A stretch of DNA of 30,772 bases from a virus. The position numbers and the translations under genes are program-made. The notes beneath the pieces are model-generated. The model did not search any database. It worked only from the letters and a program-made list of their open reading frames with translations, and was not told the origin of the DNA. The stretch covers positions 1 through 30,772 of the IMG/VR virus record IMGVR_UViG_3300046524_000364, one strand, 5' to 3'. Shown in pieces: positions 1-30,772 of the stretch; position 1 is the stretch's first letter; each line of letters begins with the position of its first letter.

Positions 1-1
1 C

Positions 2-247
2 CTGTTCGTGACTGGGCTGCTCAGCCTCTGCCTGACGGCCTGCGCGGCAAAGCCGGTGGTAGTAACAAAGACCCAGGCCGTAAGGCTGGAGGCCCCTGAA
101 CTGATCCCGTGCGAAAGGGTTGATGAGGATGCTGCCGACCTTCGCTTGAATGGCGATGTGTGGGAACTGAAGGACAGGGCAATCAACCTGCTCGACACTT
201 GCGCTGACCAGGTAGACGCCCAGATCAAGCGCAGCCAGAGCAAGTAG
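2..247 (+). CDS. Rz1-like outer-membrane spanin lipoprotein (5' end probably outside window)
   Basis: Small lipoprotein that would form the outer-membrane half of the spanin complex, which disrupts the outer membrane in the last step of lysis. The sequence shows a hydrophobic stretch (LLSLCL) ending in the lipobox LTAC, followed by a short hydrophilic periplasmic domain of about 65 residues. The only start inside the window is GTG at 8, which would give a signal peptide with no positive charge, so translation probably begins upstream of the window. Rz1 normally overlaps or is nested in the inner-membrane spanin gene Rz; that partner is not visible here. Its place just before cos and terminase fits phages in which the lysis genes precede the packaging genes. 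The lipoprotein call is firm; the spanin role rests on position and size. Confidence 0.6.
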   Translation: MFVTGLLSLCLTACAAKPVVVTKTQAVRLEAPELIPCERVDEDAADLRLNGDVWELKDRAINLLDTCADQVDAQIKRSQSK

Positions 248-266
248 TCAGTCACGGTGACCTCAG

Positions 267-1007
267 ATGCTTCAGATCGACGCTCGAACCAACATCGAAG
301 AGCTTTCGAAGGCTTTGCGCACGGTTGGTGAAAAGCAGCTGCCATTCGCCTTTGCGTTAATGGCTACCCGTCTGGCCGTTCTGGTGAAGAAGGGCGAGTT
401 GTCGGTGCTGAAGGCGCGCATCGATCGGCCAACCACCACGACCCTGAATAGTCTTTATGTGAAGCCGGCCAAGAAGGGGAAGCCAGAGGCTCGCACGTTC
501 TTCAAGGACGCATGGACATCTGGTGTTCCCGCGGACACATACCTGCAGCAGGCAGTGAAGGGTGGTCGCCGGCCTCATAAGCGTTTCGAGAAAGCGCTGA
601 TCGCAAAAGGGATCATGAAACCTGGGCAGTACGCACTGCCAGCGGCATCAGCACTCAATCAGTTCGGCAACGTTCCGCGCGGCACGATCATGAAGATCCT
701 GTCGGGCCTTGGTGCGGCCGAGACCGTCAGTGGTGTGCAGGCCAACGCCACAGGCAGCAAACGCAGTAAGCGTAAGGGCAATGCCCAGAAGTATTTCGCC
801 GGCGAAGTCGACGGCACCCAGGGCGTTTGGGAGCGGAAGAAGACGGCGTGGGGTGATGCGGTTCGCCCGGTGTTCATCTTCAGTGATGGCGAGCCTGGCT
901 ACCGGGTCATCCTGCCGTTCTACAAGATCGCCGACAACATCGTGAAGGCGAACAGGGTTCGTGAGTTCCAGAGCGCAATGGATGCGGCACTGGCGACGAA
1001 ACGATAG
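267..1007 (+). CDS. Hypothetical phage protein, 246 aa, upstream of cos/terminase
   Basis: I do not recognise the family. The product is basic and mixed alpha/beta, with Lys/Arg-rich stretches around residues 66-73 and 162-172 and no signal peptide or membrane segment. The start ATG at 267 follows a GGTGA-like ribosome-binding site about 6 bases upstream. The general look (an N-terminal helical stretch, a Lys-rich middle, a C-terminal segment ending in long helices) recalls minor tail or head-morphogenesis proteins of the lambda gpZ/HK97 gp10 type, but no motif proves this. It lies 19 bases after the spanin gene and before the putative cos region, so it probably belongs to the end of the lysis operon or the start of the late operon. 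Confidence 0.6.
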   Translation: MLQIDARTNIEELSKALRTVGEKQLPFAFALMATRLAVLVKKGELSVLKARIDRPTTTTLNSLYVKPAKKGKPEARTFFKDAWTSGVPADTYLQQAVKGGRRPHKRFEKALIAKGIMKPGQYALPAASALNQFGNVPRGTIMKILSGLGAAETVSGVQANATGSKRSKRKGNAQKYFAGEVDGTQGVWERKKTAWGDAVRPVFIFSDGEPGYRVILPFYKIADNIVKANRVREFQSAMDAALATKR

Positions 1008-1029
1008 GGGTTCTCGAATGACGGGCATG

Positions 1030-1110
1030 GCGCGCACCATGGCGGTGCACCCACCCCCCCCTTTGGGTCCTTCCCCGGCCCCTAGCCCCATGCGGGTAAT
1101 TCGGGCCCCG
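1030..1110 (+). other. Putative cos (DNA packaging) site
   Basis: A non-coding stretch of extreme composition lies immediately upstream of the Nu1/A-type terminase genes. It has a run of nine C at 1053-1061, then GGGTCCTTCC at 1065-1074 and CCGGCCCC, and a GC-rich stretch GGGCCCCGCGCG at about 1094-1105. The lambda right end carries GGGTCCTTTCCGG just before cosN (the cosQ segment), so the match in sequence and position is good. Packaging from cohesive ends is also expected from this terminase type. The nicking positions and overhang cannot be fixed by eye. Confidence 0.6.
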
Positions 1111-1159
1111 CGCGCCAAATATGTATGACCTTTTTCCCACGGTTGGTTGTTGTTTAATC

Positions 1160-1705
1160 ATGGCCAAAAACGAAACAACCAAACAGCGCGGGTGGTTGAA
1201 CAAATCCGAGATGGCTTCGAGCCTCGGGATTTCCCCGCAAGCCTTTGACAAATGGGGAGTTGCGCCTGTCGCACGCATCGGTCGAGAGGCGTTTTATACC
1301 GTGCAGAATGTGGTGGAAAACCGCGTTGAACATGCGCAACGGAAACAACAACCGACGGGGGATGGAACCGAAGGTCTCGATCCGCTGATCGAGTACAAGC
1401 TGCTCGAAGAGCGCCGCGGCCTCACCGCCGCTCAGCGCATTGCCCAGGAGAAGAAGAACCTGGTGCTGGACAAGCAGCTCGTGCCCGTTCCATTCGCCAC
1501 ATTTGCCCTGGCAAAAATCGCCGCTCAGATCGGCTCGAAACTGGACACCGTCGGAAAGACCGTCACTCGACGTCACCCCGAGGTTGACCCTCGGATAATC
1601 GAGTCGGTCGAGCGGGAGATCGCGCTTGCTCGAAATATTGCCGCCAGCTTTGGTGAGCAACTTCCGGAATTATTAGATGAGTACGCTGAGTCCGTGGCTG
1701 AATGA
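1160..1705 (+). CDS. Terminase small subunit, lambda Nu1-type
   Basis: DNA-recognition subunit of the packaging motor: it binds cosB and positions the large subunit for cleavage of concatemeric DNA. The N-terminus (residues about 8-45 from the chosen start) contains a winged-helix-like segment with the pattern LNKSEMASSLGISPQAFDKW, as in lambda gpNu1. Further on is a helical region with EYKLLEERRGLTAAQRI, then a C-terminal helical part that would contact the large subunit. The reading frame is open from ATG 1121, but ATG 1160 (MAKNETTKQ) puts the HTH at the usual distance from the N-terminus, giving 181 residues, the same size as Nu1. Neither start has a convincing Shine-Dalgarno. It overlaps the large-subunit gene by 29 bases, as is typical for this pair. 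Confidence 0.88.
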   Translation: MAKNETTKQRGWLNKSEMASSLGISPQAFDKWGVAPVARIGREAFYTVQNVVENRVEHAQRKQQPTGDGTEGLDPLIEYKLLEERRGLTAAQRIAQEKKNLVLDKQLVPVPFATFALAKIAAQIGSKLDTVGKTVTRRHPEVDPRIIESVEREIALARNIAASFGEQLPELLDEYAESVAE

Positions 1706-3623
1706 TCTACGCAAGTCGATCAAGCTAGGACTCCAGGCGCTCTATAAAGAACCACCGCAAACCGCCGTCGAGTGGGCGGATAAGAACTTCTACATGTCGG
1801 CTGAGTCCTCCTACAACGAGGGCAAGTGGACGACCGAGCCGTTCCAGGTCGCAATCCTGAACAGCATGGGCAACGACCTGATCAACGTCGTCAACTTCAT
1901 CAAGTCGGCGCGGATCGGCTACACCAAGCTGTTGATGGCGAACATCGGTTACAAGATTCAGCACAAGCGCCGCAACGTGATGATGTGGAGCCCAACCGAC
2001 CCGGACGCCGAGGACATCAGCAAGAGCCACGTTAACGGCATGATCCGCGACGTACCGGCGGTGGGCGACCTAGCCCCATGGTTCGGGCGCAAGCACAGCG
2101 ATAACACACTCGACCAGAAGATATTCGCCAACCGCCGCACGCTCTGGATCCGCGGCGGCAAGGCTTCGCGCAACTACCGCGAGAAGTCAGCTGACGAGGT
2201 GATCTACGACGAGTTGTCCAACTTCGACGAGAGCGTCGAAGGGGAGGGCTCTCCTATCACCCTGGGTGACAAGCGCCTCAACGGTGCGATCTACCCTAAG
2301 TCGATTCGTGGTTCAACGCCAAAGCGTGTCGGCTCCTGCCAGATCACCAAGGCGGTCGAGGAGTCGCCATACCTGCTGAAGTTTCACATCGACTGCCCGC
2401 ACTGCCACCAAGAGCAGACGCTCAAGTGGGGCGGCAAGGATTGCGAATTCGGCCTGAAGTGGGAAAAGAACGCACTCGGCGAGGCGGAAAAAGCTTGGTA
2501 CTTGTGCGAGCACGCAGCCTGCGTGATCTGGCACAACGAGATGGTCGAGGCGTCGAAGACCGGTCGCTGGATCTGCGAGCACACCGGCATCTGGACCCGT
2601 GACGGGATGGACTGGTTTGGGGTTGACGGCGAAATTATGCGCACCCCGCGTTCTGTCAGCTTCAGCATCTGGGCGATTTACAGCACCTGGAGTACCTGGC
2701 TCAGCCTGGCGGAAGAGTGGCTGAAGGTGAAAGGCGATGTCTCAAAGCTGATCACCTTCATGAACACCACGCGCGGCGAAACGTGGGACGACGACCAAGG
2801 CGAGAAGCTCGACTCCGAAGTTCTGTACGGGCGCCGCGAAGTCTATCCGCAGGTCCCGGCCCTTGGGCTTGTTCTTGTTGGTGGCATCGATACCCAGGAC
2901 GACCGTTTCGAGGGGCGTGTCTGGGCGTTCGGCCCAGGCGAGGAGGCATGGCTGGTCCATCGTTTCATTCTGATGGGCGACCCGGCCAGCGAAGAGCTTC
3001 GCCGCAAGGTGGGGCTCGAGTTGCACCGACAATTCACCCGGGTTGACGGCACCGTCATGAAGGTTGAGCGCTGGACGTGGGACGCTGGCGGCCACTATGC
3101 CGACGAGGTGTACGCCGAAAGCCGTAAGCATGGCGTGCACTGGGTCGTGCCAATCCGTGGTGCGACCATCTACGGCAAGCCGATCGCGAACTTCCCTCGC
3201 ACGAAGAACAAGGTGCACAAGGTCTTCCTCACCGAGGTGGGCACCGACAACGCCAAAGAGTTGCTGTACAGCCGCATGGTGCTTCCTGTCGATACGGCTG
3301 CCTCACAGGCAGGCGTGTCTCAGCCAGGCGTTGTTCACCTTCCGGCAAATGACACGATCTGCGATGAGTCGGAGGTCAAGCAACTCACCTCAGAAAAGAA
3401 AAAGGCAGCCATATCCAAAGGCAAGCGCGTAATGCGCTGGGACAGCGGTGGCCGACGAAACGAGGCTCTCGACTGCTTCGTGTACGCGCTCGCCGCCCTG
3501 CGCATATGCCAGCAGCGGTTCGGGCTCGATCTCGATCTGTTGGTTGCTGCTGTCACTGGGGGCAATGAACCGGATGCCGAAGAACGGCCGCGCAAGAAAT
3601 CCTCTCACTGGAATAAAAACTGA
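1677..3623 (+). CDS. Terminase large subunit, lambda gpA family (ATPase/nuclease)
   Basis: Motor and nuclease of DNA packaging; it cuts at cos and pumps DNA into the prohead through the portal. The 648-residue length matches lambda gpA (641). An atypical Walker A, KSARIGYTK, is at residues 76-84 and a Walker B-like VIYDE ends at 178-179. A zinc-ribbon-like insertion has CPHC at 240-243 and CX4C at 277-282, a feature also found in lambda gpA. The RNase H-like nuclease is marked by acidic residues in GGIDTQDD (D405), WTWDAGG (D469) and NEALDC (D599). The gene overlaps both neighbours, the next one by a single base, so it is translated within one late transcript. The C-terminus is Lys/Arg-rich, fitting portal contact. 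Confidence 0.95.
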   Translation: MSTLSPWLNDLRKSIKLGLQALYKEPPQTAVEWADKNFYMSAESSYNEGKWTTEPFQVAILNSMGNDLINVVNFIKSARIGYTKLLMANIGYKIQHKRRNVMMWSPTDPDAEDISKSHVNGMIRDVPAVGDLAPWFGRKHSDNTLDQKIFANRRTLWIRGGKASRNYREKSADEVIYDELSNFDESVEGEGSPITLGDKRLNGAIYPKSIRGSTPKRVGSCQITKAVEESPYLLKFHIDCPHCHQEQTLKWGGKDCEFGLKWEKNALGEAEKAWYLCEHAACVIWHNEMVEASKTGRWICEHTGIWTRDGMDWFGVDGEIMRTPRSVSFSIWAIYSTWSTWLSLAEEWLKVKGDVSKLITFMNTTRGETWDDDQGEKLDSEVLYGRREVYPQVPALGLVLVGGIDTQDDRFEGRVWAFGPGEEAWLVHRFILMGDPASEELRRKVGLELHRQFTRVDGTVMKVERWTWDAGGHYADEVYAESRKHGVHWVVPIRGATIYGKPIANFPRTKNKVHKVFLTEVGTDNAKELLYSRMVLPVDTAASQAGVSQPGVVHLPANDTICDESEVKQLTSEKKKAAISKGKRVMRWDSGGRRNEALDCFVYALAALRICQQRFGLDLDLLVAAVTGGNEPDAEERPRKKSSHWNKN

Positions 3624-3832
3624 TGGCCTACACGATCGAGCAATACAACGCCCTGCAGGCGGCAATCGCTGAAGGGGCGTTGTCGGTCCGGTACGCCGAC
3701 AAGAGCGTCACCTATCGGTCACTCGACGAGATGATGCGGATCCTCAAGCACATGGCCACCGACCTGGGGCTGAACGCCTGCAACGACGGCGGACGCCGCT
3801 ACACCTCATTCTCCAAAGGATACTGCCCATGA
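3623..3832 (+). CDS. gpW-like head-tail joining (head completion) protein
   Basis: Small protein of 69 residues placed exactly where lambda gpW lies, between terminase and portal. gpW is added to the filled head under the portal and forms the platform for tail attachment. The N-terminus YTIEQYNALQAAIAEGA reads like the gpW family pattern (a helix, then the phrase SVRYADKSVTYRSLDEM, in which a beta hairpin is followed by a second helix), and the size agrees with lambda W (68). It shares one base with the stop of the terminase gene and overlaps the portal start by four bases (ATGA). Confidence 0.85.
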   Translation: MAYTIEQYNALQAAIAEGALSVRYADKSVTYRSLDEMMRILKHMATDLGLNACNDGGRRYTSFSKGYCP

Positions 3833-5349
3833 GCATGCTCGACAGCCTGTTCCCTGGGTATGCAGCGAAGCGATCCGAAATGCGGCTGAAGAAAGCACGC
3901 ACGGACATAGCGCTGAAGATGATCGAGCGGCGGTTTGAGGGTGCGGCCGGAGGCCGGCGTAATGATGGATGGCGCGCCACCGGTGCCGACGCGAACGTCG
4001 AGAACGCTCCGGCCCTGGCCAAGCTTCGCAACCGCGCGCGTGATCAGCGGCGCAACAACCCGTTCGGTGAGCGCGGGATAACGGGCATTGCTGACAACGC
4101 TGTGGGCGCCGGCATTGTGCCGTTGCCGTTGGCTAAGCGGGATCGCGACGGGCTACGGCTTATGGATCTGTGGAAGGCCTGGGCCGAGACCACCGTTTGT
4201 GATGCTGACGGACTGGATAATTTTTACGGCCTGCAGCACATGATTATGGAGGCCGTTGCCGAAAGCGGTGAATGCTTGGTTCGCCGGCGCCGCCGCTTCA
4301 GCTCTGACGGCTTGCCGGTCCCGGTCCAGCTGCAAGTACTCGAGGCTGACTTTCTCGATGAGTCGAAGGCTGACATCGTCGGGCTAAACCGGATTATCCA
4401 GGGCGTCGAGTTCGACGCGCTCGGCCGCCGAGTCGCGTATTGGTTGTTCGATGAGCACCCTGGCGCGAACGCGGTGTGGGGATCCCTGCAATCGCGCCGC
4501 GTTCCCGCCGAGGATGTGATTCACGTCTTTCTCCGCAAGCGCCCCGGACAAGCTCGCGGCTATAGCTGGCTGGCACCTGTCATCCAGCGCATGCGCAACT
4601 TTGACGAGATGGAAGACGCGGTGATGGAGCAGGCGAAGATCGCCTCCTGCTTCGCCGCATTCGTCACCAAGGACGAAAACAGCGGTTCCTCTGGCGGCAA
4701 GAAGCCGCCACTGATTGACCGAGTAGAGCCGGGAATTGTCCAGGAGCTTGGGTTCGGGGAAAGCGTCAGCTTCGGCACTCCCCCGACGTTCAACGGCTAC
4801 ACGACCTACTCCTGGCAGCAGTTGCACGCCATGGCGGTTGGCCTGGGTGTTCCTTATGAGTTGCTCACCGGAGACCTAAAAGGCGTCAACTTTTCGAGCG
4901 GTCGAATGGGTTGGTTGAACTTCGCGCGACGCGTTGACGTTTGGCAGTGGCGCATGTTGATCCCGCAATTGTGCGATCAAGTTTGGCGCTGGTTTATGGA
5001 GGCGCAGGTGCTTCTCCCTGGTGGCGTTACCGAAGACGTGAAGGCGTATTGGGTTCCGCCGCGCCGCGACATGGTCGACCCGAAGGCGGAAACAGAGAAC
5101 GTCATCACTCGCGTGCGCAACGGCCTCACCACCTGGCCAGACGCGCTGCGCGAACTTGGCATCACCGACCCCAAGCGTCACGCCGAACAAATCAAGAAAG
5201 CAAACGACATGATCGACGAGTACGGGTTGGTGCTGGACTGCGACCCGCGCCGAGTTGCGGCCGCAGGTTCGCCGAGTCAGCCACCATCAAACGAAGAGAA
5301 ACCAGACGATGCCAACTCCGAACCAGGCGACGACGAACAAGACCCATGA
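3829..5349 (+). CDS. Portal protein, lambda gpB family
   Basis: Forms the dodecameric ring at the unique head vertex through which DNA enters and to which the tail is joined. The 506 residues are close to lambda gpB (533). Typical lambda-portal phrases are present: NNPFGERGI near residue 71, a DADGLDNFYGLQ segment, the VIHVFLRKRPGQARGYSWLA region (about residues 223-245), and the GVPYELLTGD ... VNFSSGRMGW block (about 340-365). The C-terminus (last 35 residues or so) is acidic and low-complexity, rich in D, E, P and S, and probably disordered. The start ATG overlaps the gpW stop. The 3' end overlaps open frame upstream of the protease-capsid gene, whose real start lies inside this gene. Confidence 0.95.
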   Translation: MSMLDSLFPGYAAKRSEMRLKKARTDIALKMIERRFEGAAGGRRNDGWRATGADANVENAPALAKLRNRARDQRRNNPFGERGITGIADNAVGAGIVPLPLAKRDRDGLRLMDLWKAWAETTVCDADGLDNFYGLQHMIMEAVAESGECLVRRRRRFSSDGLPVPVQLQVLEADFLDESKADIVGLNRIIQGVEFDALGRRVAYWLFDEHPGANAVWGSLQSRRVPAEDVIHVFLRKRPGQARGYSWLAPVIQRMRNFDEMEDAVMEQAKIASCFAAFVTKDENSGSSGGKKPPLIDRVEPGIVQELGFGESVSFGTPPTFNGYTTYSWQQLHAMAVGLGVPYELLTGDLKGVNFSSGRMGWLNFARRVDVWQWRMLIPQLCDQVWRWFMEAQVLLPGGVTEDVKAYWVPPRRDMVDPKAETENVITRVRNGLTTWPDALRELGITDPKRHAEQIKKANDMIDEYGLVLDCDPRRVAAAGSPSQPPSNEEKPDDANSEPGDDEQDP

Positions 5350-7318
5350 GACGCCGGTGCTGAGCCTGCGCGCCGCTGTGCGCGAAGGCTCGATTGATGT
5401 AGAAGCCCGTACCGTCGAGCTGACTTGGACTACTGGCGCCAAAGGGGCGCGATGGAACTGGGACGTTGGCAGCTACATGGAGGAACTGGAGGTTAGTCCA
5501 GAAGCTGTTCGAATGGACAGGCTGAACAATGGCGCTCCTCTTCTCAATAGCCACAAGTGTGATGACTTGGGTGACGTTATTGGTGTTGTTGAGCGCGCCT
5601 GGCTCGAAGGCGAGCTAGGTCACGCGCTCGTTCGATTTAGCAAGCGCGATGATGCTGAAAAAATATTTCAAGACGTCCAAGACAAAATTCTTCGAAAGAT
5701 CAGCGTCAAGTACGTCGTGCACCGGTACCAAATCACGGAAGACAGCGAAGAAAAGCTTCCAACTTACCGGGCGGTGGATTGGGAGCCGTTGGAGCTTTCG
5801 GTGGTGCCGATTGCCTTCGACGATGGTGCCAATATCCGCAGTTCCGCGACCCCGGCCGAATACACGGGCCGTCGATTCCCCACAGTTTTTGAAGTTCGGT
5901 CGGCGGTTGAGCCGATCGTAGAACCGGCCGCCGTGCCTATTATCCAAGAGGAAGTTGCAATGACCGAAGAAGAGAAGCGCGCGGCCGACGAGAAGCTTCG
6001 CCGTGAGTCGGCTGAAGAAGAGCGCAAGCGCAGCTTGACCATTCGCACCATGGCCCGAAAGGTCGGCATTGATGACGAAGCTGTCGTCGATGACTTGATC
6101 GCTCGGGGCGTTTCCGTGAGCGATGCGAGCGCCGCCCTGATTGATGTCGTGGCTGAGCGCCAGAACAAGGATCAGCCACAAACCCGCAACAGCCAGCCAA
6201 CCATCGTTAACGGTGGCCAGGATGTCGCCATCCTGAACGCCAAGCGCTCTGCCATGCAGAATGCTTTGCTGCACCGCTGCGACACCACCGTCAAGCTGGA
6301 AGACGCTGGCCGCGAGTTCCGTGGCATGCGCCTGGTGGACATGGCGCGCGAGTTCGTCGAGATGGCTGGCGGTAACGCACGCGGCATGACCCCGCAGGAG
6401 CTGGCCCGCGCGGCCTTGGGTTGCGATCGCCAAGCGGTTCGAGCCGCCGGCATGCACAGCACCAGCGACTTCCCGCTGCTGCTCGGCAGCACTGTGAACC
6501 GCACACTGCGTGATGCGTACACCAACGCCCCTCAAACCTGGCGCCCGCTGGGCCGTCCGACAACTGTGCCGGACTTCCGCGCTGTAACTCGCGCAGCCCT
6601 GGGCGACATTGCGGCGCTCGAGCAGGTTAAGGAACACGGCGAATACAAGTACGGAACGCTGTCCGAAGACGGTGCACCGATCAAAGTCGCCAAGTTCGGC
6701 AAGATCATCGCCATCACATGGGAAACCATCGTGAACGATGACCTGGGTGCGCTTACCCGTATCCCGGCAGCGCTCGGTAATGCTGCTGCGGCGACCGAGT
6801 CCAACGTGGTCTGGGCCCTGCTGCTGGGCAACCCGACCTTCACCGATGGTGTTCCGTTCTACGATGCGGGCCACGCTAACCTCGCGGCCAGCAACGGTGC
6901 AATCAATACCACAACCTTGGCGGCTGCCCGCGCAGCGATGCGTAAGCAGAAGAGCAAGGCTGGCGAGTTCCTCAACCTGGCTCCCGAGTACCTGGTGGTC
7001 GGCCCGGACAAAGAGCTGGAGGCTTACCAGTTCACCAGCTCCAACTACGTGCCAGCGAAGAACGCCGACATCAACGATGTGCGCAACGCCTCGCTGACTG
7101 TAATCGTCGATGCCCGCATCACCGGCAACCAGTGGTACCTGTTCGCTGCACCTGGTTCCATCGATACCTTTGAATACGCCTACCTCGAAGGTGAGCAGGG
7201 TGTGTTCACCGAAACCCGCGAGGGCTTCGAAGTCGACGGCATGGAAATCAAAGCCCGCCTGGTGTTCGGCGCAGCCTGGATCGATTACCGCGGCGCTTAC
7301 AAGAACCCGGGCGCATAA
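5309..7318 (+). CDS. Prohead protease (U35 type)-major capsid protein fusion
   Basis: A single 669-residue polypeptide that combines the head maturation protease with the shell subunit. Residues about 15-165 look like an HK97-type U35 protease, with the expected His in LLNSHKCDDLGDVIG (H82) and Ser in ISVKY (S132). A charged, Glu/Lys/Arg-rich helical linker (about 215-290) could serve as scaffold. The rest (about 310-669) reads as the capsid protein, with phrases such as HSTSDFPLLLGSTVNRTL and a C-terminal AAWIDYRGAYKNPGA. The frame is open from TTG 5255, but ATG 5309 has a GAAGAG Shine-Dalgarno about 10 bases upstream and was chosen. The start overlaps the portal gene by 41 bases. Self-cleavage presumably releases the mature subunit. 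The fusion type is known in phages; where cleavage happens here cannot be read. Confidence 0.92.
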   Translation: MPTPNQATTNKTHETPVLSLRAAVREGSIDVEARTVELTWTTGAKGARWNWDVGSYMEELEVSPEAVRMDRLNNGAPLLNSHKCDDLGDVIGVVERAWLEGELGHALVRFSKRDDAEKIFQDVQDKILRKISVKYVVHRYQITEDSEEKLPTYRAVDWEPLELSVVPIAFDDGANIRSSATPAEYTGRRFPTVFEVRSAVEPIVEPAAVPIIQEEVAMTEEEKRAADEKLRRESAEEERKRSLTIRTMARKVGIDDEAVVDDLIARGVSVSDASAALIDVVAERQNKDQPQTRNSQPTIVNGGQDVAILNAKRSAMQNALLHRCDTTVKLEDAGREFRGMRLVDMAREFVEMAGGNARGMTPQELARAALGCDRQAVRAAGMHSTSDFPLLLGSTVNRTLRDAYTNAPQTWRPLGRPTTVPDFRAVTRAALGDIAALEQVKEHGEYKYGTLSEDGAPIKVAKFGKIIAITWETIVNDDLGALTRIPAALGNAAAATESNVVWALLLGNPTFTDGVPFYDAGHANLAASNGAINTTTLAAARAAMRKQKSKAGEFLNLAPEYLVVGPDKELEAYQFTSSNYVPAKNADINDVRNASLTVIVDARITGNQWYLFAAPGSIDTFEYAYLEGEQGVFTETREGFEVDGMEIKARLVFGAAWIDYRGAYKNPGA

Positions 7319-7340
7319 GCCTGCCGTTCGATCCAAACCC

Positions 7341-7370
7341 AAAAGGGCGCCGCGTGGCGCCCTTTTCGTT
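7341..7370 (+). terminator. Hairpin terminator after the capsid gene
   Basis: A perfect 11-bp inverted repeat (AAAAGGGCGCC at 7341-7351 and GGCGCCCTTTT at 7356-7366) encloses a four-base loop and runs into a T-rich tract. It lies 23 bases after the protease-capsid stop and before the decoration gene. As the tail genes downstream have no separate promoter that I can see, it may act as a partial terminator or as an RNA 3'-end/stability element that raises capsid mRNA over tail mRNA. Confidence 0.85.
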
Positions 7371-7401
7371 TTCCAGTTTTTGTCTCTAAAGGGGACCTTG
7401 C

Positions 7402-7755
7402 ATGAAGACTTTCATCCAGCACGGCGACTGCCTCACCGTTCCGGCACCAGCCGGTGGCACCGTTTCCGGCGAACTCTACAAAGTCGGCTCGATCGTAGGC
7501 GTGGCCGCTACTACCGAAGTAGCCACTGCACCGGTGGTGCTCAAGCTCGGCGGCGTGTTCGGCCTGAACAAAATCAGCGCCCAGGCCTGGGCAGTCGGTG
7601 ACCCGATCTACATGAACACCACCAGTCGTGCCCTGACGAACGTGTCGGCCACCGGCCTGGTGTTGGTGGGTATGGCGACTGAGGTTGCTGCTAACCCATC
7701 CGCCACCGGTGCCTGCCGCCTGAACGGCGTATCCGCGCCGGCGGCGGTGGCGTAA
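7402..7755 (+). CDS. Capsid decoration protein, DUF2190 family
   Basis: A 117-residue, Ala/Gly/Val/Thr-rich, all-beta protein expected to sit as trimers on the outer surface of the expanded capsid and stabilise it. The DUF2190 pattern is visible: an N-terminal MKTFIQHGDCLTV strand, then PAGGTVSGELYKVGSIVGVA, and the central KLGGVFGLNKISAQAWAVGDPIY segment followed by the MNTTSRALTNV turn. A good ribosome-binding site (AAAGGGGA) lies about 8 bases before ATG. It follows the capsid gene after the hairpin terminator and is immediately followed by the connector gene, so it belongs to the head block. Confidence 0.85.
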   Translation: MKTFIQHGDCLTVPAPAGGTVSGELYKVGSIVGVAATTEVATAPVVLKLGGVFGLNKISAQAWAVGDPIYMNTTSRALTNVSATGLVLVGMATEVAANPSATGACRLNGVSAPAAVA

Positions 7756-8103
7756 ATGGGCTGGGCCTCAATGGCCCAGCGCATGCTCGGCGTTTCGATC
7801 CGCACCTTCAGTGAGCCGACAGCAGCGCTTGATCCATTGGGCGCTGTGTACTGGCTGACCGATGGTGTTGCGCCTGGTGTGCCGTTGGCCCAGGCGGTGT
7901 TCGATAGTGCCCACGTTACCGTCGATCCTGAGACTGGCGCGCCGGTGTCCTCTAACAACCCCGTCCTCGGGGTTCGGGTCATTGACTTGCCGAACGAACC
8001 CACGAATCGGGATCGCGTCCAGGCGAGGGGTGTTTTATACAAAATCCATGACGTGCAGGCCGACGGCGTGGCTGGTGTGACGCTGTTCCTTCGCAAGGTT
8101 TGA
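7756..8103 (+). CDS. Head-tail joining protein (gpFII-like/connector)
   Basis: A 115-residue protein between the decoration protein and the tail terminator, the usual place of a head-tail connector ring component such as lambda gpFII. The sequence is beta-rich (strands around DSAHVTVD, VLGVRVIDLP, GVLYKIHDVQ and GVTLFLRKV), consistent with this small beta-barrel fold. The role is inferred from position, size and strand pattern rather than a diagnostic motif. ATG 7756 directly follows the previous stop; ATG 7771 is an alternative start that would remove five residues. The stop codon lies two bases before the next gene's ATG. Confidence 0.65.
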   Translation: MGWASMAQRMLGVSIRTFSEPTAALDPLGAVYWLTDGVAPGVPLAQAVFDSAHVTVDPETGAPVSSNNPVLGVRVIDLPNEPTNRDRVQARGVLYKIHDVQADGVAGVTLFLRKV

Positions 8104-8105
8104 AT

Positions 8106-8660
8106 ATGGCTCACCCACGAGAACTGATCCGCAAGCAGGCTGTCGCGGTGCTGCTGGGTGCCACCAATGCGGGGGCAAGCGTTTACGCCAGCCGGGTTGC
8201 GCCGCTCATTTCCAACGGCTGGCAGAGCGAGTTGCCGGCGATCATCGTTTACACGATGGACGAAACGGCAGAGATCTTTAACCAGGCGCCCAGGGAGTAC
8301 AGGCGCCGCGTAGAGCTGGTGGTGGAAATACACGCCGAAGGCAATGATGCGCTGGATGACACCCTCGACACGCTGGCTCGCCAGGTAGAGCGCCTCTTGC
8401 TCATGGACGACACGCTCGGCGATACGGTGAATGACCTGCAGTACGTGCGCTCGCGCATGGTTCTGCTGGATCAGTCGGAGCACTTGACGGGCGCGTGCCG
8501 CCTCATCTTCGACGCCGAATATTTTGATCGTCACCCTGATGACCTATTCAACGAAACCCTGCCCGACCTGAAGTCGGTTAAAACCGAATACAGCCTGGAC
8601 AACGCGCAGCCGAATCCGGCTGATCGCGCAACAACCATCATCGAGGACCTGAATCCATGA
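8106..8660 (+). CDS. Tail terminator protein (gpU-like)
   Basis: A protein of 184 residues that, by position after the connector and before DUF2635/sheath, should be the terminator that caps the tail tube and sheath and joins them to the head. Visible segments that fit this group are the N-terminal helix RELIRKQAVAVLLGAT, the strand ELPAIIVYTMDET, the REYRRRVELVVEIHAEG strand and the helix LDTLARQVERLLL. The annotated frame opens at TTG 8100, but ATG 8106 (MAHPREL) two codons on is the natural start, two bases after the preceding stop. The acidic C-terminal 40 residues are probably extended. The gene overlaps DUF2635 by four bases. Confidence 0.7.
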   Translation: MAHPRELIRKQAVAVLLGATNAGASVYASRVAPLISNGWQSELPAIIVYTMDETAEIFNQAPREYRRRVELVVEIHAEGNDALDDTLDTLARQVERLLLMDDTLGDTVNDLQYVRSRMVLLDQSEHLTGACRLIFDAEYFDRHPDDLFNETLPDLKSVKTEYSLDNAQPNPADRATTIIEDLNP

Positions 8661-8845
8661 CCACGCGCGTGCTCGTGAAACCGGCCGAGGGCCGCCTGGT
8701 GCGTCACCCCGACACTTATGAGCAGATCAAGCCAGAAGGCTTGCCTGTTGAACTCAACAGTTACTGGATCCGCAAGGAAAAGGCCGGTGACGTCGTCATC
8801 AAAGAGGCTGTAGTACCGGCCGAAACCAAGGGTGAAAAACAATGA
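8657..8845 (+). CDS. DUF2635 family protein (Mu gp38-like)
   Basis: A 62-residue protein with the DUF2635 look: a basic start RVLVKPAEGRLVRHP, then L-P-V-E-L-N-S-Y-WIRKEKAGDVVI and an acidic/lysine tail. Members of this family occur directly upstream of the tail sheath gene in Mu-like phages, as here. The molecular function is not established. The start overlaps the previous gene by four bases and the stop overlaps the sheath start (ATGA at 8842-8845), showing tight translational coupling. Confidence 0.75.
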   Translation: MTTRVLVKPAEGRLVRHPDTYEQIKPEGLPVELNSYWIRKEKAGDVVIKEAVVPAETKGEKQ

Positions 8846-10314
8846 CCATCGGAATGGATACGATTCCTGGTGCCGGCGCGCTTCGCAAGCCTGGTGTCTA
8901 CAGCGAGATCGACAACAGCAAGGCGGTGCGCGGCCCTCAGCCGGTCAGCTACCGTCGCCTGCTGATTGGTCAGAAGCTGGCAGCCGGCGCTGCCGCTGCC
9001 AACACCCTGATCCGCATCACCAGCCCGGCCCAGGCAGACGTTCAGTTCGGGAAGGGCTCGATGCTGGCTGGCATGGTCCGCGCGGCGATGGCGATCGATA
9101 CCTACACCGAGCTGCAGGTTCTCCCGGTTGTCGACAATGCCGCAGGGGTAGCTGCTGCTGCCACCCTGGCGTTCACTGGTCCTGCCACCGCATCCGGAAC
9201 CATCGAGCTGATGATTGCCGGCCGCCGCGTCTCTGTTGGTGTGATCAGTGCCGACACCGCCACCGTGATCGCGGCATCTGTGGTCGCTGCGATCACCGCC
9301 GCCGATGATATGCCTGTAACCGCCACGGCTGCCACGGGCACCGTCACGCTGACCAGCCGCCACAAAGGCGAGGCCGGCAACAGCTTGAACGCCCGTGTGA
9401 ACTACTACACCGGCCAGGTTCTGCCGTCCGGTGTCGCGGTCACCATCAGCGCGTTCACCGGGGGCTCTGGAAACCCTGACCTGGGTTCGGCACTGGCGGC
9501 TCTGGGTGATGAGTGGTTCCAGGTATGGGGGCTGGCATATACCGACGCCGCAACACTGGCGACGGTGAAGACTGAGCTGAACAGCCGATTTGCCTGGGAT
9601 CGTGAAATCGAGGCCCACGCCTTCACAGCGGCTCGAGGCACTCAAGGCTCCCTCGGGGCCCTTGGCGACAGCCACAACAGTCAGCACCTGGTCATCATGA
9701 TGGCCAACGACGAGCCGATGCCGACCTACGAGAAGGCCTCCGAGACCATGGCGATTGCCGCTCTGTACGCCGCCATCGACCCGGCCCGCCCGATACAGAA
9801 TTTGAACTATGCGTGGTGCTTGGCTCCCGCTACCGCGGACAAGCTCACGAACCAGGAGCGCAACCTCCTGCTGTTTGACGGTATCGCGACCAGCAAGGTG
9901 AGCAACGACGGCACCATGGTTGTTGAGCGCCTGATCACCACCTACAAAACCAACACCGCCGGCGGCCCTGACATCAGCTACCTGGACAGCGAAACGCTCT
10001 TCACCCTGATGTACATCCGTCACGACTGGCGCGACTACATCCAGCGCAAGTACCCGAGGAGCAAGCTGGCAGACGACGGCACGCGCTACGGCTTTGGTCA
10101 GTCAGTTGTTACTCCTGTGGTTATGAAGGGCGAGGCCATTTCAAAATTCAGGGAATGGGAACGCCTGGGCCTGGTGGAAAACATGGCCGACTTCAAGGCG
10201 AATCTAATCATGGAACGCGATGTTAGCGATCCTAACCGCCTCAACGACTTACTGCCGCCTGACCTGGTCAACCAGTTGCGAATCGTGGGCAGCAAAATTC
10301 AGTTCCGCCTGTAA
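8842..10314 (+). CDS. Contractile tail sheath protein (Mu gpL-like)
   Basis: Forms the contractile outer sheath that drives the tube through the host envelope. It has 490 residues, the size of Mu gpL (495). Diagnostic segments are the N-terminal RKPGVYSEIDNSKAVRG, PQPVSYRRLLIGQ, a variable Ala/Thr-rich central domain (about residues 110-200), the block around SETMAIAALYAAIDPARPIQNLNY, and the conserved C-terminal core LETLFTL-like segment (DSETLFTLMYIRHDW), which ends in QLRIVGSKIQFRL. The presence of this gene shows that the virion is a myovirus even though its head genes are lambda-like. It is followed after 23 bases by the tube gene with a CAGGAGAAA ribosome-binding site. Confidence 0.94.
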   Translation: MTIGMDTIPGAGALRKPGVYSEIDNSKAVRGPQPVSYRRLLIGQKLAAGAAAANTLIRITSPAQADVQFGKGSMLAGMVRAAMAIDTYTELQVLPVVDNAAGVAAAATLAFTGPATASGTIELMIAGRRVSVGVISADTATVIAASVVAAITAADDMPVTATAATGTVTLTSRHKGEAGNSLNARVNYYTGQVLPSGVAVTISAFTGGSGNPDLGSALAALGDEWFQVWGLAYTDAATLATVKTELNSRFAWDREIEAHAFTAARGTQGSLGALGDSHNSQHLVIMMANDEPMPTYEKASETMAIAALYAAIDPARPIQNLNYAWCLAPATADKLTNQERNLLLFDGIATSKVSNDGTMVVERLITTYKTNTAGGPDISYLDSETLFTLMYIRHDWRDYIQRKYPRSKLADDGTRYGFGQSVVTPVVMKGEAISKFREWERLGLVENMADFKANLIMERDVSDPNRLNDLLPPDLVNQLRIVGSKIQFRL

Positions 10315-10337
10315 CGGCGATTGCCAGGAGAAAGAAC

Positions 10338-10706
10338 ATGGCAGGAAAAAACCGTATTGGCGGACTCATCGCCTTGAAGGTCAACGGCGACATTTACTTC
10401 GCCAAGGGCGCTTTCACTTACAACCTCGGCAAGCCCAAGCGCGAAGGCGTGGTTGGCTCCGACGTTGTCCACGGCTACAAGGAAACCCCTCAGATTCCAT
10501 TTATTGAGGGTGAGATCACCGATCGCAACGAGCTGAGTCTTGAAGACCTGGTCACGCTCGATGACGCAACCATCACGCTGGAACTCGCCAACGGCAAGGT
10601 CATCACCCTGAGTGAGGCCTGGTACGCAGGCGAGGGAACCGGCAACACCGAAGAGGGCAACATCGCTTGCCGCTTTGAAGGCATCTCTGCCGAGGAAATC
10701 TCGTAA
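10338..10706 (+). CDS. Tail tube protein (Mu gpM-like)
   Basis: Major inner tube protein, 122 residues, directly downstream of the sheath gene as in Mu (gpL-gpM). The sequence is beta-rich and contains the gpM-type phrases GLIALKVNGDIYFAKGAFTY near the N-terminus, VHGYKETPQIPFIEGEITDR in the middle and LANGKVITLSEAWYAGEG near the end. A strong Shine-Dalgarno (CAGGAGAA) lies about 8 bases before ATG. It shares one base with the downstream chaperone gene. Confidence 0.88.
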   Translation: MAGKNRIGGLIALKVNGDIYFAKGAFTYNLGKPKREGVVGSDVVHGYKETPQIPFIEGEITDRNELSLEDLVTLDDATITLELANGKVITLSEAWYAGEGTGNTEEGNIACRFEGISAEEIS

Positions 10707-11008
10707 TGGCAAAGGAAAAAACGGTTCAACTCGCCGAGCAAATCACGTTCGGTAAGGACACGTTCACCGAGCTGACCGTGACCCGCAAGCTGAAATACCT
10801 GCGCGGCCATGCGTTGCGTATCACTTCGGATGGCAAGGGCAATGGCGGCGCGGACATGGACTTCGCCACCCTGATTGACCTCGGGGCCAAGATGGTTGGC
10901 CATCCTCCTGCGTTGCTCGACGAGCTGAGCGAGGACGATCAAGCCGCCGTCATCGGCGAGGCCCGGGATTTTTTGCTGAAGCACCTCGGGGGTGGGAAGG
11001 AGGCGTAA
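10706..11008 (+). CDS. Tail assembly chaperone (Mu gp41/P2 gpE-like)
   Basis: A 100-residue protein of the gp41/E/14 chaperone group that coats the tape measure during tail assembly. The pattern TVQLAEQITFGKDTFTELTVTRKLKYLRGHAL at the N-terminus followed by a helical C-terminal half (DFATLIDLGAKMVGHPPALLDEL) fits. The gene lies between the tube and tape measure genes, where such chaperones are nearly always found. Near the 3' end the sequence TTTTTTG (10969-10975) is in the right phase for -1 slippage into a downstream frame that stays open to 11133. Confidence 0.85.
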   Translation: MAKEKTVQLAEQITFGKDTFTELTVTRKLKYLRGHALRITSDGKGNGGADMDFATLIDLGAKMVGHPPALLDELSEDDQAAVIGEARDFLLKHLGGGKEA

Positions 11009-11133
11009 CCGTCGTCGTCAAAGTTATGAGCGTTCAGCCGTCGGAAGTCATGGAAATGGATTTCGACGAGCTGAATTGGTGGCTTGAGCGCACCGAGGAG
11101 TGGGTTGGATGGCAGACAAAGGATACTCCCTAA
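10976..11133 (+). CDS. Probable -1 frameshift extension of the tail chaperone (P2 E'/Mu gp42-like)
   Basis: Slippage on T TTT TTG at 10969-10975 would move ribosomes from the chaperone frame into the -1 frame, which is open without stops to TAA at 11131-11133 and adds about 53 residues. The added part contains [20 protein letters not shown], similar in style to the short E' extension of P2 and equivalent tail-chaperone extensions. An ATG at 11026 lies in the same frame but has no good Shine-Dalgarno at the right distance (AAGGAGG at 10997-11003 is 22 bases away). The frame overlaps the tape measure start by 25 bases. Use of the frameshift is inferred from phase, location and family habit. Confidence 0.68.
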
Positions 11134-12794
11134 ACGTCATCATCGCGGCCGTGGACAAGATCACCGCGCCGTTGCGTGGGATATTCGGCAAGGTCAAAGC
11201 GGCGAGCGCTGGAATTGCAGGTGCGCTTGATCGTACCGGCCTGCCGATTTTCGCGAACAGCCTGAAGAACGTAGGCGGTGCGATCGGCGGCGTGGGTAGT
11301 GCGGTTGCTTCAAGCACCCGGAAGCTGCTGGGGCTTGGGGCCACGCTGGGAATCACAGGCGCTGCGCTGAACATGTTTTTCCAGGGTTTCGCTGATGCAA
11401 CGGGCGCAATTGGTGATACTGCCGAGCGTACCGGCATCAGCCGCGAGCGATTCCAGGAGCTCAGCTTTGCAGCGAAGCTCAGCGGATCGTCAGCGGAAAC
11501 ACTGGGCGGTGCGCTGCAGAAGATGCAAATCAACATCGGCGCAGCAACGGCGGGCTCGAAAGAGCTTTCGCAAATGTTCAAAGGCCTGGGCATCAATATC
11601 AAGGATTCGTCCGGCAAGCTGAAAAGCTCAGATGCTTTGTTCGACACCTTCGTTGATCGAATCTCGAAGATCAAAGACCCGTCCCTACAAGCGCAGGCGG
11701 CGGTGAAGATCTTCGGCAAGAGTGCCACTGAGCTACTGCCGCTGATCCGCGGCGGCAGTGCGGGGCTCAAGGAAATGTCAGACGAGGCCCGCCGCCTCGG
11801 CGTAGTAATTTCTGACAGCGCCGTTCGTGAAGGTGAGGATTTCGGAGATACGCTTGACACGATTCATGCGGCACTCGGCGGTGTCAGCAATAGCATCGGA
11901 AGCTCCTTGGTTCCTCAGCTGAATATTCTGGGCAAGCGGTTGATCGAGACGATCGTCAAGTACCGCCCCCAGATTGAAGCATTCGCCACGGCTTTCGCCG
12001 AAAACCTGCCTGGAAACATCGAGCGAGTCACCGGATTTCTTGGTGACCTGTACGACGGTGTCCAGCCGGTGATCGAGATATTCAGCTCGCTTTCCGACAC
12101 CTTCGGCGCGGCCAACCTGATATTCACGGCGCTCGGGTTGTACATCGGCGGCGGCCTCCTGATGGCGGTGCTGAACCTGGCGCTGGCCCTGAAGGGGCTC
12201 GGTTTGGCTATCACTCTAACGCCGGTCGGCTGGTTCCTGGCTGCCATCGTGGCCATCGGCGCCGCGGCCTATGTCATCTACAAGAACTGGGACAACATCG
12301 TTGGGTTCTTCGAGGACAAATGGGCGGGCGTCAAAGCGGCCTTCAGTGACGGAATAGTCAACGGTATCTGGAAGCTGTGGAAGGAATACAACCCCATCAC
12401 TTTGATGATGGAAGGCTTCAACGGCCTGATTAAGTACCTGACAGGCTGGGACCTGGGCGCAATCCTCGGTAGCAAGATCACCGAGGCTGTTGCCGCCATC
12501 AAGAACGGATTGCCCGATTGGGCCAAGAAGTTACTTGGGATTGACGGTGGCGGTGTCACCGCCGGGGGGGAGGGCGGTTCGCCGTCGGCTGCCACCGGCG
12601 GTGCTGACACAGACTTGGGCCGTCGGGCTGCGCAAATCGGCCGGGATGCCGTCCAGCAGTTGGCCCCACCTGAGCAAGCGGTACGGGTGCAGGTAGACCT
12701 CAACAACGTTCCAGCAGGGTCCAAGGTGAAAACCGAGGGCAGCCAGGGAGCGACATTCGATACCGACATCGGCTACTCGATGATGGCCCCGTAA
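11109..12794 (+). CDS. Tail tape measure protein
   Basis: Sets tail length, occupies the tube lumen and is ejected before the DNA. The protein of 561 residues is short for the family, implying a short tail. Signatures of the phage tape-measure (PhageMin_Tail-type) group are present: [20 protein letters not shown] at the N-terminus, repeated Gly/Ala-rich helices, the [20 protein letters not shown] segment (about 115-135), and the SDALFDTF ... [20 protein letters not shown] region (about 178-220). Hydrophobic membrane-like segments lie around residues 335-360 ([21 protein letters not shown]) and 370-395. The frame opens at GTG 11100, but ATG 11109 has GAGGAG eight bases upstream and was chosen. 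The C-terminus carries a Gly-rich linker. Confidence 0.92.
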
Positions 12795-12806
12795 CCGGAG
12801 TTCCCT

Positions 12807-14057
12807 ATGGCTTGGCGAGACAACTACCGCGCCGCGACTTTTCGCGGCGTGGGTTTTTTTGTGGCTACGGCAGATAGCAGTCATGGCCGGCGCCAGGCAG
12901 TTCACGAGACAGCACAGCGGGATGTTCCCTATACCGAAGACCTGGGTCGAAAGTCTCGGGAGTTCGGTATCACCGGTTACCTGCTGGGCAAGGAATACGA
13001 TGTAGCCCGTGAAGAGCTGATCAAGGTCTGCGAACAAGCCGGCCCTGGCGTGTTGGTTCACCCGTACCGTGGTGAGCTGACAGTTGTCTGCCGAGGGCTC
13101 ACCGTTAGCGAGTCTTCTGACGAGGGCGGCAAATGCACGCTCTCCATGACGTTCCTCGAGGCGGGCGAAGCGTCCTACCCGTCGGCCAAGGTCGACAGCG
13201 TAAACGCGATCAGCGCCAAGGCTGGCGAGGTCACTGAGGCTGGCAAAGAAAACTTTGTTGCTGACTTCCTCACGAAGGGTTACCCGTCTTTCGTGGCTGA
13301 GGCGGCGACCACACAAATTAAGGGCCTCAGCGATTTTCTAAGCTCGCCTGAGTTCATTGTTTCAAGCGACATACAGGCAGTGTCCGACTACTACGACAAG
13401 GTCAAAGGCATCGGGTCTGACGCGTTCAATCTGATCCAGGCGCCGTTCGAGTTTGCCGGCCAGGTGGTCGACGCGATCAGCAGCATCCGCTCAGCCTTCG
13501 GCGGCAGCGCTTTCGGGATGCTGATGAGCCTGTACAACCAGTATTTCCCAAGCGACGAAAATACACCCTCGGCGGGCACCCCAAGCCGGCAGCAGGTCGT
13601 GAAAAATACAAGTGCCGTTTCCGCTCTGGTGCGTCAGGTAGCCATTTCCGAAGCGGCTGTAGCGGCTGTCGTCACGCAGACGACAGAGGACGTTTCTAAT
13701 GGCGGTACGAAAACCACCTCCGAGCCAACAAAATACGACAGCTACGAAGCGGCCATTGCGGTACGCACTGAGCTTGCCGATCGGCTGGACGAGGAGGGCG
13801 AGACGACCAGCAGTGATCCGGTCTATGTCGCGGTGACAGATCTCAGGACAGTAGTGGTACAGGCCGTTCCGGATCCCGAGCAGGACTTGCCAAGGCTGGC
13901 GACATTCTCACCGAGGCAGACGCTGCCTTCCTTGCTCGTCGCTTATCAGCTCTACGGCGACGCCAGCAGGGCTGACGACATCGTGTTGCGCAACGATCCC
14001 CGCCGCCCCGGCTTTCTGATTGGCGGGCAACCGCTTGAGGTTCTGGCAAATGGATGA
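12807..14057 (+). CDS. DNA circularisation/tail protein gpN (Mu gpN-like)
   Basis: A 416-residue protein of the Mu gpN (DNA_circ_N) family, part of the baseplate/tail tip; the circularisation name is historical. The N-terminal domain is clear: WRDNYRAATFRGVGFFV, then GRRQAVHETAQRDVPYTEDLGRK, REFGITGYLLGKEYD and the PGVLVHPYRGELTVVCRG segment (about residues 85-105). The middle is helical and variable. The C-terminus, with SLLVAYQLYGDASRADDIV and NDPRRPGFLIGGQPLEVL, looks like a LysM-like or hub-contacting segment. It follows the tape measure after 12 bases with GGAG before ATG and overlaps the gpP start by eight bases. Confidence 0.9.
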   Translation: MAWRDNYRAATFRGVGFFVATADSSHGRRQAVHETAQRDVPYTEDLGRKSREFGITGYLLGKEYDVAREELIKVCEQAGPGVLVHPYRGELTVVCRGLTVSESSDEGGKCTLSMTFLEAGEASYPSAKVDSVNAISAKAGEVTEAGKENFVADFLTKGYPSFVAEAATTQIKGLSDFLSSPEFIVSSDIQAVSDYYDKVKGIGSDAFNLIQAPFEFAGQVVDAISSIRSAFGGSAFGMLMSLYNQYFPSDENTPSAGTPSRQQVVKNTSAVSALVRQVAISEAAVAAVVTQTTEDVSNGGTKTTSEPTKYDSYEAAIAVRTELADRLDEEGETTSSDPVYVAVTDLRTVVVQAVPDPEQDLPRLATFSPRQTLPSLLVAYQLYGDASRADDIVLRNDPRRPGFLIGGQPLEVLANG

Positions 14058-15168
14058 CCTTGAGCTGCTGGTCAATGGGATGAACTATGCGGGATGGACC
14101 CAGATCGGGGTCACGCGGGCAGTGGATGCTTCCTCCGGCGCGTTCACGGTGACGCTGACAGAGCGCTGGGAAGGGCAAGAGGGTCGGGGCGCTCAAGTCG
14201 AACCCTGGCCGATTCTCCCGGGCGACAAGTGCGAGGTTCGTCTTGGCGGCATCACGATGGTGATCGGCTATGTCGACATCTTCAAGCCTTCCTTCAGCGC
14301 CAATGACCACACCATCAATATTCAAGGGCGAGACCGAACGTCGGACCTGATCGACTGTAGTGCCGTGCACACCCCTGACGAGTGGAAAAACATCGACCTG
14401 CTGCGCTTTGCCCAGGTACTGGCGAAGCCATTCGGCGTGGGGGTTTCGGCTGATGTCTCGGTGGGGGAGCCATTCTCTGTGTGCAAGCTGCAGCAGGGCG
14501 AAACCGCATTCGAGGCAATCGCGCGCTACGCCAAGCAGAGACGCCTGTTGCTGACGACGGATCGCGCCGGCGGCTTACTTATCACCCGTGCGGGCAATAA
14601 GCGCGCATCGGTTGGCTTGGTGCAGGGCGAAAACATCCTCAGCGCCTCAGGCAGCATCGATCATAGCCAGCGGTTCCGCAATTACCTGGTCAAGGGGCAG
14701 GCTGCATACAACCCCTACAGCGAGGGCGCAACAGAGGCGCATATCGAAGGCGGCGCCACCGACAGCGGGATCACTCGCTACCGACCCATGCTTATCGTTG
14801 CTGAGGCTGGAGGATCGAATGCCAGCGCACAGGAGCGGGCCACTTGGGAGGCAAACAGCCGGCTTGGCAAGTCGGCATCAGCTTCCATTACCGTTCAGGG
14901 CTGGCGCCAAACACCGGGCGGCCCTCTTTGGGAGCCCGGAATGTTGGTTCAGGTCAAGTCCCCGTGGTTGCGCATGGACGGGCAAATGATTATCCGCCAG
15001 GCCACCTACGAGCGGGGCGAGGGCGGTACCACAACGAAACTCGACATCGTGAGCCCCCAGGCCTTCTCGCCAGAACCCCCAGACTCCAAAAAAGGGAAGA
15101 GTGGCAAGAAAGGCGGACGGAACATTTGGGCGGAAGCCATCGGGGAAGAGGACAAAAAAGATGGTTAA
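14050..15168 (+). CDS. Baseplate hub protein gpP (Mu gp44-like)
   Basis: Central hub of the baseplate, joining tube and spike; 372 residues from the chosen start, the size of Mu gpP (379). Typical segments are DLELLVNGMNYAGWTQIGV at the start, FTVTLTERW, PWPILPGDKCEVRLGG, VIGYVDIFKPSFSANDHTI and GRDRTSDLIDCS, followed by a GETAFEAIARYAKQRRLLL helix (about 155-175). The frame is open from TTG 14020, but ATG 14050 is preceded by GAGG at a good distance and was preferred. The C-terminal 30 residues are Lys/Gly-rich. It overlaps the next gene by eight bases. Confidence 0.88.
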   Translation: MDDLELLVNGMNYAGWTQIGVTRAVDASSGAFTVTLTERWEGQEGRGAQVEPWPILPGDKCEVRLGGITMVIGYVDIFKPSFSANDHTINIQGRDRTSDLIDCSAVHTPDEWKNIDLLRFAQVLAKPFGVGVSADVSVGEPFSVCKLQQGETAFEAIARYAKQRRLLLTTDRAGGLLITRAGNKRASVGLVQGENILSASGSIDHSQRFRNYLVKGQAAYNPYSEGATEAHIEGGATDSGITRYRPMLIVAEAGGSNASAQERATWEANSRLGKSASASITVQGWRQTPGGPLWEPGMLVQVKSPWLRMDGQMIIRQATYERGEGGTTTKLDIVSPQAFSPEPPDSKKGKSGKKGGRNIWAEAIGEEDKKDG

Positions 15169-15694
15169 CCCACTTCGCGACCTCACCAGCCGCGTGATGA
15201 TGATGTTTGGTCGGGGCGTCCTGCGCGGCGTCAACGATGCGAATGGCCGGCAACAGTTGCAGGTTGAACTGTTGAAAGGTGAGTTGCGCGATGGTGTCGA
15301 ACACATGCAGAACTACGGTTTCACCAGCCACCCAACCGGCGGTGATGTGGCGGCGGCTTCGATTGGAGGGAACCGAGAGCAGATCATCGTGCTGGTGGTA
15401 GATGACCGCCGATATCGGATCCCGTTGCAGGCCGGTGAGGTCGCCATGTACGACGACCAGGGCAACAAAATCGAATTGCTGCGCGACATGGTGAAGGTCA
15501 CGGCCGTTCAGCATGCGGAGGTAAAGGCCCCGACAATCAAGTTGATCGGTGAGATTGAGTTGGTCGGCAACGTGAAGATTCAGGGGAACATTGATTCCAA
15601 CGGCACAGTTACAAACAAGGGGAAAAACATCGGCAGCACCCACCAGCATGACGGGGTGTTGGTCGGATCCGCAAACACGGGAGCGCCCATTTAA
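15161..15694 (+). CDS. Baseplate assembly protein V / central spike (Mu gp45-like)
   Basis: Cell-puncturing spike at the tip of the tail, 177 residues. An OB-fold-like N-terminal region (about residues 15-95, with LQVELLKGELRDGVEHMQNYGF and a QAGEVAMYDDQGN loop) is followed by a repetitive beta stretch (APTIKLIGEIELVGNVKIQG) typical of a trimeric beta-helix. The motif HQHDG near the end corresponds to the His-X-His tip that binds an iron ion in Mu gp45 and P2 gpV. The end GSANTGAPI resembles the family's apex. ATG 15161 was chosen over an upstream in-frame start at 15101 because it gives the normal N-terminus and has GGGGAAGAGG upstream. Confidence 0.9.
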   Translation: MVNPLRDLTSRVMMMFGRGVLRGVNDANGRQQLQVELLKGELRDGVEHMQNYGFTSHPTGGDVAAASIGGNREQIIVLVVDDRRYRIPLQAGEVAMYDDQGNKIELLRDMVKVTAVQHAEVKAPTIKLIGEIELVGNVKIQGNIDSNGTVTNKGKNIGSTHQHDGVLVGSANTGAPI

Positions 15695-16161
15695 TGGCCG
15701 ATGCCGCAATGGTGATGACTGAGTTCGGCGGAGACCTGGTGCTTTTCGGTTTCGACCTTGAGCGCGATGACGGATTGGAGACGGCTGTGATCATCAGCCT
15801 ATTTACCGACCGCCGGGCGAGTGCAGAGCAGATCCCCCCAGAGAACGAGCAGGACGACCTGCGCGGTTACTGGGGCGACATCAACAACGCTTCCGCGACC
15901 GACCAAACAGGGTCCCTGCTTTGGTTACTTGCGCGAGAAAAACAACTGCCGCAAACGCTGAGTCGCGCCGAGCAATATTGCCGCGAGGCCTTGGCCTGGA
16001 TGATTGATGACGTGGTGGCCACGAAGATCGAAGTCACCGCTTCGTACTACTCGCAAGGCGTGATGCTGCTGGAAACCGGTATCTACCGGCCCGACGGCTC
16101 CGTCGTCCGCTATCGATACAACTATGAATGGTCGGCCCAGGCCGGCAAGAGGGCGGCCTGA
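15694..16161 (+). CDS. Baseplate protein gp46 (Mu gp46-like)
   Basis: A 155-residue protein of the phage GP46 family, comparable to the P2 gpW/T4 gp25 baseplate wedge component. Visible family features are the TAVIISLFTDRRAS strand-helix, PPENEQDDLRGYWGD, and GSLLWLLAREKQLPQTLSRA, then REALAWMIDDVVATKIEVTA and a C-terminal strand GSVVRYRYNYEWSAQ. It shares one base with the spike gene and one with gp47, consistent with coupled translation of the baseplate block. Confidence 0.9.
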   Translation: MADAAMVMTEFGGDLVLFGFDLERDDGLETAVIISLFTDRRASAEQIPPENEQDDLRGYWGDINNASATDQTGSLLWLLAREKQLPQTLSRAEQYCREALAWMIDDVVATKIEVTASYYSQGVMLLETGIYRPDGSVVRYRYNYEWSAQAGKRAA

Positions 16162-17222
16162 TGCCATTTGTTCGACCAACATTACCGGAACTCATTGACC
16201 GGGTTACTACCGACATTAGCGGCCGAGTCACGGGCGTTCAAAGCGCCGTGCTTCGCCGATCGTTACTCGGCATCATCGGCAGGTCCGAAGCCGGCGCTGT
16301 GCACATGCTCTACGGCTTCCTTGAATGGGCCGCCAAGCAAGCAATCATCGACACTGCTGAGAAGGAATACCTCGAGCGGTGGGCGGCGATCTGGAAGGTG
16401 TTCCGCAAGGCTGCGGATTACTCGACTGGGCCCGCGTTGTTGCTTGGTGCGGTTGGCTCAACGGTGCCGGCCGGAACGATTCTCCAGCGACAAGACGGCG
16501 TGCAGTACCGGGTCTTGGCTGATGGAGTTTTCACCGGTGCCACGCTGCAGCCTGAGATTGTGGCGGTTGATGCTGGCGCCAATGGTGATGCGCCGGCGGG
16601 CACCCCGCTGTTTCTTTTATCGCCCGTGGCTGGGGTGCAATCAACTGGCTCGGCGGCCGCTGATATTGACGGTGGGCTTGATGTTGAGACCGACCCGCAG
16701 TTGCTCAATCGCCTGCTTAAGAGAATTCGGCAGCCCCCTCACGGCGGCGCCTCTTCAGATTATGAGCTTTGGGCGCTCGAAGTGGCTGGCGTTACCCGGG
16801 TGTGGGTTTATCCGCTCCAGATGGGCGCGGGCACTGTGACGGTGCTGTTCGTCTGTGACGGAGAGTCGAACATCATTCCGGATGCCGCCAAGGTAGCAGA
16901 GGTGCAGTCCTACATTAACGAGCGAGCACCCGTAACAGCTGAAGTGTTTGTTGCTGCGCCGGTTCCGGATCCGTTGGACATGGCAGTGAAGCTTTCCCCT
17001 AACACCGCTGTCGTCCAGGCAGCAGTACGAGCCGAGGTTGCCGACCTTATTGTTCGAGACGCGAAGCCTGGCAGCCCGACGCTGATAAGCCGATTGCGCG
17101 AGGCCGTCTCCATAGCTGCTGGCGAATCCGATAACGCCATCACGTCCCCGACGGCAGACGTTGCTCACGCAACCGGGCATATGGCGGTTCCGGGCACCAT
17201 TACTTTCTCCAGCTTCACATAA
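16161..17222 (+). CDS. Baseplate J-like protein gp47 (Mu gp47-like)
   Basis: Main wedge protein of the baseplate, 353 residues from ATG 16161, matching Mu gp47 (360) and the baseplate J family. The N-terminus RPTLPELIDRVTTDISGRV, the helix RSEAGAVHMLYGFLEWAAKQ, the ADGVFTGATLQPEIVAVDAGANGD region (about 115-150) and the G-L-D-V-E-T-D-P segment followed by LKRIRQPPHGGASSDYELWA (about 185-205) are characteristic. An upstream in-frame start at 16128 was rejected because ATG 16161 overlaps the gp46 stop by the standard ATGA-like junction (TGATG). It is followed nine bases later by gp48. Confidence 0.92.
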   Translation: MPFVRPTLPELIDRVTTDISGRVTGVQSAVLRRSLLGIIGRSEAGAVHMLYGFLEWAAKQAIIDTAEKEYLERWAAIWKVFRKAADYSTGPALLLGAVGSTVPAGTILQRQDGVQYRVLADGVFTGATLQPEIVAVDAGANGDAPAGTPLFLLSPVAGVQSTGSAAADIDGGLDVETDPQLLNRLLKRIRQPPHGGASSDYELWALEVAGVTRVWVYPLQMGAGTVTVLFVCDGESNIIPDAAKVAEVQSYINERAPVTAEVFVAAPVPDPLDMAVKLSPNTAVVQAAVRAEVADLIVRDAKPGSPTLISRLREAVSIAAGESDNAITSPTADVAHATGHMAVPGTITFSSFT

Positions 17223-17231
17223 GGAGGCGAA

Positions 17232-17822
17232 ATGCCAACAGCTGCCGACTACCTGGAGCAGCTGAAAACGCTGCTGCCTCCTGGCCAGGCCTTCCCTCGT
17301 GAAGCCGGCACCACGCTTCACAGCCTACTTGATGGGATGTCGATTGAACTGGCGCGAGTAGATGCCCGTGGCGAAGCGCTGCCCCTGGAGGCGATCCCTT
17401 CCAGCTCCAGCGAGCTGCTGGTTGACTGGGAGCGGGTCGCCGGTCTGCCCGACAAGTGCTCTGGTGTACTGGAGGAAACGCTGCAAGGACGGAAGAACGT
17501 TTTGCTGGCAAAGCTTTCAAGCACGGGCGGCCAGTCCGCCCCTTATTTCATTGAGTTGGCGGACTCTCTCGGCTATGTCGTAACCATTGAGCAATTCCGG
17601 CCTTTCCGAGTTGGGCTCTCCCGGGTAGGTGACGCACTCACCAACGGCGACTGGGTATTTGCCTGGCGAATAAAGGCGCCTGCCGTGACCGTAACAAGTT
17701 TCCGCGTCGGCCAGTCAGCAGTGGGCGAGCGCCTGCGCACATGGGGCAATGACACCCTCGAATGCAAAATAAATCAATTGAAGCCCGCGCACACCATCGC
17801 GCTCTTCGCCTACGGAGATTAA
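17232..17822 (+). CDS. Baseplate/tail protein gp48 (DUF2313, YmfQ-like)
   Basis: A 196-residue protein of the DUF2313 (Mu gp48) family that joins wedge to tail fibre. The N-terminus TAADYLEQLKTLLPPGQAFPR is diagnostic, followed by LHSLLDGMSIELARVDARGE, LVDWERVAGLPDKCSG and the RKNVLLAKLSSTGGQSAPYF segment (about 85-105). A C-terminal domain carries two Cys-poor beta segments ending in KPAHTIALFAYGD. An AAGGAGG Shine-Dalgarno lies seven bases before ATG. The fibre gene begins three bases after its stop. Confidence 0.92.
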   Translation: MPTAADYLEQLKTLLPPGQAFPREAGTTLHSLLDGMSIELARVDARGEALPLEAIPSSSSELLVDWERVAGLPDKCSGVLEETLQGRKNVLLAKLSSTGGQSAPYFIELADSLGYVVTIEQFRPFRVGLSRVGDALTNGDWVFAWRIKAPAVTVTSFRVGQSAVGERLRTWGNDTLECKINQLKPAHTIALFAYGD

Positions 17823-17825
17823 CGC

Positions 17826-18941
17826 ATGCACAGAATTGATGGGCCAGGGGCGACGCCTGAGAATATGTTTACTGACGGCGATCCAGTCGCTGGCACTCCA
17901 GCCACCGTGGTCACGGATGACTTCATGAATGATGTTCAGGAAGAACTCATCGGCCTGTTGACTGCCGCCGGCATAACGCCGGTGAAGGGCACCCAAGACC
18001 AAGTGCTGAAGTCGCTGGCAAAGCTACTTCAGGTTCAGAAGCTCACCGCTTTTCCTGCGGCGGGCACCGCAACTGCACTGACCTTGGCACCGAGCCCCGC
18101 CATTGATGGGTACGAGGCAAACCAGAGCTTTCGAGTCAAGTTCAGCCTTGCAAGTGGCGCAAACCCTACTCTGAACGTTTCCGGGAAAGGGGCCAAGGCT
18201 CTGAAGCAGTACGACTCGACTGGCGCCAAGGTGGCGGCTTTGTTTGCGGCGGGCCAACTGTCTCTGGTCGAATATGATGGCGTCGACTGGGTTCTGCTTG
18301 ATCAGCTACCAGCTGCGTCAGATCTTTTCAATACTGCACGGGTCGATGTGGCATCCGCTGGAACAGTAAATCTGACTACTGCCGCCCCATCTACTCGCCA
18401 CATTAATATCACTGGGTCGACGACGATTTCTGGTTTCACTGTTGCAGCAGGGCAGTGCTATTTCGTGAGGTTTGACGGGGCACTGCAGCTTACCAACAGC
18501 GCTACCCTAGTGACCCAGTCTGGAGGAAACATCCTCACTCAGGCTGGCGACACTTGCATGCTCCGCGCTACATCTGCCAACAGTGTTGAGGTCCTCTGCT
18601 ACACCAGGTCCCCCAAGAGCGGTTGTACTGCCTGGGTGTCTTGGAACGGCACTGGCACCGTTGCTGTGCGGGATAGCTACAACGTTTCCAGCATCACCGA
18701 TAATGGCGTTGGCGATTTTACCGTGAACTTAGCTACGCCAATGACAAATGCTAACTACAGCTTTACCTATACAGTTGGTGGAGTCGGTAACGTGATGAAC
18801 ATGGCCAGCGGCGCCTTAGTCGCTCCAACGGTTTCTGCTCTTCGAGTTACTAGTGTGAGCGCTGCCGGCACCGGTACAGGCGCGAACTTCAATATGACGG
18901 ACTTCCCAATTAACAATGTTCAGATATTTGGAGGGAAATAA
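17826..18941 (+). CDS. Tail fibre protein
   Basis: Receptor-binding fibre, 371 residues. The N-terminal part is conserved in Pseudomonas fibres (RIDGPGATPENMFTDGDPVAG, then TVVTDDFMNDVQEELIGLL and GTQDQVLKSLAKLL) and attaches to the baseplate. A beta-repeat region (about residues 80-160) holds the phrase SLASGANPTLNVSGKGAKAL. The C-terminal part from about 170 is Thr/Ser/Asn/Val-rich, with no collar-domain His motif that I can identify, and is probably the host-specific tip. The end (PINNVQIFGGK) is short for a fibre, so this phage likely has short fibres. It shares one base with the following small gene. Confidence 0.88.
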   Translation: MHRIDGPGATPENMFTDGDPVAGTPATVVTDDFMNDVQEELIGLLTAAGITPVKGTQDQVLKSLAKLLQVQKLTAFPAAGTATALTLAPSPAIDGYEANQSFRVKFSLASGANPTLNVSGKGAKALKQYDSTGAKVAALFAAGQLSLVEYDGVDWVLLDQLPAASDLFNTARVDVASAGTVNLTTAAPSTRHINITGSTTISGFTVAAGQCYFVRFDGALQLTNSATLVTQSGGNILTQAGDTCMLRATSANSVEVLCYTRSPKSGCTAWVSWNGTGTVAVRDSYNVSSITDNGVGDFTVNLATPMTNANYSFTYTVGGVGNVMNMASGALVAPTVSALRVTSVSAAGTGTGANFNMTDFPINNVQIFGGK

Positions 18942-19174
18942 TGGCTAAGCGGATTGTGTATCAGTTGCTGGGTGATCCGGTTGCATCTATGACGCCATGT
19001 GAGTGTGGCCTGACCATCACGCAGATCGGGATCAAGGACGTTCCCGTTGGTGTTTCCTTCTGGATCGTGGACGAGTCGATGATCCCCCTTGATCCTGATG
19101 AACGATTGGAGTGGGTGCTCGATAAGGACCAGTTGGGAAGTCCGTCCGGGGTTGGCGGGAGCGAAGAAACCTAG
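18941..19174 (+). CDS. Small protein downstream of the fibre (possible fibre assembly partner)
   Basis: A 77-residue protein whose start overlaps the fibre stop (TAATG), so it is translated with the fibre. I do not recognise a named family. The sequence is acidic with short beta stretches (KRIVYQLLGDPVASM, then VPVGVSFWIVDESMIPLD) and a Ser/Gly tail. The phrases IKDVPVGVSFWIVD and LDPDERLEWVLD recall small proteins coded after fibres in Pseudomonas phages; a chaperone role is only suggested by position. Confidence 0.7.
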   Translation: MAKRIVYQLLGDPVASMTPCECGLTITQIGIKDVPVGVSFWIVDESMIPLDPDERLEWVLDKDQLGSPSGVGGSEET

Positions 19175-19196
19175 TCCTCAACCATCGAATGCCGAT

Positions 19197-19217
19197 ACCG
19201 CTCCACGCGGTTTTTTT
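19197..19217 (+). terminator. Terminator between fibre block and endolysin
   Basis: A 5-bp stem (ACCGC at 19197-19201 and GCGGT at 19207-19211) with a five-base loop is followed directly by seven T. It lies 23 bases after the small fibre-linked gene and 17 bases before the endolysin start. The short stem suggests incomplete termination. Confidence 0.6.
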
Positions 19218-19233
19218 GTGCCCGGAGAAAGCC

Positions 19234-19767
19234 ATGCCGATTACCGAGCAGCAGTTGCTGCAGATCCTCCCGAACGCCGGCCGCAATGCCGGCGTTTTTG
19301 TTCCTGTGCTGAATGCCGCCATGGGCAAGTACGGGATTGTCACGCGCCCGCGTATCGCGGCGTTCATCGCCCAGGTCGGGCACGAGTCGGGCCAGTTGCG
19401 CTACGTGCGCGAGATTTGGGGGCCGACGGCGCAACAGGCAGGTTACGAGGGGCGCGCTGACCTGGGCAACAAAGTTCCGGGTGACGGCTTCAAGTACCGT
19501 GGCCGGGGCCTTATCCAGATCACCGGCCGGGCGAACTATGCGGCGTGCGGTGAAGCGCTGGGCCTGGACCTGGTCAATCAACCCACGCTGCTGGAGCAGC
19601 CGCAGTACGCCGCGATGTCGGCGGCCTGGTTCTGGTCTACCCGTGGCTTGAACACCCTGGCAGATCAAGGACAGTTCGCGAAGATCACCCGGCGCATCAA
19701 TGGTGGGCTCACCGGCCAGGACGACCGCCAAGCGCTGTACGACAAGGCGCTGAAGGTTTTACCGTGA
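19234..19767 (+). CDS. Endolysin, glycoside hydrolase family 19 (chitinase-like)
   Basis: Cleaves peptidoglycan glycan strands at the end of infection. The 177-residue protein has the GH19 lysozyme pattern: the catalytic Glu in IAQVGHESGQLRYVRE, the segment GNKVPGDGFKYRGRGLIQITGRANY (with the F-K-Y-R-G-R-G-L-I-Q-I-T-G core, about 80-100) and the C-terminal RRINGGLTGQDDR. There is no signal peptide, so release needs a holin, which is not in the window. The frame is open from ATG 19189, but ATG 19234 has GGAGAAAG just upstream and gives the family N-terminus (PITEQQLLQILPNA). The gene is last in the plus-strand block. Confidence 0.92.
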   Translation: MPITEQQLLQILPNAGRNAGVFVPVLNAAMGKYGIVTRPRIAAFIAQVGHESGQLRYVREIWGPTAQQAGYEGRADLGNKVPGDGFKYRGRGLIQITGRANYAACGEALGLDLVNQPTLLEQPQYAAMSAAWFWSTRGLNTLADQGQFAKITRRINGGLTGQDDRQALYDKALKVLP

Positions 19768-19839
19768 GAATTATTGTCGTGGGTCGTTGGGGCGGGCTGC
19801 AGCGAAAAAGCAACCCGCTTATGGGGTGACCTTCAAGCT

Positions 19840-20001
19840 CTACTTGCCTTTAGGTGGCGCGTTTCCTCGTCCGCCACCGGAAGGATTACCAGTAGTGCTT
19901 GGCAGATTAGGAATGGCCGGTGCTTTCGGCGCACCTCCTGCGCCGCCGCCACCTTTGCTAGATGATCCCGAACTGCTCTTACTGCCTGCCGACTTGGACA
20001 T
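19840..20001 (-). CDS. Gly/Ser-rich small protein, 53 aa
   Basis: A short frame that reads MSKSAGSKSSSGSSS, then KGGGGAGGAPKAPAIP and ends in GGGRGNAPPKGK. It is basic, very low in complexity and probably disordered. The ribosome-binding site CAGGAG (complement of 20008-20013) lies seven bases before ATG at 20001, which is strong support that it is translated. An opposite-strand frame (19787-20014) covers the same DNA but is Pro/Leu-rich and has no comparable signal. It is the last gene in a minus-strand row with the excisionase-like genes. I do not know a function. Confidence 0.65.
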   Translation of the reverse strand: MSKSAGSKSSSGSSSKGGGGAGGAPKAPAIPNLPSTTGNPSGGGRGNAPPKGK

Positions 20002-20117
20002 GACTATCTCCTGATTACGACTCAGTGGGACTGCAGGGAGACTTTAGTCCAACTGTTGGCATGCGCTCGAAAATTGAAGGCTACCCTCTGGAGATGCCTT
20101 AGAGGCTTGGCTGACAG

Positions 20118-20348
20118 TCAGTCAATTTTTAGCATCTGTGCGAGCAGCGGATCATTCGATCCCAGGATTGCGGCCTGTACATCGACGAAATACATCCCTC
20201 CTGTTATCTCGCCGATGATCTCGCCTTCTTCAATCCATTTCTTCAACTGCTGCAGACTTGGTTTATTGCCGATATATCGCAGCTTTCGATACTCACCGAC
20301 TTCCATGAGCCTCGGCAGTTTTACGGTTATTTGGGACAGGATTTTCAT
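20118..20348 (-). CDS. Excisionase-like small DNA-binding protein
   Basis: A 76-residue protein with a winged-helix-like segment: LPRLMEVGEYRKLRYIGNK, then PSLQQLKKWIEEGEIIGEI and TGGMYFVDVQ. The pattern of a recognition helix (KKWIEEGEI) followed by a short wing and a Y-V-D strand is that of Xis/MerR-type recombination directionality factors. It overlaps the stronger Xis gene upstream by four bases (ATGA), so the two are translated together. A second DNA-binding partner or a small regulator is equally possible. Confidence 0.65.
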   Translation of the reverse strand: MKILSQITVKLPRLMEVGEYRKLRYIGNKPSLQQLKKWIEEGEIIGEITGGMYFVDVQAAILGSNDPLLAQMLKID

Positions 20349-20584
20349 AATTCGATGGCTCGTCGAGCTGCTTCTACTCTTTCGATGAGAGTACTGCCGG
20401 TAGTTCTTCTCACAAGCTTCTCGGGTTCTTGGTACTGCGAATTCGCATCTACGTAGTAATTACGCCCGTGCTTGATAGGTTTAGGTGTAATGCGGCCTTC
20501 GCGGGCCCATTTGCGCAGGGTATTCGGGCTAGGCGGCGTTTTAAAGTGGTCAGCAGCCCATTCTGCGAGAGTCAATTTGGTCAT
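20345..20584 (-). CDS. Excisionase (lambda Xis-like)
   Basis: A 79-residue protein that should bend attP DNA and direct the integrase to excision. The N-terminus LTLAEWAADHFKTPPSPNTLR aligns by eye with the lambda Xis start (LTLQEWNARQRRPRSLETVR), followed by KWAREGRITPKPIKHGRNYYVD, which matches the RWVRESRIFPPPVKDGREY segment. The C-terminus is basic and helical. The frame extends to 20599, but ATG 20584 has AGGTG about seven bases upstream and gives the family start. It lies downstream of DUF4224, a neighbour usually found next to integrase genes. Confidence 0.85.
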   Translation of the reverse strand: MTKLTLAEWAADHFKTPPSPNTLRKWAREGRITPKPIKHGRNYYVDANSQYQEPEKLVRRTTGSTLIERVEAARRAIEL

Positions 20585-20616
20585 GAGTTCACCTGCCATT
20601 AGGCTAATGTCGGCCG

Positions 20617-20814
20617 TTATTTTAGTCTGAGCTCAGGGCTTTTCTTCTGAGCCGTCTGGCCTCCCAGGCGACTGATTACGACTTGGCTTAGCACTTTTGG
20701 GATGCCGTCACCTCCCACGACAAATCCGAATTGTTGCTCCTGTAACCATCTGATTTGAGCGCTCGGCTTTTTATAGCCAGTGAGCTCTGCGACCTCGTCC
20801 TTCGTTAAAAACAT
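20617..20814 (-). CDS. DUF4224 family protein
   Basis: A 65-residue protein starting MFLTKDEVAELTGYKKPSAQ, then IRWLQEQQFGFVVGGDGIPKVL and ending in Lys/Arg-rich residues. This is the DUF4224 pattern, a small helix-turn-helix-like domain common in Pseudomonas and other proteobacterial prophages immediately upstream of a tyrosine integrase. GGAGA precedes the ATG by about seven bases. The open frame continues upstream to 20958 but that part is in a Ser/Arg-rich shadow. Unusually, the next gene here is an excisionase rather than an integrase. Confidence 0.8.
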   Translation of the reverse strand: MFLTKDEVAELTGYKKPSAQIRWLQEQQFGFVVGGDGIPKVLSQVVISRLGGQTAQKKSPELRLK

Positions 20815-20845
20815 CGGGGTTCTCCAGGCGCGATATCTGACAAGA

Positions 20846-21064
20846 CTACATCTTTCCACTCTGCTCGAGGCGCGCCAAGCCCTGTTTGATATGCCCGGCG
20901 TTCTCGCCGATCGTCGCCAGGGCGCCTCGGATATTTTCGTCCACGAACGCACCGCCATTTCGGTTGGCCCACAGTGACAACTCCATGATGGCCGCCTCTA
21001 ATGCGAGCTGGTTCTCATAGATGCGTTCAAGGGTGTCGGGTAGCGAGTATTCTTGGTGTGACAT
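20846..21064 (-). CDS. Conserved-looking small phage protein, 72 aa
   Basis: Acidic helical protein reading SHQEYSLPDTLERIYENQLA, then LEAAIMELSLWANRNGGAF and VDENIRGALATIGENAGHIKQGL. No motif points to a function; a four-helix or coiled-coil dimer is likely. The frame opens at 21199, but ATG 21064 (MSHQEY) follows GGAGCAAGAG and leaves the helical core complete. It is the first gene of the minus-strand excisionase row, and the upstream terminator at about 21134-21168 separates it from the accessory genes. Confidence 0.65.
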   Translation of the reverse strand: MSHQEYSLPDTLERIYENQLALEAAIMELSLWANRNGGAFVDENIRGALATIGENAGHIKQGLARLEQSGKM

Positions 21065-21133
21065 AGCTCTTGCTCCAGTCGTTGAGCTGGAAGCGTAGCC
21101 CACCGCCACACTAGGGAGTTGGCAAACACCAGG

Positions 21134-21168
21134 CAAAGAAAAGCCCGCGATGGGGAAGGCGGGCTTAA
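21134..21168 (-). terminator. Hairpin terminator after the first DUF2388 gene (minus strand)
   Basis: An 8-bp perfect stem (AAGCCCGC at 21141-21148, GCGGGCTT at 21159-21166) with a ten-base loop; read on the minus strand it is followed by the T-rich TTTTCTTT. It lies 70 bases after the stop of the 21237-21560 gene and before the excisionase row. Confidence 0.8.
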
Positions 21169-21236
21169 AGGGATTTTCACTAGGAGCTGGGGTAACCATA
21201 GGTCCTCTACAGTGAAAAGGTTGTGAAAGGTGGTGT

Positions 21237-21560
21237 TCAGTAGGACGTAGCGATTGCCTTAGCCAGTTGCATGTCAGACATCAGTGGTGAGCTGTAGGTC
21301 GAGCGATAGTACCTAGATGCTTGCTCAAACTGAGCGCCCCGAATCTCGCCTTCTGATCCGATGAACGCAAGGGCGTCAGCCTTTGCAGGCTTGAAGTTTT
21401 TCACGGCCGCCGCTGAAAGCCCAGTGGTTGCGGAAAGGATCAGGGTTGGGGCTAACGTTATCATGAACATCGATTTTTCATAGGAATGGTCGGTCCTCTC
21501 ATTAGCATGAGCGCCGACCGATAACGTGATGGCGGCTGCCGTAATCTTCCATGAGTGCAT
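21237..21560 (-). CDS. DUF2388-type secreted protein, copy 1
   Basis: A 107-residue protein with an N-terminal signal peptide (HSWKITAAAITLSVGAHA, likely cut after the Ala-X-Ala) and the DUF2388-type C-terminal pattern: KADALAFIGSEGEIRGAQFE, then QASRYYRSTYSSPLMSDMQL and AKAIATSY. The family is common in Pseudomonas as a periplasmic protein of unknown role. A close paralogue lies at 22056-22382. The start was chosen by comparing the copies: upstream of the ATG before TCATGG they differ by a one-base indel, so only that ATG keeps both copies in frame. Confidence 0.75.
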   Translation of the reverse strand: MHSWKITAAAITLSVGAHANERTDHSYEKSMFMITLAPTLILSATTGLSAAAVKNFKPAKADALAFIGSEGEIRGAQFEQASRYYRSTYSSPLMSDMQLAKAIATSY

Positions 21561-21594
21561 TCTTGGTGCTTCCATTGCGATCAGAGGGGCTAAC

Positions 21595-21623
21595 ATAGCA
21601 GAGCTGTGGCTCGCCAGAAACAA
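21595..21623 (-). promoter_or_regulatory. Putative promoter of DUF2388 copy 1
   Basis: On the minus strand, TTGTTT (complement of 21618-21623), a 17-base spacer and TGCTAT (complement of 21595-21600). The same boxes occur upstream of copy 2 with an 18-base spacer. The conservation of both boxes between the copies is the support; no experimental data. Confidence 0.45.
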
Positions 21624-21705
21624 GAGGCTAGGCGCAGGGCTCGGCACTCGATGCGAGTTTCCATGCTCCTTTGGCTGAGCTCATTGCGCTGGGTGTGCGA
21701 TGAGG

Positions 21706-21924
21706 TCAATGAAGATCTGAGGAAAAAAGCGCCCTGGCCGCCTCGTCCAGTAGCCTATCGATCTCAACCAGCTCGGCCTCTTTGATATCAATCGCGCTTA
21801 TGTAGGCGCACGCCATGAACTGCAGCAGTTCAGGGTCTGAAATCTTCGCAAACTCATCTTTCAGGTCGGGACGCTGGCTGAGTAGGAGAGCGCGTATCTC
21901 TTCTGCGGTTTTCGACTTTTCCAT
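21706..21924 (-). CDS. Small acidic helical protein between the DUF2388 copies
   Basis: A 72-residue protein reading EKSKTAEEIRALLLSQRPD, then LKDEFAKISDPELLQFMACAY and ISAIDIKEAELVEIDRLLDEAA. It is acidic and almost wholly helical, without signal peptide or membrane segment. A GGAGGG Shine-Dalgarno ends seven bases before ATG 21924, which was preferred over TTG 21939. It is on the same strand as its neighbours but has its own ribosome-binding site. I do not recognise a family. Confidence 0.65.
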   Translation of the reverse strand: MEKSKTAEEIRALLLSQRPDLKDEFAKISDPELLQFMACAYISAIDIKEAELVEIDRLLDEAARALFSSDLH

Positions 21925-22055
21925 GGGTATTCCCTCCAAATCTCAGCTCGATTTTACCCCATGAGAATGCGTAGTAATGGCCGCTGATCGCCAGATTGCT
22001 GAAGGGCAAGGCAGATACAAGAAGTCCGGCGCCGTGGACGGCTAGGAAGTGGCTG

Positions 22056-22382
22056 TCAGAGGGAAGTTGCGATCGCCTGGGCCAGTTGAGCGTCCGACAT
22101 CAGCGGTGGGGCATTGGTTGCGCGGTAGTACCGAGAGGCTTGCTCAAACTGGGCACCTCGTATCTCGCCATCCGAACCGATAAAAGCCAAGGCGTCGGTC
22201 TTGGCTGACTTGAAAATCTTAGGCGGCTCGGTCGTGAGAGATGTAGTCGCCCCAATTAAAATGGTTGGCGCGGAGATTGTGAGAAATATCGCGGCAGCGA
22301 TAGGGTTGGCGCCATCGCCTGACACGGCCTGTGTGCTGACCGATGCCAGTAGGGCGATTGCCAGCGTCTTCCATGAGTCCAT
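22056..22382 (-). CDS. DUF2388-type secreted protein, copy 2
   Basis: A 108-residue paralogue of the 21237-21560 protein. Shared parts are the signal peptide start (DSWKTLAIALLASVSTQA versus HSWKITAAAITLSVGAHA), the central TDALAFIGSDGEIRGAQFE and the end QASRYYRATNAPPLMSDAQL plus AQAIATSL. The middle (about residues 25-65) differs more. The annotated frame starts with TTG at 22397; ATG 22382 is preferred for the reason given for copy 1. The hairpin region after copy 2 (about 22020-22045) is decayed relative to the one beyond the toxin gene. Confidence 0.75.
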   Translation of the reverse strand: MDSWKTLAIALLASVSTQAVSGDGANPIAAAIFLTISAPTILIGATTSLTTEPPKIFKSAKTDALAFIGSDGEIRGAQFEQASRYYRATNAPPLMSDAQLAQAIATSL

Positions 22383-22418
22383 TCTTCGTTGCTTCAATTG
22401 CGATCAGAGGGCGCCACG

Positions 22419-22448
22419 ATAGCAGAGCATGGCGCTTGCCAGAAACAA
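22419..22448 (-). promoter_or_regulatory. Putative promoter of DUF2388 copy 2
   Basis: Minus-strand TTGTTT (complement of 22443-22448) and TGCTAT (complement of 22419-22424) with an 18-base spacer. It partly overlaps the foot of the toxin-gene terminator, an arrangement repeated upstream of copy 1. Confidence 0.45.
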
Positions 22449-22474
22449 GAAGCCCGGCGCTGGGCCGGGCTTAT
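22443..22474 (-). terminator. Terminator after the YafO-like gene (minus strand)
   Basis: A 9-bp perfect stem (AAGCCCGGC at 22450-22458 paired with GCCGGGCTT at 22464-22472) with a five-base loop, followed on the minus strand by CTTGTTT. It begins at the stop codon of the YafO-like gene. Degenerate versions of the same sequence occur at about 21610-21645 and 22005-22045. Confidence 0.65.
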
Positions 22475-22914
22475 TAGTGGCAGTCACGCCATACCTTCGC
22501 GAGATGTGAAAGGTATCTCATGACCGCTGGGTTTCGGGCGGAACCGTGCGCATCGGGGCAAAAGAAAGCGAGTATTTGATACGAGTCCTCCTCTAGCTCC
22601 CCCTGTACGTAGACCAGCGCTGCATCTTCGTTTGGTCTGTTTCTGTCACATGTTCTGTAGTATTGGGCTACGTTCTGCCTGAAAGACCCAGGCGGAAGCT
22701 TGATATGGATGTGGGAAAGGTGAGCGTCAAGGGCGGCTTGGGGTTGGGTATATGGTGCATCCCTACCGAAATACAGGGGCACATTCAGACGATCCGAATC
22801 AATATACGACTTGAAATCGCGAGCAATGTTCGAAGAAAGCCTTGGATACTTTAGATCGATAGGCTTGAAAAATTCATCGAATGTTGCAGGGTTGAAGTCT
22901 ACTGAGCAGGACAT
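22474..22914 (-). CDS. YafO-family toxin (ribosome-dependent mRNA interferase)
   Basis: A 146-residue protein whose C-terminal two thirds match E. coli YafO by eye: FKSYIDSDRLNVPLYFGRDA lines up with FISYKRDGVLPDIFGRDALY; LSHIHIKLPPG with VAHIHLANV; YYRTCDRNRPNEDAALVYVQGELEE with FSRTNDEAHLVYCQGAFDE; and SYQILAFFCPDAHGSARNPA with AWLLIAILKPEPHKLARDN. YafO cleaves mRNA on the 50S subunit and stops translation. The 20-residue N-terminal extension is not in YafO. An AAGGGA site precedes ATG 22914 by about five bases. The usual antitoxin YafN is not found; the gene upstream, eight bases away, is unrelated. Confidence 0.82.
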   Translation of the reverse strand: MSCSVDFNPATFDEFFKPIDLKYPRLSSNIARDFKSYIDSDRLNVPLYFGRDAPYTQPQAALDAHLSHIHIKLPPGSFRQNVAQYYRTCDRNRPNEDAALVYVQGELEEDSYQILAFFCPDAHGSARNPAVMRYLSHLAKVWRDCH

Positions 22915-22922
22915 CCATTCCC

Positions 22923-23426
22923 TTATGCGATTATCGCCATGCGGGCACTGGTATGATCCGCCAGAGCCTTCAATCCTTCGAAATTAATCCCTGTGTCTAC
23001 ATAAGCATGAACTGCTACTGCCTGCTTGTGCAGATTTTCAAGCTGTACCAGACGCCCTCTGACACCGGCCACTACACGCCTAAAGGCTGTGTGTGCTGAA
23101 ACAACGTCTGATGGGGGAGTGCTTGTGGCGAGTGCTGACTCGAGACCCCTGACGGCATGGACGAGTTCAGATATGCGGGCGAAGTCCTGGCGCGAAGCAT
23201 CACCTCTTTTCAGGGTGGTGCGCACAGCTTCAGAAAAAATCACATCTAGCTCCTTCCATCCGATGGTCAGCTGGATGAGCGTCTCTCGAATTTTGACAAG
23301 CGAAGCGTAGTTGCAGGCAGTCTCAAATTGAGAGACGGGCTTAACGTGATTTGCAGCTTCCGCATAATTCCCGACTAACGCCATAGCGGAAAAAAGCATC
23401 TGCATAGAAATGTTGCGGTAATCCAC
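22923..23426 (-). CDS. Helical protein preceding the YafO-like toxin (possible novel antitoxin)
   Basis: A 167-residue protein in the position where YafN would be expected, ending eight bases before the toxin start. It is predominantly helical: MQMLFSAMALVGNYAEAANH (moderately hydrophobic), then long helices such as LVKIRETLIQLTIGWKELDV, DFARISELVHAVRGLE and VVAGVRGRLVQLENLHKQ. It shows no Phd/YefM, MazE or HTH pattern, so it is not YafN. The start is GTG 23426: AAGGAGG lies six bases upstream of it and inside the longer frame that begins at 23447, so the longer start is unlikely. It could be a new antitoxin type, a regulator or an unrelated co-transcribed gene. Confidence 0.6.
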   Translation of the reverse strand: MDYRNISMQMLFSAMALVGNYAEAANHVKPVSQFETACNYASLVKIRETLIQLTIGWKELDVIFSEAVRTTLKRGDASRQDFARISELVHAVRGLESALATSTPPSDVVSAHTAFRRVVAGVRGRLVQLENLHKQAVAVHAYVDTGINFEGLKALADHTSARMAIIA

Positions 23427-23687
23427 GATAGGCCTCCTTACGCTCACTATCCCTAATCGGCAAAAGTAGCCATTTCTTTAGGGTGACGGTTAGACGGCAG
23501 CGTCTGCCGAAAAAGTCACAGCGCGATGATACGTCAATCGAAAACAATTTCCGACTGGTAAAGAAGGGGGATTAGACGACTGGCAGCGTAAGAGAATGCT
23601 TACACGAAAAATCAGAGAAATAGGGTTTCTCGAACCGGCGCCAAGCCTTGGAATTGCTTGAGCAATGATGCCCTGCGTGCTTTGATG
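23427..23687. other. Non-coding gap of about 260 bases
   Basis: No frame here has a ribosome-binding site or family-like sequence. The stretch probably holds the promoter of the antitoxin-position gene. A T-loop-like fragment at 23621-23639 (minus strand) was considered as part of a tRNA but no acceptor or anticodon stem can be formed. Confidence 0.4.
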
Positions 23688-23906
23688 TCAGCCGCTCGCA
23701 CTATAGAAGTGATTCAGCGCTATCAGCTCAACCACAGCCACGATGGTGCAGAGCACAACGAAGCCAGGGCTGAAGACTCGTTTTCGACCTGATGAGCCCC
23801 AACAACTAGGACCCGCGTCTGAAATGAAAGGAAGCACCATGAGCAACGCCAGCCATGCCCAGACCCAAAACTTGCTCCAGAAGCGCTGCTCTCGCCATGC
23901 ATTCAT
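23688..23906 (-). CDS. Small two-helix membrane protein, 72 aa
   Basis: Two predicted transmembrane helices (residues about 8-28, FWVWAWLALLMVLPFIS; and about 48-68, GFVVLCTIVAVVELIALNHF) are joined by a short Ser/Gly/Arg loop with a Cys. The N-terminus is basic and Trp-rich (MNAWREQRFW). The start overlaps the 81-aa gene upstream by four bases, so it is translationally coupled. No family recognised; size and topology are like holins or small toxic membrane peptides, but nothing in the sequence proves that. Confidence 0.6.
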   Translation of the reverse strand: MNAWREQRFWSKFWVWAWLALLMVLPFISDAGPSCWGSSGRKRVFSPGFVVLCTIVAVVELIALNHFYSASG

Positions 23907-24148
23907 TTGCGCTGTTCCGCAGCCCGACTTATCCGGCCGTCCTTAACCTCTTCCTCATACGCAACCAGATTGTCCTCGGTTTCCTGAAACGAGAACGCGA
24001 TCTTCATCAGTTCGTTGGCACCTTCCTCATCGCCGGCGGCCTGCATTCGTTTGGCTACGCCGAACAGATCAACGCCTGCCCACTTTAGGGTAGCCGCAGC
24101 CTCTTTCAGGTCGCGGCGCAGCTGCTGGTTGGGCTTGGTGAGTGGCAT
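23903..24148 (-). CDS. Helical acidic protein, 81 aa
   Basis: A soluble helical protein (NQQLRRDLKEAAATLKWAGV, then DLFGVAKRMQAAGDEEGANEL and MKIAFSFQETEDNLVAYEEE). It lies between two membrane-protein genes: two bases after the 99-aa gene and overlapping the 72-aa gene by four bases. No motif or family recognised. Its context suggests it works with the membrane proteins, for instance as a partner or inhibitor. Confidence 0.6.
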   Translation of the reverse strand: MPLTKPNQQLRRDLKEAAATLKWAGVDLFGVAKRMQAAGDEEGANELMKIAFSFQETEDNLVAYEEEVKDGRISRAAEQRK

Positions 24149-24150
24149 GG

Positions 24151-24450
24151 TCAGGTATCTCGTTTAGCTCGTCCAGTCAAAATCCATTGCACAAAGCGTC
24201 CGGTGATCTTGTCATACAGAACTGACATGAAGAGTCCTATTATCACAAGGTAGGTACCGTAAAAGACCGCCGGGTACTGCCTGATGCGATATTTATTCCA
24301 GCTGATCACATCTAGCCATCGCTCAAAAAAACGGTCCGGACTCAGGTAGCGTCCGCCCATATCGTAAAGACCAGTCGATAGGATAATCAGGCCGACCAGC
24401 AATAGAACAATACCTATGCGCTTTGTGACGGTATTTGTGAAATCTTCCAC
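24151..24450 (-). CDS. Two-helix membrane protein, 99 aa
   Basis: Starts with GTG at 24450, preceded by AGGAGG five bases upstream. Predicted transmembrane helices are at residues about 12-31 (IGIVLLLVGLIILSTGLY) and 62-79 (VFYGTYLVIIGLFMSVLY), separated by a Tyr/Arg/Trp-rich loop of about 30 residues (DRFFERWLDVISWNKYRIRQ). The C-terminus is basic (TGRAKRDT). It heads a tight cluster of three small genes and lies 82 bases after the caspase-like gene, so the four may share a transcript. Function unknown. Confidence 0.65.
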   Translation of the reverse strand: MEDFTNTVTKRIGIVLLLVGLIILSTGLYDMGGRYLSPDRFFERWLDVISWNKYRIRQYPAVFYGTYLVIIGLFMSVLYDKITGRFVQWILTGRAKRDT

Positions 24451-24532
24451 GCTGGCCTCCTATCAGCTCACCTCGCCACGCGACTTTCAGTCTTCAAGCG
24501 GCCATTTTGCTGTCATTTAAAAGGAGCCAAGA

Positions 24533-25279
24533 TCACGCTCGGGGACCTGCGGTGAGAACGCCGTTCTTCCACAAACGAAAACTCGTACTGCCTGGCGTGC
24601 TTTCCCTTGCATGGCGGAAAGCGACATTCGTCGTTTCTCCCTCCAGCAGATGATATGCCAAAAAGGTTTGAGCGAACTGGGAAGCGACTGCTCCGTGGAC
24701 GCTGTGGAACGGGCCAATGAAGTGGCTGCTTATAGCCATCTCAGACAGGGCGCCGCCGATCACTTGGTAGCCTGTTTGGCAACAAAGAGAGATGAAAATC
24801 TTTCTTGGTGCCCCTCTAACTTTCAATGTTTCTTCAATTGCTTCAGGCGCCGCCCAGCCATCATTTGCAAATTTTATTCCTTGCTGGCTACCGTGCCCGA
24901 TCAATATTACATGTGAATAATTTCTTTGCTCTGCTTGCCAAATCGTCTTGAGTTCTTTTAGTGATCTTATCTTGTACGCCCTTACGTAATCGTCAGGGAC
25001 AAGAAGTCGGCAGTATTGAAGTACAGATTTTGCTAGAGGGTCTAAGAGAGTAGCCTCAGTCTCCAGGTCACCAATAGTTAGTATGAGTATTCCAATATTT
25101 TTATGGCACAGACTTGTTCCGATCCATTCGGATGTGGCACCGCCTCGCAAGTTCACTTTGATTCTCTTGTTGGCAACACCAGCTACTGTGGTCTCCCAAA
25201 ATACTGATGGTAGATCGTCTATGCCGATCCGAGAGCTCGGGACGAAAACCTTATCACCAACAGCGAAACGTCCTGCCAT
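24533..25279 (-). CDS. Caspase-fold (CHAT-like) cysteine protease
   Basis: A 248-residue protein with the His-Cys dyad arrangement of clan CD peptidases. The catalytic His is in the beta-strand/turn VILIGHGSQQGIKF (H129) and the Cys in IFISLCCQTGYQVIGGALSE (C167 by analogy with CHAT SACxTG; C166 is adjacent). Before these, IGILILTIGDLETEATLLDP fits the first beta-strand of the fold. The first 85 residues form a separate beta-rich part (AGRFAVGDKVFVPS, VFWETTVAGV) that may sense or bind a partner. Start ATG 25279 has AAGGAG five bases upstream; a longer frame to 25363 has no such signal. CHAT proteases often activate effectors in antiphage defence. The substrate here is unknown. Confidence 0.75.
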   Translation of the reverse strand: MAGRFAVGDKVFVPSSRIGIDDLPSVFWETTVAGVANKRIKVNLRGGATSEWIGTSLCHKNIGILILTIGDLETEATLLDPLAKSVLQYCRLLVPDDYVRAYKIRSLKELKTIWQAEQRNYSHVILIGHGSQQGIKFANDGWAAPEAIEETLKVRGAPRKIFISLCCQTGYQVIGGALSEMAISSHFIGPFHSVHGAVASQFAQTFLAYHLLEGETTNVAFRHARESTPGSTSFRLWKNGVLTAGPRA

Positions 25280-25628
25280 AACTGCTCCTTGGTTACCCGA
25301 ATGGCCTATCCTTTCGACTGGCCTGAGGATGGCATTATGCATTTCTGAGCGTCTAGCGCCCAAAGATTTACAGCTTTAGAGCCAGAGTCGCTTTCAGCTG
25401 AAGGCATCCATCGGCCCTAGACCATCGCTATCACTGTCCAGTCACTGTGCTCCATCTGTTTGGTAATCCACATCTGGTGCTCTCCGGCAGCAACATCATC
25501 GACGCGTAGGTGTGCAGGGGGGCGAAGGGAGGCCCTGCTACTCGATTGCATGATCACGTGTAGTGGTTACCTTGACATGGTGGTGCCGAGAGACCGACTG
25601 ATCGCGTCGATCTCTCGACGCCAGTGCA
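25280..25628. other. Non-coding gap upstream of the caspase-like gene (about 349 bases)
   Basis: No convincing gene on either strand. A possible minus-strand promoter for the protease gene is TTGGGC (complement of 25358-25363), an 18-base spacer and CATAAT (complement of 25334-25339). The remaining part, about 25380-25628, shows nothing I can name. Confidence 0.35.
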
Positions 25629-25892
25629 TCACTTATTCCAGTTGTCGATAATCCACTGAAGAATTTCTGTCCGCTTCTGAACGGTCCCAGGAAGCTTGGT
25701 TTTAATCAGGCGTTCCGCGTGGAGCGCCTGAGCTTTGGATGTGCAACTGCTGTTCAGAAAGCGCAGGACTTCATACCCCTCGTCACGGTCGACCTTATCC
25801 CGGTCCAGCTTGCCGATGTAATTGGGGTTATCGCCTTGGTCTGCCGACCAGGTGTATTTGTAGACCAAGTCACTCTTCGTGATTACAGACAT
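25629..25892 (-). CDS. Hypothetical 87-aa protein near attR
   Basis: Soluble protein reading SVITKSDLVYKYTWSADQGD, then NPNYIGKLDRDKVDRDEGYE and VLRFLNSSCTSKAQALHAERL, with an Arg/Lys-rich end. AAGGAAAGG just upstream supports ATG 25892; the frame upstream to 26045 is a Cys/Arg-rich shadow. It is the last prophage gene before the tRNA fragment. I do not recognise the family. Confidence 0.65.
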   Translation of the reverse strand: MSVITKSDLVYKYTWSADQGDNPNYIGKLDRDKVDRDEGYEVLRFLNSSCTSKAQALHAERLIKTKLPGTVQKRTEILQWIIDNWNK

Positions 25893-26121
25893 ATCCTTTC
25901 CTTGAAATGGCGGGCAGAGAATTCTGCGCCAAGCCGAGGTTCTTACGGATTCATCAGATTTTGCAATACCTCCTTGGTATGGAGTTGCGGCAACTCGCGC
26001 AAAACCTACGCTGCAAGCCACGGCTTTACGTTTGCATAAGCACAAAAAAGCAGTTGCTTTGCCCCTGCCTGAATGCCCTGTTATCCTTTTAAAACAGTTA
26101 CTTAGATGGATAAAGTCCCCA

Positions 26122-26168
26122 GCATGGGGTGCTAGGGGTCGAGTGTTCGAATCACTCCGTCCCGACCA
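26122..26168 (+). other. attR: 3' fragment of tRNA-Pro(GGG)
   Basis: The sequence runs from the anticodon loop (ATGGGGT at 26124-26130, anticodon GGG) through the variable loop, a perfect T-arm (GAGTG TTCGAAT CACTC, 26141-26157) and the 3' acceptor strand CGTCCCG with A and CCA (ending 26168). The 5' half is absent: the required CGGGACG acceptor strand is not in the 90 bases upstream. This is the usual relic of integration at a tRNA 3' end, with the complete gene restored at the other end of the prophage. The exact core limits need the left end. Confidence 0.85.
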
Positions 26169-26176
26169 TATAATTC

Positions 26177-26216
26177 AAAGGGTTGCGAGATTTTATCTCG
26201 CGACCCTTTTTTATTT
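26177..26216 (+). terminator. Native tRNA-Pro terminator at attR
   Basis: A 14-bp stem (AAAGGGTTGCGAGA at 26177-26190 paired with TCTCGCGACCCTTT at 26196-26209, one G-T pair) with a five-base loop and a run of T. Nine bases after the tRNA CCA end, it is the expected tRNA terminator and marks host DNA on this side. Confidence 0.88.
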
Positions 26217-26303
26217 TTGGTCGTTTTTACCCCTGCAAAACCACCGGCTCTGGGTGGAATCCTCACGGCTTCCGCGTGGGGGGACGCAGGCTTTGGCGCT
26301 CAG

Positions 26304-26738
26304 CCAAACTTCATAAGTTCGAATGTAGGTGATGTTGGTGACCCAAACCTTATGGGGTTCCACGATATCAAACGGGCGCCTCAGCAAATTGGGTGAGGCG
26401 ACCGCTGGCTTACCACCGTACTTGCCAGGGCGGGGTCGATAACCTATCTGAGAACGCAGACCTTCAAGACGCATCAGCCTCGCCACACGATGACGACCAC
26501 AATCCTCAACTACCTCGCGCGGATCGTCATGGATTTTGCGATAGCCATAAACGCCGCAGCTCTCCAGCCAGGAATGCTTGATCAAACCCAGTAATCGCTG
26601 ATCGTCTTTAGCGCGTGCAGATTGCGGCTCAGACAGCCAGGCGTAATAAACGCTGGGATGGACTTTCAGCGTCAGGCAAAGCCGTCGAATGGAATAGTCG
26701 TCCGCGCGCTGCTTGATAAAGGCGTACTTTAGCCGCAC
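26304..26738 (-). pseudogene. IS3-family transposase orfB, truncated
   Basis: Homology to IS3-family orfB runs from the start (RLKYAFIKQRADDYSIRRLC) through SCGVYGYRKIHDDPREVVED and RVARLMRLEGLRSQIGYRPR to VWVTNITYIRTYEVW, about 145 residues of some 280. The catalytic core is therefore lost. The first acidic residue of the DDE triad, normally D in the T-D-I-T-Y motif, is N here (residue 135). Past about 26304 the frame continues to 26211 but no longer looks like transposase. Confidence 0.85.
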
Positions 26739-26997
26739 TCCTTGGCAAAGTTCGCGGCGGCCTTTTTTAAGAGGTCTCGCTCTTCAGTAACGCGCTTGAG
26801 TTCTACGCAGTACAGCGTGTCGATCATCGTTTTGCTGTCGTTCTTCTAGATGTTTGCTGTAGCGCTTTATCGAGGAATAGAGGCTATGCGTCGACACACC
26901 AAGACGTGCTGCCACATCAGCGACAGGCAGCATCTTTTCGGTCACCTGAATTGACCGCTTGGATTTTGATTTCTTAGGGATAATGTGGGTTGCTCAT
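26729..26997 (-). pseudogene. IS3-family transposase orfA, frameshifted
   Basis: Begins MSNPHYP followed at once by a stop; a second frame carries VTEKMLPVADVAARLGVSTH, then SLYSSIKRYSKHLEER, the HTH and leucine-zipper-like parts of an orfA; a third gives ELKRVTEERDLLKKAAANFA and KECG. At least two frame changes are required, so it is not functional. A TAGGAGG ribosome-binding site upstream of the start is preserved. It overlaps orfB by a few bases, as in intact IS3-family elements, in which fusion occurs by frameshifting. Confidence 0.82.
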
Positions 26998-27137
26998 GGC
27001 ACCTCCTAATTGGCCTCAGTTTAAGGCAAAGAGATGTCTACGAAACTCGGCGCGATTCAAGCTTCACGAGCCGCTACAACACACGGCTTGTGAAACTCGA
27101 TCGGGATTTACGGTAAGAGTCCGAGCGCTTGCCTCAT

Positions 27138-27464
27138 TCAGATGAACGCCATATCCGCCTCGTCGTTGGGCAGCGCCTCCGCTCGATACGAGACGTCTAC
27201 ACGTGAGCTTGGCGGCACCTCAGTCAAGGTAACCTCGATTCCCACAGTCCGAAGTGCATGCACAATGACCTCTACAGTTGCGTCAAGGCTGGCAAGGCCA
27301 TCCCAAGAAACTCTTGATTCCCAAGCATCGCGTAGTGCTGCTGCCGGGTGCAGCGCAGCGTGCGCTTGTTGACTCACGAATTTCAGATAGTCGTCACGGG
27401 TGCGCAATGGCTCGGCGGGTACGTGCTCGCACAGAATATGGCCGGCCATCGCGCTCTGGGACAT
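27138..27464 (-). CDS. Hypothetical host protein, 108 aa
   Basis: From ATG 27464 the protein reads SQSAMAGHILCEHVPAEPLR, then TRDDYLKFVSQQAHAALHPA and AALRDAWESRVSWDGLASLD, ending in an acidic tail. The rest is alpha/beta with a strand VTLTEVPPSSRVDVSYRAE. No signal peptide. GAGG lies four bases before this ATG, a little close; GTG 27506 is the alternative start. I recognise no family. It is on the host side of attR and next to the HTH regulator, on the same strand but with a gap. Confidence 0.5.
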   Translation of the reverse strand: MSQSAMAGHILCEHVPAEPLRTRDDYLKFVSQQAHAALHPAAALRDAWESRVSWDGLASLDATVEVIVHALRTVGIEVTLTEVPPSSRVDVSYRAEALPNDEADMAFI

Positions 27465-27547
27465 GATGCCTCGACCGAATTCGGTCGTTTGAACCATGCA
27501 CTCCACATCGGACGGAACAGCTGTGTTGTGAAATGTTCTAATAATAT

Positions 27548-28357
27548 TCAGCTCAATTTAAATAACCCATCTACGACTACAGTTTCTGCTAGTCGCTTAC
27601 GAAGGTCGGCATCTATAGCCTCGTCGTCAGGGCGATAAAGACGTACACGCTTATATGCTTCAATGCGATTAATCTCTTTCCCTAAATAGTCCCACACTAC
27701 CCTGGAGCAAGCGGGGGTGCGCTGATCTCCAGATGAAACGCCTATTTTCAATCCGTTAAGTCGTGTGACGCGGCTTTTATAACTGGGTACGATTATTGTT
27801 TGAGTTATTTCATTTGAAGTAAGGGTTTCATAGTCTACGAGGAAGAAACGTCCCTTTAGGCTATATGCCACGCCTTGGTAGGAGTAACGATCACCGTCAT
27901 CACTTTTAATGCTAAAGTTCTGAAGTCTTTCATTGCGGGTATAAATATAGCTTTCGGCCTCTTCTCTAAGGTGAATCAATGAGCAGAGATAATGACCTGG
28001 CGACGACATCGAGTGATAATATTCGTGATAGTAGCCTACGTACTCTCCAATATCATCGGAAGATTGTTTTTGTAAGTGGTCAAATATTTTTTGCGCCACC
28101 GTTTTACTTTCTGACGATTTTCTAGAGTTGGTGCCAGCAATTATCTCGCTGAATTTTTCGGTAGGTAAGTTAATTTCAAATTCTTCCACGCCAAAAAAAT
28201 CACAAATTCGTTTAAAATTATACGGAGATGGTACGCTTTGCCCATTTAAGTATTTATTGAATTGTGCTCGATTGATGTCCAGGCGGCGGCAAACATCAGC
28301 AATTGACGCGTAGTGCTTGCACAACAACTGCAGGTTTACTGGTAAGGAGTCACTCAT
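27548..28357 (-). CDS. HTH (XRE/Cro-CI type) transcriptional regulator
   Basis: A 269-residue protein with an N-terminal helix-turn-helix (residues about 8-60: LQLLCKHYASIADVCRRLDIN, then RAQFNKYLNGQSVPSPYNFKR and ICDFFGVEEF). The rest is a mixed alpha/beta domain of about 190 residues with YSYQGVAYSLKGRFFLVDYE and a PACSRVVWDYLGKEI segment, possibly ligand-binding; I cannot name the domain. ATG 28357 is preceded by GGAG nine bases upstream. Longer frames to 28462 would run through the repeats at 28375-28413 and are less likely. It is divergent from the symporter gene, so it probably controls symporter and racemase. Confidence 0.8.
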   Translation of the reverse strand: MSDSLPVNLQLLCKHYASIADVCRRLDINRAQFNKYLNGQSVPSPYNFKRICDFFGVEEFEINLPTEKFSEIIAGTNSRKSSESKTVAQKIFDHLQKQSSDDIGEYVGYYHEYYHSMSSPGHYLCSLIHLREEAESYIYTRNERLQNFSIKSDDGDRYSYQGVAYSLKGRFFLVDYETLTSNEITQTIIVPSYKSRVTRLNGLKIGVSSGDQRTPACSRVVWDYLGKEINRIEAYKRVRLYRPDDEAIDADLRKRLAETVVVDGLFKLS

Positions 28358-28374
28358 GTTGCCGCTCTCCGAAG

Positions 28375-28413
28375 TGGCGCTATTTGGCGCTAGTGTCGCA
28401 TCATATAGCGCCA
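28375..28413. promoter_or_regulatory. Probable operator: three TGGCGCTA elements
   Basis: TGGCGCTA occurs at 28375-28382 and 28385-28392 as direct copies exactly ten bases apart, and as the inverse TAGCGCCA at 28406-28413. The first and third copies form a 9-bp inverted repeat (TGGCGCTAT and ATAGCGCCA). The elements lie in the 185-base gap between the divergent regulator and symporter genes. Confidence 0.6.
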
Positions 28414-28542
28414 TCTTCAAGCAGGCAGCGAAATTGAAGTTGTCACGCCGTTTGGTCAACATGTTAGTCGCAGGCCGGAAGCATAACGCGCTCCAGTTCC
28501 ACTTGGGTTCTCTACCAAAAAATAATTAGCGAGGACACTCCT

Positions 28543-30021
28543 ATGCTTGAATTAATCAACAATTTTCTATCAGGAACGTTACTCATATTGCTTGTCATTG
28601 GGCTTGGAGGTTATTTCACGATCCGCTCGAGGTTCGTCCAAGTTCGATACTTCTTGCATATGTTTGCCGTATTTAAACGTAGTCTCGGCAGCAGCGTTGG
28701 ACACCTCAGCTCATTTCAAGCGTTGATGCTAAGTCTTGCCGGTCGAGTCGGGGCGGGAAATATTGCTGGAGTGGGAGTGGCGATTACGCTCGGTGGCCCT
28801 GGCGCAGTTTTTTGGATGTGGGTGGCCGCATTCATCGGAATGTCCAGTAGCTTCTTTGAGTGTACGCTGGCTCAGCTTTATAAACGCTGTGATTCCGAAG
28901 GTATGTACCGCGGCGGGCCATCCTATTACATACAATATGGCTTGGGTAAACGATGGCTCGGTATGATTATGGCCGTTTTTATCCTGGTAACATTCAGTTT
29001 TGCTTTCAACGCGGTTCAATCTCATGCGGTTACGCACTCACTAAATAATGCTTTTGGTATAAGCGTTGACTATACCGGATTTGTTTTAGCTGTCTTGGTA
29101 GGAGTAGTGTTTGTTGGTGGTATCAAGCGAATTGCGCGGGTCGCTGATCTGCTAGTTCCTATAAAGACTTTGACCTATGTAGCTATCACTATATACGTGA
29201 TAGTTGTACAGTTTGATCATGTGCCTCTCATGTTGTTGACCATTGTCAAAAGCGCGTTCGGCTTGGATCAAACCTTCGCTGGAATGATTGGTGCCGCAAT
29301 AGTAATGGGTGTAAAGCGAGGTGTTTTTGCAAACGAAGCAGGTCTAGGTAGTGCGCCAAACGTCGCTGCTGTAGCTCAGGTGAAACATCCAGTTGCCCAG
29401 GGTGTTGTTCAAGCATTCAGCGTGTTCTTGGATACGTTCGTCATATGCACTTGCACTGCGTTGCTTATTCTCCTTTCGGGTATTTATGCTCCGGGATTTG
29501 AGGGGGATGGGCTGGTGCTCGCTCAAAACGCTCTCGCGGCTGTGGTAGGTGATTGGGGACGCATGTTTATCAGTGTTGCTCTAGCGCTATTCGTTTTTAC
29601 TTCAATACTTTATAACTACTACCTCGGTGAGAATAGCCTGCGCTATCTGCTGGGTGAGAATAAGAAGGCTGTAGCTGTATTTCGCGGACTTGTTCTTGTA
29701 CTGATTTTTTGGGGCGGAGTGGAAAATCTAAGTGCGGTATTCGCTTTTGCAGATATAACCATGACGCTGGCCGCTTTGGTCAATCTCACTGCAATGGTAT
29801 TACTGTTTAAAGTTTGTATGCGTGTGCTCAACGATTACGATAGCCAACGTTCGATGGGTATTGCCGTGCCGGTATTTGATTCAAGCAAATTTGATGATCT
29901 CGATCTGGATTTGAATGCTTGGCCCAACGATATGAGGTCGTCACTACCCGCAACTGCTGGGACTACTCAGGTGAAAGATACATCTCGCACTTTGGATATA
30001 GCAATGGATAAGGCTAAATGA
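28543..30021 (+). CDS. Alanine/glycine:cation symporter, AGCS family
   Basis: Sodium-coupled uptake of alanine or glycine through the inner membrane. The 492 residues have the AGCS pattern: GGYFTIRSRFVQVRYF, SSFQALMLSLAGRVGAGNIA with GVGVAITLGGPGAVFWMWVA (about residues 57-95), SSFFECTLAQLYK, YRGGPSYYIQYGLG, and FANEAGLGSAPNVAAVA (about 262-280). About ten hydrophobic segments can be counted. In the GNIAGV motif R replaces the usual T of G-T-V-G. The last 60 residues are acidic and cytoplasmic. GAGG precedes ATG by about eight bases. It overlaps the racemase by four bases, so the two form one operon under the divergent regulator. Confidence 0.93.
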   Translation: MLELINNFLSGTLLILLVIGLGGYFTIRSRFVQVRYFLHMFAVFKRSLGSSVGHLSSFQALMLSLAGRVGAGNIAGVGVAITLGGPGAVFWMWVAAFIGMSSSFFECTLAQLYKRCDSEGMYRGGPSYYIQYGLGKRWLGMIMAVFILVTFSFAFNAVQSHAVTHSLNNAFGISVDYTGFVLAVLVGVVFVGGIKRIARVADLLVPIKTLTYVAITIYVIVVQFDHVPLMLLTIVKSAFGLDQTFAGMIGAAIVMGVKRGVFANEAGLGSAPNVAAVAQVKHPVAQGVVQAFSVFLDTFVICTCTALLILLSGIYAPGFEGDGLVLAQNALAAVVGDWGRMFISVALALFVFTSILYNYYLGENSLRYLLGENKKAVAVFRGLVLVLIFWGGVENLSAVFAFADITMTLAALVNLTAMVLLFKVCMRVLNDYDSQRSMGIAVPVFDSSKFDDLDLDLNAWPNDMRSSLPATAGTTQVKDTSRTLDIAMDKAK

Positions 30022-30752
30022 CGATCACTAATAGAAACTACGTTGAAAAACCTAAACTTGGCATTATTACAGGTTCAGGCCCGGAGGCGGGTATGGATAT
30101 GTGGGCTAAGTTACTCCAGGAAAATCGGCGTCGTATGGGCTCGGCATTCAGGGGTGACTTGGACGCTACCCCGGTCGTCATAGTTTCTGATCCAGAGCTT
30201 GGTTTATCCATGGAGTTAGAGTTAACTGAGCGCCAGGTGTGGTCGGCATTGCTCGATGATATTTATCAGTTGGATGGGCGGGTCAGCGCTTTCAGTATTG
30301 CCTGCAATACTCTGAATTTATTTGCCGATAGAATTGGTGGTTTGGATTTGAAAAGCAAATTCATATCCTTCTATGACGTGCTAGAGGGATATTTTCGGAG
30401 GGCAGGGATTAGCAATGCCTGCCTATTAGGTTCTCGCCCAGTGGCCGAGCTTGGATCGTGGTCACCCTATAGATCATTAGCAGATGTTATGGACCTTGAA
30501 CCAGTACCAGACACCCAAGAATTACACCAGTTGATTTATGATATTAAAACGCTTGGTTCTCAAGACGCGAGCCTTCGACCGCGATTCAGAGAGTTGTTAG
30601 CGCGCATCCAGGTGGATACCGTGATTTTGGCCTGTACTGAGCTTCCACTCATTTCGGACATTTCGACCGATAAGCATTTATTAGACGTAACGCAGCTCGT
30701 CGTTGAGGCGATGCTGGATTACTCTGCAGTAGAAGAAGTTGAGTGCGACTGA
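30018..30752 (+). CDS. Aspartate/glutamate racemase family protein
   Basis: A 244-residue cytoplasmic enzyme that would interconvert L- and D-aspartate or glutamate (or a related substrate) by a two-base, two-Cys mechanism. The N-terminal GIITGSGPEAGMDMWAKLLQ and the two Cys motifs are present: FSIACNTLN near residue 95 and ILACTELPLI near 202. The fold is alpha/beta with two similar halves. The gene overlaps the symporter stop by four bases (ATGA), suggesting the symporter imports an amino acid the racemase acts on. Exact substrate cannot be read from the sequence. Confidence 0.88.
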   Translation: MTITNRNYVEKPKLGIITGSGPEAGMDMWAKLLQENRRRMGSAFRGDLDATPVVIVSDPELGLSMELELTERQVWSALLDDIYQLDGRVSAFSIACNTLNLFADRIGGLDLKSKFISFYDVLEGYFRRAGISNACLLGSRPVAELGSWSPYRSLADVMDLEPVPDTQELHQLIYDIKTLGSQDASLRPRFRELLARIQVDTVILACTELPLISDISTDKHLLDVTQLVVEAMLDYSAVEEVECD

Positions 30753-30772
30753 TGAAGTCGAAGATCCTGGGC
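30752..30772 (+). CDS. Start of a further gene in the racemase operon (partial)
   Basis: ATG at 30752 overlaps the racemase stop (TGATG) and opens the frame MKSKILG to the window edge. The close junction fits a third co-translated operon gene; no product can be assigned from seven codons. Confidence 0.5.

Follow-up and report, generated by a model that had tools for sequence, protein, structure and literature searches.

Introduction

Islands inserted in tRNA genes carry a recognizable signature, which the portions of the Islander work drawn on here give as an intact tRNA gene at one end, a displaced 3' fragment of it at the other, an integrase inside, and the same orientation for both tRNA parts (PMC4383910). 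Within those portions, an anticodon-centred class accounts for 2083 islands (PMC4383910). For Pseudomonas fluorescens Pf-5, the part of the genome report used here places prophage 04, a 13.5-kb remnant with a putative integrase, beside tRNA-Pro(1) (PMC2647930).

The locus described here is of the same kind as the tRNA-gene islands of Islander, as far as those portions characterize them, although the window, i.e. the whole stretch of 30,772 nucleotides that was analysed, shows the fragment end only (PMC4383910). Its likeness to Pf-5 prophage 04 is one of locus, a prophage and a putative integrase adjoining a Pseudomonas tRNA-Pro, within the part of that report used here (PMC2647930).

The same 3' half of tRNA-Pro is found in Pseudomonas phages phiPSA1 and SC_8_H2H8_2017, where an integrase lies 130-133 nt away from it. 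On the left side of the core they differ from the window: phiPSA1 is without its type of arm, and SC_8_H2H8_2017 has the 5' tRNA half. The integrase type differs as well, since only PF00589 was found in that of phiPSA1, whereas the type present in a related prophage of genome G035 (hereafter G035-type) combines PF00589 and PF09003. Pseudomonas phage VW-6S, which was not found by name in the literature surveyed, has the same P arm (76% identity), followed by the initial 19 nt of the core; its tRNA identity ends after those 19 nt, and an integrase with a PF13356 arm-binding domain reads into the core. The stop codon of that integrase lies within the core (L230, 6120-6145). In VW-6S the integrase module seems to have been replaced at the att site.

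We conclude that positions 26121-26169 of the window are almost certainly the attR of a contractile-tail prophage inserted by a lambda-type tyrosine integrase in the tRNA-Pro(GGG) gene of a Pseudomonas. An attR is a well-understood, ordinary kind of insertion mark.

Results

The features of the window are collected in Table 1. The core block is identical at 49 of 49 nt to the attR and the attL of the G035 prophage and to the intact tRNA-Pro of genome G005, and such a match to the 3' half of tRNA-Pro(GGG) is far beyond chance. The sequence-only reading had described 26122-26168 as a 3' fragment of this gene, which the match to the intact gene confirms. It had also taken these 47 nt as the direct repeat; the repeat is real, but extends one base further on each side. 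Likewise, the 5' half, which had been said to be missing, is mostly gone; however, part of the 5' anticodon-stem strand is retained, as the block begins with its AGC, and the remaining 5' part of the gene is absent. The native terminator that had been placed nine bases past the CCA is also real: its hairpin stem starts at the ninth base after the CCA, and the intact tRNA-Pro of G005 is followed by a terminator of the same kind.

Table 1. Features on both sides of the right junction, in window coordinates
Feature	Position	Strand	Evidence or remark
Head, packaging, contractile tail, fibre and endolysin genes	1121..19767	+	PHROGs and Pfam matches
Excisionase-like gene	20345..20599	-	PF07825, E 3e-30; attR side; DUF4224 ORF adjoining
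Last phage-side ORF, 138 aa	25629..26045	-	phrog_33929; overlaps P arm
Phage P arm of attR	25997..26120	+	GCGCAAAAC at 25997-26005, GTTTGCATAAGCACAAAA at 26030-26047
attR core, 49-nt direct-repeat block	26121..26169	+	tRNA-Pro(GGG) 3' half, from AGC of the anticodon stem to CCA+T
Bacterial flank kept from the tRNA-Pro locus (terminator and about 100 nt)	26169..26302	+	76-96% identity to stretches in 40 loci
Native tRNA-Pro intrinsic terminator, displaced to attR	26177..26209	+	Hairpin -23.4 kcal/mol, z -6.4
Transposase remnant right of the junction	26211..26738	-	phrog_157 transposase, PF13276
HTH regulator (-), Na:Ala symporter (+), Asp/Glu racemase (+)	27548..30752	mixed	Pfam, PHROGs

At this end of the element there is a 3' tRNA fragment and no whole tRNA: ARAGORN found no tRNA in the window, and hence no complete cloverleaf of a functional tRNA gene, and an Rfam scan of the window at gathering thresholds gave no match. 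The 47-mer 26122-26168 is present as a single copy, on the + strand, in a search of the window that allowed up to 4 mismatches. A second core was sought inside the window near the excisionase-like gene and none was found, the two other matches having 4 mismatches in 17.

Phage genes stand on one side of the core and bacterial DNA on the other. The phage side includes terminase, portal, head protease/capsid, tail sheath, tape measure, baseplate, fibre and endolysin genes. No integrase was found among the window proteins scanned, including beside the excisionase-like gene, and the left part of the prophage lies outside the record, which comprises 30,772 bases, begins at window base 1 and holds no left neighbour. 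TorI of KplE1 is a directionality factor placed apart from its integrase, and by analogy may be a parallel for the excisionase-like gene as a separate directionality factor. Phage LESphi3 of P. aeruginosa has a homologue of the window's excisionase-like gene, with 54% identity, that overlaps the integrase gene. The accessory segment 19768-26120 has a G+C content of 0.52 and mostly leftward ORFs, among them a YafO-like toxin ORF (22474-22914) and two DUF2388 ORFs. A tblastn comparison of the collected loci (E<=1e-4) with eight proteins of the right end, among them the excisionase-like one, gave matches for ORF 23903-24148 only, in 2 loci; endolysin matches were not tallied.

On the right, the similarity of the flank to the 40 loci, which represent 31 distinct places, ends in every case by 26302 among the matches listed. 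The transposase remnant next to it is presumably of IS3 type. The HTH matches of the regulator are at or under the Pfam cut-offs, and PHROGs supports the assignment. The G+C content is 0.47 over 27138-30772 versus 0.595 over 1-19767, and that of the symporter is 0.465 versus 0.60-0.62 in 8 sampled relatives. Among 80 symporter loci, 4 have a relative of the regulator beside the symporter, and none has a relative of the racemase there. The core, at up to 5 mismatches, was absent from the fetched flanks of all 80 related-symporter loci, some of these flanks being short, and a scan of five right-flank proteins gave no match to a phage integrase family. The cargo right of the junction may be foreign; the position of the junction is unaffected by this.

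A complete relative and an unoccupied-type site

Genome G035 holds a related prophage with both ends (C5:41314-82713), 41.4 kb apart, with core copies at 41314 and 82697. Window positions 297-17950 align with it in three pieces at 76-85% DNA identity; its tail sheath gene (C5:54091-55560), between the core copies, is 81% identical to that of the window. The stretch 17951-25996 gives no DNA alignment to this prophage, and 25997-26302, which spans the junction, is 84% identical to G035 DNA. Because window base 297 corresponds to about C5:64099, the window would lack roughly 18 kb at the left of a G035-like prophage.

The attR of the G035 prophage has the same arm, core block and terminator as the window. 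At its attL, ARAGORN identifies an intact tRNA-Pro(GGG). Behind this tRNA come another terminator, GCGCAAAAC in three copies, and an integrase gene in convergent orientation; the matched 3' end of the integrase gene is 139 nt away from the core. The homologue at L309, 99% identical to this integrase, contains PF00589 and PF09003. The other end of the element in G035 has an intact tRNA in the same orientation and a tyrosine integrase beside it, as in the islands of Islander.

The sequence-only reading had called for comparison with a site free of the prophage. In G005, the genome of L007 (P. fluorescens PS858), the 17-nt core occurs once at up to 1 mismatch, within an intact tRNA-Pro, and the flank directly after this tRNA is 85% identical to that of the window over 94 nt, to window position 26261. 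By its sequence, G005 looks like an unoccupied tRNA-Pro(GGG) site, in a genome other than the host of the window. The complete relative and this unoccupied-type site together support what had been claimed for the junction, namely an attR that gives the right end and the orientation of the prophage, with tRNA-Pro(GGG) as its target and the native terminator behind it.

The P arm and its module with the core

We searched for arm and core with the pattern GTTTGCATAA..ACAAAA(60-90)GCATGGGGTGCTAG at an allowed length of 92-122; since it demanded GCATGGGGTGCTAG, shorter cores or earlier stops were invisible to the search. The module was present in 16 of 398 Pseudomonas genomes and at 48 places in viral contigs, while the reversed-pattern control gave 0. 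Of 65 rows (the 48 viral and 16 genomic ones plus VW-6S), 64 have a module of 106 nt and one has a module of 105; in the window it measures 106 nt. Conservation was assessed on arms of exactly this length with 180 nt upstream, which left 63 distinct arms, the window's included; both GCGCAAAAC and the upstream TGCGCAAAACC are conserved at 90% or more per base across them.

Beside the integrase, i.e. in the P' arm, GCGCAAAAC recurs 1-3 times in 44 of 44 loci with a core within 600 nt (47 loci match the integrase among the matches listed, several being overlapping copies of one place). In the window it was found once against 0.57 expected, which by count alone is no more than chance. We read these repeats, from their conservation and placement, as candidate arm-type sites of the integrase.

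Nine of the 65 arm rows lose their identity to the tRNA within about 19 nt (VW-6S, L234, L235, L242, L245, L261, L265, L272 and L273); L270 loses it later, and in L247 it ends with the contig. Five arm loci (L094, L096, L250, L257 and L258) have a phiPSA1-type integrase 120-133 nt past the core, among the matches listed. These two observations imply that the arm is not bound to one right side. VW-6S also raised the idea of a phage that brings no more than 19 nt of the tRNA and would break the gene. We rejected this for the G035 family: nine of 12 loci (L309-L316 and L319) have the full tRNA 3' half together with a lambda-type integrase. The other three are L317, with a phiPSA1-type integrase, L318, with a partial match to one at 789 nt from the core, and L320, with neither.

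The tRNA-Pro(GGG) locus in other genomes

Twenty Pseudomonas genomes were reached through symporter loci, and the junction query matched all of them, at one locus each. An intact tRNA-Pro(GGG) was identified by ARAGORN at the matching place in 16 of these 20 loci, and none at the match in L202, L204, L205 and L206. Among the 16 genomes with the arm, seven have on one contig and in one orientation an intact tRNA with a G035-type integrase at one end and arm plus core at the other, 17.5-56 kb apart (G177, 42.8 kb; G274, 55.9; G035, 41.4; G055, 51.2; G238, 56.0; G384, 53.5; G227, 17.5). The sequence-only reading had placed the matching intact tRNA gene and the integrase beyond the left edge of the window, and this expectation holds in G035 and the six other paired genomes. 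A window-like sheath gene lies between the paired ends in G035 only, implying that other kinds of phage also insert here; in G384 a sheath with 89% identity is on a different contig, and G013 has a 40% sheath inside its element.

Two arm genomes, G013 and G166, have the core with a G035-type integrase, then arm plus core, with the tRNA-borne core further out, and look stacked. Three core copies stand in a row at one tRNA-Pro(GGG) in each (G013:C1:1903576-1993246, where the integrase types differ, and G166:C12:8011-95544). No same-orientation pair on one contig was identified in the other seven arm genomes (G122, G342, G125, G233, G249, G310 and G041).

G014 (L222, L223 and L224) has three copies of core, terminator and flank with no tRNA found beside them; the copy with the 5' tRNA half is on another contig. 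We considered from this that the flank might be part of a mobile element, which is disfavoured by the intact tRNA of G005 and by loci such as L123 and L236, where the window's type of terminator is followed by ORFs that include none of the three integrase types sought. L184 counts against the chromosomal reading of the flank, since there a terminator of the window's type is followed by an integrase of the G035 family. The terminator by itself is therefore no proof of chromosomal DNA.

Terminators behind the core

In G035, the terminator at attL is of another type than the window's, and attR carries the window's type, so that the native terminator has been displaced to attR. A hairpin of the GCCGATC...GATCGGC type lies between core and integrase in 9 of 9 genome loci with a G035-type integrase. 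Among the matches listed for viral contigs, it does so in 17 of 28, with 10 unclassified and one, L184, of the window's type. Integrases of the phiPSA1 type are mostly 120-133 nt from the core, behind other hairpins where these were classified (exceptions: L110, L136 and L227).

Right of attR, three of the seven paired genomes have the window's type of terminator (G035, G238 and G384). G274 and G227 have a hairpin otherwise found before phiPSA1-type integrases, G055 that of the G035-type integrase, and G177 another type.

Discussion

The arrangement suggests the following course of insertion. A lambda-type integrase, presumably encoded together with the prophage's own attL beyond the left edge of the window, would recombine the phage attP with the tRNA gene within the 49 nt common to both and probably at the anticodon, a position that we infer from Islander, from Pf-5 prophage 04 and from how far the common block reaches. 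The 3' half of the original tRNA would thereby be displaced, together with its terminator, to the right end, the site seen in the window. At the left end, the phage copy of the 3' half with a phage-borne terminator would rebuild the tRNA, next to the convergent integrase gene.

A different account concerns what lies to the right. The site could be the internal junction of a stacked array, that is, the right end of the left phage followed by a second, degraded element of low G+C content; in all other respects this agrees with the attR reading. The low G+C content of 27138-30772 and of the symporter would fit, as would the lack of the core (up to 5 mismatches) in the fetched flanks of all 80 symporter loci, the phiPSA1-type integrase after the core in five arm loci (among the matches listed), the hairpins of non-native type right of attR in 4 of the 7 pairs, and the three core copies at the tRNA-Pro locus in G013 and G166. 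However, the right flank starts with sequence that also follows the intact tRNA in G005 (to 26261) and attR in G035 and G384 (to 26302), the five right-flank proteins scanned include no phage integrase family, and the low-G+C cargo could be a later arrival beside the presumed IS3 remnant. We therefore regard a stacked array as possible but rather unlikely here.

That the block is a decayed tRNA pseudogene, or the old attR of a lost element, unrelated to the phage genes of the window, is very improbable. Fragments of this sort do occur, as the three copies of core and flank in G014 without an adjoining intact tRNA illustrate, but the core is free of mutations over 49 nt, the arm is conserved and has its usual length, and in G035 a related phage lies left of the same arm. 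A free phage genome with the block as its attP is scarcely credible, although the record is classed as viral. Bacterial genes stand right of the block, where an integrase was looked for and none found, and a G035-type integrase after the core has another terminator in between at 9 of 9 genome loci and at the 17 viral-contig loci noted above (10 of the 28 being unclassified and one of the window's type, among the 80 stretches listed from a scan that returned at least 120). We thus retain the reading of the block as the attR of an integrated prophage.

The swap of terminators is visible in G035, between attL and attR. It is conceivable, though we hold it as a tentative and rather doubtful generalization, that each integrase family using tRNA-Pro(GGG) brings its own terminator behind the rebuilt 3' half, so that lysogeny would exchange the terminator of the tRNA and send the native one to attR. 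If so, a putative change in the output of tRNA-Pro(GGG), or insulation of the convergent integrase gene, might follow at this locus, where elements stack.

With the attR, a truncated virus record gains a fixed right boundary, an integration target and a predicted type of integrase. The tRNA-Pro(GGG) locus of Pseudomonas is used by at least two integrase families; this changes no principle, and it helps to delimit the prophages at this locus.
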